64,000 nt of DNA, taken from Lachnospiraceae bacterium. Lineage in GTDB: Bacteria > Bacillota > Clostridia > Lachnospirales > Lachnospiraceae. A program made the translations under genes and the position numbers. The first letter of the stretch is position 1. Every line of letters starts with the position of its first letter. The DNA lies in contig JAETNQ010000003.1 of NCBI GenBank assembly GCA_021772075.1, positions 1 to 64,000 of the forward strand. The letters are read 5' to 3'. Of the stretch, positions 1 to 64,000 are shown in pieces. The notes beneath the pieces were generated by a model that saw only the letters and a list, made by a program, of their open reading frames with translations, searched no databases and was not told the DNA's origin.

Positions 1-114
1 GCAACTGCATAACCTTAACAATCTCAATATTCAATTTTTAAAGCAGCCACCGAAAGATGGCTTGTTTGTTGTGTGCTTAAGGTAATGGATACCCTCTACT
101 TTTCATTTTCAATC

Positions 115-486
115 TTATCCTCCTTCTTCTAAGCGAACGCCACCGTACTCCCAGAGATCTTCTTTCAGCTTTTCCATATCTAACTCGCCATTTTGCCATT
201 TTTCGTAATATTCCAGCACATGGCTGGTAAACTCCGGAATTCGTTTTGTATAAGATTTCTTCCAATAATGATCCATAAGAACTTCCAGTGGGAGAGTAAG
301 CAACAGAATCATAGCAGTGTTTACCGCATCATCCGTAGCCTGCTGCCGCACTCGTTCGAGTTCGTTGCCGATTCCTTCACGAACCATAGCATCTAATTGA
401 GCTTTGGTAAGATTGTATGTGGCGGTCTTTGCTTTTTTCTCATTCTTCATAGCTCGTCGAATTTCTGCGCGTCCCATAAATATCAA
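115..486 (-). CDS. hypothetical phage protein
   Basis: ORF 123 aa; internal Met (MGRAEIRRAM...) may be the true start. Confidence 0.6.
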   Translation of the reverse strand: MIFMGRAEIRRAMKNEKKAKTATYNLTKAQLDAMVREGIGNELERVRQQATDDAVNTAMILLLTLPLEVLMDHYWKKSYTKRIPEFTSHVLEYYEKWQNGELDMEKLKEDLWEYGGVRLEEGG

Positions 487-731
487 ATCTCCTTTACATC
501 ATAAACTCGACTTAAAGATACTTTTTTGATTATTCCATCTTTCTGAACCATAGCATAATCTCCGCTCCAAAATCCGGTGCCAATCTGTAAGAGTTCATAT
601 TCGGAAGTATTTAACGAACATACAGAACAATCGTCAACCACACCAAACATTTCTTGCGTCTCCATACAGGAGCGGCAATGGGAGATGTCTGGTTTTACTT
701 TACATGTTTTCATCATCGCCCTCCTACACAA
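483..731 (-). CDS. small Cys-rich hypothetical protein
   Basis: ORF with CRSC/CSVC pairs, overlaps next ORF by 4 bp. Confidence 0.6.
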   Translation of the reverse strand: MCRRAMMKTCKVKPDISHCRSCMETQEMFGVVDDCSVCSLNTSEYELLQIGTGFWSGDYAMVQKDGIIKKVSLSRVYDVKEI

Positions 732-882
732 TCCAGTTCTCTTTTGAAAAGAACAGAGGGATTCCCGCCATTAAGGTAAATATAAAAGCCGTAGCATCCC
801 ATTCAATCGGTACAGACAATCCGCCAACCACTATAAGAGCCACCGAATATATCTTATTTTTTATCAGTTCACGTTTCCACAT
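724..882 (-). CDS. small predicted membrane protein (52 aa)
   Basis: Hand translation: MWKRELIKNKIYSVALIVVGGLSVPIEWDATAFIFTLMAGIPLFFSKENWIV*; below the ORF-track length cutoff. Confidence 0.55.
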   Translation of the reverse strand: MWKRELIKNKIYSVALIVVGGLSVPIEWDATAFIFTLMAGIPLFFSKENWIV

Positions 883-894
883 ATAGCTCACTCC

Positions 895-1029
895 TTAATT
901 TGGAAGCGGTGCACCAGTGTACCACCCAATAAATGCCACAATAAAAGCGATTGCAATCATTAAGACTACAACCGCTGCCGCTATCAGAATAAAATGAAGA
1001 AATATCTTACGAAATCGTTTCTTTGACAT
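895..1029 (-). CDS. small predicted membrane protein (44 aa)
   Basis: Hand translation: MSKKRFRKIFLHFILIAAAVVVLMIAIAFIVAFIGWYTGAPLPN*; start overlaps end of 1007-1242 gene. Confidence 0.5.
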   Translation of the reverse strand: MSKKRFRKIFLHFILIAAAVVVLMIAIAFIVAFIGWYTGAPLPN

Positions 1030-1242
1030 TTTCTTTCTCCTTATTCGATTTTTGAATACCTGCCTCTACATCATCCATCTTTACCAGCACACCGTTTTCT
1101 CTGAATTTGGAGTAGGCTCTAGCAGTCGCACAGTGCTCGATGCACTTGCACAGTGCTCGATGCACTTGCATACTCGGTTGATCAGAGCGTAAATACAAAG
1201 ATAAAGGATAATAACTGCTACTACAATCTGTAAAAAGTTCAT
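1007..1242 (-). pseudogene. small membrane protein gene frameshifted by a 20-bp tandem duplication
   Basis: AGGAGG + ATG at 1242 (MNFLQIVVAVIILYLCIYALINRVCKCIEHCA...); the frame shifts at the 20-bp repeat 1131-1170; removing one unit gives a 216-nt open frame ending at 1007. Confidence 0.6.
1131..1170. repeat. perfect 20-bp tandem direct repeat (CAGTGCTCGATGCACTTGCA x2)
   Basis: Read directly from sequence. Confidence 0.97.
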
Positions 1243-1478
1243 TCTAATTTTCCTCCTATTTTTTTAATAATTTTATAACAACACAATTCAAATCTTGGCT
1301 CGACACCTTTTCTATGCATTACGTGAGAAAATTGGATGTCGCTTCCATACTTCTTTTTAAGTCTTAAAATATCTGGATGATTCGATTTATAAGTTGCTTG
1401 TAATTCATCCAATGTATTATAAAATAAGGATTCGAAACTTTGAATCATACCGGTTCCCCCAAAAAATAAAAGAGCCAA
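1239..1478 (-). CDS. hypothetical protein
   Basis: ORF 79 aa; internal Met (MIQSFESLF...) likely start. Confidence 0.45.
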   Translation of the reverse strand: MALLFFGGTGMIQSFESLFYNTLDELQATYKSNHPDILRLKKKYGSDIQFSHVMHRKGVEPRFELCCYKIIKKIGGKLE

Positions 1479-1486
1479 GATTTCTC

Positions 1487-1681
1487 TCAGCTCTTAGACT
1501 CATCTTCTTTTTCCATCGGACACCATTTTCGACATTCCGGATATGATTGCTCTCCACATTTGTTGCAAATCATCGTATGCCTACCAAGATCAGGAATCTC
1601 TTCTTTAAATTCCTTTACTTCGGTGATCCAGCTTCCATCGGGCTGCCTGACAGGGCAAACCATTCTTGAGTTGACTTTCAC
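1487..1681 (-). CDS. small zinc-ribbon-like protein
   Basis: CNKCGEQSYPECRKWC. Confidence 0.6.
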   Translation of the reverse strand: MKVNSRMVCPVRQPDGSWITEVKEFKEEIPDLGRHTMICNKCGEQSYPECRKWCPMEKEDESKS

Positions 1682-1770
1682 GAATATCGCCTCCTTTGCT
1701 TATTTTACCACAACACTCCAAAAAAGTAAAAGGCCATGTTACTGACCCTTTACCCGGAAACGAAGCTGAT

Positions 1771-1962
1771 TTACGAAATCAGTATTTGATACCGTTTCCT
1801 AAGCTCCTCAAACATGTCGGGAGTTGCTGCTATGCTGATGTGAAACTCGATTTTGCCTTTCTCGTTTATCACGGTTTCGACAAATCCTCGAATCTTCTCA
1901 GCATATAGCATTCTCAGACAAATGCCAAGTTGCTTATCGTTTACAGCTAAAAAGTAATCCAT
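1771..1962 (-). CDS. hypothetical phage protein (MDYFLAVNDKQ...)
   Basis: ORF with GGAAAGGAGG SD before the internal ATG; longer ORF start (2001) runs over a conserved intergenic element. Confidence 0.6.
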   Translation of the reverse strand: MDYFLAVNDKQLGICLRMLYAEKIRGFVETVINEKGKIEFHISIAATPDMFEELRKRYQILIS

Positions 1963-1979
1963 AAACGCAACCTCCTTTC

Positions 1980-2004
1980 CATTATAGGAGATGTTTTTCA
2001 CGCG
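1980..2004 (-). promoter_or_regulatory. copy a of conserved 25-bp intergenic element
   Basis: CATTATAGGAGATGTTTTTCACGCG. Confidence 0.65.
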
Positions 2005-2501
2005 CCCGAAAGCTTCTCTTGCATCTTTTCAAGAATGGTTTCAACCGACTTTCGAGTTTTCGGACTCATTTTTATGTAAGCCTTATGCTCGTTATACCAG
2101 TTAAATATCTCATTAAGATTGCCTTTCTGCCAACTGAACGCCCACCAATCGCAAATCATTTCGAGAATATGATGGTAAGGCATATCCAGCACAATCTCAC
2201 CCTCTTTGGGGTCATCGTTGATGAGAACCCAATGCTGCCAGTGATGAGGATTCCTGTGAAGATGCAGAAGCCACGCCCTTCTGTAATCCTGAACAACCTG
2301 ATAAGATTTGTTGTTGCCATAGAAATACCGGTCGTAGGCTTCATACTCGTCCGACTCATTCTTGGAAGTATCGTGAGCAAACTCTGTCTGCCATGCTACA
2401 CCATCTACCAACAGTTCGGGAAGGTTCTCCTGAATCCACTGAAAGCCTTTGTAAACATTGTTACGGTGTTGTTGTAGATATAAATCATACTGTGCGCTCA
2501 T
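1998..2501 (-). CDS. DUF5662-like protein
   Basis: YDLYLQQHRNNVYKGFQWI...FAHDTSKNESDEYEAYDRYFY...HHWQHW pattern. Confidence 0.75.
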   Translation of the reverse strand: MSAQYDLYLQQHRNNVYKGFQWIQENLPELLVDGVAWQTEFAHDTSKNESDEYEAYDRYFYGNNKSYQVVQDYRRAWLLHLHRNPHHWQHWVLINDDPKEGEIVLDMPYHHILEMICDWWAFSWQKGNLNEIFNWYNEHKAYIKMSPKTRKSVETILEKMQEKLSGA

Positions 2502-2724
2502 TTGATCTTATACCGATAGCCGGTCTCCTTTCTTCATAATCAGGGCAGGAAAACTCAATCTTGATGTTCAGATGATCGGACATAACATCCCACCCGTAAT
2601 CGTCATTGGGGCCGTCACCATAGTTTGTACTTTTCAGCTTTTCCATAGCGTTCTTAGCATTGTTCTGGTTTTTACAAACCTTAACATGCGAACACTTATT
2701 ACAATCAGTTTTTAACTTAAACAT
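2485..2724 (-). CDS. small Cys-rich hypothetical protein
   Basis: CNKCSHVKVC. Confidence 0.6.
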   Translation of the reverse strand: MFKLKTDCNKCSHVKVCKNQNNAKNAMEKLKSTNYGDGPNDDYGWDVMSDHLNIKIEFSCPDYEERRPAIGIRSNERTV

Positions 2725-3103
2725 TGTTCTCCTCCTTCCTAATTTTTAAACTCTTATCTGCGGGAGCTAATACGATACTCATAGACCGTAATGCGCAGGC
2801 ATCAATAACACAAATAGAATTTTCATCATGCCTTTTTACATTAGTGTAATAACCGCCCACATAATACTCATCTTCCGTGAGCAAATCTGTAGTTAAATTA
2901 ACCTCACACACGAGTCCTTTGTCATCACGAACTATATTTGCATCACCTATTACAGGACGGGGATCATATAATCGATCAAAATTCCAATGCACCGGTACTT
3001 TATTTGGAAATGTAATTTTGCAATCTTCCGCAAATTTTCTGCCACATGAATCAACTGTACCGAGATTCAGCAGTCGTCCCTCCATTTTAATCATAAATAT
3101 CAC
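2717..3103 (-). CDS. hypothetical phage protein
   Basis: ORF 128 aa in collinear array. Confidence 0.6.
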   Translation of the reverse strand: MIFMIKMEGRLLNLGTVDSCGRKFAEDCKITFPNKVPVHWNFDRLYDPRPVIGDANIVRDDKGLVCEVNLTTDLLTEDEYYVGGYYTNVKRHDENSICVIDACALRSMSIVLAPADKSLKIRKEENNV

Positions 3104-3387
3104 CCTCCTTTCACTCGACGAAGTTCATCACTAGTCATTTCTTTTTCTAATCGCTTAATCGCCCGGTCGAGTGATGAAATTAGCCCGCTTCTAAAAGAAC
3201 GTGAACCGTAGCGAATGCAAGTTCTGTCATATCGAAGATTAAACCAATCTTTCTCTCGAACTGTGAGCGGTTGTTCGGCTTGTATTTTAATAGCACGTCT
3301 TAAATCTTCCATCTGCATTTCTAACTGCTTGTTGTTAAAATCTCGCCAGTTCATCATGTTTCCTCTGCACTGTAAATATTTTTCCAT
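3100..3387 (-). CDS. hypothetical phage protein
   Basis: ORF 95 aa; MNWRDFNNKQLE internal start possible. Confidence 0.55.
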   Translation of the reverse strand: MEKYLQCRGNMMNWRDFNNKQLEMQMEDLRRAIKIQAEQPLTVREKDWFNLRYDRTCIRYGSRSFRSGLISSLDRAIKRLEKEMTSDELRRVKGG

Positions 3388-3578
3388 TCCTCAGAATCAT
3401 GATAAGGATGATCATATTTATTTCCATTTTGGGTAAAAACAATTTCGTTTTCTGCTTCGTTATAATACACACCATTCATTTCTGTAGCATCACATTCCCA
3501 TCCGCTATCGCTTGTCAAATGAACATTTGATGGAATGTTGTTTTCTTTGATGATTTTTTGCAGAATATCAAAAGTCAT
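3354..3578 (-). CDS. hypothetical phage protein
   Basis: ORF 74 aa. Confidence 0.6.
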   Translation of the reverse strand: MTFDILQKIIKENNIPSNVHLTSDSGWECDATEMNGVYYNEAENEIVFTQNGNKYDHPYHDSEEWKNIYSAEET

Positions 3579-4342
3579 TTTAGTTCATCTCCTTTCGCAT
3601 TACACATAATAATCTCGCTGTACGGAAGCCGCTCAATCCACTGACAGAACTCCCGCCATTCATCCAACTTGTGATTCTTACGGTACATATAAATACCGGA
3701 CAGGACTTCATAGTTCAGCATAACAGTACGCTTTTGGTTGTAAGAACTAGGGAGAAGCTGAATCATCTGCCACCATGCTTGTTTTGCTTGATGCTCCCAT
3801 TGAGTTCCCCTTGATTTAATATCAAGATATCGGTCTCTGGCACCGTTAAGAGCTGAAATAATGCACCCCATAGTTTTCGCTGGCGCATATACTGCATCTG
3901 CATCAGTAAATTGCTCACCCCACATACCGAAATTGGTCAAATGCTCCACACTGAAATCTTCCCATGTAAACTCTTTTGCATGGATCTTATGCATGGTAGA
4001 GCAGGAATTGGCGACGGTACCCACTTTGTATGTATCGAATTCCTTCCACCAGTAGAGTGGAGCCGTGATATCCACATAGACCGCAATCATCCGACGGAAT
4101 TTTCCGTGAACCGAACCAGCTTTTGCCAGCTTCATCATCAGTTCATGATCTGCTTTACCGAGCTGCCACGAATGGTCGTATGTATGATCGCACCCACAAT
4201 CGGCGCAGTTATCACATCCAACCCCATCATCGCCGCCTTTACAGATACCGCTATCGGACTTATCCCAACTGTTCATCGGATTCCGCATTCCACGGATAAC
4301 ATGCTCCCATCCCGTCACTTCACAATTTTCAATTTTAATCAT
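3575..4342 (-). CDS. conserved phage protein, possibly ThyX-related, with Cys-rich insertion
   Basis: WEHVIRGMRNPMNSWDKSDS...ITAPLYWWKEFDTYKVGTVANSCSTMHKIH; insertion CDNCADCGCDHTYDH. Confidence 0.6.
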   Translation of the reverse strand: MIKIENCEVTGWEHVIRGMRNPMNSWDKSDSGICKGGDDGVGCDNCADCGCDHTYDHSWQLGKADHELMMKLAKAGSVHGKFRRMIAVYVDITAPLYWWKEFDTYKVGTVANSCSTMHKIHAKEFTWEDFSVEHLTNFGMWGEQFTDADAVYAPAKTMGCIISALNGARDRYLDIKSRGTQWEHQAKQAWWQMIQLLPSSYNQKRTVMLNYEVLSGIYMYRKNHKLDEWREFCQWIERLPYSEIIMCNAKGDELK

Positions 4343-4532
4343 TGCTCATTCTCCTTTCTTCGCACACTTTGCAATGACAATCTGTAGATGGCTTTCCTTT
4401 CTTATATAGGCCGCAGAAAGCACACTCTTCTGGATTGGTAATTGTTATATTTCTTATTTTGCATTTGTAGTCGCCCCAAGAAGGACAAAATATAGCCTCC
4501 TCACAGGTTGTATGCTCTTTTACATTGCTCAT
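4335..4532 (-). CDS. small Cys-rich protein
   Basis: Multiple Cys pairs; 65 aa. Confidence 0.55.
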   Translation of the reverse strand: MSNVKEHTTCEEAIFCPSWGDYKCKIRNITITNPEECAFCGLYKKGKPSTDCHCKVCEERRMSND

Positions 4533-5231
4533 CTATACCTCCTTAAGATTGTCACGAGAGATTCCGATCACCTCAGCAAACCGATCAGCAAGATAATCGT
4601 AATCATCGCCAAATATAATTGCGGCATCCTCTACACCCTCACGCTCTTCGTTCGGAATATCTTCTTCTGTAATTCCCTTTTCAGCCAGCCAATCCTCCAC
4701 AACATCAATCAACCTGCCCCATAATTCCATGCGGTCAGACTGAGTCATATCTTCGTTTATCTGTCGGCTTCCATTTTCTTTTTCCCAGTAAGAATCGTAA
4801 TCGCCTTTTATAAAATTCTTAGCATGGGATATATCCGAGGTGTGTTTGCACTCCGTAGACGGGCAGGTTTCGCCACATTGTTTTCCGTCACAAAAATAAA
4901 GAATATCTGCCACTTTCTCTGAAGGAAGCCAAGCGTTCCGATCATCAACGTACTCATTGGCAAATATCTTTCTCGTATCTGTCCCGAAGGACACCACAAT
5001 CTCCGGCAGGTTCTCATTGATAGCGTCAAATATAAGTCCCTGCTCGGCAGACCAGTCGATTGCATTTTTCAGCATATCGTCCACCCGGCATGTCCAAAGG
5101 ATGAGCTTGTCTCCGTTTGCCTGCCGATCTTTCAGATATGTAATCATCTCTTTGTTTGCTTCTCCGATTTCCGGCCACTTGTTCTCGCACAATGTACCGT
5201 CAAAATCTACCGCAATAATTTTGCTTTCCAT
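4533..5231 (-). CDS. HAD-like hydrolase domain protein
   Basis: IIAVDFDGTLCENKWP N-terminal motif. Confidence 0.7.
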   Translation of the reverse strand: MESKIIAVDFDGTLCENKWPEIGEANKEMITYLKDRQANGDKLILWTCRVDDMLKNAIDWSAEQGLIFDAINENLPEIVVSFGTDTRKIFANEYVDDRNAWLPSEKVADILYFCDGKQCGETCPSTECKHTSDISHAKNFIKGDYDSYWEKENGSRQINEDMTQSDRMELWGRLIDVVEDWLAEKGITEEDIPNEEREGVEDAAIIFGDDYDYLADRFAEVIGISRDNLKEV

Positions 5232-5253
5232 CTCTTTTCTCCAATCTCAAAAA

Positions 5254-5553
5254 TTATTGTTCGCCTTTATCCAATCTGGCGATTCCTCTGTCAAATTTTT
5301 TGATCATAATATTTCTCACATCATCAAAATCCAAATCAATAGATGAGGAATATGTTAATATTGTACATAAGACATCCGCTATTTCCTCTTTAATATTATC
5401 GGGATTACCTTTATGACGCTGATCTTTAGAAACCTCTTTTATCAGCTCCGACATTTCCTCGATTAGATAAACATGTTGTGGCACTCTTTTTTCTGCCGTA
5501 AAATCTTTCCGCACCAGTAAAGTTGCTTTTTCCATAAGTTCACTATCAAACAT
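5254..5553 (-). CDS. MazG-like nucleotide pyrophosphohydrolase
   Basis: LIEEMSELIKEVSKD...NIKEEIADVLCTI. Confidence 0.7.
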   Translation of the reverse strand: MFDSELMEKATLLVRKDFTAEKRVPQHVYLIEEMSELIKEVSKDQRHKGNPDNIKEEIADVLCTILTYSSSIDLDFDDVRNIMIKKFDRGIARLDKGEQ

Positions 5554-5581
5554 AAATACTTTCCTCCTTTTAGAAACCCGA

Positions 5582-5869
5582 TTAGTAATTACGCCGTTGA
5601 TAGGGGAGATGCTTTTGAACCCTTCTTTCCACTCTATATCGTGGCGTGTAATTTTTTAGACACTGATTCTTTTTACAATGAGGCACAAACATCGCTTTTC
5701 CTTTGGCGCGTTTTTCTTTCTCATCATAAAGCTGCTCAAATATTTTTATAAGTGCGTCCGCAACCTGCCTAACAGTAACAGTAAATTGTTCCCATGCTTC
5801 TGTGAACTTATTAAGTAACGTATTCCATTCATCCGTAGTCATCAAATCATCCTCCATATCGTAGTCCAA
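5582..5869 (-). CDS. hypothetical phage protein
   Basis: ORF 95 aa. Confidence 0.55.
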   Translation of the reverse strand: MDYDMEDDLMTTDEWNTLLNKFTEAWEQFTVTVRQVADALIKIFEQLYDEKEKRAKGKAMFVPHCKKNQCLKNYTPRYRVERRVQKHLPYQRRNY

Positions 5870-6119
5870 GATGAGAATATAAACGGTCGTACAGTTGCTT
5901 TTCTATCTCATCCTTATAGACCACCACCGGTTTTCCTGCTATATGAATTGTCATGGTTTCACGGAGCAGAGGTTGTGCCGCATTTATACTCACAGATTGA
6001 GCAGCGTTCATTGCTATTTGCGGTTCGGGTAAATATGCCAGAGCTTCCATTCGTTTATGATCGCATTTATCAACAAAAGGACACTTCCGACATCTTTCTG
6101 ATAACTGCGATAGTCCCAT
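5847..6119 (-). CDS. small Cys-rich hypothetical protein
   Basis: CRKCPFVDKCDH. Confidence 0.6.
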   Translation of the reverse strand: MGLSQLSERCRKCPFVDKCDHKRMEALAYLPEPQIAMNAAQSVSINAAQPLLRETMTIHIAGKPVVVYKDEIEKQLYDRLYSHLGLRYGG

Positions 6120-6306
6120 TCACACTTCTCCTTTCTTCATTGTAAGTTTCTGATATAACTCTGTTGCCTCATTGCCCTTAAAAGCGTTGATAATATCAAT
6201 CTCGCCTTTATCTTTTCTGCCAACAATTAGCACCGGAATATTTCCATGGGTATGGTCAAAACTTACAAGAATAGTATCAGCTTTTCCTTTCATCAAATTC
6301 TCCTTT

Positions 6307-7563
6307 CTATGCGGCTTTAGGTAATGCTTCAGGAGTAAACGTATACCGCTTTACATATCCCGTTGCATTAAAATCTTTCTTTTCTTTTAATGTCCTACTA
6401 ATTGCTAAATCAATCCCCGAACGAGATTTCAAATGGTAATAATATAAATCCTTGAATGGCGTATTTAACCTATCAATTCGTCCAGACGATTGCTTCATAA
6501 TTTTGTAGGAATAGTTTTGTGAGTAAAATATAATGGTATCTGTTTTAATACAGTTCCAACCTTCAGCGCCAGCATTGTATTGAACCAAATATACCCACTT
6601 CTTAGCATCCGGAACTGGTTGATGACAGTGCCCGTTCCATTCTGCAATCTCGACATCATTTCCGTAAGCCAAATTCTTCAGTATGTCAAGTTCATAATCA
6701 AAATTGTAGAATATAATGGCTCTCGGATGCTTCTCAATGATTTCCAGTAATGCCACTTGCCTTGATTGGTCGGTGTTTACGATTTTTCGCCAGACATAAC
6801 AAAGTTCACCCGCATTGACAATTGGCTTGTCCTTATAAGGATTCCATCTAGTCCTCGCAACATCTTTGTACTTCTCGATGTTGTACTTAACAAAGACGTC
6901 TTCGTGATGTGAAACGGTGGTTCTTTTGAAATCCATATTCACCAAAATATTATTTCGCTGTCGTATCAACCTTCCAACATTTAAGTATCTATCCACTTTC
7001 GGGAATTTGCTGAATCGACTGTAAACAATATGCTCTCTGGTAAACTCGGTTCGATTCCTATAGAAACCGTTCGCGATAAAGACCGGAATATAATCTTGCC
7101 AAGTATCTCCAGGAGTGGCAGAGAGAAGAATCCATTGATTACTTTTGGCAATCTTCAGGAATGACTTTACCCATGCTCCCGAACCGACTACTCGTTGCTC
7201 ATCAAATATAAAGAATGCATCCACAATCTCTGCATACTTCTTGATGTTGTTCCACGAATCTACAACAACCTTATTATGATAAAGATTATGTTCCGGCTTA
7301 GTAGAAAGAAGAAAGGGCGAAAGCTCGCCCTCCCATTCCAATGTATCTCTTTTTCGTGCTGTAGTGATGATATATAAATCTTTTGGCGGATCATTCATTG
7401 GCAAGTAGTTATCTCCGGCAACATTTCCCAATAGTTCTCCGCCTTCCTGGAAGAAATAATAGGCAAGAGCCGTTCGAGACTTACCAGAACCAACGCCGCC
7501 ACAAAGAATACAGCCGTTTTTCATCTGACTAACTGCTTTCATCTGGTAGTCGTATAGTTCCAT
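6307..7563 (-). CDS. SNF2/DEAD-like SF2 helicase
   Basis: Walker A GGVGSGKSRTAL, DEQR, LSATPGDTW, SSGRIDRLNTPF. Confidence 0.8.
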   Translation of the reverse strand: MELYDYQMKAVSQMKNGCILCGGVGSGKSRTALAYYFFQEGGELLGNVAGDNYLPMNDPPKDLYIITTARKRDTLEWEGELSPFLLSTKPEHNLYHNKVVVDSWNNIKKYAEIVDAFFIFDEQRVVGSGAWVKSFLKIAKSNQWILLSATPGDTWQDYIPVFIANGFYRNRTEFTREHIVYSRFSKFPKVDRYLNVGRLIRQRNNILVNMDFKRTTVSHHEDVFVKYNIEKYKDVARTRWNPYKDKPIVNAGELCYVWRKIVNTDQSRQVALLEIIEKHPRAIIFYNFDYELDILKNLAYGNDVEIAEWNGHCHQPVPDAKKWVYLVQYNAGAEGWNCIKTDTIIFYSQNYSYKIMKQSSGRIDRLNTPFKDLYYYHLKSRSGIDLAISRTLKEKKDFNATGYVKRYTFTPEALPKAA

Positions 7564-7566
7564 TTT

Positions 7567-8160
7567 CTATTCCGCCTTTTCTTCCCGAATCAGTTTTGCT
7601 TTAAGATTCCTGAGTTTTGCAACACTTCCGATTCCAAGCGCATCAGAAATCTCTTTTTCTGATTTTCCCTGATCGTGCAACTTGCGGATATCGCTTAAAA
7701 GCTGCTTATGATACGGTTGTATATGCTTTTTGAACTGGTTATAATAACTCCCCGTATTTCCATAGACTTTTTTTGCGATTGCCATCGCCAGTCCCTTTTC
7801 AGGATCGAAGTCCTCGTTTTCTGCCTTTACAACGGTCTTGGTACCATCCATCCAGAAGACAACAGTTGCGGGATTGTTAAAAATAACCTGCTTGATTTCC
7901 AGCGCCATTTTTCTGTGCAATTCTGCTACCCCGAACACATCATTGACTGCATACTTAATGGCATCCAGTTGGTTCTGTGCCTCCGCCGCCTTTCTATTGG
8001 CTTTGCTGATCTCTGTGGCCGCATACATCAGTTCGGGTTTATACCCGTCCTCATCAACGGCGTAAACGTAACCGCCGGTTAAGTTTCCGATCAGTCTTTG
8101 ATTAGGAGAATTGATCAGATTCTCCATGGTATCCATAAATTCTCTTGCTGTCATACTCAT
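7567..8160 (-). CDS. phage protein with VIFN-PAT-DG-KT-VK domain and C-terminal HTH-like region
   Basis: VIFNNPATVVFWMDGTKTVVK...DPEKGLAMAIAKK; shares this domain with 9089-9511. Confidence 0.65.
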   Translation of the reverse strand: MSMTAREFMDTMENLINSPNQRLIGNLTGGYVYAVDEDGYKPELMYAATEISKANRKAAEAQNQLDAIKYAVNDVFGVAELHRKMALEIKQVIFNNPATVVFWMDGTKTVVKAENEDFDPEKGLAMAIAKKVYGNTGSYYNQFKKHIQPYHKQLLSDIRKLHDQGKSEKEISDALGIGSVAKLRNLKAKLIREEKAE

Positions 8161-8162
8161 AG

Positions 8163-9089
8163 TTATTTTTCTCCTTTCAATAAGTCATCCATTTTATGAA
8201 CCAGTCTTCGTGTAACCCAAACATCAGAGAAATATATCGGCATAAACCAATAATTCTCAGTTGTATCATTTGGGTCTATCGGATCTGTAAAAGTGTTACC
8301 GATCTTGATATAGGCCGCCACTCCCAAAAGAGAAAGCTGAATATAACACATCAGAGCTACTATTTCATCAATGTCCTGCCCTACGACAAGAACATGGTTC
8401 TGATAATTCAGATTTTCCTTCTCCAACTGCCTCCTCGCTTCATGAATTCCGGCAATAAGTGTAGCGCCAGCACCGCAACATGAGTCACAGATAGTAATAT
8501 AGCCCTTTTCGTTTATTTCTTGAACCACGCTTTCAGTCATTGCCATCTTCGCCATAAGATCACAGACATGATATGGCGTAAAGAACTGCCCGTTTGAGCC
8601 ATTACCAAGATTTAATTCCATGAAAATACCGCCCAGAAAGTCCTGCTCCGGATTTTCTTCCAAAGCCATAACTGTATGAGCGGTAAGTTCGGGAAACAGG
8701 TTTTGCTCCTGCTTATTGTATTTCTTAATAATTCTCAGATACCGTTTCTCGCGTTCGTCATAGTGACTTTTATCCAACGAATTTGAGATTGCACAGGCAA
8801 ACATAATAATGAAATCTCTCCAAATATCCCATGCTCTATGGCAGGAAGTAAGCTGCTTGAACACTCTGAGAAATTCCTTTCTCGCATCCTGCCGCTTGAA
8901 TTCTTTTTGGGTTGTGGTAGATTTCTTTGACATATCCGGCTTTGGTTTAGGCAGCGGAGTGGATCTTGATTTTGGTTCCCATTTAGGAACTTGTTTCGGC
9001 GAAGCGGTATTTGTCTTTGATTTGGCTGTGGTCTGCCGCTTCGGTTTCTTTTTCCAAAACCTCATACATTCTCCTTTCAAACACGACAT
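8163..9089 (-). CDS. N6 adenine DNA methyltransferase-like protein (SAM motif, no NPPY visible)
   Basis: GQFFTPYHVCDLMAKM, ICDSCCGAGATLIAG, GQDIDEIVALMCYIQLSLLG, GNTFTDP. Confidence 0.75.
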   Translation of the reverse strand: MSCLKGECMRFWKKKPKRQTTAKSKTNTASPKQVPKWEPKSRSTPLPKPKPDMSKKSTTTQKEFKRQDARKEFLRVFKQLTSCHRAWDIWRDFIIMFACAISNSLDKSHYDEREKRYLRIIKKYNKQEQNLFPELTAHTVMALEENPEQDFLGGIFMELNLGNGSNGQFFTPYHVCDLMAKMAMTESVVQEINEKGYITICDSCCGAGATLIAGIHEARRQLEKENLNYQNHVLVVGQDIDEIVALMCYIQLSLLGVAAYIKIGNTFTDPIDPNDTTENYWFMPIYFSDVWVTRRLVHKMDDLLKGEK

Positions 9090-9511
9090 TAGTCACGCGG
9101 CAATTCAGTCTTCAGCACATTGTTGAAGTTCCCCTTATTACCGAGCGCTTTTTTCATGAAGCAAAGAGCTAATCCTTTTTCGGGATCATACACGTCACCT
9201 TTCTGACATTTTACAATCGTCTTGCTTCCGTCTTCCCAAATAACAATAGTGGCCGGATCATTAAATATAACTCTTTTGTATGTCATATCGGAAGGGATTT
9301 TCAGAACACCGATACGGCGAGGGTCTTTATAACCAACAGAACTACGTCCGTCAACTATTCCGTTCAGCTTTATTCTCATTATGGACTCATAAGAAAAACG
9401 TTCCGTTTCCATGTTCGTGATTGTAACGGGTATTTCTTTGCCATCCACAATTATGATTACTTCATGTCCTCTTGCTATTCCCGAATATAAAGAATTAAAT
9501 AATTCTCTCAT
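9089..9511 (-). CDS. phage protein with VIFN-PAT domain
   Basis: VIFNDPATIVIWEDGSKTIVK...DPEKGLALCFMKKALGNKGNF. Confidence 0.65.
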   Translation of the reverse strand: MRELFNSLYSGIARGHEVIIIVDGKEIPVTITNMETERFSYESIMRIKLNGIVDGRSSVGYKDPRRIGVLKIPSDMTYKRVIFNDPATIVIWEDGSKTIVKCQKGDVYDPEKGLALCFMKKALGNKGNFNNVLKTELPRD

Positions 9512-9536
9512 CTTTTTCTCCTTTCAAAAATATAAA

Positions 9537-9575
9537 GAAAGGGCTGTCACTTCATTAAAGTAACAACCCTCCCGG
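9537..9575 (-). terminator. intrinsic terminator
   Basis: minus strand GGGAGGGTTGTTAC...GTGACAGCCCTTTCTTTATATTTTT. Confidence 0.6.
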
Positions 9576-9578
9576 CGA

Positions 9579-10082
9579 TCAGTTGAACGGAATCTCGTCC
9601 GGACCCTCCATCTCGGCATATTTATCGGCAAACTCGTCTTCCTCAATGGTGACATACATGGTCTTTAAATATGCCTTGACACCATTCTTCTCGTTCTTCG
9701 TCCCTTCCTGAATAACCCAGTTGTAAGGGCGGATGGTCAGATCCACATTCCGAATTTCCGCATAATCCAAAGTATCGATAGACTCCTCGTCCAACTGCGT
9801 TTTTGCTCTCCGAGTAATCATAAAAACTTTGGGCGGAATATTCTCAAAGCTGACAGCCACCTGAAGATAATGTTTCGGATCATCATCCTCATCACGAGGG
9901 GGAAGAATCCGAATATTCCATCCCTCATCTGCCAATCTCTGAGCCAATTCGGGATCATCAATGATTACGCAAAAGTTACGGGCACCGGCTCTGTTGTACT
10001 TACCCTCTTTTCCGGCAAAATTCCGAAAGATAACCCGGGCATTCTCCATGATAATGTTGTCGTTTACTCTTTTTCGTGACAT
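9579..10082 (-). CDS. phage single-stranded DNA-binding-like protein
   Basis: N-terminal [30 protein letters not shown] and acidic C-terminus, adjacent to polymerase. Confidence 0.55.
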
Positions 10083-10102
10083 AATAATTCTCCTTTACTT
10101 TT

Positions 10103-13100
10103 TTAGTTGTCTTCGGGTTGATTCATGGCGTGTTTCATAATCACGTCCGAAATATCGTATCCAAGACCACAATCCATATGGAAAGTGTCTTCATTAAAAT
10201 GTGGGCAGTCAAAGCAGGTACTGAACTTCGCATCTCCGCAAGGCATTAACCACGGCGGTGTATCCTCACAGTCAATATCAGAATCATTTGCTCCAAGCGG
10301 ACCAATATAAGGGTCGTCCGAAACAAACCACTCGAAATCTCCATACTCTGAGATTGTCTTAACCGCTTCATCAATCAGCTTGTCATAGTATCCACGGTCA
10401 ATGTCGCCCTCTTTCTCCAGTTCCCGAACCATCTCCGATTCAAGCCATCGATACCCTTTCGAGCCGGTAGCAGCGTAATACTTACCATCTTTCTCACGCA
10501 TAAGCAGACCGCCGCCACAACCATCTTTAATCGGGCAGAATTGACCGACTTTTCCGATGAAACGATAATTGTGTCCCTCGTCAATAAGCGGTCTTAACTC
10601 TGCACAGGTCGCTTCAAATGTTATATCTGAAAGCAGTCCCTTTTTGTAGTCACTTTCTGCCTTGGCAAACTCTTTCTCGTGAGCGGTAACGTCAGGCATT
10701 CCCTCATTCATATCCAAATATAAAGAGCTGCTCACGGATTTGGTTTCGCACATATCTTCAAACGCAATCTCTTCTCCACTGAACAGTTTCTTAAATACAT
10801 ATGGAATCTGAAACTGGGTTCCTGTCGCCGTCCATTCGCCCGCGTGCTTTCCGTCCTTATACTTAGCGATATAAACCGCATCGTTGACGAGACACATCCT
10901 GTCGTATGTAGCCTCATGCTCAAATGTGTATCCATACTGTTTGCCATAATCCATTACAAACTGAATAATCTCAGGTGTTGCATCCGGAATTTTAATGGAG
11001 TCCGTCTTTATGTGTGCAACAGTAAAGCCCCGTTCCTGTACCTCATGCTTAAGGTTAATCATGAACAGAGCTCCTCGTTTCGCCACAATATTGTCTTTAT
11101 TTCTCGGATCACGGAATGCGTTATCGAACGACGCAGAAGTGAGACCATATACAGAATTGATTGCTGTCTTCAATGCATCAGCAAGCTGCTTGGATGTCAT
11201 TTCGCCGTCAATTACCTTCTGGATATAAGGTGTGAGTTTGCCATCCAGCATCGTGTTGACGATATCCCATGCCTCATGCTTGATACTCACACGTCCCTCA
11301 ACAATATCCCGGAATGCTCTGGTGAATTTTACTCCGAATAGAACTTCTGCAATGGCGCTGTGGGGATGCATGGAAGAAATATCCAACAATGCAACATTTC
11401 CGTACATACCCGGCTCAGCATAGACATAGCCACCTTCCCCAACTTCCTCACCGCGGTAAGTTGACTTTCCGTTCTCAAATTTGTATCCCGGAAAATATGG
11501 AAGAAAACTTCCGGCTTCACCATGCGTATGATTCATCATTTCTGGACACGCTTCTGCCAAGAACTGATAGGTCTCCTCATCCAGATCATGTACCGGCTCA
11601 GCCAAATCTCGATAATTGAACTGATCTTGCGGCTTCCGGTTATTGCCAAATATAATCTTTTGAGTAAGGCTGTTTGTCGTATCGTTTACAGTCATGTCCG
11701 CCAAGTCAGCCAGAATCTCCCGGGCTGTCCAATCAGCTTTCAGATAAACAAAAGCCGCTTCGGTCGCAATCACATCGTTATCACAATACTCGGCAACTTT
11801 TGTCCAGAGTTCCTCCGGTACAGGCTGATCCCACGGAAGTCCGAGCTCCTGATGATGGGTTCCAGCTTTGATGATCCGAATCTCTGCCTCTGAGAATCCT
11901 CTTTTTTTCAGTTCCTTTTCGGAAACATTTCCCATCTCAATTTCCAACTTCTTGAGACTCTTCTTATTTCCAGCAGAAGCAAAGTCGTAGACATCTGTGT
12001 AACTGACATTATAAGCTTCTCCAAAGAAACAATTAGCGCTTCCGTTAATAATCTTCTGCGAGAGGTTGTAAAGTTGTTCGTTAGAATAACCCATAAGTCT
12101 CGCATACAGAATATGATTGTCATACCGGCGACAATTGAAGCCAACCAATCGGAAGCGCATCAAACTCTCAATTTCGGTCGGCGTGGGATTGATCATTCTG
12201 ACAACCGGTTTTCCCTCACCCTCAATTTTCCAGTTCACAAGAAACAGGTTGGGAAATACTTCAACGTCATAAAATATCAGCTTTGCATCCTCATTCTTTA
12301 CGGCTGTGGACGTATCAGCAGATTTGAACTGCATCTTGTTTACTAACTTGATACAGTAATCGGCCTGATGAGTGCTGCTTGCTGCAAAAGCTAATACCGC
12401 ATTCCGCATATCTGTCACATCATATTTCAGTTCGCTCGAATATGCGTCCTCCAGTATTTTATAAATAAAGTCGATACTGGGCTTAGTACCGGGATGAATC
12501 TCCTTGTTGAGATTTCGCTTTATCAGTGTTCTAAGCCCTTTCTCGCTTTGAATCGCATCAAAATTTACCATTTTGTTTTCTCCTTTCAGCGGTAAACCAG
12601 AGCTAATTGTTGCGATGGGCAGATTGTTACACTTTGATAACTTACGTCTTAATGAACTATTGCCCGTGAACACCTTAACTTCTATGTGGTCGTCATAAAC
12701 GCGACTCAGCTTGGTGGGATCACCCGTATAAATATAATGCAGATGTACTCCACATCCGCTTTTACTGAGTTCCGCATAGGTAGGCGGCCATTTGCTTGCT
12801 TCTGTGACATTCCTTTCAAAAGACTTATTACCGTCCTTATCGGGAATATCAAAATCAATTACAATGTGATTTTCCGGAATCTTGACATAATGAAGTTGCG
12901 AAGAATCTAAAGCTGCTAGGGTTGTCTTGACATTTAACCATTTTTTGCTTGGTGTTCCTGCCTCTGTGCCATATTGAGCTGGACAGTCAGAGCATTCTTT
13001 GTCAAATATCGATTCCTGCTCTTTGAACTCAATCAATCTTGGCTTTGTTTCCGCAATTTCACCCTCCGAATTTTTTTCAGTTTCAAATTTCTCAGTCCGA

Positions 13101-14380
13101 AATCCAGAGTAATAGCTCCTAACCCGTGAGCCATCATCAAGATTGAAGCGCTCTTTGTAATCTCTGAAATAGTTTCTAAGTTCCTCCTTAAAGATTCTCT
13201 GAGAGAACGGAAACGACACCTTTGCTTCGTCACAATAGGTCTTATACATCTCCCAGGCAGCTTTTAAAGTTGTTCCGTCCTCTTTTTTAAACACATGGTA
13301 CGAATCAACAATGAAGTTGTAAAAATCATTGGATGCCCCCAGCATAGCAATGGGAATATAGTCGTCATACATACCGGGGTTTTTCAAATATACTTCCTGA
13401 CAGTAAGATGCAATAGCTCCAAGTTCAAAACCAACCTGCTTCACAATTGCTTTATAATCTTTCGGACTCAACTTGTCCCCGGTCGGAGATACATCAATCA
13501 ATCTTCGGATAAGACCGGATTTAGCATCTGTTATCTTTACCGGTTTGTTGGTTCCCATAAAAAGAAAACACTTGAATCGGTTAGCATAAGTAGATTTAAA
13601 CTTTTCGTTTACCGTCATCAATTCGTGAGACACCAAACTGTTAAGACGGGTATTATCTTCGATTCTTGACAAATCACCATCATGTTGGATTGCTACGAGA
13701 GGGTTACTCTTAAAAGCTTCCAATGCAAAGGAATTACTGGAAGATCCAAGTGCTTTTGCGTCAAACACCGAATAGTACCCGTCGAAGAGTTGCTGAATAA
13801 TGTTAAGCACCGTAGATTTACCCGTTCCGGCAGCACCATATAAAACCATGAACTTTTGCAGTCTTTTAGACTCTCCTGAAACGATCGAGCCGATTGCCCA
13901 TTCAATCTTGTGTCTTTCCTCCTCAGAATATAAAACAGACATCAGCTTGTCGTAAGCAGACAAATCGCCAGCTTCAAGCGGATAGTTCAGCTTTTTACTG
14001 GCGTAATCTTTTTTGTTCGTTTCTGTATTTGAAAATATAAGTTTTTCATCCAGCATATGAAAGGAATCTCTCATCTGCTTTTGACAATACTTATGCCAAG
14101 AATCAATCATTCCGGACTCAGCATCCCACATATGCAGGACTTTAATATCGGAGTCAAAGCGCCGGCGGTTTTCTTCTGCGTATCTATCCAGTTCGCGGTC
14201 TATGAGCTGCAAGGCATCCTGCTCATCTGTAGACCATAAACCACGTTCCTCAATCCAGATAGCGTAAAAGTCACCACCTCGAATCATCAGATCGGAGCTT
14301 TTTTTAATAATGAACTTCGGATAGATTTCTATTACACCACGCTTTGTACTACGTGTTGAAATCATCAAAAAGTCGATCAT
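10103..14380 (-). CDS. SF3 helicase / AEP-like primase / family-B DNA polymerase fusion (1425 aa)
   Basis: Walker A GAAGTGKST; DFDIPD + SGCGVHLHYIY + IEVKVFTG; exo motifs FYDVEVF, FNCRRYD, YCDND; pol motifs DISSMHPHSAI, KTAINSVYG, KTDS. Confidence 0.85.
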   Translation of the reverse strand: MIDFLMISTRSTKRGVIEIYPKFIIKKSSDLMIRGGDFYAIWIEERGLWSTDEQDALQLIDRELDRYAEENRRRFDSDIKVLHMWDAESGMIDSWHKYCQKQMRDSFHMLDEKLIFSNTETNKKDYASKKLNYPLEAGDLSAYDKLMSVLYSEEERHKIEWAIGSIVSGESKRLQKFMVLYGAAGTGKSTVLNIIQQLFDGYYSVFDAKALGSSSNSFALEAFKSNPLVAIQHDGDLSRIEDNTRLNSLVSHELMTVNEKFKSTYANRFKCFLFMGTNKPVKITDAKSGLIRRLIDVSPTGDKLSPKDYKAIVKQVGFELGAIASYCQEVYLKNPGMYDDYIPIAMLGASNDFYNFIVDSYHVFKKEDGTTLKAAWEMYKTYCDEAKVSFPFSQRIFKEELRNYFRDYKERFNLDDGSRVRSYYSGFRTEKFETEKNSEGEIAETKPRLIEFKEQESIFDKECSDCPAQYGTEAGTPSKKWLNVKTTLAALDSSQLHYVKIPENHIVIDFDIPDKDGNKSFERNVTEASKWPPTYAELSKSGCGVHLHYIYTGDPTKLSRVYDDHIEVKVFTGNSSLRRKLSKCNNLPIATISSGLPLKGENKMVNFDAIQSEKGLRTLIKRNLNKEIHPGTKPSIDFIYKILEDAYSSELKYDVTDMRNAVLAFAASSTHQADYCIKLVNKMQFKSADTSTAVKNEDAKLIFYDVEVFPNLFLVNWKIEGEGKPVVRMINPTPTEIESLMRFRLVGFNCRRYDNHILYARLMGYSNEQLYNLSQKIINGSANCFFGEAYNVSYTDVYDFASAGNKKSLKKLEIEMGNVSEKELKKRGFSEAEIRIIKAGTHHQELGLPWDQPVPEELWTKVAEYCDNDVIATEAAFVYLKADWTAREILADLADMTVNDTTNSLTQKIIFGNNRKPQDQFNYRDLAEPVHDLDEETYQFLAEACPEMMNHTHGEAGSFLPYFPGYKFENGKSTYRGEEVGEGGYVYAEPGMYGNVALLDISSMHPHSAIAEVLFGVKFTRAFRDIVEGRVSIKHEAWDIVNTMLDGKLTPYIQKVIDGEMTSKQLADALKTAINSVYGLTSASFDNAFRDPRNKDNIVAKRGALFMINLKHEVQERGFTVAHIKTDSIKIPDATPEIIQFVMDYGKQYGYTFEHEATYDRMCLVNDAVYIAKYKDGKHAGEWTATGTQFQIPYVFKKLFSGEEIAFEDMCETKSVSSSLYLDMNEGMPDVTAHEKEFAKAESDYKKGLLSDITFEATCAELRPLIDEGHNYRFIGKVGQFCPIKDGCGGGLLMREKDGKYYAATGSKGYRWLESEMVRELEKEGDIDRGYYDKLIDEAVKTISEYGDFEWFVSDDPYIGPLGANDSDIDCEDTPPWLMPCGDAKFSTCFDCPHFNEDTFHMDCGLGYDISDVIMKHAMNQPEDN

Positions 14381-14388
14381 TGCATTTT

Positions 14389-14685
14389 TTACTCTCCTTC
14401 CAGGCGCCTTAATTCCTTAATCTCATTGCTGAGCTCCTCGATTTTCTTGTTCTGCTTTTTGCGGTCGATTTCATTTGTAACCATATAAGCCGTCATAGCA
14501 ATAGCTAAAACGGCCACATTACGGTTAAAACTTCTCTGATGTTTTAAGGTTCGCTGAATGCTCTGAACAGCTTTTTCAGAAGACCGTAAACTGCCAAAAA
14601 TATAACCAAACACTTCACACATATGAATCTTGCCTCCTTTCCTTTGAACCTTAAAATTTATACGATTTCGTCTAAGTACCAGCAC
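14389..14685 (-). CDS. small hypothetical protein with TM and coiled coil
   Basis: MCEVFGYIFGSLRSSEK... internal start likely. Confidence 0.5.
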   Translation of the reverse strand: MLVLRRNRINFKVQRKGGKIHMCEVFGYIFGSLRSSEKAVQSIQRTLKHQRSFNRNVAVLAIAMTAYMVTNEIDRKKQNKKIEELSNEIKELRRLEGE

Positions 14686-15209
14686 ATTTGATACCAGATT
14701 TCAACAGTCCGCAAATCTCTGCGACTGTGTTTTACCGTAAACAAACCACCCTCGCCATTTCGTTCGTACTCTCGATTTAGAAATCGTTCGATGACTTTGT
14801 TAGCATAATCTTCATCAAATTTTGCATCTGTCATTGAACCTAATCCGAGATTCACTACCATGTTCCAGAACCATTGACCTGTACGATCTCCGATATCGGG
14901 ATCATCCATAATATGTTCTTCACAGCGAATAGCGAGGGCAATCATCATCTCCAAAACACTGCAGGGGTAATTGTCCAAATAAGTTGAAATCATGGATTGT
15001 TTGTACGAATTGTCGTAACCGAACCGATATCTAAGATCTATCCCATCCTCTTCTCTGTTTTCGTCCATAGCGATAGTATAGTTAAAATCTACGCTGTGAA
15101 GAAATGATAAAAGCTTCCGATAAGATAAACTCTTAGAATATCGGCGGTCTAATACGAGCTGGCACATCCAGTCAAAATATTTGCTATTCAGCTCGTTCTT
15201 TGTCATCAT
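14658..15209 (-). CDS. hypothetical phage protein
   Basis: ORF 183 aa. Confidence 0.65.
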   Translation of the reverse strand: MMTKNELNSKYFDWMCQLVLDRRYSKSLSYRKLLSFLHSVDFNYTIAMDENREEDGIDLRYRFGYDNSYKQSMISTYLDNYPCSVLEMMIALAIRCEEHIMDDPDIGDRTGQWFWNMVVNLGLGSMTDAKFDEDYANKVIERFLNREYERNGEGGLFTVKHSRRDLRTVEIWYQMCWYLDEIV

Positions 15210-15805
15210 ACCTCCATCTGATGTGGCCTTGTTTTAACAACGTCCGAATAAGTTCTCTGATCCAGAAGAATTTCATAGTCACATTTCAGCCGGTCATTTC
15301 TGACAAAGACCGAATCATCCTCGTACTCTCCAAAATGAGTCAGAGACTCAAACCCAACGGCGCCCTCCACATCTTCTACCAGTTCGTCATTCTCATCCGC
15401 AAGAACCTGATCTCCATAATAGGTGAGACTTATTTTCTCATACTCCTCATACTCACCAAATTCTTCCGGGGAAATAACATAGGGTTTATCGTTCATAGAT
15501 GTCTGCTCCTCTTTTCCCGTCCCCGAATAATTCGTGTAGCCTTCATTTTTCAGCAACGCAGCATATTCAGAAATGCTGGGCTTTTCTTCTACTTTCCGCG
15601 GCTCTGCCTGATGCGGTGTTTCCGAAACAGTTACTTCCATGTCGGGATCTTTTTTCATGAAGACAGCCTTTACGGAATCAATCTCTTCCTGAGCAATCTG
15701 CTCATATTTTTTCTTAACATACTGCCATGTAACGACCGACCCGACTGCAGCCCCCATAGCAAACATTACAAAATTGGTTACTTTACTCATCATCGGTCTC
15801 CTCAT
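15206..15805 (-). CDS. hypothetical membrane-anchored phage protein
   Basis: N-terminal TM VTNFVMFAMGAAVGSVVTWQYVKKKY. Confidence 0.65.
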   Translation of the reverse strand: MRRPMMSKVTNFVMFAMGAAVGSVVTWQYVKKKYEQIAQEEIDSVKAVFMKKDPDMEVTVSETPHQAEPRKVEEKPSISEYAALLKNEGYTNYSGTGKEEQTSMNDKPYVISPEEFGEYEEYEKISLTYYGDQVLADENDELVEDVEGAVGFESLTHFGEYEDDSVFVRNDRLKCDYEILLDQRTYSDVVKTRPHQMEV

Positions 15806-15944
15806 TTTTTATAGTCATCACCGTTAATGCCAAGCCGCCAAACAGCATGGACATGCTGATCAAAATTCCTCCAGTGATATGTCTTTTCCTCTTGGTATCC
15901 AATATGTAATCTAACATGGATATCAAACTCTCAAATCCTTCCAT
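15783..15944 (-). CDS. small membrane protein (MEGFESLISMLDYILDTKRKRHITGGILISMSMLFGGLALTVMTIKNEETDDE)
   Basis: AAAGGAG SD before internal ATG at 15944. Confidence 0.55.
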   Translation of the reverse strand: MEGFESLISMLDYILDTKRKRHITGGILISMSMLFGGLALTVMTIKNEETDDE

Positions 15945-15948
15945 GTCT

Positions 15949-16050
15949 TTACATCTCCTTTCCGCCGGACAAAACAGCGATTCCGCCGACAAAACAGATA
16001 CCAGCCATAGCCGCTAACGCATAGGAAACAAATGTTAAAACATTACTCAT
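15949..16050 (-). CDS. 33-aa predicted membrane microprotein (MSNVLTFVSYALAAMAGICFVGGIAVLSGGKEM)
   Basis: Hand translation, GAAAGGAG SD upstream; its end overlaps the SD of the next gene. Confidence 0.5.
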   Translation of the reverse strand: MSNVLTFVSYALAAMAGICFVGGIAVLSGGKEM

Positions 16051-16065
16051 AAGTCAATTCTCCTT

Positions 16066-16611
16066 TCATTCATACCTTGAAAAATAGTGGTTTTCTACCT
16101 GAAACATAGGAACGCCATAATTGCTGTAACATCCAGCCGTAAAGAATACAACATCATAGTTTGTTCGACATTCCAGTTCTTCTCTGACAAGCTGACAAAT
16201 ATCTTCTCGCACTTCACAGCAATCCACCCTGCCGTTCCACATCGATGAAAATTGATACGGCTGATAAATCACATCGTAAGCTGTATCGGGAAAATGTTCG
16301 GAGTCCATACGGTTAAGAATCGTGTCGATCACCAGCCGTTTACCCTCTTCGCATTCTCCTTCAGCCTCGGCCATAGTGACCAATGCAATCAGCGCAATAT
16401 CTTCATCTGGAAGTAATTCTTCTTTCTTTTCAGTATCCTTCATGTTCATTACAGAAATATCTTCTGTCGGTTCATAATTGACAGAGGCTATGTGCAGCGG
16501 AATAACTTTCGTTTCTAAAACCGGTTCTTCTGCTGTTGAAATGGTGGTAACTGAAAATATAAAAACCGCACACAGAGAAAGAAACGCGGTTATTGCAGTT
16601 ATCTTACGCAT
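16066..16611 (-). CDS. SleB-type cell wall hydrolase with signal peptide
   Basis: MAEAEGECEEGKRLVIDTILNR...YQPYQFSSMWNGR; N-terminal hydrophobic leader. Confidence 0.8.
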   Translation of the reverse strand: MRKITAITAFLSLCAVFIFSVTTISTAEEPVLETKVIPLHIASVNYEPTEDISVMNMKDTEKKEELLPDEDIALIALVTMAEAEGECEEGKRLVIDTILNRMDSEHFPDTAYDVIYQPYQFSSMWNGRVDCCEVREDICQLVREELECRTNYDVVFFTAGCYSNYGVPMFQVENHYFSRYE

Positions 16612-16635
16612 ATAAGTTCTCCTTAAAAATATTTA

Positions 16636-16676
16636 GACTATCCTCAGTTCTCTGGGTCCGAGCCAAGGATAGTCTA
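16636..16676 (-). terminator. hairpin terminator upstream of SleB-like gene
   Basis: AGACTATCC...GGATAGTCT followed by TAAATATTTTT on minus strand. Confidence 0.5.
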
Positions 16677-16725
16677 TTGCATCCTGATATGGATTTCCGG
16701 AACCGATCCCATCGATTCCGTCCCT

Positions 16726-17691
16726 TCACATAAGCTCCCAGATATTTCCATCCACATTGAAGTCCAACAAGATTGCAGTATCAAACCCGTTTGCAAAATC
16801 GGAATAGCTCAGATTGTCGGCATAAAGTCCGAAATCCACATAGTTGTCACCAACGGGATGCTCCGGATCATAAACCCAACCAACTACCTGACCAGCTTTG
16901 GTGCGGGGCATTCCCAACATTTCATATACATCATTCAGGAAAAGACGCTTCTTTGCCCGCAGAAGATCATTGGCATAGCTTTCCTGCGCCTTGAGAAACA
17001 TAAGGTTGTATTCGTTGTTGGTTTCCCAATGGGGATTTAAAACACTGTTTCCCTCTTCATCCTTTGTGTATTTCTCAAAAAACCGAGCGTAACCGCTGAT
17101 ATCAGACGGGTTTACAACGAAAGCCGTTTTCTTTACTTTCTTTTCTTTGCCGGTCTCTTCGTCCATAACCGTTTCGCTTACCTTTTCCGCTTTGATATTA
17201 TACCTGAGTTCTCGATCAATCTCTTTGCCGAACCGCTCAACAACGCGATTTCTGTAATCCTTGAAACTCTTATCAATCGTAGCATAAGCCGCTGCCAAAG
17301 CCACATTCCTCTTCCGAAGAATATTATTGGACGCCAGAATGCTGGTGATGGATAATGTACCAACTGCCACGGCGGGTGCGTACAGCTTTGCCAGCTTCAG
17401 CGCTGTCTGGGTATAGACAATGACCGTGTCTTTCTTGGCGTCTTCCGGGGAATAGTCCCCCCCCATCGCAGTGCATCCTTTTTCGGCAGACTCATGGACC
17501 TTATCCATTTTTTCTTTGGTTTCGCCCAAAACTTTATCCACCTTCAACGTAGCTTTACAAGCCAGAACGGCACTCGCCACGGTGCCAACAACGCCAGCCA
17601 CGACAAGAATTTCCGGGCTGTGTTTTTTCAACTGGAAACCGACCTTATTAAAGGTTCCGCTTACTTTTGTCATGATTTCTGCTTTTTTCAT
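16726..17691 (-). CDS. DUF6353-like membrane protein
   Basis: KKHSPEILVVAGVVGTVASAVLACKAT...NEYNLMFLKAQESYANDLL. Confidence 0.75.
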   Translation of the reverse strand: MKKAEIMTKVSGTFNKVGFQLKKHSPEILVVAGVVGTVASAVLACKATLKVDKVLGETKEKMDKVHESAEKGCTAMGGDYSPEDAKKDTVIVYTQTALKLAKLYAPAVAVGTLSITSILASNNILRKRNVALAAAYATIDKSFKDYRNRVVERFGKEIDRELRYNIKAEKVSETVMDEETGKEKKVKKTAFVVNPSDISGYARFFEKYTKDEEGNSVLNPHWETNNEYNLMFLKAQESYANDLLRAKKRLFLNDVYEMLGMPRTKAGQVVGWVYDPEHPVGDNYVDFGLYADNLSYSDFANGFDTAILLDFNVDGNIWELM

Positions 17692-17711
17692 AGCTAAATA
17701 GTCTCCTTTTT

Positions 17712-17960
17712 TTAATCTTCTAATTTTTTCAAATGGTCAATAAGATGCTGCGTATACCAAAGGATTTTTTCCAAATCCTGAATACCGTTTTTTTTCTTCC
17801 ACCGGCAGGCATACTTGAGAATATTTCCTGTATCTGTAGCCTCAATTCCTTTGAGATCAAAAGTAAAGGCTTCGATTACATCGATAACTTCCAATCCCGT
17901 TTCGGATTGATAATGGTCCGGATGGGATACCATCTTGTCTTTCGATTCGTACATGGACAC
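17712..17960 (-). CDS. DUF3310-like protein
   Basis: HPDHYQSETGLEVIDVIEAF...YACRWKKKNGIQDLEKILWY. Confidence 0.85.
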   Translation of the reverse strand: MSMYESKDKMVSHPDHYQSETGLEVIDVIEAFTFDLKGIEATDTGNILKYACRWKKKNGIQDLEKILWYTQHLIDHLKKLED

Positions 17961-17965
17961 CTCCT

Positions 17966-18583
17966 TTAGTTAATCGGCAGCGCTTTGGGTAATTTGAGAA
18001 TATAGCCATCTCTTACCCGAACCGGCTTACATCCGCTGATATCAGTCCAGCCATATTTATTCACGGCATAATTATCTGTGGATACATCGGCGAGATCGTA
18101 CAGATCTCCGACACTCACAACCCCATACTGACTGATGATATCATTCATCGCATCAAGAACCGACTCTGCATCTCCGCGAGTTTCAAAGACAATATCGTCA
18201 TAATCATATCCACCGCGGGACGAAGCCAAGCGCTCACGTCTTCGATCCGGCTCACGGTCATAGAACTTTCCGTATGACACCTTAGTTCCAGATGAAGCCT
18301 TTCTTGTCCGCCCGGTTTCCCCATACAGAATCATATCGATACCGTTCGTAACGATGTCTGATATTGCCTTTTTAATTGCCGGAACGAGAACGTCCATCAA
18401 AATATAAGATTTTACATTTCCAACGTCTTCCGAAATAAAAACATCGGCGAACTTCTGCATCTCACCCTTTTTCTTAGGCTTAGCCGATCCGCTGATAACT
18501 TTTTCCACTTTTTTATCTGGTGGAGCTGCTCCCTCCTTTTGAGTTTCTTTAGATTTATGGGAATTAGGTCTGTATTCCTCCAT
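17966..18583 (-). CDS. conserved phage hypothetical protein
   Basis: ORF 205 aa, conserved-looking GETGRTRKASSGTKVSYGKFYD. Confidence 0.65.
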   Translation of the reverse strand: MEEYRPNSHKSKETQKEGAAPPDKKVEKVISGSAKPKKKGEMQKFADVFISEDVGNVKSYILMDVLVPAIKKAISDIVTNGIDMILYGETGRTRKASSGTKVSYGKFYDREPDRRRERLASSRGGYDYDDIVFETRGDAESVLDAMNDIISQYGVVSVGDLYDLADVSTDNYAVNKYGWTDISGCKPVRVRDGYILKLPKALPIN

Positions 18584-18599
18584 TTTCTTCTCCTTTCAC

Positions 18600-18797
18600 T
18601 TAAACAGTAACCAACTTTCCCGGCAACGTAATTTTTGTATTAGGAAGCTTGTTGTTCTGCTTTTTAAACTGATATGAGAGATTACTTCTCGCTTTTCTCT
18701 CGGACGTTGCGTATGTAGAGCCTTTCCAGTTATGCGCAACGCAAATTTCAAATTCCATAACAGGTCCGCTGTACTTATACTGGTTCATAAGCCACCT
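18600..18797 (-). CDS. small hypothetical protein
   Basis: MNQYKYSGPVMEFEICVAHNWKGSTYATSERKARSNLSYQFK; upstream ORF extension crosses terminator. Confidence 0.55.
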   Translation of the reverse strand, partial: RWLMNQYKYSGPVMEFEICVAHNWKGSTYATSERKARSNLSYQFKKQNNKLPNTKITLPGKLVTV

Positions 18798-18805
18798 CCT
18801 CAAAG

Positions 18806-18848
18806 CAAAAAGAAAAAGGGAAAGCACCTTGTTACAGGTACCTTCCCG
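18806..18848 (-). terminator. intrinsic terminator
   Basis: minus strand GGGAAGGTACCTGTAACAAGGTGCTTTCCCTTTTTCTTTTT. Confidence 0.7.
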
Positions 18849-18872
18849 TCCGAACACTGTTTTTTCTTACAT

Positions 18873-19163
18873 TTACGCCGGATCTTTATCAACGGTCTCT
18901 CCGCTCACGATTTCTGCCTCCTCGAAGTCATTGAAATCCCCCTGCTCGACCATCTGTTTATTCCGCTTCCGAGCTTTGATATGTGCTATCGCCGGATCGA
19001 TGATGTATTTACCTGCTACATAGCCGGCAATAAACACCAATCCAAAGGCAGCCGCTTTCTTAAATCCGTTAGCCGAACTTACTTTCACGATCTCCTCAGT
19101 AGTTTCCATAACCTCTTCGTTTGTCATAATTTCGTTGTTTTCCATTGTGTTTTCTCCTTTCAA
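18873..19163 (-). CDS. small membrane protein
   Basis: FKKAAAFGLVFIAGYVAGKYIIDP. Confidence 0.6.
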   Translation of the reverse strand: MKGENTMENNEIMTNEEVMETTEEIVKVSSANGFKKAAAFGLVFIAGYVAGKYIIDPAIAHIKARKRNKQMVEQGDFNDFEEAEIVSGETVDKDPA

Positions 19164-19218
19164 TAATCAGAAAATATGTGGGTTCTCCATTAAAGACATT
19201 GTTTTTTTCGCGTACTTA

Positions 19219-19989
19219 TCAGGCAGTGCGGAAGTCATACCGGGGCGCAATGTGATACTCAATTACAAGGCAAGGTGTTCCGTCATCTGCTAACTGAGAA
19301 CTGAATGACAAATCGATATACCCCTGGTCGATATTCCAGCCGAGTTCGTCACCGATGCTGACCGGATTTAAGCCGATTTCATAGTAGAAATCGTTCAGAG
19401 AAATATACATCTCATCCCGCATCTGCCGATTCAACTCATTTGCTGCCTTTTTCAGTTTATCTATATCGGATTTGAAATATCTTCCCGATACGGCATCATA
19501 ACAGAGAGTATTGCCTCTTTCGGTGATGATCACTTCTCTGTTAGTTACAGGGTTCTTTTCAATCTTATCTTTAGCTACAGCATCCCGAATAGATTGCTCT
19601 TTTTTCTCTCCGATTGTTTCTACTACTTTTTCCTGATATTCCTTCAGAGCAGACTCGGAGAGAGCATATGCTGTAGCCAAGGCTGCCCGCCGTCTCATAT
19701 TTACCGAACTGGCTCCAATTAAGCAAGCTATTGAAACTGTTCCAATGGCAGCCGTCGGAATATAACAAGTCCACGCCGCCTGGATTGTTTCTTTCGGTGT
19801 AAGCTCATTTACCTCCAGTTCATCCTTCTTTTCCTCAATGAGAATTAGAGCTTTAGGCGTTGCCCGGACAGCCATTACAGTTGTCGTAATCATTCCGGCG
19901 ATTCCGATCCCGGTTAAAATTTCCGGACTGTGTTTTTTTACAGCGGTTCGCATATTCCGCATTGCCGCCGTTATGGTGTTTTTGTTCAT
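19219..19989 (-). CDS. DUF6353-like membrane protein
   Basis: AVKKHSPEILTGIGIAGMITTTVMAVRATPKALILIEEKKDEL. Confidence 0.75.
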   Translation of the reverse strand: MNKNTITAAMRNMRTAVKKHSPEILTGIGIAGMITTTVMAVRATPKALILIEEKKDELEVNELTPKETIQAAWTCYIPTAAIGTVSIACLIGASSVNMRRRAALATAYALSESALKEYQEKVVETIGEKKEQSIRDAVAKDKIEKNPVTNREVIITERGNTLCYDAVSGRYFKSDIDKLKKAANELNRQMRDEMYISLNDFYYEIGLNPVSIGDELGWNIDQGYIDLSFSSQLADDGTPCLVIEYHIAPRYDFRTA

Positions 19990-20044
19990 CAATATACTCC
20001 TTTCGGTTTTTGCTGCACATAAGCGCATCTCCTTTCAAAAAATA

Positions 20045-20068
20045 TAAAACCGCCCACAAGGGGCGGCG
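20045..20068 (-). terminator. hairpin immediately downstream of candidate variable region
   Basis: minus strand CCGCCC-CTTGT-GGGCGG-TTTTATATTTTTT. Confidence 0.65.
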
Positions 20069-20069
20069 A

Positions 20070-20618
20070 TTAACCTAACCGGAAGACCGGACGAACCCCA
20101 TTAGAGGCCGAAGCGTCGGTGTAGTCCGCATAGCCATCGTCGTTCACAGAAGCGAAAAGAGCCGAAGAAGACTTTACTTTATTCTGCAACCAGCCCCACT
20201 CGTAAGCTTCTCCTTCACGAATCGCGATACGGTTCTTACGGTCTTTCATAAGAAGCCACTGTTTCTTACCGCTGGGTTCATAATTATCGACATCGCCGAA
20301 GAATTCCTCTGCATACGGGATACGAAGCAAATCACCATTCTTAAAAGGAACCATGATACTCTGAATAGAGCTGAAGATATTCAGAACTTCTTCTTTCTGG
20401 AGTTCTTTGCGTAAATCACTTGCCTCATAGCCGCCTGCGTTCGTATACTCACGGTTCATCTGATATGCTGTATCCAAATACTGATCCAAAAGAAAGAGTG
20501 CTCCCTTTCTGGTAATCTTCTGACAGGTCGCCGTATACTTTCCAACCTCGATCTGATCGCCAACCTTAAACTCATTTGCTGCCTGAATTGTTACTTCCTG
20601 TTTTCTTAATGCCTTCAT
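20070..20618 (-). CDS. DUF6273-like protein, candidate DGR target
   Basis: C-terminus ALFASVNDDGYADYTDASASNGVRPVFRLG; GAAAGGAG SD; paralog of 22017-22580. Confidence 0.7.
   Translation of the reverse strand: MKALRKQEVTIQAANEFKVGDQIEVGKYTATCQKITRKGALFLLDQYLDTAYQMNREYTNAGGYEASDLRKELQKEEVLNIFSSIQSIMVPFKNGDLLRIPYAEEFFGDVDNYEPSGKKQWLLMKDRKNRIAIREGEAYEWGWLQNKVKSSSALFASVNDDGYADYTDASASNGVRPVFRLG
20088..20168 (-). other. candidate DGR variable region (VR1)
   Basis: 81-nt 3' segment matching VR2 except at 15 positions that are all compatible with template adenines. Confidence 0.65.
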
Positions 20619-20646
20619 TTCTTTTTCTCCTTTCATTTTTAACTCA

Positions 20647-20961
20647 TTATTCCAAACATCTTGTAATTTCTAAGATGTCCGTTGCCATTTCATAGGCGAC
20701 ACTAAATATCTGCCTATCCTCTTTATCCCCATAATCTTTTGCGGAAAACTTGCCTGTCTTTACCGCAAAGTCTGATATAATATCAATGGGATCTTGTGTT
20801 GGGTTTCTGCGAACACGATCTAAAAGTTCACGACCAGCCCATCTTTGATAACTAACTTCCTTAAACCAGTGCTTATCCCAACTTCGCTGTGGTTCTGTGA
20901 TATCGAAAATATAATCCTCGATAATCAAGATAACTTGTTCATGCTTAGACATCCTAGACAT
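20647..20961 (-). CDS. hypothetical protein
   Basis: ORF 104 aa. Confidence 0.6.
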   Translation of the reverse strand: MSRMSKHEQVILIIEDYIFDITEPQRSWDKHWFKEVSYQRWAGRELLDRVRRNPTQDPIDIISDFAVKTGKFSAKDYGDKEDRQIFSVAYEMATDILEITRCLE

Positions 20962-20996
20962 CGTTCTCTCCTTAGAACAGAAAAGAAGAGCCCTTG

Positions 20997-21167
20997 TTAG
21001 GACTCCTCATTTTCGTCATCTTTTTTGGCAAGTGCTTCGTTTACCTTTTCTTCGATTTTTTCATCCATTTTCTGTTCATTGACCCAATCGGTTACAAGCG
21101 TTGCCGCCACTCCGATCACGGTCGCTGCCAGACCAAGAACTTTAATCAATTTACTTTTAGTAGTCAT
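20997..21167 (-). CDS. small membrane protein (56 aa)
   Basis: Hand translation MTTKSKLIKVLGLAATVIGVAATLVTDWVNEQKMDEKIEEKVNEALAKKDDENEES*; AAAAGGAGG SD. Confidence 0.6.
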   Translation of the reverse strand: MTTKSKLIKVLGLAATVIGVAATLVTDWVNEQKMDEKIEEKVNEALAKKDDENEES

Positions 21168-21184
21168 AAAGCGATTACCTCCTT

Positions 21185-21211
21185 TTCATAATAGAACTTG
21201 CAATTTCTGCG
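21185..21211 (-). promoter_or_regulatory. copy b of conserved 25-bp intergenic element
   Basis: CATAATAGAACTTGCAATTTCTGCG on plus strand. Confidence 0.7.
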
Positions 21212-21213
21212 AA

Positions 21214-21978
21214 CTAATCAAATTTACAGAGTGCCATTGCGTCAATAGTAATGCATTCCAAGCCGTCTTCCAGAGTTGTTTTCTGATTATCAAAATCAAG
21301 CCAATAAGAATCCATCTCTTCGACCATATGGGTTATATCCCAACCCATTTCATCGCCTTTCTCTACTCCATCAACGCCAAGAAACGATAAATATTCATTT
21401 AAAGAACATTCACCTCTAAGCGCGATATTACGATTCGCATGATACTGAGCATTTAAAACAGCAGCCATTGTTGTAGTAAAGTATTTCTTCGATGTAAGGT
21501 CATAGAAAAGACACTCCTCACTTTCGGGGTCCATATCCATGTTATAAACTTGATAACCCCATGCAGAATCAGCAACCATTGCATCTTTAGCCATTTCAGC
21601 ATGGATTTTGTTATCAGCATCTTCGCCATAAACCTTTTTGGCTGCTTGTCGGTATTGCTTGTAGGATTCATTAAGCATGGCGTATGCGCTCGTCAAAGCC
21701 GCCTGATTACGTTTATCCATTACACCAATACCGATTATACAAGCAACAGTACCAACGCCTACCAAAACGGACGGAATATAACATTTCCAAGTTGTTTGCA
21801 CCAGTTCCACAGGCGTAAGTTTATCCGTTTCCAGTTCATCTTTCTTAGCTTTGATAAGCCTCATTGCCTTAGGTGTAGCCCGAACAGCCGTCACAGCCGT
21901 ACCAACAACACCGACGATTCCTAAGACAGTTAAAATTGTTGGGGATGATCGCCGTAATCCCGTTGAAAATTTGCTCAT
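21214..21978 (-). CDS. DUF6353-like membrane protein
   Basis: GLRRSSPTILTVLGIVGVVGTAVTAVRATPKAMRLIKAKKDEL. Confidence 0.75.
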   Translation of the reverse strand: MSKFSTGLRRSSPTILTVLGIVGVVGTAVTAVRATPKAMRLIKAKKDELETDKLTPVELVQTTWKCYIPSVLVGVGTVACIIGIGVMDKRNQAALTSAYAMLNESYKQYRQAAKKVYGEDADNKIHAEMAKDAMVADSAWGYQVYNMDMDPESEECLFYDLTSKKYFTTTMAAVLNAQYHANRNIALRGECSLNEYLSFLGVDGVEKGDEMGWDITHMVEEMDSYWLDFDNQKTTLEDGLECITIDAMALCKFD

Positions 21979-21993
21979 TTTCTTCTCCTCTCA

Positions 21994-22014
21994 AAAGGGG
22001 CACAAGGCCCCAAG
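21994..22014 (-). terminator. hairpin immediately downstream of second candidate DGR target
   Basis: minus strand GGGGC-CTTGT-GCCCC-TTTT, same loop as the 20045-20068 hairpin. Confidence 0.55.
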
Positions 22015-22016
22015 AT

Positions 22017-22580
22017 TTATCTAACCAACCAGAACTCCGGACGAACTCCATAAGAGTTCGAAGCGTTGGTGTAGTTCGCAGGGCCACTGCCGTTCACAAA
22101 AGCGAAATACGCCGAAGAAACACTCCTCTTTACCGCATTTCTGAGCCAACCCCATTCCCATTCATCATTGAGGTATGCTACACGATTCCTCCGCTCCTTC
22201 ATAAGCGGAAGCTGCTCGTCTTCATCCGGCTCAAAATGCTCATTATCCCATTCGTCATCGTGACCGAACAATTCGCCTACTGTCGGAATAGACAGACTGT
22301 CAATCCGGCTTTTAAGCTCCTCGGGAAATGCTGCCAAAAGAACCGTGTCGATCCACTTCTTCAAATCAGACTCCTCATAACCGCCCTCGTTGATTCTCTG
22401 GTTGTTCATCGGCCTGCTCGTAACGTACTCATCGAAAATAAACAAGACGCCCTTGTCCGTAATCTTGTGAGCCGTTGCAGTAAAGTCCCCGATCTCTGCC
22501 AAGGATATCAAAATCTGATCCCCAACCATAACCTCTCTTGTTTCCAGTTCCTGTCTCCGTAATACTTTGATGTTTTCCAT
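22017..22580 (-). CDS. DUF6273-like protein, candidate DGR target
   Basis: C-terminus AYFAFVNGSGPANYTNASNSYGVRPEFWLVR; true start at MENIKVLRRQEL after GAAAGGAG SD. Confidence 0.7.
   Translation of the reverse strand: MENIKVLRRQELETREVMVGDQILISLAEIGDFTATAHKITDKGVLFIFDEYVTSRPMNNQRINEGGYEESDLKKWIDTVLLAAFPEELKSRIDSLSIPTVGELFGHDDEWDNEHFEPDEDEQLPLMKERRNRVAYLNDEWEWGWLRNAVKRSVSSAYFAFVNGSGPANYTNASNSYGVRPEFWLVR
22038..22118 (-). other. candidate DGR variable region (VR2)
   Basis: See VR1; 66/81 identical, mismatches confined to A-compatible sites. Confidence 0.65.
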
Positions 22581-22648
22581 TTCTTTTTCTCCTTTCATTT
22601 TTTTTATGGAAAATAAAAGAGCCGTTATCGACTCAAAAAAAAAACAAG

Positions 22649-22718
22649 AGAAACAGATAGGACTCGAACCTATGACCTCCACTAGTGTGTGGCGCTCTAC
22701 CAACTGAGCTACTGTCTC
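22649..22718 (-). tRNA. tRNA-like gene with shortened anticodon arm, identity not assignable
   Basis: GAGACAG-TA-GCTC-AGTTGGTA-GAGC-G-CCAC-ACACTA-GTGG-AGGTC-ATAGG-TTCGAGT-CCTAT-CTGTTTC; anticodon arm 14 nt instead of 17; no encoded CCA. Confidence 0.6.
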
Positions 22719-22745
22719 TCCATAATATAACTTGCAAATTTCGCG
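22719..22745 (-). promoter_or_regulatory. copy c of conserved 25-bp intergenic element
   Basis: CATAATATAACTTGCAAATTTCGCG, abuts tRNA-like gene. Confidence 0.7.
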
Positions 22746-22751
22746 TATGTA

Positions 22752-22788
22752 AAAGCAAAGAGACCGTGTCTCCACGATCCCTTTGCAA
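22752..22788 (-). terminator. intrinsic terminator
   Basis: minus strand GCAAAGGGATCGTGGAGACACGGTCTCTTTGCTTTT. Confidence 0.65.
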
Positions 22789-23004
22789 CTATAAACCAAT
22801 CGCACTCAAAATTTTTGTGAGTTCGTCTTTATTCAATTCCGCATCAACACTTAGATGAACACGTGCCGTTCCATCAGTAACAGCGGCGGTAAATTCATTC
22901 AACTGAATATCTACATCATATCCAGTTTTTTTCTTTACCGTTCTTTTTACCAGTTTCGCAACCAAAGTCTTCATAAATTTTGATCCGATTTTCATTTCAT
23001 CCAT
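22789..23004 (-). CDS. small hypothetical protein
   Basis: ORF 71 aa. Confidence 0.6.
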   Translation of the reverse strand: MDEMKIGSKFMKTLVAKLVKRTVKKKTGYDVDIQLNEFTAAVTDGTARVHLSVDAELNKDELTKILSAIGL

Positions 23005-23037
23005 ACCTCTCTAACTCCTTTCAGTTCAATGGTTTTT

Positions 23038-23062
23038 CATAAAAGGAATTGTAAAAAATGCG
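23038..23062 (-). promoter_or_regulatory. copy d of conserved 25-bp intergenic element
   Basis: CATAAAAGGAATTGTAAAAAATGCG. Confidence 0.65.
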
Positions 23063-23063
23063 T

Positions 23064-23423
23064 CTAAATATCACGTCTGTCAAAGACCGTTTCCCACCGT
23101 TCCCTCGCAATCGGCTTCATTTTCAACGCCCACATAATCTGTCGAACCGTAACAGTGGGATAAAGACCATCCTTACATTCTCCAGCCCGTTCGTCAAAGT
23201 ATTTCTTAAATTCAGGATGTAAATATAAATCGTCCGTCAACCAAGGGTCAACTTCACTCCACCACGTACTCTTTGTCTCCAAATCATATCGCTGCTGGAT
23301 GACAGCTAATCCTTTATCGTTAATTTGAAAGAGGGTGCAACTGTTATAAACTGGATGTTCACAAATATAAAGTTTGCCATACATGGAAAGATAAATAGTA
23401 GGCTTTTCGTAATGGTATCTCAT
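23064..23423 (-). CDS. conserved hypothetical protein
   Basis: ORF 119 aa. Confidence 0.65.
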   Translation of the reverse strand: MRYHYEKPTIYLSMYGKLYICEHPVYNSCTLFQINDKGLAVIQQRYDLETKSTWWSEVDPWLTDDLYLHPEFKKYFDERAGECKDGLYPTVTVRQIMWALKMKPIARERWETVFDRRDI

Positions 23424-23437
23424 AGCAGCCTCCTAAA

Positions 23438-23472
23438 AGCAAAAAGAAAGAGCCCTCGTCAGGACTCCCTCT
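23438..23472 (-). terminator. intrinsic terminator
   Basis: minus strand GAGTCCTGACGAGGGCTCTTTCTTTTTGC. Confidence 0.65.
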
Positions 23473-23487
23473 TGTGTTGATAATTCT

Positions 23488-23799
23488 TTAATTGTCAAAT
23501 AGTTTACACGACGTTTTGCAATGTGGATATGGACCCCCACAAGCTCTACATCCTTTCGGTGGTACACTGCCTCTATAGGATTCGAGTGTTTCTTCTGTCC
23601 ATTCTTCCTCGCTATCTTCATACTCGTAATCCATTTCATCTACTTCCCATCCGCATGATGGGCAGGCATAAATATCACAGCCACCCGCTGGATCTTCCCT
23701 TCGGTCCATAACTGCTCCACAACGATTGCAAACCGCATATCCGTTATTCAGGTACTCCATTAACTCCATACCTTCCGGTTTAATAATTTTTTGGCTCAT
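23488..23799 (-). CDS. zinc-ribbon protein
   Basis: CNRCGAVM...CPSCGW...CRACGG. Confidence 0.65.
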   Translation of the reverse strand: MSQKIIKPEGMELMEYLNNGYAVCNRCGAVMDRREDPAGGCDIYACPSCGWEVDEMDYEYEDSEEEWTEETLESYRGSVPPKGCRACGGPYPHCKTSCKLFDN

Positions 23800-23829
23800 A
23801 AAGTCATTACCTCCTTGATAATCTGAAAG

Positions 23830-23868
23830 TAACGGTATAATTGTACGGTTACTCTCTATATTAAGTCA
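23830..23868 (-). promoter_or_regulatory. sigma70-like promoter for 23488-23799
   Basis: minus strand TTGACT-N18-TACAAT-TATACC. Confidence 0.5.
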
Positions 23869-23901
23869 AGAGATAAAAGAGCTCTTTTAGCATCTCCTTT
23901 C

Positions 23902-23926
23902 CATAATAGGGGCTGTAAAAATCACG
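23902..23926 (-). promoter_or_regulatory. copy e of conserved 25-bp intergenic element
   Basis: CATAATAGGGGCTGTAAAAATCACG. Confidence 0.65.
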
Positions 23927-23986
23927 CAGAAAAACGAAGAGGACGTGTAATTTACGCCCTCCATCGTCTTAAAATCGTTCATTTTC

Positions 23987-24439
23987 TTATTTTCTCGTTG
24001 GTCTAAAACGGTTGAACAATCCTCTGAATGTTGTTGAGGTATATGTTCCAGTTTCCTCAAACTTAAATCCCTTTTTCATCCAGATACCATAGAACATCAA
24101 CGGTATCATGAGTTCTGCCGCCGCTATTCCCAATCTGAAGTATCGATCTTTAATCTGTTCCGACAACTGCGTACGTTTCATTTCCTCATCGCGAGTGCCG
24201 GCTTCTTCTTCCATTACCCGGCGATTGTACTTTTCGTCATACTCCCAGTCATTCTTAGATTCCTCGATCCTCAGTTTGTAGAGCTTTGCCAGATCATCAA
24301 TTGCTGTTGATTTTTCTTTGCTACCCGCATTTAAATTGGATAAAGCCTGAATCTCCCTGCTAATCTCCCCGCTTAACAAATCTCTGATGTTGTCTTCCAT
24401 TTTCAGTTCTCCTTTCAAATAATTTATTACCGATTCCAT
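23987..24439 (-). CDS. hypothetical phage protein
   Basis: ORF 150 aa; MEDNIRDLLSGEISREIQAL internal start after SD. Confidence 0.65.
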   Translation of the reverse strand: MESVINYLKGELKMEDNIRDLLSGEISREIQALSNLNAGSKEKSTAIDDLAKLYKLRIEESKNDWEYDEKYNRRVMEEEAGTRDEEMKRTQLSEQIKDRYFRLGIAAAELMIPLMFYGIWMKKGFKFEETGTYTSTTFRGLFNRFRPTRK

Positions 24440-24461
24440 AAAAGAGCGTGTTATTCGTGCG
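24437..24461 (-). promoter_or_regulatory. copy f of conserved 25-bp intergenic element
   Basis: CATAAAAGAGCGTGTTATTCGTGCG. Confidence 0.65.
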
Positions 24462-24669
24462 AAATATAACTTTTAAGATCAACCTGCAGAAGCACTTGTT
24501 TCTTGGTAGATATGTCGCCAACGCCCTTTGACAATTCCAGAAACATAAAAGGGCCGTCCGGATCAGAAGTATCGATACGAAGTTTACCAACCGATTTAGA
24601 CCGCCGGACTATACTCGAAAAAACACAACCAATAACCATTCCGATTACAAATACAATTACAAGTTCCAT
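24451..24669 (-). CDS. small membrane protein
   Basis: MELVIVFVIGMVIGCVFSSIVRRSK. Confidence 0.6.
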   Translation of the reverse strand: MELVIVFVIGMVIGCVFSSIVRRSKSVGKLRIDTSDPDGPFMFLELSKGVGDISTKKQVLLQVDLKSYISHE

Positions 24670-24800
24670 GTTCTTCTCCTTTCAAATTGTTTTTGAAAAT
24701 TTTCCACCCGGGAATTTTTCAGATATCAAAATACCACGTTTTTCTGTCACCTGCGTACTGAGGTTTTAACCTAGAATAAAAAGAAAGAGCCATTGCTGGC

Positions 24801-25151
24801 TCAATCCTTGAATCGGTTCGTGATGTCTCCGTCCACATTAAAGTCTAACTCGATATCGCTTCCATCTCCTTTTTCGTGGATATCAAAATCGATGTAATTA
24901 TCCCCAGACGCATTTGACAAATCATAGTACCAACCCACAAATAACGATGTCTTGGTAACCGGAAGACCTAAGCATTCAAGAACATCTCTCAAGAATACAT
25001 AGCCTCTATTCCTTAAAGCATCATTAAAATAGGTTTGCTGTGCTTTCAAATACATCACATTCCATTCTCGATTTTCCTCCCACCCCGTACAGGTTGAATT
25101 AAATATCTGTGCGTATTTACTTTTATTCATAAGTATCACATCTCCTTTCAT
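24801..25151 (-). CDS. stand-alone DUF6353 C-terminal-like domain
   Basis: REWNVMYLKAQQTYFNDALRNRGYVFLRDVLECLGLPVTKTSLFVGWYYD...LDFNVDGDI matches C-terminus of 16726-17691; MNKSKYAQ start likely. Confidence 0.7.
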   Translation of the reverse strand: MKGDVILMNKSKYAQIFNSTCTGWEENREWNVMYLKAQQTYFNDALRNRGYVFLRDVLECLGLPVTKTSLFVGWYYDLSNASGDNYIDFDIHEKGDGSDIELDFNVDGDITNRFKD

Positions 25152-25173
25152 AATAGGAGCTGTTATTTCTGCG
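25149..25173 (-). promoter_or_regulatory. copy g of conserved 25-bp intergenic element
   Basis: CATAATAGGAGCTGTTATTTCTGCG. Confidence 0.7.
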
Positions 25174-25381
25174 ACCCCTCGCCTTCATAGACAATCTTCT
25201 TTCTCAAATCTGACCATGCAATATATCGCTCTTTCTGGCAGACCGGGCAGAAAAACTTAATTACCTTAGCGCCGATATCCTCCAAATCCTGACTATCTGC
25301 TTCCAACCGGCTTTGACAATTCGGGCAGTTGAACCGATATACCTTTTTCACTGCAACATCCACAATCTTCATATCAACCAC
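25163..25381 (-). CDS. zinc-ribbon protein
   Basis: CPNCQSRL...CPVCQKER. Confidence 0.65.
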   Translation of the reverse strand: MVDMKIVDVAVKKVYRFNCPNCQSRLEADSQDLEDIGAKVIKFFCPVCQKERYIAWSDLRKKIVYEGEGSQK

Positions 25382-25814
25382 GCTCCTTATTCAACAGCCA
25401 GAAGAAACGTCTGTACAAGTCGTAATAGACATCCTTGCAGCACGGAATATCTAACCTAGCTTTCAAACAATCATAAGAGATACCGCTTGTAACAGCCTGT
25501 AAAATATAGGTTCCAAGCACGACATCAGTCTCTTCGGCCACTGATTCAACCAGTTCCATTCTGTTGGAGTAAAATATCCTTGCCTCGGCGCATTTAGCAG
25601 TCGGATCGCTGAGGTCTCGTTGTCCCGAAAACAGAACCAGATCAGATGGTCTTTTAGCTAACCCGTCTAAAGCCAAATATGCTTTCTTCCAAATAGGATA
25701 TTGAAGACAGAAATGCTTCAGCTCATAGTACCGATGTTTTTCAATCCAATAGGGATTCTTCTCAGACAGCTCCGGACGTATTGTTGTTCCCATCAACGTT
25801 TCTCTCCTTTCCAT
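25374..25814 (-). CDS. conserved hypothetical phage protein
   Basis: ORF 146 aa. Confidence 0.65.
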   Translation of the reverse strand: MERRETLMGTTIRPELSEKNPYWIEKHRYYELKHFCLQYPIWKKAYLALDGLAKRPSDLVLFSGQRDLSDPTAKCAEARIFYSNRMELVESVAEETDVVLGTYILQAVTSGISYDCLKARLDIPCCKDVYYDLYRRFFWLLNKERG

Positions 25815-26044
25815 AAATAGCCCGTTTCTTCATAGAGGAGCTTCGGGGAAATATAGAAATTGATACGTCCGTACCTCGAATTCATCTCCTCAATGTTTGT
25901 TACAAGTTTACCGTTTCGAGTAGCCTTTCCGATTGGAAGCCATCCAGATATGATTCCAGCCCTTACCCAAGATGCATCCTTGCCGTATACTCTGGCCGCA
26001 ACGATCACTGGCACTGAACCCGATTCAAATATAATTTCTTCCAT
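25793..26044 (-). CDS. putative excisionase / small DNA-binding protein
   Basis: VPVIVAARVYGKDASWVRAGIISGWLPIGKATRNGK, near integrase. Confidence 0.5.
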   Translation of the reverse strand: MEEIIFESGSVPVIVAARVYGKDASWVRAGIISGWLPIGKATRNGKLVTNIEEMNSRYGRINFYISPKLLYEETGYLWKGEKR

Positions 26045-26119
26045 TGGCTCTTGCCTCCTTTCAACGGCTATTCTAGGATAAGAACCACTTTTAGTAAAAA
26101 CAACCTCGGTGGTTTGGCA

Positions 26120-26443
26120 TTATAGAAGAAGATGTATTTTCTGAGCCATCCACCGAATCATCGTCATCTCGCAAGGATAATCCTCGTATCCAATTGTCTC
26201 ACAAGTAATAAATCCCTCTATCACACCTCGGATAATTTCCGATTCATACTGCTTGTACGGAAAAATATCATCTGGAAGCTCTCTATGTAAACGCCCGCAT
26301 CTGATACAGCGTAGTCTTCTTATCTTAATCCATCTGGTATTTCTCAGTTTCGACCGTACAATTCTTGGAACACGGTCATAATATTTCAATGCCCCACCAC
26401 AATCGGGACAAGTTGATACATCATGAGTAACCATATACATCAC
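26120..26443 (-). CDS. DUF6431-like zinc-finger protein
   Basis: CPDCGGALKYYDRVPRIVRS...RRLRCIRCGRLHRELPD. Confidence 0.7.
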   Translation of the reverse strand: MMYMVTHDVSTCPDCGGALKYYDRVPRIVRSKLRNTRWIKIRRLRCIRCGRLHRELPDDIFPYKQYESEIIRGVIEGFITCETIGYEDYPCEMTMIRWMAQKIHLLL

Positions 26444-26460
26444 CTCCAGTGTAAAAAATA

Positions 26461-26502
26461 AGTGTAGGAGTAGTTGACAATTCCTACACTATGATATATG
26501 AT
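26461..26502 (+). promoter_or_regulatory. integrase promoter with overlapping inverted-repeat operator
   Basis: TTGACA (26474) N17 TATGAT (26497); AGTGTAGGA...TCCTACACT inverted repeat around the -35. Confidence 0.75.
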
Positions 26503-26559
26503 TACTAATGGTAAATCAAGCGAAACACAGAGATTTGCCAAGAAAGGAGTGAATGTACT

Positions 26560-27798
26560 ATGCTGATGCAATGTCCCGAATGTGCCTTGCAAGTAAGTGA
26601 TAAAGCAACTTACTGTCCGCATTGCGGATACCCAATGCAACCGGATATAAACCAACGAAAGCCTCGGAAATCAAACAAAAGAAGAAGACTTCCGAACGGA
26701 TTTGGACAGATAAGTGAAATCAAAGGAAGAAATCTTCGAAACCCATTTCGAGCTATGGTTACAGTTGGAAAAACTCCGACTGGACGGCCCATTTGTAAGC
26801 CGCTCAAACCGGAGTCGTACTTCCCAACATATAATGATGCCTATGCTGCTTTGGTGGAATATAACAAGAATCCGTATGATTTAGAACCAGCCATAACAGC
26901 AAAAGAGCTCTATGAAAAATGGACCGAAGAATATTTCAAGACACTGAAGAACAATGCAAGCGCAAGAGCTGTTACCTCTGCCTGGGCGTATTGTTCATCG
27001 GTTTATGATATGCGGGTAATGGATATCCGGGCACGCCATGTAAAAGGTTGCATGGAAGAAGGCGTAGCTGTAGTTAGAGGGAAAGAGCAGCGCCCCAGCG
27101 CATCCATGAAAAACAAAATCAAGTCGCTGTTTAACCTTATGTTGGATTATGCTTTGGAATATGAGATTGTGGATCGCAACTATTCCAGAAGTTTTAATCT
27201 GACGGAAGAGACCATCAAAGAAATTCAGACTGTTAAGAAAGAACATATCCCGTTTACAGATGAAGAAATTTCATTGCTTTGGGAGCATGTGGATGATAAA
27301 CGGTATGTTGACGCAATCCTGATTCAATGCTATTCTGGATGGAGACCGCAGGAACTTGGATTGATAAGGTTGGAAGATGTTGATTTAGAGAATTGGACTT
27401 TCAAAGGCGGTATGAAAACAGATGCCGGTACCGATAGAGTTGTTCCGATTCATTCAAAGATACAATCACTGGTGCTCAGAAAATATAAAGAGGCGGAATC
27501 CCTAGGAAGTGAATTCCTTTTCAATTGTACTGATCCGGACAGCAACCGGAAAAATATAAAGTTCACATACAACCGGTATCAGAAGGGATTCACAAGAATC
27601 CGCGATGAGCTGAAGTTGAATCCAGACCATAGACCACATGATGGACGAAAACATTTTGTGAGTATGGCAAAAAAATATGGCGTTGATGAATACGCTATTA
27701 AATACATGGTTGGACATAAAATTTCTGACATTACCGAAAAGGTATATACAGCAAGGGAGTTTGACTGGCTACGAGAGGAAATAGAAAAAATAAAATAG
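26560..27798 (+). CDS. tyrosine recombinase/integrase with N-terminal zinc ribbon
   Basis: CPECALQVSDKATYCPHCGYPM; catalytic GWRPQEL, HDGRKHF, GH, Y in EKVYTAREF. Confidence 0.9.
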   Translation: MLMQCPECALQVSDKATYCPHCGYPMQPDINQRKPRKSNKRRRLPNGFGQISEIKGRNLRNPFRAMVTVGKTPTGRPICKPLKPESYFPTYNDAYAALVEYNKNPYDLEPAITAKELYEKWTEEYFKTLKNNASARAVTSAWAYCSSVYDMRVMDIRARHVKGCMEEGVAVVRGKEQRPSASMKNKIKSLFNLMLDYALEYEIVDRNYSRSFNLTEETIKEIQTVKKEHIPFTDEEISLLWEHVDDKRYVDAILIQCYSGWRPQELGLIRLEDVDLENWTFKGGMKTDAGTDRVVPIHSKIQSLVLRKYKEAESLGSEFLFNCTDPDSNRKNIKFTYNRYQKGFTRIRDELKLNPDHRPHDGRKHFVSMAKKYGVDEYAIKYMVGHKISDITEKVYTAREFDWLREEIEKIK

Positions 27799-27826
27799 AA
27801 TGTCTTTTGTGTAGGAATGTTGGTAT

Positions 27827-27885
27827 AGGAGTGGTACAGGAATAATATATGATTTACATACATTTTCCTGCTTTTTACCACTCCT
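27827..27885. repeat. 10-bp perfect inverted repeat downstream of integrase (candidate att region)
   Basis: AGGAGTGGTA (27827-27836) / TACCACTCCT (27876-27885). Confidence 0.7.
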
Positions 27886-28178
27886 AACCGCTTTCAAAAG
27901 TGTTGATTTTACTGAATTTCTTAGTGATAGCATACTTAGGAAGTTTCTATAATATAATCTATTCTTCATCCGTTCTCCCATCCCGCGCCGCAGCTCCATT
28001 TTTCCAATGACAATTCATTTTTCACCGGCCGGCGCGTTTTTTATCTTATGTTTTGCAGTTTTTTTAAACGTATCACACTTTTGCGGATAACTCAACATTT
28101 TTAAAAAAATCTTAATAATCTTCCCAAAAACTGCATAAAATAATTTTCAGGCAAATTTTTCAGAAAAGAGGACAGGAC

Positions 28179-29615
28179 ATGCAGCTTTCTAACCATCTTG
28201 ACGACAACATCCGACAGTTGACATCCATTTTTCCGATTCCGCAGAGCTTTGATATTATCACCAGGGATTTGTTCTTCGGGGATACCAGAGGATATTGGAT
28301 CGGTATCAACGGTTTTTGCCGCGTAGAATTGCTACAGCAGATTTTTTCGGACCTGCAGAATCCGCTCTATATGAAAGACCATAAAATAGAAGACATCAGC
28401 CGCTACCTAAACGCAAAAATCGGCTATGTACAGGCATCTCTTTGTGATCAGTGGGAAGAAATTACACGCAGCGTCTTAAGCGGCCCCTCCGTTCTTTTTA
28501 TTGACGGTTTTTCCCAGGCGGTTATTATCGACGTGCGTACTTATCCGGCCAGAAGCGTAGGAGAACCGGATACCGAACGGGTAACGCTCGGCGCAAGGGA
28601 CGGGTTTGTGGAAACCATGCTTTTCAATGCCAATCTGATCCGCCGCCGCATCCGTTCCCCCAAACTGACCTTTGAAATCCTTTCCGTAGGCAAGGAAAGC
28701 AAGACGGACGTCTCCATTGCCTATATGGACGGCCTCGCCAGCCGGGAACTTCTGGCCGACCTGAAACAAGCCTTGGCCGGCTTGTCCGCGACTTCCCTGA
28801 CCATGGGCGCGAAAAGCCTGGAAGAACTGCTTGTGAAAAAGCGTTGGTTCCACCCCCTTCCCTGTATGCATTATACCGAACGCCCAGACGTAGCCTGCAG
28901 CTTTCTTACGGAAGGGCATATTGCCGTTATCGTAGACAACTCCCCTTCCGTGCTGATACTGCCCTGCACCATCTTCCAGTTTACCCAAAGCCCGGAAGAC
29001 TATTATAAAAGCCCCATAGTAGGAACCTATTTCCGCCTGGTCCGCTTTCTTTGCATTCCGGTCAGCCTGGTATTGATGCCCCTTTTTCTCCTGCTGACCG
29101 CATATTTTCCTCAGTTTTCGGAGAGATGGGGGCTTTTATCCACAAAAACGCTCCCCGGTCCTACCATTATTTTCTATGTCATGGCCGTGGAGTTTCTTCT
29201 GGATCTGTTCAAATATTCTGCCTCCGTCAGTTCCGGCAGGTTTTCCGGTTCTCTGTCCATTATCGGAGGTCTCATTATCGGGGATATCGCCGTAGAACTG
29301 AACTGGGCCTCGGTAGAAATCTTGTTTTATGCCGCCGTCACAATGCTGACCAGCTTATCCCTTGCCAGCATCGAATTCAGCGACGGCATCCGGGTCTACC
29401 GGCTTTTCCTCGTGATATGCACCGCCCTCTTCGGCTTCTGGGGCTTTGCCGGAGGCCTCTTTCTCGTCCTCTGCTCTATCCTGACGACGCCAGTCTTCGG
29501 CGGCATGAGCTATTTCTGGCCTCTCTGGCCCTTCAACTGGAAAGCCTTGCGTACCCTGCTGTTCCGGTATCCCGCCGCAAAAGCGCAGCCGAGCCGGGTA
29601 TGGGAGCGCCATTAG
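28179..29615 (+). CDS. GerA-family spore germination protein
   Basis: GVQ/NLIR...PLHYTERPD..., C-terminal multi-TM. Confidence 0.85.
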   Translation: MQLSNHLDDNIRQLTSIFPIPQSFDIITRDLFFGDTRGYWIGINGFCRVELLQQIFSDLQNPLYMKDHKIEDISRYLNAKIGYVQASLCDQWEEITRSVLSGPSVLFIDGFSQAVIIDVRTYPARSVGEPDTERVTLGARDGFVETMLFNANLIRRRIRSPKLTFEILSVGKESKTDVSIAYMDGLASRELLADLKQALAGLSATSLTMGAKSLEELLVKKRWFHPLPCMHYTERPDVACSFLTEGHIAVIVDNSPSVLILPCTIFQFTQSPEDYYKSPIVGTYFRLVRFLCIPVSLVLMPLFLLLTAYFPQFSERWGLLSTKTLPGPTIIFYVMAVEFLLDLFKYSASVSSGRFSGSLSIIGGLIIGDIAVELNWASVEILFYAAVTMLTSLSLASIEFSDGIRVYRLFLVICTALFGFWGFAGGLFLVLCSILTTPVFGGMSYFWPLWPFNWKALRTLLFRYPAAKAQPSRVWERH

Positions 29616-29675
29616 AAAAGAAAAGGGATATCAGAACTATCATCTCCGCATCTGCTTTGCACAGGGACAGCCGCC

Positions 29676-31274
29676 CTACATGGAGTTTAAAATGCCCTCT
29701 ATTCCCTCTTCCTGGAAAATTTTTTTATAATATCCGATCTCGTCCTGAATCAATGCGTCAATGACGCTCATGCCAAGCAGTTCCACGGGCGCTCTGTCAT
29801 CTGTCAGAAGGAGGTCCCCGCCTTCATATTTTACTAACCCTTCGGAAACTCTCCGCATCATATCCGACAGTCCGTCATTCTCCAGAACGCCGGTATTCTT
29901 TTCTAAAGTTTCCAATATCCCAACGCCGTCCGCGGAAGCAAATAGCTCCCGGTTCGTCGATCCCTTTACATCCACTGTATATACTTCGCCGAATACGCTG
30001 GCAATCGTGTCAGAAAGATATTCGTTGATATTCCCTTTCTCTTCCGAGTGCATATTCATATTTACCACCATGACGCCGTCCTCTTCTAAATGCTCCTTTA
30101 CCATCCGGAAAAATTCCACGGAAGACATCTGGAAAGGGATGGTAATATCCTGATAGGCATCCACCATGATCACATCATATTTTTTGTCCACTGCCTGCAG
30201 ATAAGCGCGTCCGTCGTAAGTCGTCACCTCTATCGTATTGGGAAGAGCAAAATATTCCCCGGCCAGATCGGTGATTTTCTGGTCAATTTCCACTCCTTCC
30301 ACGGATACATTTTCAAAATAGGACATGCACTGCTTCGCATAAGTGCCCGTCCCCATTCCCAGTATGAGAATGTCTGCATTTTCCTTTTCCTTCACTCCTG
30401 CCATCACCGGAGCAGCCAATGCGTAGTCATAATACATCCCTGTCAGGGAATCCCCCTTTTTCATAATGGACTGTACGCCGAAAAGTACATTTGTAGAAAG
30501 GATCACGCTGTCATCCGTTTCTTTTACCTGCAAATAATTATAAATCGACTCTCCTTCGTAAAGCAGACTGTTTTCCCAGAAAGCAAAGCTGCCGGAATGT
30601 CCGAAAATGCTGCATAGAATAAAAAGAACAATAGCCATGGCACATGTTCTTTTCTTCGCTCTTTTGCTGATAAAATAAACGAGGCCGAGCAAAAGCAGTA
30701 TGCCTGAAAAAATCAGAAAAGTAATGGCCGTTCCCACGGCAGGAATCGTCACAAACGTAGGAAGAAAAGTACCGATAATGCTTCCGATCGTGTTAAATGC
30801 TCCCAAAGTGCCGACGGTCTTTCCGCTGTCATCCAGGCTTTCCACCGTATACCTGGCCAACGAAGGCGTAACCGTTCCAAGCAGAAACAGCGGAAACACG
30901 AAAATCACCATGCAGGCCGCAAAGCCAGCCAAAATCAAAAAATTATTGTTTACGCTCACGATCAATAACGCAGAAATGCCAAGAATAATATACTTCCCGA
31001 CCACCGGAATTGCCGCGATCCATAAGGCTGCTACAATCAGCCGCATATACAGCTTATCGGGATTGGGATTCCTGTCCGCGCTCCTGCCTCCCCAAATATT
31101 CCCTAAAGCCATCGCAATCATAATCGTACCAATAATGATTGTCCATACGATCTGCGAAGAACTGAAGTAAGGCGCCAGAAGACGGCTCGCTCCCAGCTCC
31201 ACTGCCATAACCGACATCCCTGCAAAAAATTCCGTCAGATACAGATAGTATTTGTTCTTTAAAATGCTTTCCAT
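29676..31274 (-). CDS. spermidine synthase-like membrane-fused protein
   Basis: N-terminal TM block, ILGMGTGTYAKQ...VEIDQKI...YDVIMVDAYQD. Confidence 0.8.
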   Translation of the reverse strand: MESILKNKYYLYLTEFFAGMSVMAVELGASRLLAPYFSSSQIVWTIIIGTIMIAMALGNIWGGRSADRNPNPDKLYMRLIVAALWIAAIPVVGKYIILGISALLIVSVNNNFLILAGFAACMVIFVFPLFLLGTVTPSLARYTVESLDDSGKTVGTLGAFNTIGSIIGTFLPTFVTIPAVGTAITFLIFSGILLLLGLVYFISKRAKKRTCAMAIVLFILCSIFGHSGSFAFWENSLLYEGESIYNYLQVKETDDSVILSTNVLFGVQSIMKKGDSLTGMYYDYALAAPVMAGVKEKENADILILGMGTGTYAKQCMSYFENVSVEGVEIDQKITDLAGEYFALPNTIEVTTYDGRAYLQAVDKKYDVIMVDAYQDITIPFQMSSVEFFRMVKEHLEEDGVMVVNMNMHSEEKGNINEYLSDTIASVFGEVYTVDVKGSTNRELFASADGVGILETLEKNTGVLENDGLSDMMRRVSEGLVKYEGGDLLLTDDRAPVELLGMSVIDALIQDEIGYYKKIFQEEGIEGILNSM

Positions 31275-31299
31275 CTTTTATCTCCTCCCATCCCCTGTC

Positions 31300-32802
31300 C
31301 TAAAAAAAGCGTATCCTGTGATGCAGCAGGACTCTTCCGTCCCTCAGGCTTTCCGCCTCGATATCCACCTCGCATCCCCCGGCCTGTAGTTCTTCCAGAA
31401 CCCTGTTCATATACTCCGCCGAATAACTCTCATCTTCATACGCTTGGTAACACCGCAGCCAAAGTTCCTCGCTGTCCACTACATTTTCAAACTCCGCCGG
31501 ATTTCCGGCAGCCATAATCTTATCATAACAATCTTCATAATATTCTTCCATACGGAATATCACGTCTTCTTCCGAAAACCCTGCATCCTCCATGCTTCTT
31601 CTCTCATCCGCCGGAGCATCTTCCCTGATTTCCTCCGCTTCCAGGCCGCCATACCGGGTTCCATTGCACGGGGGCAGATATACGGAAAGTTCTTCCCTTT
31701 TATGGGTAGGAGAAAATTCCTGGTCCGTCTTATTAAAATAGCGGTATGTATTAGGTTCCGTATCGTCCCAGGTAGCATCTGCGTTATAATATTCGCCGTC
31801 CAGGCGTATGATATTCCATGCATGGTTTTCCCCCGCATAGCCAGTGCAATAATAACAGGGCGTTTCCAGCTGCGTCATCAGATACTGAAAACTTCTCGCA
31901 TAACCGGCACATACGGTTTTTCCATTCACCAAGGCGCTGTATGCGCTCTGGTTGAGCGGCGCCTGAAGATCATACTCTATCCGGTCAAGAAGAGCGTTAT
32001 GCACATATAATTCCTTTTCATAATCGCTGCCCAGATTCCGCGCTCCTGCCAGAATCTCCTCTGCCGCGCCGTTAAAAGCCTCCTTTGCAGAATCCAGGTT
32101 GTCTACCAAATCATTGAATTGGAGAGAGATTTCCGCGCATCCGCCGCTTCTCGCAAATTTCGCCTCATAGGCCGAATCCAGCCAAAACAACTCAGGATGG
32201 TCATTCACCACCGCCATAAAAGCATTTTTCAGTTCTCCCTGCGTCACAGGCTCCACCGGATTAAAAATCCTGTTTACCGCCCCTGCATTAGCATAGAGCT
32301 GGCGGTAAATGGCGCGTTCCCGTTCGGACAGCATTCCGTAATAGGGATAGAACTCCGTATCAAAATCAAGCCCTTCCCCTGTCTCTCCGTAAGTATACTT
32401 CTTTTGAAGTTCTTCCGCCTCTTTTTCGTCGATCTCTTCGGTGTTTTCCTGCACCGGAATATAGCCGTTTCTCCCGGCCACTTCTTCGGGCGTATGGATT
32501 TCTTCCCGTTCCGGCGCTATGTAGCCGGAGGATCCCCCGCCCGGCTCCGGTTCCCCGCTATTGTCGCCGCTTCGCCCCAATTCTGCGCTGTCATCTGTTT
32601 CCCCGGTCTCTTTCTCTCCCCCAGGCAATATATCCGGTTCTGTTTTCTCCGTATGTACCGATTCTCCGTTTTCCAAATGAGAATAAAGAAAATCGGATGT
32701 CTTGTCTGCCAGTTCCGGCCAAAATGCACATAAAATAATAAATATGCTGACCAGCGATAATAATGCCAATATGCTGTAAAACAATCTTTTGATCCACTTC
32801 AT
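31300..32802 (-). CDS. transglutaminase-like domain protein
   Basis: GKTVCAGYARSFQYLM...ENHAWNIIRLDGEYYNADATWDD. Confidence 0.8.
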   Translation of the reverse strand: MKWIKRLFYSILALLSLVSIFIILCAFWPELADKTSDFLYSHLENGESVHTEKTEPDILPGGEKETGETDDSAELGRSGDNSGEPEPGGGSSGYIAPEREEIHTPEEVAGRNGYIPVQENTEEIDEKEAEELQKKYTYGETGEGLDFDTEFYPYYGMLSERERAIYRQLYANAGAVNRIFNPVEPVTQGELKNAFMAVVNDHPELFWLDSAYEAKFARSGGCAEISLQFNDLVDNLDSAKEAFNGAAEEILAGARNLGSDYEKELYVHNALLDRIEYDLQAPLNQSAYSALVNGKTVCAGYARSFQYLMTQLETPCYYCTGYAGENHAWNIIRLDGEYYNADATWDDTEPNTYRYFNKTDQEFSPTHKREELSVYLPPCNGTRYGGLEAEEIREDAPADERRSMEDAGFSEEDVIFRMEEYYEDCYDKIMAAGNPAEFENVVDSEELWLRCYQAYEDESYSAEYMNRVLEELQAGGCEVDIEAESLRDGRVLLHHRIRFF

Positions 32803-33497
32803 ACTCTCATCTTCCTCATTTCCTCTTCCGTCAATTCCCGGTACCCCCCGCCCGGAAGGCTTTCGTCCAGAACAAGGCCGCCCATGGCAATTCTTTTCAA
32901 ATAGACCACTTCATTCCCCACCGCTTTCAGCATTCGCTTTACTTGGTGGTACCGCCCCTCTGTTATCGTCAGGTAAATGCTGGTATCCGATATCCGTTCC
33001 ACCTTCGCCGGCAAAGTCGGCTTTTTTTCCCCGATATCCACGCCAGCTTCCAGAGCCTTTCTGTCTTCCTCCGCCATCGGTCCGGCCATCTCCACATAAT
33101 AAACTTTATCTACATGCTTTTTCGGGGATAGAAGATGATGGGCAAAATCGCCGTCGTTGGTCATAATCAGCAACCCCTCCGTATCTTTATCCAGCCTTCC
33201 TACCGGAAACAAATTCCCATATCCAGTATCTTTTAAAAGATCCAGCACCGTTTCATCTATCGGATCCCGGGTGGCGGATACGACTCCCTTGGGCTTATTC
33301 AACATGTAATACACATATTTCTTATAAATGATTTCTTTTTCCCGGAAGGATACCCGGTCCTTTCCTTCTTCGATCTTATATTCCGGTTCCCGGACAACTT
33401 CGCCGTTCACCTTCACCAATCCTTTTTTTAAATATTCTTTTACTTGGCTGCGGCTTCCCACATTGGCACCGCTCAGCCATTTATCCAGACGAAGCAT
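32799..33497 (-). CDS. RsuA/RluB-type pseudouridine synthase
   Basis: S4 domain MLRLDKWLS, NLFPVGRLDKDTEGLLI. Confidence 0.9.
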   Translation of the reverse strand: MLRLDKWLSGANVGSRSQVKEYLKKGLVKVNGEVVREPEYKIEEGKDRVSFREKEIIYKKYVYYMLNKPKGVVSATRDPIDETVLDLLKDTGYGNLFPVGRLDKDTEGLLIMTNDGDFAHHLLSPKKHVDKVYYVEMAGPMAEEDRKALEAGVDIGEKKPTLPAKVERISDTSIYLTITEGRYHQVKRMLKAVGNEVVYLKRIAMGGLVLDESLPGGGYRELTEEEMRKMRV

Positions 33498-33583
33498 CTG
33501 TCCACCGTTTCCCTTTCCGATTTGCTTCTACTTTTTTACCTTTTTCATATATTGGTAATAACCACTTTTCCATATAAAACCCG

Positions 33584-34582
33584 GTGATGAATATGATAAA
33601 AATATCCAACCCTAAAAACAAAGCTATCACCTTTCTGTTTCTTATGATAACCGGTCTGCTTCTTGCCTACCCAAAGGAAAGCCTGGCGCTTTCCCTGACC
33701 GGGCTGCAGCTTTGGTTTAACCGGATGGTTCCTACCCTGCTCCCCTTTATGATCTTATCAGGTATTATGATACGCCTGAACCTGACGGAACATATCGTAA
33801 AAATAATCAGCCCCGTTCTCACGCCCCTTCTTAGGATAAGCCTCAACGGCCTTTATGCGGTCGCCATCGGATTTCTGTGCGGTTTTCCCATGGGCGCACG
33901 GGTTATCGCGGAACTCTATGAAAACCACAGGCTTTCTAAAGACGAAGCCTCTTATCTGCTTGCATTCTGCAATAACATCGGCCCCGTTTATTTCATCAGT
34001 TTTGTTCTGCCGACGCTGGGCCTGGAACTTACTGCGCCCTATCTCTTTGGCATGTACGGACTTCCTTTGGGTTATGGTATTTTCCTGAGATATACCTTTT
34101 ACAGAAACCGTATCCCCATGTCGCGTTTTATGCGTCCATCCTGCAAACGAAAGCATATTCTTTCCGCTGTGGAAAAAACCTCCCCGGCATCTTTGCTGGA
34201 TACTTTGGACGATTCCATCCTGTCCGGCCTGTATGGCATATCCAAACTGGGCGGATATATGGTTCTTTTCAATCTCCTCAACCTGGTTCCACAGACCGTG
34301 CTTGGAATAACCGGTTCTACAGGCCATGATCCGTGCGCGGCCATTAACTGTATGCTGGAAATTACAAGCGGTATCAGCCGCATAGGAGACCGGTCGCCGC
34401 TCCTTGTCCTGCTCCTGCTCCCCTTCGGCGGTTTTTCCTGTATTGCCCAGACTTACAGCATGATAAAAGAAACCGACCTTTCCTTAAAGGATTACACGGT
34501 TCATAAGCTCATTCTATCCGCCATCACCCTGATATATTATATCCTCTGGTATTTATTTCTTCCGGTTCCGTTTCTTCTTTGA
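33584..34582 (+). CDS. YlbJ-like nucleoside-recognition membrane protein
   Basis: GFLCGFPMGARVIAELYE...SYLLAFCNNIGPVYFI. Confidence 0.75.
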   Translation: MMNMIKISNPKNKAITFLFLMITGLLLAYPKESLALSLTGLQLWFNRMVPTLLPFMILSGIMIRLNLTEHIVKIISPVLTPLLRISLNGLYAVAIGFLCGFPMGARVIAELYENHRLSKDEASYLLAFCNNIGPVYFISFVLPTLGLELTAPYLFGMYGLPLGYGIFLRYTFYRNRIPMSRFMRPSCKRKHILSAVEKTSPASLLDTLDDSILSGLYGISKLGGYMVLFNLLNLVPQTVLGITGSTGHDPCAAINCMLEITSGISRIGDRSPLLVLLLLPFGGFSCIAQTYSMIKETDLSLKDYTVHKLILSAITLIYYILWYLFLPVPFLL

Positions 34583-35860
34583 ACGGCGGCCTCCCATAAG
34601 GATTCCTGCCAGCAGAAAGAGTACAAACAAAATAGCAGCGCACAGAAAAGCCACCTGAAGGAAATAGAGAAAGGTCGCCTTTGGCGATTCTCTTTTCTCT
34701 TTTCCCGGCGCAAGGGATTTCTCTTCCCCCGCCGCATTCCCGTCTTCCAGCGAATTTTTAGCCGTCATTGCCCCAGCCTCCACGGCTTCTTCACCAGAAA
34801 TTTCTTTTTCCTCCTCTTCCTTCTTGGAGGCGATGGACGGCAGATATACATGGTTGCTTTCCGTATCAATATCATATTTATTATATACCTTTACCACAAC
34901 TTCGGGAACCGTTCCCGGCGGCGCTTTCATGGAAAATGTAAGAATATCCGCGTTGCGCGGTTCCCATTTTTGCAGGTCGGAAAAATTCCTCCCCCCATCC
35001 CAGCTATAACTGTAATAAAGAAGATAGCTGTCATAATCCGAAGCATAAACAGAAACCTCGATATCCCCCGTTTCCGTATCCGCCCGGTCCACATCTATCG
35101 TACAAATATCCGGCTCCGTCAGATCCGGTTTCACCGGGCCGGCCGGAACCGGCACTTCTGCTTTTGGCCAGCCGCCATAATCTATACCAAGGATTTCCGA
35201 TTTCAGGCCATAATATCTGGCAACTGCCGTCGCATCCAAAATACCCAGCTTTTCCAATTCTTCCCCCGAAGTATAAAAAGGCGTGTCGTTTTCCTGGTCC
35301 AAATGGCAATGTTCGATCAGCGCCGATGGAATTCCCCTGGCCGTAGAATGCCTTATCACTCCATAATAATCCTCCCCTTTATCGTTCATCCTTGTTTTAA
35401 TTCCCCTTGGATACAATCCCATCTCTTCCAAAAGTTCCATTTCCACGCCGGCAAAAGCATACCCTTCCTGGTATTCTTCCCCAAAAGCGGAAATCCACAC
35501 TTCCGAGCCGAACAAATTATGCTCTTCAGACATATTAAAATGAAGACAGAACAAAAAATCCGCGTTCCGGGAAGCCGCAAACTCTGCACGTTCCTCCAGG
35601 CTCATATCCTTATCCCCTTCGCGGGTCAGATATACTTCAATCCCTTCATATTTTTCCAATTCTTCCTTCATCGCCAAAGCTACGATCATGGTCAGGTTTT
35701 TTTCTGTATATCCGTTGCATTCCGCACCCAGGTTTTCCCCTCCATGCCCCGGATCGATCGCAATCACGACGGGCTGCGCGCCATACACCGGAATACTTTT
35801 TTTATATAAAAAAAGCAGCCCGATAAGGCACACCGGTATTACTTTCCAAATAATTTTCAT
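34553..35860 (-). CDS. N-acetylmuramoyl-L-alanine amidase (Amidase_3)
   Basis: VVIAIDPGHGGENLGAECNGYTEKNL...IPSALIEHCHLDQ. Confidence 0.85.
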   Translation of the reverse strand: MKIIWKVIPVCLIGLLFLYKKSIPVYGAQPVVIAIDPGHGGENLGAECNGYTEKNLTMIVALAMKEELEKYEGIEVYLTREGDKDMSLEERAEFAASRNADFLFCLHFNMSEEHNLFGSEVWISAFGEEYQEGYAFAGVEMELLEEMGLYPRGIKTRMNDKGEDYYGVIRHSTARGIPSALIEHCHLDQENDTPFYTSGEELEKLGILDATAVARYYGLKSEILGIDYGGWPKAEVPVPAGPVKPDLTEPDICTIDVDRADTETGDIEVSVYASDYDSYLLYYSYSWDGGRNFSDLQKWEPRNADILTFSMKAPPGTVPEVVVKVYNKYDIDTESNHVYLPSIASKKEEEEKEISGEEAVEAGAMTAKNSLEDGNAAGEEKSLAPGKEKRESPKATFLYFLQVAFLCAAILFVLFLLAGILMGGRRSKKKRNRKK

Positions 35861-35893
35861 ATTTCTCCTTTAGGTATACAATGTTCATGGAAA

Positions 35894-35932
35894 AGCCGGT
35901 TTCGCCATTGCAAGCAAAACCGGCTCTCTTTT
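35894..35932 (-). terminator. intrinsic terminator
   Basis: AGCCGGTTT...AAACCGGCT. Confidence 0.6.
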
Positions 35933-35941
35933 TCTTATTCG

Positions 35942-36553
35942 TTATTTCAACAAATCCAAATTCAAAGATTCCCCGCCATCTCCATCCTCAGCTCCGCCAA
36001 GCAGAAGATCCGCCTCCTGGGGGTGCAGATCCGCCCGGTTCGTCCTGATGACTTCCGCATAACCGTTCAGATTGTTAATAAAGCTTTCATAATGGGATGC
36101 CGTCATATTTACCGTCTGGACAATCAAATTTTCCAGGTTTGCCAGCATTTCATCCGTATATTGGATCGCCGCCGCCCGCATATTATTCGCCTCTATCGTA
36201 GCATTATCCAGAATATCCTGCGCCTGATGGCTGGCCAGCGTCACCACTTCATTTGCCTGCGCATACGCCTGCTGCATGATCTCATGCTCATTGATCAATT
36301 CATTGGTATGCATGGTTGCTTCATTGATCAACGCTTCTGCCTTGGATCTGGCATCGCTTAAGATCGCTTCTTTATTGCTGATGATCTTCTGGTAACGCTT
36401 GATTTCATCCGGAGTCTTCATGCGGAGTTCCCGCAGCAACTCATCGATCTCTTCCTTATTTACGATGATTTTCGTATTGGATAACGCCTGATACTTGCAA
36501 TTTTCAATATACTCTTCGATCTCGTCGATCAACTGTTCAATCCTGCTGCTCAT
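35942..36553 (-). CDS. coiled-coil DivIVA-like/ATPase-like protein
   Basis: Long coiled-coil ORF 203 aa. Confidence 0.55.
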   Translation of the reverse strand: MSSRIEQLIDEIEEYIENCKYQALSNTKIIVNKEEIDELLRELRMKTPDEIKRYQKIISNKEAILSDARSKAEALINEATMHTNELINEHEIMQQAYAQANEVVTLASHQAQDILDNATIEANNMRAAAIQYTDEMLANLENLIVQTVNMTASHYESFINNLNGYAEVIRTNRADLHPQEADLLLGGAEDGDGGESLNLDLLK

Positions 36554-36597
36554 ATAGTAACCTTTCCCATGACTGCCGCTATCACTTTTCTGCAGTA

Positions 36598-37083
36598 TTA
36601 TCCATGTCCGTATTTTTTATAAATCAGCCGCGCCACAAACTCCGGAACGCACATCGTAATATCCCCGTTGAAGCTGGCAATTTCTTTCACGCTGCTGGAA
36701 CTCAAATACGCATATTCCAGACTGGTAGTCAAAAATACAGTATCCAATTCCCCCTTGGAAAGCAGTTTATTTGTCTGGGCGATCTGCAATTCGTATTCAA
36801 AATCGGTAATTGCCCGGAGTCCCCGGATCGCCACATGCACGCCTTTTTCCCTGGCGTAATCAATTAATAAGCCACTGAAGAAATCCACTTTCACATTCGG
36901 AATATCTTTCGTCGCCTCTTCCAATATCTTAACACGTTCTTCCACAGAAAACAATGGAGTCTTTAAATGATTGTTCAACACGCTTACTGTTAATTCGTCA
37001 AAAATATCAGCTGCACGACGAATTACGTCAAGATGCCCATAAGTAACCGGATCAAAACTTCCCGGATAGATTGCAGCTTTCAT
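36598..37083 (-). CDS. coaD: phosphopantetheine adenylyltransferase
   Basis: [19 protein letters not shown]. Confidence 0.95.
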
Positions 37084-37643
37084 TCCTTTTCCCATTGCTC
37101 CTTTCGCACAAAGACATGCTTATTCGTCTTATATCTTTTTTCTTTTTCGATCTCATATCCCAGCTCCCTGACAAAGGAAAAATCTTCCGTAAGCTCCGCT
37201 TCTATCACGACCAGCGTTTCCTCTGTCACATAAGGCTTGTCCGCCAGCAAAGCCAGCACTTGCTTCTCATAGCCTTCCCCATAGGGCGGATCCAAAAAAA
37301 TGATATCCGCTTCCTTTTCATGGATAAAAGAAAGAGCTCCGACCACATCCTGCCTCAAAAGCGTCGCCTTTTCCTCCATCTTCGTAAAGGCTATATTATG
37401 CTGGATGCAAGCAAAAGCATTTCTGCTGTTTTCCACAAAATAAGCATGCTTCGCCCCTCTGCTCAAAGCCTCTATGCCTATGCCGCCGCTCCCGCTGAAT
37501 AAATCAATAAATATGCAGTCCGCAAGATAAGGCTGAAGCATATTAAATAAAGTTTCCTTTATCCTGTCCGTAGTCGGCCTGGTGTCCATTCCCCCCGGCG
37601 CCTTCAAAGGAAGGCTTCTTGCCGTCCCTGCAATTACTCTCAT
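37080..37643 (-). CDS. rsmD: 16S rRNA (guanine966-N2)-methyltransferase
   Basis: [28 protein letters not shown]. Confidence 0.92.
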
Positions 37644-37757
37644 AATCCTTCTTTTTTATCCTTTCAGCGTTTATCTTTCTATCATCATAATATTTTCTTT
37701 GTTTCCGGTCAATCCTTTTATAAACATTTTATGCCACATAGAATGCCGAAAATATTG

Positions 37758-40004
37758 TCAAAGCCTTGGCTTGACTCCTTTGGTATCTCTTTTTCCGGCT
37801 TTCAGCTTATTCAGTTCGACCTTTTTTCCTTTATACTCAATCAAATGCTCCACGGCATTCTGCGTATAATATACTTCTTCCACGTAATCTTTATCCGCCA
37901 GCTTCATTCCACGGACGCCCACCGCCCCTTTCTTCTTTTCAGGAATCTCCGCGATCGGGAAACGCAGAAAATATCCGCCCGCCGTCCGCAGGACAATATT
38001 AGCCTGTTCCTTTAAAATATTTACAGAAACCACTTCGTCCCCCTCTTGCAGCTTGGTAGCCGCCACCGTCCGCTTCGATACGTCGAATTCCCCGCCGTCT
38101 ACTATTTTCACCATGGAAAATTTTGTGGCAAAAATCACCCGGTACAGATTAAGCTGCGACTGTCCGGTTATAAAAAGTATCGTTTCCTTTTCGGAACTAT
38201 AGTTGCTGACATTATCCAGCGGAATTCCTTTATCCCGGAATTTTCCAAAAGGAAGATCGGTGACCTTGATCGTATGCAGCTGTCCCGTATTGGTAAAAAC
38301 GCAGATCCGCCCTGTATTTTTACAGGAAAATAAAAACTTATTTTCCGCGTCCGCCGCTTCCTTATTCCGCTCATAAGTAGACATATCCACCGTTTTTACA
38401 TAGCCGAAGCGGTCGATCAGGCACATAACTTCCATTTCTTCTATTTTCTTTTCTTCATAGACGGCCTCTTCCCCGTTTTCTACTACCGTCCGCCTGGGTC
38501 TTCCATATTCCTTCTTCATGGCGTCCAGTTCGTTCATGATCACCTGCGCCATGGCCTCCCTGCGTTCCAGGATCTCTTCATAGCGATAAATATTCGCCAT
38601 GGTCTCTTCGTGTTCTTTGATCAGTGCTTCCAGCTCCAGGCCGATCAGCTTATACAACCGCATATCCAATATGGCATTGGCCTGTTTCTCGGTAAACCGC
38701 AACTGGGCGGCCATAATCTTCGATTCTTTTGACTTAAATTTGATGCCGTCCGTCTTTCCTTCCACCAGGCACGTTTTTACCATCGTCCGGTCTTTGCTTC
38801 CCCTCAGGATTTCTATAATCAGGTCGATGACGTTGCATGCCTTGATCAGTCCCTCCTGTACTTCCCTGCGTTCCATTTCTTTTTCCAGAAGAGTCTTATA
38901 TTTTCTGCCCGCCACTTCAAACTGAAAATCAACGTTCGCCTTAATGATCTGCTTTAACCCCATCGTCTCCGGCTTTCCATCGGAAATCGCCAGCATATTG
39001 ACGCCAAAAGTATCCTCCAAGCGCGTTTTTTTATATAGCATATTAATAAAATGATCCACATCCGCATCTTTTTTCAGCTCTATGACAATACGGATTCCCT
39101 CTTTGGAGGACTGGTTGGAAATATCCGCGATATCCTGGGTCTTCTTTGCCTCCGCAAGCCCGGCCACATCGGAAAGAAATTTGCCGATATTAGCGCCGAT
39201 CATGGGGTACGGTATCTCGGTAATCACTACATTGGTCTTTCCGCCTTTCGCTTTCTCGATTTCCACTTTTCCCCGGACTTTTATCTTCCCTGTTCCCGTT
39301 TCATAAATCGAAAGCAGGTCATCCTTATTAATTACGATCCCCCCGGTAGGAAAATCAGGTCCTTTCACATACTTCATCAATTCCTTTGCCGTAATCTCCG
39401 GATTCTTCATATACGCCTTGGCCGCATCAATCACTTCTGATAAATTATGGGGCGGAATACTGGTGGCCATGCCCACCGCAATTCCCTCGGAACCATTGAC
39501 AAGCAGATTGGGGATCTTGGCAGGAAGCACAGAAGGCTCCTTTTCCGTTTCGTCAAAATTAGGGACGAAGTCTACCACATCCTTGTCCAGGTCAGCCAAA
39601 AAAGCCTCCTGTGTCACCTTCTGCAGCCTCGCTTCCGTATAACGCATAGCGGCCGCACCGTCTCCTTCAATATTCCCAAAGTTCCCATGCCCGTCCACAA
39701 GGGGCATTCCCTTTTTAAATTCCTGGGTCATTACCACCAAGGCTTCATAAATGGAGCTGTCGCCGTGGGGATGGTATTTACCCATGGTATCGCCCACAAT
39801 ACGGGCGCTTTTCCGGTAAGGCTTATCATGTCGTATGCCCAGTTCGTGCATATCATACAAAGTCCTCCTCTGTACCGGTTTTAACCCGTCCCTTACATCA
39901 GGGAGAGCCCTCGCAATAATAACGCTCATCGCATAATCGATATAAGATTTCTGCATGACTTCCGAATATTCCGTTTTGATGATCCTGCTGCCATCCATAA
40001 TCAC
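37758..40004 (-). CDS. parC: DNA topoisomerase IV / gyrase subunit A
   Basis: SYIDYAMSVIIARALPDVRDGLKPVQRR. Confidence 0.88.
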   Translation of the reverse strand: MIMDGSRIIKTEYSEVMQKSYIDYAMSVIIARALPDVRDGLKPVQRRTLYDMHELGIRHDKPYRKSARIVGDTMGKYHPHGDSSIYEALVVMTQEFKKGMPLVDGHGNFGNIEGDGAAAMRYTEARLQKVTQEAFLADLDKDVVDFVPNFDETEKEPSVLPAKIPNLLVNGSEGIAVGMATSIPPHNLSEVIDAAKAYMKNPEITAKELMKYVKGPDFPTGGIVINKDDLLSIYETGTGKIKVRGKVEIEKAKGGKTNVVITEIPYPMIGANIGKFLSDVAGLAEAKKTQDIADISNQSSKEGIRIVIELKKDADVDHFINMLYKKTRLEDTFGVNMLAISDGKPETMGLKQIIKANVDFQFEVAGRKYKTLLEKEMERREVQEGLIKACNVIDLIIEILRGSKDRTMVKTCLVEGKTDGIKFKSKESKIMAAQLRFTEKQANAILDMRLYKLIGLELEALIKEHEETMANIYRYEEILERREAMAQVIMNELDAMKKEYGRPRRTVVENGEEAVYEEKKIEEMEVMCLIDRFGYVKTVDMSTYERNKEAADAENKFLFSCKNTGRICVFTNTGQLHTIKVTDLPFGKFRDKGIPLDNVSNYSSEKETILFITGQSQLNLYRVIFATKFSMVKIVDGGEFDVSKRTVAATKLQEGDEVVSVNILKEQANIVLRTAGGYFLRFPIAEIPEKKKGAVGVRGMKLADKDYVEEVYYTQNAVEHLIEYKGKKVELNKLKAGKRDTKGVKPRL

Positions 40005-40028
40005 TCATTCCTCCCGGCTTGCTATTTC

Positions 40029-41960
40029 TTATACATCCAGCTCCGCATCCTTTGCATGTTCATAAATAAACGCTTTTCTCGGCGGAACATCCGTCCCCAT
40101 CAGCATTTCCGTCACTTCGGAAGCCATGCGGCCGTCTTCGATCTCCACCTGTTTCAGAAGCCTTGTCTCCGGGTTCAGCGTCGTTTCCCACAACTGCCCG
40201 GCATCCATTTCCCCGAGTCCCTTATAACGCTGCAGCGTAAAAGGCCCCTTATGGCGCTTTCGGTATTTTTCCAGCGCCTTATCGTCATATAAATATTCTT
40301 CCGCCCCTTTCGCCGGCATCGCCTTGTACAAAGGGGGCATGGCAAGATATACATGCCCTTCATAAATAAGTTCCGGCATAAAACGATAGAATAAGGTGAG
40401 CAAAAGTGTGGAAATATGCGCTCCGTCTACATCCGCATCTGCCATAATAATAATTTTATCATACCGCAGTTTGGAAATATCAAAGTCGTTCCCATAGCCC
40501 TCGGAAAAACCACAGCCAAAAGCATTGATCATTGTTTTGATCTCCGCATTTGCAAGGACTTTGTCAATACTTGCTTTTTCTACGTTCAAAATCTTGCCCC
40601 GAATAGGCAAAATCGCCTGAAATGCACGATTTCTTGCAGTTTTTGCGCTTCCTCCCGCAGAATCGCCTTCCACGATAAAGATTTCGCATTTAGACGCGTC
40701 CCGGGATTCGCAGTTCGCCAGTTTCCCATTGGAGTCAAAGGAAAACTTCTGCTTTGCGAGCATATTCGTCTTCGCTTTCTCCTCCGTCTTCCGTATCTTG
40801 GCCGCTTTTTCCGCACAGCCGATCACCGCCTTTAAAATCTCCAGATTGCGGTCGAAATAACGGACGATTTCTTCCCCCGTCACCTTGCTGACCACCTTCG
40901 CCGCATCCTGGTTGTCCAGCTTCGTCTTCGTTTGTCCTTCAAACCGGGGATCCGGATGTTTGATAGACACAACCGCCGTCATTCCGTTGCGCACGTCGGC
41001 TCCTGTAAAATTAACGTCTTTTTCTTTCAGGATATTCAGTTCCCTGGCATATGTATTAATCACATTGGTGAACATGGTCTTAAACCCTGTCAGATGGGTT
41101 CCGCCTTCCGCATTATAGATATTATTGCAGAAGCCCAGCACATTTTCATGGAATTCATTCACGTACTGGAAAGCGACCTCCACAGAAATATTCTCATTTT
41201 CCCCTTTATAATAGATAACATCATGCACCGTCTCTTTGGATTTGTTCATATCTTTGACAAATCCGGTAATACCCTCCGGCTCCTTATACTCGACCTGTTC
41301 CGCCGGAGTTTTTCTCTTATCCTCATAAATAATCGTAAGCGTAGGATTTAAATATGCCGTCTCATGCAGACGGCTTTTCACTTCGTCTTCCTTGAAACGC
41401 GTCCTGTCAAAAATAGTATCGTCGGGAAGAAAATTCACCTTCGTCCCCGTTTCCCTCGTTTTTCCGATGACTGGCAGCAGCCCGTCCTTCAGTTCAATAA
41501 CAGGATTGCCCTTTTCGTATTTATCTTCATAAATAAAACCGCCGTTCTTAACCTGTACCGTCAAATATGCGGAAAGCGCGTTTACCACGGAAGAACCCAC
41601 TCCGTGGAGCCCTCCGCTCGTCTTATAAGAAGAATTATCGAACTTCCCGCCGGCATGCAGCGTGGTAAATACGAGCCGTTCCGCGCTGATCCCTTTTTCA
41701 TGCATCCCCACCGGAATTCCCCTGCCGTTATCTTCTACCGTCGCCGAACCGTCCGCCTCCAATGTGACTTTTATCTTATCGCAATACCCTGCCAGATGCT
41801 CGTCCACGGCATTATCTACAATTTCGTATATGAGATGGTTCAAGCCTTTGTAAGAAACGCTGCCAATATACATTCCGGGTCTTTTCCTGACCGCTTCCAA
41901 CCCTTCCAGAACCGTTATTTTCGAAGCGTCATAGGTATCCGCTTTCGCCATGATTTCCAC
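40029..41960 (-). CDS. parE: DNA topoisomerase IV / gyrase subunit B
   Basis: GLEAVRKRPGMYIGS, EGDSAGGSAKTARNR. Confidence 0.88.
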   Translation of the reverse strand: MEIMAKADTYDASKITVLEGLEAVRKRPGMYIGSVSYKGLNHLIYEIVDNAVDEHLAGYCDKIKVTLEADGSATVEDNGRGIPVGMHEKGISAERLVFTTLHAGGKFDNSSYKTSGGLHGVGSSVVNALSAYLTVQVKNGGFIYEDKYEKGNPVIELKDGLLPVIGKTRETGTKVNFLPDDTIFDRTRFKEDEVKSRLHETAYLNPTLTIIYEDKRKTPAEQVEYKEPEGITGFVKDMNKSKETVHDVIYYKGENENISVEVAFQYVNEFHENVLGFCNNIYNAEGGTHLTGFKTMFTNVINTYARELNILKEKDVNFTGADVRNGMTAVVSIKHPDPRFEGQTKTKLDNQDAAKVVSKVTGEEIVRYFDRNLEILKAVIGCAEKAAKIRKTEEKAKTNMLAKQKFSFDSNGKLANCESRDASKCEIFIVEGDSAGGSAKTARNRAFQAILPIRGKILNVEKASIDKVLANAEIKTMINAFGCGFSEGYGNDFDISKLRYDKIIIMADADVDGAHISTLLLTLFYRFMPELIYEGHVYLAMPPLYKAMPAKGAEEYLYDDKALEKYRKRHKGPFTLQRYKGLGEMDAGQLWETTLNPETRLLKQVEIEDGRMASEVTEMLMGTDVPPRKAFIYEHAKDAELDV

Positions 41961-42041
41961 CCTTTCCTATCGTTATCCAAAAATTCATTTTGTAGTATAG
42001 CATATATCCTTTGGAAATAAAAGGGGAAAAAAGAAGCGGCA

Positions 42042-42354
42042 CATCATAGCGTGCCGGAAATAGGATAAGGCTGTGGCAGCCGGGGAAGGGGCAGTCGGGG
42101 ATGGATTTTTCTGTTGGAGCTTCCAATCAAATTTCACTAATGAAATGGATACACAATACCAAACCGATCAGGTCGGAAGCAACGGGCATCGTGCCCTATG
42201 CTTCCTAAAATTGCCATCCATGGCAATTTTCCCCTAGGTTTTCATCATTTCATAAGTGACATTGCTGATTGTATGCAACAACAGAAAAATCCATCCCCGA
42301 CTGCCCCTTCCCCGGCTGCCACAGCCTTATCCTATTCCCGCGCGCGCTATGATG
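42042..42354. mobile_element. MITE-like palindromic element (75-bp inverted repeats)
   Basis: 58-bp perfect arms 42059-42116 / 42279-42336, imperfect extension to 42042 / 42354, internal hairpins. Confidence 0.75.
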
Positions 42355-42404
42355 CTTGCAAAAAACACAGCTTCTGCAAAACCCGCTGGCGGCGGCTCTG
42401 TTTT

Positions 42405-43265
42405 TTATATTTTTTTGCAGCAGGCGATCGCCAGCGCTCCCGGGCCGATATGGCAGGAAACGCTTAAGGAGAGGGGATCTGTATGGATGTCAAAACCCGG
42501 AAATACTTCCAGCAGTTCTTCCTTCAATACCTCTGCCGCTTCCTGGTTATGGCTATGGGCGATCTGCAGCCATATATTGTCTTTATCCGCCCCTCCAAAA
42601 CGATTGATCATATCGTTTTTAATAGCATTGGTCATAATTGTCTTTCCTTGGTTCGTGGTTCTTGCTTTTGCAAAAGCATCCAATTTATCGCCTTGTATCT
42701 GCAAGACCGGCTTCAGCCTTAACAGCGTTCCAAGCGCAGCGGCGGCAGGAGTGATTCTTCCGCCTTTTTTGAGATAATAAAGCGTATCCAACATAATATA
42801 AATACTGGAATTGAATTTATCCGCTTCTAAGAATTCCTTGATCTCTTCCGCGTTCTTTCCGCTTTCCGCCAGCTTGAGCGCGTCCAGCGCGGACTGCCTT
42901 TGGGTAACGGATATCCGCTGGTTGTTTACTACCTGTACCTTTCCGCCATAATCCCGGGAGAGCATGACCGCGCTCTGGCAGGATCCCGATAAGCCGCTGC
43001 TCATGGGAATATGCACGATTTCATCATATTCTTTCAGCACATCATCCCACAAATTCATCACTGACTCAGGGGACGGCTGGCTCGTCACCACATTGTCCCC
43101 TCTCGCCAGCATTTCATAAAATTCATCCTGCGTCAGGTTAATATCTTCAAAATAAGTCTCTTCATTCACCATAAAAGGCATAGGAAGCACATATATCCCC
43201 AGCTCCTTCGCCTGATTCTGCGTAATTCCGCTGTTACTGTCCGTTACGATCGCAATCTTTGCCAC
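42405..43265 (-). CDS. DegV family fatty-acid-binding protein
   Basis: IAIVTDSNSGI...HIPMSSGLSGS. Confidence 0.93.
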   Translation of the reverse strand: MAKIAIVTDSNSGITQNQAKELGIYVLPMPFMVNEETYFEDINLTQDEFYEMLARGDNVVTSQPSPESVMNLWDDVLKEYDEIVHIPMSSGLSGSCQSAVMLSRDYGGKVQVVNNQRISVTQRQSALDALKLAESGKNAEEIKEFLEADKFNSSIYIMLDTLYYLKKGGRITPAAAALGTLLRLKPVLQIQGDKLDAFAKARTTNQGKTIMTNAIKNDMINRFGGADKDNIWLQIAHSHNQEAAEVLKEELLEVFPGFDIHTDPLSLSVSCHIGPGALAIACCKKI

Positions 43266-43363
43266 TATTCCGTACCGTACTGCATCCGCAGCACTTCTCC
43301 TTTCCGCCAGTCTTATCCCTTATCCAATCCGGCCAAATATCGCCGTTATCCATTATCTTACCG

Positions 43364-45433
43364 TCAGATTGTCCGAAAGTCAATCGAATTCCATAGATTT
43401 TCCATATACTTTCCAAGCAGGGCATGCTCCGGTTTTTCCAGCCCTTCATCCTCCGCCAGCACCCTGCCCGCATATTCTCCTGCCATTTTCAGCAAATCCG
43501 CATCCTGGTAAATATCCCCGATCTTAAAATCCATCAGCCCGCTCTGCCGTATTCCGAACAAATCCCCCGGCCCGCGCATTTTCAAATCTTCTTCTGCAAT
43601 ATAAAATCCATCGTTGGAACGATTCAATATCTCCAGCCTGTCAAAACTTTCTTTTTTTCCGGATCCGTTGATAAAAATACAGTAGGACTGGCTCTCCCCC
43701 CTGCCGACCCGCCCCCGGAGCTGATGGAGCTGCGCCAAGCCGAACCGTTCCGCATTTTCCACCATCATCACCGTAGCGTTTGGAACATTGATCCCCACCT
43801 CGATCACCGTAGTAGAAACAAGTACGTCAATATTACGGGCTCCATATTCCTCCATAATTTTATTCTTATCCGCAGGACGCATCTTCCCATGCAGGCAAGC
43901 CACCTGTATTTCCGCCGGCAGCGCGCTTTTTAACTTTTCCGTATAGGAAACCGCGTTTTCCACTCCTTCCATTTCCCCTTCTTCCACCATCGGGCATATC
44001 ACATAGACCTGGTGTCCCATCCGCACTTCCTTTTCGATAAAACGGTACGCCTTATCCCTATATTCCGTTCCCACCACGCAGTTTTTGATGGGCAGCCTGT
44101 TGGCGGGCAGTTCATCCACAATCGAGATATCCAGATCCCCATAAAGAATAAGCGCCAATGTTCTCGGAATCGGCGTCGCGCTCATGACCATCACATGCAC
44201 GCCCTCGCCCTTTCCGGCCAGCCTCTCTCTCTGCCTTACGCCGAACCGGTGCTGTTCATCTGTCACTACCAGCGCCAGGTTTTTATACTCCGCCTTTTCC
44301 TGTATCAAGGCATGGGTTCCGATCACCACATTAGCCCTTCCGCTTTTTATTTCCTCATAAGCCTCCCGCTTTTCCTTTGTTGTCATAGATCCCGTTAAAA
44401 GTACCGGGCAAAAGGGAAGACGGTATTTGTCCGTCAGCTCCTTCATTGCCTCATAATGCTGCAAGGCCAATACTTCTGTCGGCGCCATCATCGCTCCCTG
44501 ACAGCCGTTTGACACGCACATCAGCAGCGCAAGAAAGGCAAGGATCGTCTTTCCCGACCCCACATCGCCCTGAACCAGGCGGTTCATAACCTTGTTCCCT
44601 GTAAGATCTTTCTTTATTTCCTCCCATGTCCTAAGCTGCGCCGCTGTCAGAGAATAGGGAAGGGACTCTATCAGCCTTCCCGTCTGCGCCGTCTCTATCA
44701 TGGGATAACCGCTTTTCATCTCCTCATTATGATCTTTGCATTTTCTCAGCGCTATCAAAAAAAGGAAAAATTCATCAAAAGCCAGCCTCTTTCTCGCTGC
44801 CAGCATCGTTTCGTAATCCGCAGGAAAATGAATCGCTTCCACCGCCTGCCGGTATGTCATAAAGCGCTGTTCTTCCCTGATCCATGCAGGCAAAGGATCC
44901 TCCTTCCAATCCAAAAATGCTAACGCCTGTTTGACCGCCTTTGTCACCATATGGTTCGTCAATCCGGCCGTCAGCGGATATTTGGGCTGCAGCACGCCGG
45001 TCAGCCGGGCATACTCCTCCGGCCTGTAAATCTTCGCCTGTTCCATCACCAGCTTCCCGTTTTTCTCCTGCAAAATCCCCCGGAATATATAAAAACTTCC
45101 CTTTTTCAATATATTTTTTACATAAGGCATATTAAAATAAGTCATAAAAATCTGCCCGGTCCCATCCTTGATAACAAAGTTGGCCACTGTCAGATTCCGC
45201 ACCTTTTTTGATGCTATATTCCCCGCCAGGCAAGCCCTCACCGCACAAAGTTCTCCAGGAACAACATCGCTGACAGAAAGCGGAGCGGAAAACATCTCAT
45301 AGTCCCTCGGATAATTTTGAAGCAGCTCCCCGATATTTTTCACATTCAACTTATAAAACAACCGGGCGGTCTTTTCCCCCACTCCTTTAATCTGAATAAT
45401 ATCCGTACGCTCATCTATAGTTTTTGCATCCAT
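43364..45433 (-). CDS. recG: ATP-dependent DNA helicase RecG
   Basis: VQGDVGSGKTILA, DEQHRFGV, QLRGRVGRG; start set at MDAKTIDERTD. Confidence 0.93.
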   Translation of the reverse strand: MDAKTIDERTDIIQIKGVGEKTARLFYKLNVKNIGELLQNYPRDYEMFSAPLSVSDVVPGELCAVRACLAGNIASKKVRNLTVANFVIKDGTGQIFMTYFNMPYVKNILKKGSFYIFRGILQEKNGKLVMEQAKIYRPEEYARLTGVLQPKYPLTAGLTNHMVTKAVKQALAFLDWKEDPLPAWIREEQRFMTYRQAVEAIHFPADYETMLAARKRLAFDEFFLFLIALRKCKDHNEEMKSGYPMIETAQTGRLIESLPYSLTAAQLRTWEEIKKDLTGNKVMNRLVQGDVGSGKTILAFLALLMCVSNGCQGAMMAPTEVLALQHYEAMKELTDKYRLPFCPVLLTGSMTTKEKREAYEEIKSGRANVVIGTHALIQEKAEYKNLALVVTDEQHRFGVRQRERLAGKGEGVHVMVMSATPIPRTLALILYGDLDISIVDELPANRLPIKNCVVGTEYRDKAYRFIEKEVRMGHQVYVICPMVEEGEMEGVENAVSYTEKLKSALPAEIQVACLHGKMRPADKNKIMEEYGARNIDVLVSTTVIEVGINVPNATVMMVENAERFGLAQLHQLRGRVGRGESQSYCIFINGSGKKESFDRLEILNRSNDGFYIAEEDLKMRGPGDLFGIRQSGLMDFKIGDIYQDADLLKMAGEYAGRVLAEDEGLEKPEHALLGKYMENLWNSIDFRTI

Positions 45434-45512
45434 TTCTTCTTTCCCTGAAATTTCAAATATTGATAGGAAAAAAGGACGGCTCCCCGTCCTTCTCCTCTTA
45501 ACGCATGATCCT

Positions 45513-47177
45513 TTATTCCGCCGAAACAATATAATAGTAAATCGGCTGTCCTCCATATTGCAGTTCCACGTCGCACCTCGGATATCTTGCTTCCACTTTT
45601 TCTTTTAATTCCCCTGCCGTCTCCTCCGAAACTTCAGAACCATAATAGATACTGATCAGTTCCTTATCTTCTTCCATCATATCCTCTATCATCCGGAAGG
45701 TCACCTCCATCATATCCGTGCCGTTGGATAAAATGCCGCTGTCGCCGATTCCCATATAATCGCCCTGCTTAATCTCCTTATCGTCGATCACGGTATCCCT
45801 TACCGCATATGTCACCTGTCCGGTAAGAACCGATTTGATCTCCTCCGCCATGGTGTCCGCATTCTCCTCCACAGACAGTTCGGGCACATAATTAATGACT
45901 GCCGTAATTCCCTGAGGCACCGTCTTGGTCGGTATCACAATGACTTTCTTATCTTCTGCCATATGGGATGCCTGATCCGCAGCCAGGATAATATTCTTAT
46001 TATTAGGAAGAATATACACCGTATCCGCGTTCACCTTTTCCACGGCATCCAGCATATCCGCCGTGCTGGGGTTCATCGTCTGTCCGCCTTCGATAATATA
46101 ATCCACGCCAAGCCCTTTGAAGATCTCCTGGATTCCGTCTCCTGCGGAAACAGCGATAAAGCCTACTTCCTTTTTCGGCGCTTTTTCTGTTTCCTTTGCC
46201 TCTTCTTTCTGCTTTTCCGCCATCTTAAATAGTTTTTCCTGATGCTCCAGCCTCATATTATCAATCTTCATATTGGAAAGAGCGCCATATTTCAATGCCT
46301 TTTGAATCGCCATACCAGGGTCGTTGGTATGTACATGCACCTTGACCACATCCTCATCCGCAACGACTACAATGGAATCACCGATCGATTCCAGATACGC
46401 CTTGAAATCCATCTCCTGCTTGATGTTGAAATTCCTGCTCAGCATAATGATAAACTCTGTGCAATAACCGAATTTAATGTCCGCCTGAGCCTGTGCATCC
46501 ATATTTGCCGATGCTGCGGACGGCGATGTTTTCATGTCGGAAAGCTTAAAATCAATTTCCTTTCCAAGAAAAGCTTCATAAGCGCCTTTCAGCACCTGCA
46601 TCAGTCCCTGTCCGCCGGAATCCACCACTCCTGCCTGTTTCAGCACGGGAAGAAGATCCGGCGTCCTCTCCAGCACCTCATCCGCATGCTTTATAATTTC
46701 TTCAAAAAAAACGGTCAGATCCTCTTCTCCTCGATCAGCCAATTCCCTGGCTTTCTGGGCGCCGCCTTTGGCAACGGTCAGAATCGTGCCTTCCTTAGGC
46801 TTCATAACAGCCTTATAAGCAGTTTCCACCGCTTTATCAAAAGCATCGGCCAAAATCTTTGCATCCAGTTTTTCGTAATCCCTTACCCCTTTGGTAAACC
46901 CCCGGAAAAGCTGGGATAAAATAACGCCTGAATTCCCCCTTGCCCCGCGCAGGGAACCGGAAGATATCGCCTTGCATAACACGGTCATATCCGGTTTGTC
47001 CATAGCCGACACTTCCTTTGCCGCCGCCATAATCGTTAAGGTCATATTCGTTCCGGTATCGCCGTCTGGAACGGGAAATACATTCAGTTCATTGATCCAC
47101 TCTTTTTTCTCTTCCAAATTTTTTGCGCCAGCTAAAAACATCTTAGAAAGCATCTTCGCATCGATTGTCTTAACCAC
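45513..47177 (-). CDS. DAK2 domain / DegV-associated kinase-like protein (YloV/FakA-like)
   Basis: ELNVFPVPDGDTGTNMTLTI, RGARGNSGVILSQ. Confidence 0.9.
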   Translation of the reverse strand: MVKTIDAKMLSKMFLAGAKNLEEKKEWINELNVFPVPDGDTGTNMTLTIMAAAKEVSAMDKPDMTVLCKAISSGSLRGARGNSGVILSQLFRGFTKGVRDYEKLDAKILADAFDKAVETAYKAVMKPKEGTILTVAKGGAQKARELADRGEEDLTVFFEEIIKHADEVLERTPDLLPVLKQAGVVDSGGQGLMQVLKGAYEAFLGKEIDFKLSDMKTSPSAASANMDAQAQADIKFGYCTEFIIMLSRNFNIKQEMDFKAYLESIGDSIVVVADEDVVKVHVHTNDPGMAIQKALKYGALSNMKIDNMRLEHQEKLFKMAEKQKEEAKETEKAPKKEVGFIAVSAGDGIQEIFKGLGVDYIIEGGQTMNPSTADMLDAVEKVNADTVYILPNNKNIILAADQASHMAEDKKVIVIPTKTVPQGITAVINYVPELSVEENADTMAEEIKSVLTGQVTYAVRDTVIDDKEIKQGDYMGIGDSGILSNGTDMMEVTFRMIEDMMEEDKELISIYYGSEVSEETAGELKEKVEARYPRCDVELQYGGQPIYYYIVSAE

Positions 47178-47191
47178 AACAAATTTCCTCC

Positions 47192-47551
47192 TTAATCAAT
47201 CACTCTTACACCTTCTACAAAGATGTTGATTTTTTCAATTCCAATACCGGTAAACTCTTCCACTTTATATTTCACGTTGCTGATCAGATTATCGGATACC
47301 GCCAATATGCTGACTCCATAAGCAACAATCACATGAAAGTTAAGAACCAGCTTATGGTTATGGAGCGAAACCTTGATTCCTCTCGTCATGCTGTCCATTT
47401 TTAACAGTTTCACCAGGCCATCCTTCATATTTACGCCGGCCATGCCGACAATGCCAAAACATTCCATTGCCACCGAACCGGCATACTGCGCAATCACTTC
47501 GCTGTCGATCACTATATTTCCCATATGGGTATCCAAAGAAGAAGCTTTCAT
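47192..47551 (-). CDS. Asp23/Gls24 family envelope stress protein
   Basis: G-VVIDSEVIAQYAGSVAMECFGIVGMAG. Confidence 0.88.
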   Translation of the reverse strand: MKASSLDTHMGNIVIDSEVIAQYAGSVAMECFGIVGMAGVNMKDGLVKLLKMDSMTRGIKVSLHNHKLVLNFHVIVAYGVSILAVSDNLISNVKYKVEEFTGIGIEKINIFVEGVRVID

Positions 47552-47741
47552 ACTATACCTCCTTAATTTTCCTTTTGGAAATCAATATATGATGTATTAT
47601 AACCGTAATTTGGTAAAGAAACAAGAAAATATTGAATTTCAGATAAAATAATTTTCCAATCCATGAAATTTTTACTTGCATTATAGGTTTTTATCTGCTA
47701 TTATACTAATGTTGCGAGTACAATTTCGAGGAGGTGCAAAA

Positions 47742-47927
47742 ATGGCTAAATGTGATATTTGTGGCAAGGGCGCTCAGTTCGGTAATAACGTAAGCCATTC
47801 TCATAGAAAAACAAACAGAATCTGGCATGCTAACGTAAAACGCGTAAAATGCAAAGTGAATGGCGGCAATAAGAAAATGCATGTCTGCACACGTTGCTTA
47901 AGATCTGGATTAGTAGAAAGAGCTTAA
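47742..47927 (+). CDS. rpmB: 50S ribosomal protein L28
   Basis: MAKCDICGKGAQFGNNVSHSHRKTNRIW; GAGGAGG SD. Confidence 0.97.
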   Translation: MAKCDICGKGAQFGNNVSHSHRKTNRIWHANVKRVKCKVNGGNKKMHVCTRCLRSGLVERA

Positions 47928-47956
47928 TTTTTAAAGTCCATAAAGCAGCCTTGAAT

Positions 47957-47987
47957 AAAAAGTCAGCCTGACGGCTGACTTTTTATT
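47957..47987. terminator. bidirectional terminator
   Basis: AAAAGTCAGCC-TGACG-GGCTGACTTTT. Confidence 0.8.
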
Positions 47988-47996
47988 TTATCTTTT

Positions 47997-48581
47997 TTAT
48001 TTTGCCCTGCTTCCCATTTCATAAGCTTTTTTCAATTCTTCATATTCCCTTGTAATGATCTGCACCATTTCATGGTCTCCCGTCACATTATCGGGATGAA
48101 ACATTTTCATCAGATCCTTATATCTCTTTTTTAATGTCAAATAACTGTTAACCCCGCTGAACAGCATTTCCTCCACGCCTGAATGATGGGAAAATGCCTG
48201 CCTTTCGTGGTAAGCCCCCCGTTGGGAATTCAACTTGTCCTTTTCCCGCTGAAGCACCCGCCTGTCTTCATCCAAATCCTCAAACCCTTTCTGGAGGATC
48301 TTCATCTTCTGGTCCAAAAGGCGGTTTTCCTGCTCTATGCGCCCTTTTTCCACTTTCAGCTTATGCTGCAGGCTCCGCATCTCCGTCTCATGGAATTTCT
48401 TTTCCTGATCCAGTTTTTTTCGCAGGTCATCCAGTTCCTCACGGATCATAGACAGCCGGAACTCTTCCCGGAAAAGCCACGCTTTCATCTCCCTTAATTC
48501 TTTCTCATTCCCGTCCTTTAATATTTCATCCACATTTCTCATTTTCCAGCACCTTCGTATTCCTGTACGCCTCAATCGCAA
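47997..48581 (-). CDS. coiled-coil protein with C-terminal J-domain-like motif
   Basis: YLTLKKRYKDLMKMFHPDNVTGDHEMVQIITREYEELKKAYE. Confidence 0.7.
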   Translation of the reverse strand: MRLRRTGIRRCWKMRNVDEILKDGNEKELREMKAWLFREEFRLSMIREELDDLRKKLDQEKKFHETEMRSLQHKLKVEKGRIEQENRLLDQKMKILQKGFEDLDEDRRVLQREKDKLNSQRGAYHERQAFSHHSGVEEMLFSGVNSYLTLKKRYKDLMKMFHPDNVTGDHEMVQIITREYEELKKAYEMGSRAK

Positions 48582-48816
48582 TAATAAAAATTATATCCAA
48601 TGAGCAGCAGCAATGCACAGATAATCAATCCTATAAACCTACTGGTAAAAAAAAGAAGCATAAGCAGCATTCCTACCGCAATCCAAAAAGCGATAAAACC
48701 AATTAATTTTTTCATGCCGTTCCTCCGTGCCGCTCCAACCGCTTATGCTCTTATTTTATCTTATGCATTCCCTTTGTCCTAAATGACTTTTATTTTTTCT
48801 CCGTTTCCGCGCAATC

Positions 48817-49209
48817 TTATTCCTCGGGAAAAGCAATGTCCACCGCCGTTTTATCATCCGGCAGTTCTTCCTTGTCCTCCGGTTTTGTAAATTTTTCTAC
48901 TATATCCGGAATCATATCCAGAATCTTCGTCATCGTATCCTGGTTTTTCACATTGACGAGTTTCGTTGTCCCATTCTTAATGACGAGCACTGCGCTGGGC
49001 GTCATCTTACCGGAAAAACCTCCTGCTCCGCCGCTTTTTTTATCCGCCGCATTCGCCCCTGCGCCCACGCCGAAACTGACATCCACAAGAGGCAGTATGA
49101 TCGTATCGCCCACCTGCGTGGCTTCCCCCACCACCGTCTTTGTTGAAAGCACGCAATTCATTCCGTTCATCAATGCTTCTATTACACCCGAGAAATTATT
49201 TTCTGCCAT
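48817..49209 (-). CDS. GerW/YtfJ family sporulation protein
   Basis: VGDTIILPLVDVSFGVGAG. Confidence 0.88.
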   Translation of the reverse strand: MAENNFSGVIEALMNGMNCVLSTKTVVGEATQVGDTIILPLVDVSFGVGAGANAADKKSGGAGGFSGKMTPSAVLVIKNGTTKLVNVKNQDTMTKILDMIPDIVEKFTKPEDKEELPDDKTAVDIAFPEE

Positions 49210-50214
49210 TTATACGCCCTCCTTTTTCAGCAGTTTAAGTAATCTCCATATATTTTTATCCAATACCATCTTCAGGCCGGCGACCAGGAAAATAATCCCT
49301 GTGATCTTTCCTTTGATATATACATCGCCTTCCATTACTTTCTCTTCAAATTCCGGCTGCAGGAATATACCGCCTCCAACCACTGGGTAGAGCATGCCAT
49401 AGACCGCCATAATCTGTCCGGTCGCAGCCGGATCCTCCATCCCTGCCCGCAGATTGATTCTGCATTTCTCCGGTTTCAGCCTCCTGCATATCCATAGAAG
49501 CTGCTTTTTTGCGTTCCTAAATACGCTCCGGAAAGCTTCTCCCTGTAAAATATCGGTATAATACCGTATATTTTCCATGACTTTTTTTATTTTACCACAT
49601 ATTTCCCTTATTGTGTACTCTATATTTTTTAAGGCTTCCACAAGTTTATGGAAAAAACGAAAAACAGCATGAAAAAACGCCTTAATTCTTCCGGTCATTC
49701 CCTCCCCGGCTTCTTCCGGGAAAGTCCCTTCTGCTTCCTCCGTTTGGCTTCCGCTTTCCTCCGCTTCAGCTATCCCCGGCTTTTCTGTTTCCGGCCCGGC
49801 GGCTTCTTCCTCTTTTGTCTTTTCTTCTTCCCGGATTTCTTGAATTCCCGTTTTTTCCCTTCCGCTTCCTTTTTTGCCAGTCTTCTGTTTTTTCCTTTTA
49901 CCGCCTTTTTCCTTCTTTTTCCCTTCTTTATTTCGGGAGGAGTCCAATAGGGTAAAACAAAACAGCCTTATTCTCAAACAAGCGGATTCATGGTAGGAAA
50001 ACAAAATATTCACGATATGCAGCAGCCATGTCACCTTTATTTCCACGCGGACCGGAGGTTGCCCCCCAAGTTTTCCATCCGCCGCGACGCGGTATCTGAC
50101 AGGCACGAACAGCCCGCAGATCAGGACAAGCAAAAGAATTCCGATAACGGCTGCCAGAATAATTCCTATTATTTTCAGTATTGACAATATTATTGTTAAT
50201 AATATGTGCAGCAT
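49210..50214 (-). CDS. DUF2953-like membrane protein
   Basis: N-terminal TM, VRVEIKVTWLLHIV, directly upstream of GerW-like. Confidence 0.7.
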   Translation of the reverse strand: MLHILLTIILSILKIIGIILAAVIGILLLVLICGLFVPVRYRVAADGKLGGQPPVRVEIKVTWLLHIVNILFSYHESACLRIRLFCFTLLDSSRNKEGKKKEKGGKRKKQKTGKKGSGREKTGIQEIREEEKTKEEEAAGPETEKPGIAEAEESGSQTEEAEGTFPEEAGEGMTGRIKAFFHAVFRFFHKLVEALKNIEYTIREICGKIKKVMENIRYYTDILQGEAFRSVFRNAKKQLLWICRRLKPEKCRINLRAGMEDPAATGQIMAVYGMLYPVVGGGIFLQPEFEEKVMEGDVYIKGKITGIIFLVAGLKMVLDKNIWRLLKLLKKEGV

Positions 50215-50223
50215 ATCTACCTC

Positions 50224-50535
50224 TTAATCACCTTCTGGAAACAAATATTTTTTCAAATCCGGATATCCATTCCTTTCCAATGCCGCCTTCGTTATTTCGA
50301 CCACAAGATCCAGCGCTTCTTCATATTTTTTTGCGATGCCGATGATATATGGGGGATGTTTTTTATAGTATTTCTGCTGAAGAAAAGCACAGTGATAAAT
50401 CTCCAGCTGATCCCTTCCGGCGGCCAGAGCGATCACATATATCTGAAACTGCCCGGCATTGTGCCGCAGCTTCCACTTTACCATATTCGGATGTTTGATT
50501 CCTTCGCCTATATAAAGATTTTTATAAAATTTCAT
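50224..50535 (-). CDS. conserved hypothetical protein
   Basis: ORF 103 aa. Confidence 0.6.
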   Translation of the reverse strand: MKFYKNLYIGEGIKHPNMVKWKLRHNAGQFQIYVIALAAGRDQLEIYHCAFLQQKYYKKHPPYIIGIAKKYEEALDLVVEITKAALERNGYPDLKKYLFPEGD

Positions 50536-50622
50536 CCCTGAACCATCCGTCTGTATTTTTGTTTCCTGTTGCCATTATAACATAATTTTTTTTATTTCCA
50601 ATATCTAAAGTACAAAATAGGA

Positions 50623-52062
50623 TTATTCCTGAAAATGTGCATCAAAAATCCTCTTGGCGATCGGCACGGCAAAATCCCCGCCGGAGCCGGCGCCCTCAAT
50701 AATAATAGTCACGCTGATTTCCGGGTTGTCCACCGGGGCAAATCCGGTAAACCACGCGTGGGAATCCCCCTTTACGGTATTGTATTCCGCTGATCCCGTT
50801 TTTCCTGCCGCAGTATAGGAAAGCCCTTTTAACCGGCTTGCCGTCCCTTCCTCCACCACGCCGTGCATCAGTTCTTTCAAAACTTCCGCCTCTTCGGAAG
50901 AAAGCAGCCTCTTTGATGAAGACGGTGCAAATTTCTTGACTATCGTTCCCATACTGTTTTCCACAAAATCAATGACATAAGGTTTCATCAATACGCCATC
51001 GTTTGCAATCGCATTGGTGATCATATTCAAATGGGCCGGTGTCATTCCTGTCGTTCCCTGGCCGATGGCAATCTGCATCATATCGCTGTTCGGGGAATCT
51101 TCATATACCTCTATGCGGCTCTTGTTGTAACTGAGTTCCAGCGGAAGCTCCTGATTAAACAACAGGTCGTCCAGCGTATCCTGGAATTTCTTTTTCTCCA
51201 GTTTCAGGCCTATATCAGCAAAAGAAGCATTGCAGGATTTCGCAAAGGCCCTGGAAAAACTCACGCTGCCATGGCTCTGTCCGTGATAACAGTTAATCCT
51301 GTCAGCGCCGTCCGAAAAACTTCCGTTGCATTGGAAACCGTAGTTTTGATACGTATCCGGGTTCTCTCTTATATATTCCAGCGCTGTTACAATTTTAAAA
51401 GTAGACCCCGGCGGATACAGCCCTTGCGTGGTGCGGTTCAATAATATGCCGCTCTCCTTGTCCTCCACCAGGGAATCCCAAATTTCTTCTATTTGGTTAG
51501 GATCATAATCCGGTTTGGAAACCATGGCAAGGATTTTTCCGCTGGAAGGCTCCGTAACGATAATCGCCCCCCTATAGACGCCGAGCGCCTGGTCGGCCAC
51601 TTCCTGAAGTTTTACGTCCAAGGTGGTATGCACGTCGTCCCCGGGATATTTGCTCCCGGCCATATCGCTTGCCACTTTTTCCGCTAAAGGCGCATTGGAA
51701 TGGATCAAATAATAATTCCCCAAAGCCTCTATCCCGGCCCTTCCATGCGTGGCATACCCCACCACATGGGAAAAGAGGCTTCCGTACGGATAGCTGCGTA
51801 CTTCCTCCCCGTCTTCATCCGTAACTGTCTGCGCAAGAACTTCCCCTCCTCCTGCATAAATCGTCCCGCGGATGTTTTTTGCGGTAAGCACCTGCTGTCT
51901 GCCGTTATAACTGTTATTGATCAGTTCCTGCTCATGGGTGGAAGAATAGTAACAAATATAAACCATCATACTGAGAAAAACCGCCGCAAACAGATATGTG
52001 ACCGCCATAATAGGAAGATTCGTTTTTTTCTTTTTGGGATGATTATTCCTCTTCTCTTTCAT
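50623..52062 (-). CDS. penicillin-binding protein (transpeptidase)
   Basis: YPPGSTFKIVTA, SCNASF, GKTGSAEY. Confidence 0.92.
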   Translation of the reverse strand: MKEKRNNHPKKKKTNLPIMAVTYLFAAVFLSMMVYICYYSSTHEQELINNSYNGRQQVLTAKNIRGTIYAGGGEVLAQTVTDEDGEEVRSYPYGSLFSHVVGYATHGRAGIEALGNYYLIHSNAPLAEKVASDMAGSKYPGDDVHTTLDVKLQEVADQALGVYRGAIIVTEPSSGKILAMVSKPDYDPNQIEEIWDSLVEDKESGILLNRTTQGLYPPGSTFKIVTALEYIRENPDTYQNYGFQCNGSFSDGADRINCYHGQSHGSVSFSRAFAKSCNASFADIGLKLEKKKFQDTLDDLLFNQELPLELSYNKSRIEVYEDSPNSDMMQIAIGQGTTGMTPAHLNMITNAIANDGVLMKPYVIDFVENSMGTIVKKFAPSSSKRLLSSEEAEVLKELMHGVVEEGTASRLKGLSYTAAGKTGSAEYNTVKGDSHAWFTGFAPVDNPEISVTIIIEGAGSGGDFAVPIAKRIFDAHFQE

Positions 52063-53428
52063 TCCGATCCTCTGTCCTGCTGTTTTTGACTTTCCGCCTC
52101 TTTCTTTCCGCATATCTTTCCTCTTTTTCCTCATCCCCTTTTACCATGCAAAGCCCTTCTATAATCGCAAACATGATCAACGTCGTCAGCACAGAGCTCC
52201 CGCCATAACTGACCAACGGCAAAGTAACGCCGGTCAGCGGAATAAATTTGCTGCCCCCGCCGATTGTCAGGAACACTTGGAAAATATAAGTAACCCCGAG
52301 TCCAAAAGCAATCAGCCGGTAAAAATTATCCTTTAACTTCATAGAAATATCCATAAACATAATGAAGCTGCTCAAACATACCAGGATCATACACATGGCG
52401 AACAGGATACCTAGTTCTTCTGCAATCGCGGAAAAAATAAAATCCGCTTCCACAAAAGGAATGGAATTCGGCGTTCCCTGGAAAAGCCCCATGCCAAACC
52501 AGCCGCCGCTGCCAATGGCAAATAACGACTGGGTAATCTGATAACCCGCAGAATCGATTTCGCTCCATGGATCCCGCCATGCCTGGACACGCACCTGCAC
52601 ATGGCTGAAAGCCTGGTAAGCAATGACTGCAGCGGCGCTTCCTCCGGCCGTTCCTGCCAGAAGATACAACGGATTTCTGGTAGCCACAAATACCATCAGC
52701 ACATATACCACAAAGAAAATCAACGCGCTGCCAAGGTCTTTGGAAACCACGAGAATAACGACATGGATTCCCGCCACCACCGCCGTTGTAAATACTTCAA
52801 AAAATGAAGCGGATTCATGCAGGGCGCCGGCAACAAAGAAAACAAAAATGATCTTTACGAATTCCGACGGCTGGAACGTCACCCCGCCGACAGAATAGGA
52901 AATTTTCGAACCGTTCGTATACGCTCCCAGTATGAGCACGACCGCCAGAGCCGCGATCCCTGCCAGGGCATAAACCCATGTCAGCTTTTTTAAAAATTTC
53001 AGCTTATGGATAAAAAAAGGAATTACCATCGCCACGACGATCGAACATACCGCGATGACAAACTGTTTTACCGCTTTTTCATAAGAAAGCCGGGTTAATA
53101 CGACGAATCCGATACCCAGAAGCATGCACATATTGTTCACCGCCAGCCGGTTCGCCCTCGGGTAGATCATATGAAACAAAATAACCGTGGCAAACAGGAC
53201 GATCTGCTGGAAAATATAAAAAAACAGATAGGTCATATCTCCGGTTTCAAAGCATATTGCCATAAAACAGGAAAAATGAACCGCCAGCATCAGAAAATTC
53301 TGCCGTGTATAAATCCCGCTTCTTCGTTCTTCGTCCTGAAACCGGAATACTGCGAAAGATTCATATGCATATAATGCCATTAACAGCGTAATGACATATT
53401 TAGATATTTCTGTAATGTACAGTTCCAT
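52043..53428 (-). CDS. FtsW/RodA/SpoVE family protein
   Basis: FQPSEFVKI, FIFSAIAEELG, LPLVSYGGSS. Confidence 0.9.
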   Translation of the reverse strand: MELYITEISKYVITLLMALYAYESFAVFRFQDEERRSGIYTRQNFLMLAVHFSCFMAICFETGDMTYLFFYIFQQIVLFATVILFHMIYPRANRLAVNNMCMLLGIGFVVLTRLSYEKAVKQFVIAVCSIVVAMVIPFFIHKLKFLKKLTWVYALAGIAALAVVLILGAYTNGSKISYSVGGVTFQPSEFVKIIFVFFVAGALHESASFFEVFTTAVVAGIHVVILVVSKDLGSALIFFVVYVLMVFVATRNPLYLLAGTAGGSAAAVIAYQAFSHVQVRVQAWRDPWSEIDSAGYQITQSLFAIGSGGWFGMGLFQGTPNSIPFVEADFIFSAIAEELGILFAMCMILVCLSSFIMFMDISMKLKDNFYRLIAFGLGVTYIFQVFLTIGGGSKFIPLTGVTLPLVSYGGSSVLTTLIMFAIIEGLCMVKGDEEKEERYAERKRRKVKNSRTEDRNEREEE

Positions 53429-55680
53429 TATTCCGCTCCCCGCTTAAAATGGCCTTTTGTATACTCTGCATAAGGCACATTCTTGTAAAGATTTCCCCCG
53501 CCCTCCATCCAAAAACGAAGTATTTGTTTTGTCTCATCTTCTCCTTCTACCGTAAAATCCAGACGGAACGTAGAAATTCCTGCCTCTTTTATTTTGTCCG
53601 TATTCTGGTGAAGCGATAACGGAAGAGAGTTATAGACCACATTATAACAATGCGCGCAATTTAAATATACAGGAAAGACCTTTCCGTATCTGTCTGTCAA
53701 AGCGGCAAACTCCTGCCTCTGTCCTTTCTTCTTTCGACGGCAGCCCTCCGTCGTGCCAGCAACGCAGTTAGCAGATATCATCATAGGAACCCTTCCGTAA
53801 ACGGACATTGCCAGATCCCTCTCCCCCGCTTTGCCCGCCAGTTCTTTCAGCTCATGGATATTCAATTCAACCGGAACATACGCCTCCTTACAATCCCTCC
53901 CAAGAACCCGGAGAGCCTCTCCATTCCAAATATAAAGGCCGGCATCCGAAACTATTTTTATATCCCGAAGCCCCTGAAAACTATTCTTAATATATTGAAG
54001 TTCCTCCAAGTTGCGCGCCAGAACTCCTTCAAAAACGGATTCTCTAAGCAAAGATTCTATTTTATCTAAATAAAGGTCATCTTTTTGCCTTATCACATAG
54101 GGCAAGGCCAGATAAAGCTCCGTTTTCCTTCCGGCATCCTTCCATTCCTTCATCCATTCCTTGTCCATGCAAAGATCCGCATCCACATAAAGCCGCTCCG
54201 CTCCGCAGGATATGGTCGCGGCGCATTGTTCCTTTGTCAGCGCCAGCACATGGATCTTTGCCTTTCCATCCTTCTTTCCACCGGCAATATGATGTTCCGA
54301 ATGTTTCTTATAAAGCTCCGTTTCCTCCTCAGGTTTCTTTGCTTTTCTTCCGTAAAGGGAACGAAAACCGTTTTTTCTGATGATCTCTTCTTCCAAACGT
54401 TCCAATGCCGTCCGCCGCAGATCGTTGATATGTTTTACCGGAAGAAAAACATCCTCCGGCATCCAAATACTCAAATCATCCAAGTAAAATGCCGTATTCC
54501 CGCATTTGCCAAGCTGCCTGCGGATTCCTTCCTCTGTCAGCGGCTGTTTCTGCGCCTCCTGCGGCTTCTCTCCCTTCGCCGCGGCCTGCACGCCACTCCC
54601 CGTAACAACCAGCTCCGTTTCTTCTCCTTTTACCAGCCTTATATCCATTCGGACAGGATAACGGAAATCGCCTTCCAGATAAGTTTTCCTGATTTGTCCC
54701 AGCAAACCTTCATCGCTTCCTGTATATCCCGGATTTTCCAGGGATATCATATCCCTTCCGTTATGCTTATAATAATAACCTTGACTGATTTCGCTTCGGA
54801 TATACAATGATTCCAGTTTTTTCCGGTCTTCCTCTTCCACACGGTAATTCCCCGGATCTTCATAATACCGGTCGATATACTTCCTGTAGATTCCCGTTAC
54901 GCCGGCGGCATATTCCGGGCTTTTCATTCTTCCTTCAATTTTCAGGGAATCGATGCCGGCCTCTATCAGTTCTCCCAGCAGTTCCACCGTACACATGTCC
55001 TTAAGGCTTAAAGGGTACATATCCTTTCCTGCCTTCCGCCCCAAGCCGGATACGGCACCGGAAAATCCATGGGATATTCCATAAGGCAGCCGGCATGGCT
55101 GGGCGCACCTTCCCCTGTTCCCGCTTCTTCCTCCGATCACGCTGCTGAACAAGCACTGGCCAGAATAGCAATAACAGACCGCCCCATGAATAAACGTTTC
55201 GATCTCTATACCCGTCTTTTCTTTTATTTCCTTTATCTCTGCCAGCGATAATTCCCTTGCCGGAACGATCCGGTCGGCGCCCAGGGCTTTCAAATACTCC
55301 GCCCCCCGGAAACCCGTCACCGCCATCTGCGTGCTGACATGCCTCGCAAGCGCCGGAAACCATCGGCCGACCGCCTGAAATACCCCAAGATCCTGGACGA
55401 TCACTCCGTCCAGCCCTGCTTCATAAAAAGGAAGGAGGTAAGAATATATCTCATGGAATTCCCGTTCCTTTACAAGGGTATTCACCGTCAGGTATACCTT
55501 TCTCCCATAAATATGGGCATATCTTACCGCCCGGCATACTTCTTCCTCTGTAAAATTGTCCGCATATGCCCTTGCGCCGAATTTGTCGCCCCCGAGATAA
55601 ACAGCGTCGGCCCCGGCATGTACCGCCCCCAGAAAACTTTCATAATTCCCTGCAGGCGCAAGCAATTCCACTTTCTTCAT
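53428..55680 (-). CDS. U32 family peptidase
   Basis: ELLAPAGNYESFLGAVHAGADAVYLGG, EIETFIHGAVCYCYSGQCLFSS. Confidence 0.92.
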   Translation of the reverse strand: MKKVELLAPAGNYESFLGAVHAGADAVYLGGDKFGARAYADNFTEEEVCRAVRYAHIYGRKVYLTVNTLVKEREFHEIYSYLLPFYEAGLDGVIVQDLGVFQAVGRWFPALARHVSTQMAVTGFRGAEYLKALGADRIVPARELSLAEIKEIKEKTGIEIETFIHGAVCYCYSGQCLFSSVIGGRSGNRGRCAQPCRLPYGISHGFSGAVSGLGRKAGKDMYPLSLKDMCTVELLGELIEAGIDSLKIEGRMKSPEYAAGVTGIYRKYIDRYYEDPGNYRVEEEDRKKLESLYIRSEISQGYYYKHNGRDMISLENPGYTGSDEGLLGQIRKTYLEGDFRYPVRMDIRLVKGEETELVVTGSGVQAAAKGEKPQEAQKQPLTEEGIRRQLGKCGNTAFYLDDLSIWMPEDVFLPVKHINDLRRTALERLEEEIIRKNGFRSLYGRKAKKPEEETELYKKHSEHHIAGGKKDGKAKIHVLALTKEQCAATISCGAERLYVDADLCMDKEWMKEWKDAGRKTELYLALPYVIRQKDDLYLDKIESLLRESVFEGVLARNLEELQYIKNSFQGLRDIKIVSDAGLYIWNGEALRVLGRDCKEAYVPVELNIHELKELAGKAGERDLAMSVYGRVPMMISANCVAGTTEGCRRKKKGQRQEFAALTDRYGKVFPVYLNCAHCYNVVYNSLPLSLHQNTDKIKEAGISTFRLDFTVEGEDETKQILRFWMEGGGNLYKNVPYAEYTKGHFKRGAE

Positions 55681-55717
55681 ATCCGCTCCCGTATGTCATA
55701 GCATTCTATTAATTGTA

Positions 55718-55755
55718 AAGAGCTGTCTTATGCAAGACAGCCCTTTTCTTTCTTT
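55718..55755 (-). terminator. intrinsic terminator
   Basis: GCTGTCTT-ATGC-AAGACAGC. Confidence 0.7.
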
Positions 55756-55764
55756 TATCTCCAA

Positions 55765-56181
55765 TTACTTTCCATTTCCTTTAAAGTCTTTCAGCTCCGT
55801 CTCCATACGAATTATTTTCTTTGCGCTTTCATTTACTTCCGACTGCAGGCTTTTTACATTTTTTTCCGTATTTTCCAGCTTGATCTGCGATGCGATCAAT
55901 TCGTGCTTCAAATCATACAATTCCCGCTCTTTGCTTTGGATCTCCTCTTCCAAAAGGCTGATCTGTTTTTTCGCCTTGAAATAATCATCCGCGATATTCA
56001 GTTGGAGCAGAACACTCTGGGTATCCGAAGGCTGTCTCCGAAAACTATCGACCTTGCCGTATTCCGCCATCTTATTATTAATATAAGACGCTACTTTCTG
56101 CAAATATTCTTCACTTTCATAACCGCTCAATGTAAATACCTTGCCGCCGATAATAACTTCCGTATCCGTCTTAGCCGACAC
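55765..56181 (-). CDS. zapA: cell division protein ZapA
   Basis: VIIGGKVFTLSGYESEEYLQKVASYINNKM. Confidence 0.88.
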   Translation of the reverse strand: MSAKTDTEVIIGGKVFTLSGYESEEYLQKVASYINNKMAEYGKVDSFRRQPSDTQSVLLQLNIADDYFKAKKQISLLEEEIQSKERELYDLKHELIASQIKLENTEKNVKSLQSEVNESAKKIIRMETELKDFKGNGK

Positions 56182-56251
56182 TCCCCATCACATCCTTCCA
56201 CTAAATATGCTGTTCCTTCCATTTTTCCATACAACATCTATTATATAGATA

Positions 56252-57250
56252 TTAAGAAGGAATTTCAAGCCCTAAATGATGATACGCCAGATCCGTCGCT
56301 ACCCTTCCCTTCGGAGTGCGGTTTAAAAATCCGTTTTTCAGCAAAAACGGTTCATATACATCCTCCAGCGTCCCGGCATCTTCCCCGATGGATGCTGCCA
56401 GCGTATCCAGCCCCACCGGCCCTCCTTTGAATTTATCGATAATCGTAATCAATATATTTCGATCGATATGATCCAGCCCCATCCGATCCACTTCCATCAG
56501 ATCCAAAGCCATCCGGGCCACCTCTTCCGTGATCACGCCTTCGTATTTGATCTGCGCGAAATCCCTGACCCGCTTCAACATCCGGTTGGCAAGGCGCGGC
56601 GTCCCCCTGCTCCTTCTCGCCAGTTCCTGCGCTCCTTCCTTTTCGATTTCCACATCCAGGACTTTTGCCGAATGCTGGATGATCAGCGTCAGTTCCTCCG
56701 CAGAATAAAACTCAAGGCGGTGGATCACCCCAAAACGATCCCTCAAAGGAGCGGTTAAAAGGCCGGCCCTCGTCGTCGCGCCCACCAATGTGAATTTCGG
56801 AAGATCCAGCCGGATCGAACGGGCTGACGCTCCTTTTCCGATCATAATATCGATGCAGTAATCCTCCATCGCCGGATAAAGAACCTCTTCCACCTGACGG
56901 TTCAGACGGTGTATTTCGTCTACAAACAACAAATCTCCTTCCTGCAGATTGTTTAAAATAGCGGCGATCTCTCCTGGTTTCTCGATGGCGGGACCGCTTG
57001 TCACCTTCATATTCACGCCCATCTCGGAAGCGATAATGCCGGCAAGCGTCGTCTTTCCGAGTCCCGGAGGGCCATAAAAAAGCACATGGTCCAACGCGTC
57101 TTTCCTCTGCTTTGCCGCCTCGATATACACCTTCAGGTTCTCCTTCACCTTTGTCTGTCCGATATAATCCTCCAGGCGCTTCGGACGGAGGGAACCCTCT
57201 ATTTTCACATCTTCTTCCGTAAACCCGGTCTCTATCATTCTTTTTGCCAT
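56252..57250 (-). CDS. ruvB: Holliday junction branch migration helicase RuvB
   Basis: [30 protein letters not shown]. Confidence 0.96.
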
Positions 57251-57306
57251 ATCGATAACATGCCCTTCCTATGCCTCTGTCCGTTGCTTCAGGCATATAT
57301 TTTTTA

Positions 57307-57921
57307 TCAGCCGTTCATATGCTTCAAAGCCAGCTTCAAAATTTCCTCCGTATCCATTCCTTCCAGCACTCCCGCCCTTTTTACCGCCTTCAGCGCCTCC
57401 GACGGGGAATAGCCAAGCGCCGTCAGCGCCTCTGCCGCTTCGTTCCGGGCCGTATCCGTTTCCGCCCCTGTCACGCGAACTGCTTTTTGTCCTTCTCCCC
57501 GGCTCATAAAGCTCTCTTCCAAGGATACCTTGTCCCGCAGATCCAGAATGACCCGTTCCGCCGTCTTTACTCCGATTCCCGGCGCTTTGGCGATGGCTTT
57601 GGCATCACCGGAAAGAATCGCAAAACGCAGATCATCCGCCGTCATTGTCGACAGAATCGCCTGTCCCCCTTTCGGGCCGATTCCATTTACCGTAATCAGC
57701 CTGCGGAATATCTCCAGATCATCCCTTGTCAAAAAACCGTAAAGCCAGAATGCGTCCTCTTTCACATAAGTATAAGTATATATTTTCACTTCCTGCCCGA
57801 TCCCCGGAAGAAGCCCGGCCGTTCCTGCGGAAATCCGGATATTATATCCGATATTGTTCACTTCCAGTATCAGATTATCCTCCGCAATGTCTGCGATTTC
57901 TCCCTTCATATATGCGATCAT
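57307..57921 (-). CDS. ruvA: Holliday junction protein RuvA
   Basis: VNGIGPKGGQAILS, IPGIGVKTAER. Confidence 0.95.
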   Translation of the reverse strand: MIAYMKGEIADIAEDNLILEVNNIGYNIRISAGTAGLLPGIGQEVKIYTYTYVKEDAFWLYGFLTRDDLEIFRRLITVNGIGPKGGQAILSTMTADDLRFAILSGDAKAIAKAPGIGVKTAERVILDLRDKVSLEESFMSRGEGQKAVRVTGAETDTARNEAAEALTALGYSPSEALKAVKRAGVLEGMDTEEILKLALKHMNG

Positions 57922-58442
57922 AGATTTTTCACAAACTCCTTCCCCATATATTTGGCCGCTTCCCGGGCAAGCAGCCCGATGAGCAGTCCGGTAACCAGCC
58001 CTGCTGCCAGAAGCACCGGAAGATAAAAAGCGACTCCTGCAGTTCTCGTTACGAAATACGCCACCAGAATCTGTCCGATATTATGGCAAACGCCGCCCGC
58101 CATGCTGACTCCTATTATGCTGAACCCTTTCGCTCTTTTTAACAGGCACATCACCATAAAACTGCCCGCCGCCCCCGCCAGGCTGTACATCACCATAAAT
58201 AAGTTTCCAAATAAAAAACCGGAGAGAAAAACTCTTGCCAGATTCAATGCCAGCGCCTCCTTCCATCCATAACGATAGAGCGCGAGCAGCACCGCCAGAT
58301 TAGCCAGCCCCAGTTTCACTCCGGGAACTCCAAAATAAAAAGGAACCAGGGATTCCACATAAGACAGGATAAGGGCGAAGGAAAGGAAAAGACCCATATA
58401 TGCAATTTTATTTTTCATTCCTTTTCCTCCCTGTTCCGTCAC
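57918..58442 (-). CDS. Gx transporter / heptaprenyl diphosphate synthase component I-like
   Basis: LSYVESLVPFYFGVPGVKLGLANLAVLLALY. Confidence 0.85.
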   Translation of the reverse strand: MTEQGGKGMKNKIAYMGLFLSFALILSYVESLVPFYFGVPGVKLGLANLAVLLALYRYGWKEALALNLARVFLSGFLFGNLFMVMYSLAGAAGSFMVMCLLKRAKGFSIIGVSMAGGVCHNIGQILVAYFVTRTAGVAFYLPVLLAAGLVTGLLIGLLAREAAKYMGKEFVKNL

Positions 58443-58819
58443 CTTGCCAAAACGTCCGCTTCCCCTGTTTCCCCGCCGATGATCTGAACCGCCAGCTTAT
58501 GGGGAAGACAAATGATGCTTTCCCCGTTTTTTCCAACCGGCCCCTGTTTCACGCAAAGCTTGTCCGGGCAGTCCGCCTCTTCCATATATGCCTCTCCGTC
58601 CCGAATCACCAGCACGTTTCTTCCTCCCCCGTCGCCTGTCAGGACAATCCTCCCATCCGTGTGTAACGGATAGCTGCCGATCGTCTCCCCGTTTCTTGAC
58701 ACAACAGCCGCAGTTCCTCTGCCGGAGGCCGCGCAGCTTCGCCAGAAAAAAAGAAAAAAGGCAGCAAAAGCAATTACCAGGAACAAATAGACATCATTTC
58801 TTTTTATTTTTTCCCGCAT
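58439..58819 (-). CDS. NusG domain II-containing protein
   Basis: CPDKLCVKQGPVGKNGESIICLPHKLAVQI. Confidence 0.85.
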   Translation of the reverse strand: MREKIKRNDVYLFLVIAFAAFFLFFWRSCAASGRGTAAVVSRNGETIGSYPLHTDGRIVLTGDGGGRNVLVIRDGEAYMEEADCPDKLCVKQGPVGKNGESIICLPHKLAVQIIGGETGEADVLAR

Positions 58820-58821
58820 AC

Positions 58822-59820
58822 CTACCCTTCCATCACATGCAGAGACCGGATATAAGGATCTTCAATCTTTTCCATCAAGGCCATCGTATGGCTTTCCAAG
58901 AAATTATCCCCTTCTTCCGTCAGCCCCTGGGCCGCCAGTTCCTGGATGACCAGGCTGCAGACCGCCTCCACAATAATAACGCACTTATCCTTCCCGTTCA
59001 CCGTATACAAATAATCCGTTTCCCCTGCGCCTTCCCATGCCGGGGACTGATCCTCCATTCCTGCCAGAAGATCCAGGATATCCCCTATTTCGGATAAAAT
59101 GGCAAGTTCTTTCATCCCATGGCGCATCCATTTGTAAAAAGGCGTGTACCGCCTGTTTAAAAGATAAACCATGGAAATCGAGCTTTTCATAAATTCGGCC
59201 AGCGCCAGCTTTGCGGCCACCTTTTCTCCCCGTTTCATGGCGCGGGCATAATTGTACTGGCCGGACTGAGCCATCACAGCCGCTCTTGCCGCTATCTTCT
59301 TGATTCTCACGTCTTCCGGATAGCAGGGAAGCAGCCCGTTTCTTATTCTGCTGAATTCTCCCAGCGGATCCTCAAACACCTCTCCGTTGGTCGCCGTGCA
59401 GAGAGCCGATTCCTGCAGCCGCATCCACTCCCTGTTGCTTTTGGGAATATCCTCCGTTCCCAATATGCCATAATAGAAATCCGGAATACAAAGAACGCCT
59501 ATTCTTCCGCCTCCATGCAGGCTTTCCATCCTGCCCTTTATCCCTTCAAAATCTTTCGGCAGCTTCCGGTATTCCTCCGCCATGGCCTGTCCATATTTTT
59601 CATAATCCTCTCTCGTCAGCCACAGGCAGAAGGACGGCCCATAGTCATGATCCCTGGAAATCGCATCGTCGAAGCCAAGGCATTCCGATCCCTGCCCTGC
59701 CAATCCTGCGGCCACCCGTCCTGCCAGCATCGGAAACTTTTTCTCTAACATTCCTTTTCCATAGGTATCATAATATTTTCTGGATAACTCCAGGCCTTTT
59801 ATTTCTCCATTCTTTCCCAT
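58822..59820 (-). CDS. DUF4037-like protein
   Basis: LGFDDAISRDHDYGPSFCLWL. Confidence 0.8.
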   Translation of the reverse strand: MGKNGEIKGLELSRKYYDTYGKGMLEKKFPMLAGRVAAGLAGQGSECLGFDDAISRDHDYGPSFCLWLTREDYEKYGQAMAEEYRKLPKDFEGIKGRMESLHGGGRIGVLCIPDFYYGILGTEDIPKSNREWMRLQESALCTATNGEVFEDPLGEFSRIRNGLLPCYPEDVRIKKIAARAAVMAQSGQYNYARAMKRGEKVAAKLALAEFMKSSISMVYLLNRRYTPFYKWMRHGMKELAILSEIGDILDLLAGMEDQSPAWEGAGETDYLYTVNGKDKCVIIVEAVCSLVIQELAAQGLTEEGDNFLESHTMALMEKIEDPYIRSLHVMEG

Positions 59821-59831
59821 TCCGTTCCGTC

Positions 59832-60707
59832 TCAGCCGATCCTTTCATAGATATTCCGTGCCTGTTCCCTATACTTCCGGGCCTTTTCCCCATCTGCAAG
59901 GCAGTCGCAGACGGCTGCACAGTTTTCACAAAGCACCGCATAACTCTGATTTTTTCCAAAATGCTTTTCGACTTCCAGCAAAGCTTTCTCATAAGATGCC
60001 AGCGCCGGGGCATAATCCCCCATACGGTAATAGGCTTCTCCCACTCCTGCCAGCGCCGCGCTGTAATGGGCATCCGTTTCTCCGTTTTCCCCCGCTTCCT
60101 CAAAAATACGCAATGCCTTTTCCAACGCTTCCGCCGCCTCTCCGACCCGGTCCATCTTAAAATAAACCAGCGCAAGATTCGTCAAAGTAGTGGCCTGTTC
60201 CGCCCCGCTGTCTTCCAGTTTTTCCACGATTCCAAGCGCCTTTTGCAACAGTTTTGCCGCTTCCTCATTCCTCCCCATCTGTTCCAGCAGGAGGCTCATA
60301 TTGTTGTACAGCCCTGCAAACCGGTAATCTCCTTCCTGCAAAAGACCGTTATAAATCTGCAGCGCCTGGCAGTAATACTGGTACGCCTGTTCCGCATTGC
60401 CGGCCGCACGGTAGGCGGTGGCCGTATTCAACAAGGTAGTGGCAAAATGCTCGCTTCCCCCAAGCTGCAGTTCCTCCATCAATAACAGGACGTCTTCCGC
60501 AATATCAAAAGCCTTGCGGAATTCGGATACGCTCCGGTAGAACCCTATCATCTCATTTCCCACTGCAATATAAGCGGCATAATCCTCCGCCTCTTTTGCC
60601 TCTTCCAAGTTCCTGGTCAGATAGGGTTCGACCTGGTCCAGTTCATTCTTCTGGAAATACTCATCCAACTGTCCGAAAAATTCTTCTATATTCATTTTCC
60701 ATCCCAT
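59832..60707 (-). CDS. tetratricopeptide repeat protein
   Basis: Repeated TPR motifs. Confidence 0.85.
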   Translation of the reverse strand: MGWKMNIEEFFGQLDEYFQKNELDQVEPYLTRNLEEAKEAEDYAAYIAVGNEMIGFYRSVSEFRKAFDIAEDVLLLMEELQLGGSEHFATTLLNTATAYRAAGNAEQAYQYYCQALQIYNGLLQEGDYRFAGLYNNMSLLLEQMGRNEEAAKLLQKALGIVEKLEDSGAEQATTLTNLALVYFKMDRVGEAAEALEKALRIFEEAGENGETDAHYSAALAGVGEAYYRMGDYAPALASYEKALLEVEKHFGKNQSYAVLCENCAAVCDCLADGEKARKYREQARNIYERIG

Positions 60708-60723
60708 TTCTGCGCTGTTTTTC

Positions 60724-61215
60724 CTATTTTTTATGGTTAATATAATTCACAAGCCCTTCTGCCGCAATGATTTTTTGCATAAATTCAGGAAATGCCTGTC
60801 CCTGGAACCGGGTGCCTTTCGTTATGTTTTGAATGACCCCGCTGTCAAAATCCACTTCCACCTCGTCACCGGCTTCGATTCCCCGGGACGCCTCCGGGCA
60901 TTCCACAATAGGAAGCCCGATATTGATCGCATTTCGGTAAAAAATCCTTGCAAATGTCTCCGCGATCACGCAGCTTACCCCCGCCGCCTTAATGGCGATA
61001 GGCGCGTGTTCCCTGGAAGAGCCGCAGCCAAAATTCTTATCCGCCACGATAATATCCCCCGCCTTTACCCGATGCACGAATTCTTTGTCAATATCCTCCA
61101 TGCAGTGGAGCGCAAGCTCCGCCGGATCCGAGGAATTCAAATACCTCGCCGGAATAATGACATCCGTATCCACATTATCACCATACTTAAATACTGTTCC
61201 TTTTGCTGATTTCAT
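60724..61215 (-). CDS. leuD: 3-isopropylmalate dehydratase small subunit
   Basis: [31 protein letters not shown]. Confidence 0.95.
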
Positions 61216-61271
61216 AGGTTCCTCCCTGCCATTGATATTGGTTAAAAACATTTCCGCCTGGAACCGCGTTT

Positions 61272-62525
61272 TTACGGGCAGGCAATCTTTCCAGCCACCG
61301 CGCTTGCTGCTGCTACCGCCGGACTCGCCAGATAAATCTCTGATTTCACATGGCCCATCCGCCCTACAAAATTCCGGTTCGTCGTGGAAACACACCGTTC
61401 TCCTTCCGCCAGAATCCCCATATAACCGCCGAGGCACGGGCCGCATGTAGGTGTGCTTACTACCGCCCCCGCTTCTATAAAGGTCTTCAAAAGCCCTTCT
61501 TCCATGGCCTGCATATAAATAGACTGGGTAGCGGGAATCACAATGCAGCGCATGCCCTTTGCCACATGCTTTCCAGCCAGTACCTTTGCCGCAATACGCA
61601 GGTCATCCAGCCGGCCGTTGGTACAGGAACCGATGACCACTTGGTCGATCTTAATGTCTTCCCCTATTTCATCCACCGTTTTCGTGTTCTCGGGAAGATG
61701 GGGAAATGCGATTGTAGGTCTGAGCATGCTTAAATCGATCGTATACTCTTCATCATATACTGCATCCTCATCCGCTTCATAAATCGTATATTTTTTTTTG
61801 GAATGCTCCTTCATATAAGCAACCGCCGCATCGTCCGCCGGGAAAATACCGTTCTTCCCTCCTGCTTCTATCGCCATATTCGCGATCGTGAAACGATCGT
61901 CCATCGTCAGGTTGCTGATTCCTTCTCCCACGAATTCCATAGACTTATATAAAGCGCCATCCACGCCGATCATGCCGATAATATGCAGGATAATATCCTT
62001 TCCGCTTACCCACTGGGCCGGTTTCCCGATTAAGCGGAATTTGATTGCCCCAGGCACTTTAAACCATGCCTTTCCCGTCGCCATGCCTGCCGCCATATCC
62101 GTACTTCCCACTCCTGTGGAGAAAGCACCCAAAGCGCCGTATGTGCATGTATGGGAATCGGCCCCGATAATCACATCCCCTGCCACAGTAAGCCCTTTTT
62201 CCGGAAGAAGGGCATGTTCAATCCCCATCTCCCCCACTTCAAAATAATTAGTGATTCCATTGCGGTATGCGAATTCCCTCACGCATTTGCAATGTTCGGC
62301 AGATTTGATATCTTTATTCGGCACAAAATGATCCGGCACAAGGGCGATCTTATCTTTATCAAAAACCCCCTCCACATTCATTTTTTCCATTTCTTTAATG
62401 GCAACCGGACTGGTAATATCATTTCCCAATACCAAGTCCAGATCCGCCTCAATGAGCTGTCCTGCCTCCACTTTTTCCAATCCCGCATGGGCTGCCAGTA
62501 TTTTCTGGGTCATCGTCATTCCCAT
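61272..62525 (-). CDS. leuC: 3-isopropylmalate dehydratase large subunit
   Basis: [31 protein letters not shown]. Confidence 0.96.
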
Positions 62526-62540
62526 TTTCTTTTTCCTCCT

Positions 62541-63647
62541 TTATTCCTTTTCCGCTTTCACCGGAATGTCCCCCGCCAGATTTTCAAATTTGTCCCTCGC
62601 TTTTCGGAAACAATCCATCAGCTTCGGGGAAAAAGTGCCGCATTCCCCGTTTATAATCATCTCAAACGCCTTATCCTTCGGAATTGCGTCCTTATATACC
62701 CTTTCATTCACCAAAGCGTCATAAACATCCGCCACGGAAACGAGCTGGGCCGAAATCGGTATTTCATCTTCCTTCAATCCGTCAGGATACCCCCTCCCAT
62801 CATATCTTTCATGATGATATCGACTTATTTCATAACCGATCTTCGCATACTCCTCGTCCCATACGCCCTCGATGCTGCTGACAATCTCGCATCCCTTGAT
62901 GGTATGGGCCTTCATGCATTCAAACTCTTCCTTTGTAAACTTCCCGGGCTTTAAAAGAATGCTGTCCGGTATGGCGATCTTTCCCAAATCGTGCAGCGCG
63001 CTGGCGGATACGATAATTCCGATTTTCTCCGGCGTCAGGCCATATTCCGGATATTCCTTTGCAATTTCCTCCGCCATAATCTTCGTATAACCTTTTACAC
63101 GCCTTACATGTTCGCCGCTTTCCAGATTTCTATGTTCCACTACCGTGCCTAACACATCGATAATATTATCATTGCTTTGCTTTAACCGCTCTGCCTGCAC
63201 TTTCAGCAGCTTATATTGTTCGCGCAAAGTCTTTGTCTGCTCCGCCACTTTCTGTTCCAGTTCCCTCTGGTACTGAAAAAGACTTACTACATTTTCCACC
63301 CGCTTTCTCACGAGGGCATTGTCAAACGGTTTATGGATAAAATCGGAAACCCCATAGTCAAAGCAGTCTTGTTCCACTTTAATGGAAGACTCCCCGCTGA
63401 TAACCAAAACAGGAATCTTGTCAATCCACATTTTTTCCTTCATAGCCTTCAGAACTTCAAACCCGTCCATTTCCGGCATGATCAGATCCAGCAGAACAAC
63501 CGCGATCTCCTGATTCCGGTCTTCCATATGTTCCAAAGCCTGTTTCCCGTTTTCCACCATGATCACGTCATATTCATCTCTTAATATTTCTGCCAGCAAT
63601 TCACGGTTGATTTCCATGTCGTCTACAACAAGTACAATATTACGCAT
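62541..63647 (-). CDS. response regulator with HD-GYP domain
   Basis: REC domain VLLDLIMPEMDGFEVL; HDLGKIAIPD, HHERYDGRGYPDGL. Confidence 0.93.
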   Translation of the reverse strand: MRNIVLVVDDMEINRELLAEILRDEYDVIMVENGKQALEHMEDRNQEIAVVLLDLIMPEMDGFEVLKAMKEKMWIDKIPVLVISGESSIKVEQDCFDYGVSDFIHKPFDNALVRKRVENVVSLFQYQRELEQKVAEQTKTLREQYKLLKVQAERLKQSNDNIIDVLGTVVEHRNLESGEHVRRVKGYTKIMAEEIAKEYPEYGLTPEKIGIIVSASALHDLGKIAIPDSILLKPGKFTKEEFECMKAHTIKGCEIVSSIEGVWDEEYAKIGYEISRYHHERYDGRGYPDGLKEDEIPISAQLVSVADVYDALVNERVYKDAIPKDKAFEMIINGECGTFSPKLMDCFRKARDKFENLAGDIPVKAEKE

Positions 63648-63682
63648 ATTTTCTCCTTTTCATTATGCATTCATTCTTTTTC

Positions 63683-64000
63683 TCATATCAGTTGAAAAAT
63701 CGTGGATTTTAAAAGATCCATATTCACCGGCTTTGACATATGCGCATTCATGCCGGCTTCCATTGCCTTTTTTACATCTTCTGCAAAGGCGTTCGCCGTC
63801 ATGGCAGCAATCGGTATTGTCCGTGCCTCAGGATGCGCGCATTCCCGGATTTCCCTTGCCGCCCCGTAGCCATCCAGCACAGGCATCTGGATATCCATTA
63901 AAATCATGTGATAATAACCTTTTTCTGACTTTTTAAACATTTCTACTGCAATCTGCCCGTTTTCTGCAATATCGCAGTCCGCGCCTTCTGCCTTTAAAAG
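63683..64000 (-). CDS. response regulator receiver domain, probably C-terminus of a hybrid histidine kinase (truncated by window edge)
   Basis: MILMDIQMPVLDGYGAAREIRE...AMTANAF...SKPVNMDLL; frame open to the window end. Confidence 0.8.
   Translation of the reverse strand, partial: LLKAEGADCDIAENGQIAVEMFKKSEKGYYHMILMDIQMPVLDGYGAAREIRECAHPEARTIPIAAMTANAFAEDVKKAMEAGMNAHMSKPVNMDLLKSTIFQLI

Follow-up and report, generated by a model that had tools for sequence, protein, structure and literature searches.

A ~60-kb prophage of a Lachnospiraceae bacterium almost certainly carries one diversity-generating retroelement (DGR) with three target genes, two of which are encoded in the stretch of DNA analyzed here (positions 1 to 64,000 of contig JAETNQ010000003.1, here C28; hereafter, the window) and one of which is encoded, along with the reverse transcriptase (RT), on contig C41 of the same genome. 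All three variable regions (VRs) differ from their template at adenines and were shown to have been diversified recently.

Both target genes in the window are open reading frames on the minus strand that encode proteins of the DUF6273 family, and both end in a VR at the C-terminus, where the family has a conserved GVRP motif. Target gene 1 spans positions 20070-20636 (PF19789, E 6e-8; phrog_21980) and target gene 2 spans positions 22017-22580 (PF19789, E 9e-13; phrog_21980, E 1e-92). The first-pass annotation, made from the letters of the window, had placed the latter gene identically, whereas the start it gave for the former (20618) is the second in-frame ATG of the full frame. It had also aligned 20088-20168 with 22038-22118 without gaps at 66 of 81 identical positions, which was reproduced exactly, and had judged all 15 differences to be compatible with an adenine in a common template. 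Of these, 14 do fall at adenines of the true template on C41, while one (GCT/GCG) does not. Relative to that template, the 81-nt core of VR1 (20087-20171, minus strand) has 14 mismatches, every one at an adenine (hypergeometric p 2e-9), and the 81-nt core of VR2 (22037-22121, minus strand) has 12, of which 11 are at adenines (p 4e-6).

No RT or template is present within the 64-kb window; both were found on C41. When the window's own assembly was searched with the 75-nt template that had been hypothesized in the first-pass annotation, the real one was matched at 72 of 75 positions (96%; C41:5904-5978). This template repeat (TR; C41:5895-5979) lies ~110 bp upstream of a DGR-type RT gene (C41:6089-7306; PF00078, E 2e-16; phrog_1423), and an Avd gene (C41:5395-5886; phrog_3206 'Avd protein of DGR', E 4e-15) separates it from a third VR, the cis VR (C41:4732-4816). 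The latter is part of a 323-aa tail-side gene that comes after tape-measure, Dit, and other tail or virion genes, and all eight of its core mismatches to the TR are at template adenines. The RT reads IGDQLSQ at the motif that in DGR RTs has the form xGxxxSQ. The elsewhere-in-genome searches for an RT, a template, and extra VRs that had been recommended were thereby all rewarded, and the system combines an RT near its template, near-identity of TR and VRs, adenine-restricted mismatches, Avd, a 3' hairpin, and active diversification.

Evidence for recent activity comes from a near-identical phage, IMG/VR contig 3300015207_000111 (L023), which was aligned without gaps to window positions 14646-22612. 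The two sequences differ at 36 of 7,967 bp (99.5% identical), and 33 of the 36 differences are inside VR1 and VR2, 31 of them at template adenines; the other 7,797 bases hold the remaining three. VR1 accounts for 17 differences (16 at template adenines) and VR2 for 16 (15 at template adenines), such that both the clustering of differences in the VRs (Fisher p 2e-53) and the enrichment at adenines within them (p 1e-18) are pronounced. VR1 and VR2 have therefore both been diversified recently. A comparison of the cis VR on C41 with a contig from the same sample as L023 yielded 19 differences, of which 18 are at template adenines, and between two further relatives all 13 differences in the VR1 homologue are at template adenines. 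The absence of any RT or TR and ordinary substitution across the 3' ends of orthologs had been named beforehand as refuting the DGR reading, which survives: the RT and TR exist, and the differences among near-identical relatives are almost exclusively at template adenines in the VRs.

The window and C41 are joined by relatives and by an empty integration site rather than by a single contig of this genome, as the middle of this prophage copy (~24 kb) is absent from the assembly. Both parts recur at 99.4-100% identity on a 46-kb phage contig (3300015207_000451), with window positions 4774-14622 at one end and C41 positions 1-8074 at the other. In a congeneric genome with an empty site, 263 bp separate the host flank of C28 (window position 28180 onward) from that of C41 (8110 onward), and the sequence runs uninterrupted across the junction, which includes a short common core, TATTATA. 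This core came from the empty-site alignment; a shared-word search for att repeats between C28 and C41 gave nothing long. Because the host flanks adjoin at the empty site, the prophage ends are placed at approximately window position 27948 and C41 position 8060, with window positions 1-27948 forming one part and C41:1 to ~8060 the other end. The empty-site junction also places the integrase (26560-27798, plus strand; phrog_1, PF00589) and the distal VRs at one end and the RT, Avd, TR, and cis VR at the other. The distal target operon is read away from the integrase and ahead of the phage primase/DNA polymerase gene (10103-14380, minus strand; phrog_4210), which belongs to the same early operon, and a helicase gene. 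The same order is seen in a 61-kb relative (IMGVR_UViG_2802428826_000004), where the integrase is followed by a VR2-type gene at 6.4 kb, a VR1-type gene at 8.3 kb, the cis VR at 55.8 kb, and the TR at 57.0 kb, and the distance from distal VR to TR is 49-50 kb in the genomes of three relatives. Each of the eleven phage records that were fetched has kept the tail-side VR, and ten also have one or two distal VRs in the same protein family; the one that does not (G002) is a contig that ends before the distal genes. The named hosts of related RTs are mostly Lachnospiraceae.

Two other explanations for the VRs were weighed. According to one, the target genes are ordinary paralogues whose 3' ends are kept alike by purifying selection or gene conversion and whose adenine pattern is due to chance. 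Their membership in one family with a conserved C-terminal GVRP motif would fit this, but a real A-rich template is located beside a DGR RT and Avd, and near-identical phages differ in their VRs almost only at template adenines, an observation by which this explanation, now practically without probability, is already refuted. According to the other, VR1 and VR2 reside on a separate mobile element and are acted on in trans by the DGR of another prophage. The targets and the RT are indeed on different contigs, and the genome has two more DGRs, on C102 and C76; against this, a near-identical phage contig joins both parts, the host flanks of C28 and C41 are adjacent in the empty-site genome, complete relatives have the same gene order in one prophage, and VR1 and VR2 carry the marks of the C41 template, not those of the C102 template, at the positions that discriminate between the two. 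Action in trans is consequently very improbable. The first-pass annotation had placed the RT and TR of a DGR with at least two targets either to the left of position 1 or in trans; they were found, with Avd and a third VR, at the far end of the same prophage, and the part of that claim that does not hold is action from a different element.

The two additional DGRs were considered as sources of VR1 and VR2 and rejected. The C102 DGR (G000 C102:107178-108422) belongs to a second prophage of the same group and has its own template and one target with one VR, but its template is not matched by VR1 and VR2. The C76 DGR (L004) in the same bacterial genome is unrelated to them, with 14 of its 15 mismatches at adenines. 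Among relatives, several odd copies were also encountered. In L060:8610, L062:7535, and L161:9803, a sequence at the template position, with a template-type flank and no hairpin, is nevertheless VR-like and diversified at adenines, which points to an overwritten template or to a chimeric assembly. In L065:18584-19115, the distal DUF6273 target is split into two open frames, and some copies of the distal target may be decaying or misassembled. Two IMG/VR records, G018 (96.9 kb) and G019 (81.5 kb), represent larger phages with an RT and with small DUF6273 genes that are ~56% identical.

Beyond the stop codon of each target gene lies a GC-rich hairpin whose loop is CTTGT, as had been noticed in the first reading of the window: CCGCCC-CTTGT-GGGCGG after VR1 (20050-20066, minus strand) and GGGGC-CTTGT-GCCCC after VR2 (21997-22011, minus strand). 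In related phages, the exact CTTGT-loop hairpin follows 66 of 93 VR-like sequences and none of 52 TR-like sequences. Most of the other VR-like sequences have a version of this hairpin in which one loop base differs (e.g., CTCGT or CCTGT), and the stems of the VR hairpins are of two sequences, GGGGC/GCCCC and CCGCCC/GGGCGG. In phage BPP-1, a hairpin at the same place is needed for efficient homing, and both the pairing of its stem and the sequence of its loop matter (PMC3240598). By analogy with the known mechanism of BPP-1, the RT would copy TR RNA with errors at adenines and the resulting cDNA would replace each VR, a step in which the CTTGT-loop hairpin, being found after VRs but after no TR, may help.

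How the cDNA finds its site has been called incompletely understood (PMC12875486), and the sequences that flank the VRs and the TR offer a possible answer. The RNA directly 3' of the C41 template, ATTCTCTG CCTAACCAA CGGAGAA, can fold back as a hairpin, the loop and 3' arm of which complement the target sequence immediately downstream of the VR (TTC..GGTTGGTTAG). The IMH-like flank of VR2 (22021-22036, minus strand; sense AGTTCTGGTTGGTTAG) is partly complementary to this RNA, and that of VR1 (20070-20086, minus strand; sense TCTTCCGGTTAGGTTAA) shows weaker complementarity. Across eight diverged representatives, the mean score is 9.6 when spacers are paired with their own flanks and 7.4 when the pairs are swapped (permutation p 4.5e-4). 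Bases of spacer and flank are associated (19/2/2/7, Fisher p 5e-4, in counts that take related phages as separate), with coordinated changes such as GGTTAG/CTAACC to GGTTAA/TTAACC, and L159, L160, and L161 have other spacer/flank pairs again. The target motif TTGGTTA is kept in two frames: in most cases, tail-side targets read it as IG-stop or VG-stop and distal targets as WLV(R/K)-stop; therefore, selection acts here on nucleotides. In BPP-1, the spacer AGGTGGTCA and the VR flank TGACCACCT are exactly complementary, a perfect 9-nt match that by score alone is not significant (shuffle fraction 0.12) and is notable only through its position, since it ends at spacer adenine 56, which we take to be the adenine at which cDNA is primed in that phage; the spacer and cDNA would thus read as the VR antisense strand. 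Priming of cDNA at an internal spacer adenine has been described (PMC12875486). No clear signal of spacer-flank complementarity was detected in Shimadzu, Fontainebleau, Lelie, or C76. Collectively, these sequence comparisons are tentatively read as pointing to DGR homing that might be RNA-guided at the 3' boundary, with the spacer RNA after the template being antisense to the downstream flank of the target, although we consider this distinctly less probable than not. The spacer RNA 3' of the TR would prime synthesis and stay joined to the cDNA, the chimera forming one antisense strand across the VR edge; by an inference weaker than that of the BPP-1-like copying, this RNA may pair with the sense strand immediately downstream of the VR, which would help to choose the site.

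Each target gene in the window is followed directly by a gene that encodes a DUF6353 protein, at 19219-19992 for target gene 1 (minus strand; PF19880, E 2e-90) and at 21214-21978 for target gene 2 (minus strand; PF19880, E 4e-65), the latter with hydrophobic segments recognized by eye. Both in the window and in most close relatives, such a gene begins no more than ~40 nt after each gene for a DUF6273 protein with a VR; the pairing is common but not universal, being missing in some relatives and absent in phage Fontainebleau. A third DUF6353 paralogue (16726-17691) is part of the same operon, alongside a cell wall hydrolase gene (16066-16611), and a phage tRNA gene lies just upstream of target gene 2 (22648-22718, minus strand), for which ARAGORN sees two anticodon bases only. 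DUF6273 has been modelled as a C-type-lectin-like domain (PMC10743442). A structure model of the target 1 protein has low confidence (pLDDT 69), and a PDB search with it returned no lectin match; the sole moderate PDB hit, an IgA peptidase chain (9qa6; probability 0.91, E 0.03), was set aside as the model is weak. With the same model (pLDDT 69), DUF6273 models were matched in a viral structure library.

What the distal proteins do is the least certain part of this work. It is proposed here that they could be intracellular, early, lectin-like binders with a randomized binding face, a suggestion to which we give somewhat less than even weight but which we place ahead of the alternatives. The face would be randomized to keep up with variable factors of the host or of rival phages (counter-defence or exclusion), and the third, cis target would retune host adsorption. 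A less probable reading is that the distal targets are late virion proteins, for example Hoc-like decoration proteins or secondary adhesins, and that the DGR only retunes binding at the particle surface. That target 2 weakly matches the profile of a Hoc-like head decoration family (E 0.0035) points in that direction, as does the view that other DUF6273 targets are structural (PMC10743442, PMC11792537), but the genes are in an early operon between integrase and primase/polymerase, not among head or tail genes, and the distal target of phage Fontainebleau sits between DNA polymerase and helicase. Slightly more doubtful still is the suggestion that the distal targets might work together with DUF6353 partners at the membrane of lysogens, either excluding superinfecting phages or modifying the host; the DUF6353 genes that closely follow the target genes at both loci and in most close relatives would be consistent with it, but the pairing is not universal and many phages have DUF6353 without such a VR gene.

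Distal DGR targets are already known from gut prophages. In those whose second VR lies far from the RT (PMC12629997; Nature 2025), the DGR of a temperate gut phage likewise reaches a remote gene near early or counter-defence genes, but they were reported with one distal VR, whereas two are present here, each beside a DUF6353 gene. The DGR of BPP-1 (Mtd/Avd/bRT) has the same VR-Avd-TR-RT order, adenine-restricted mutation, and a hairpin just 3' of the VR whose loop sequence matters (PMC3240598); it differs in having one target and a GAAA loop, compared with three targets and a 5-nt CTTGT loop, and in that two targets of the present phage are ~50 kb from the template in relatives. The closest annotated phage that was found, Acutalibacter phage Fontainebleau (ON453893), encodes an RT 42% identical to that on C41 and a small DUF6273 target, 44% identical, in its replication region, with 15 of 15 mismatches at template adenines; unlike the present phage, it has one distal target with no DUF6353 neighbor, and its targets are labelled 'hypothetical protein' in the record. 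Roseburia phage Shimadzu and Faecalibacterium phages Lelie and CP11 (PMC11792537) also have a DGR with two VRs, the targets of Lelie and CP11 carry DUF6273, and the distal VR of Shimadzu is near methyltransferase and recombinase genes, as checked in its sequence; in contrast to the present phage, they have two targets, and the RTs of Shimadzu and Lelie are 31% and 27% identical, respectively, to the C41 RT. Remote variable proteins of cyanobacteria and Treponema (PMC7517822, PMC4891356) similarly represent several dispersed genes served by one DGR, but these are cellular chromosomal targets rather than phage early genes. Targets outside the tail genes, which the first-pass annotation had called unusual, are thus unusual but have precedents (PMC12629997, PMC11792537; Shimadzu). 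What is new is a DGR with three targets, two of which are early DUF6273 genes that are each paired with a DUF6353 gene. DGR surveys seek targets next to the RT, and the largest of them states that it would miss remote targets (PMC8144416).

From the near-identical phage pair, diversification at three sites can be measured cleanly as it occurred in nature, and the complementarity of the flanks provides a testable explanation of how the cDNA locates its target. In this prophage, a single mutation machine serves both a tail-side gene and two early genes that are not tail genes, and some factor within the infected cell may likewise vary quickly enough to call for a hypermutable binder.
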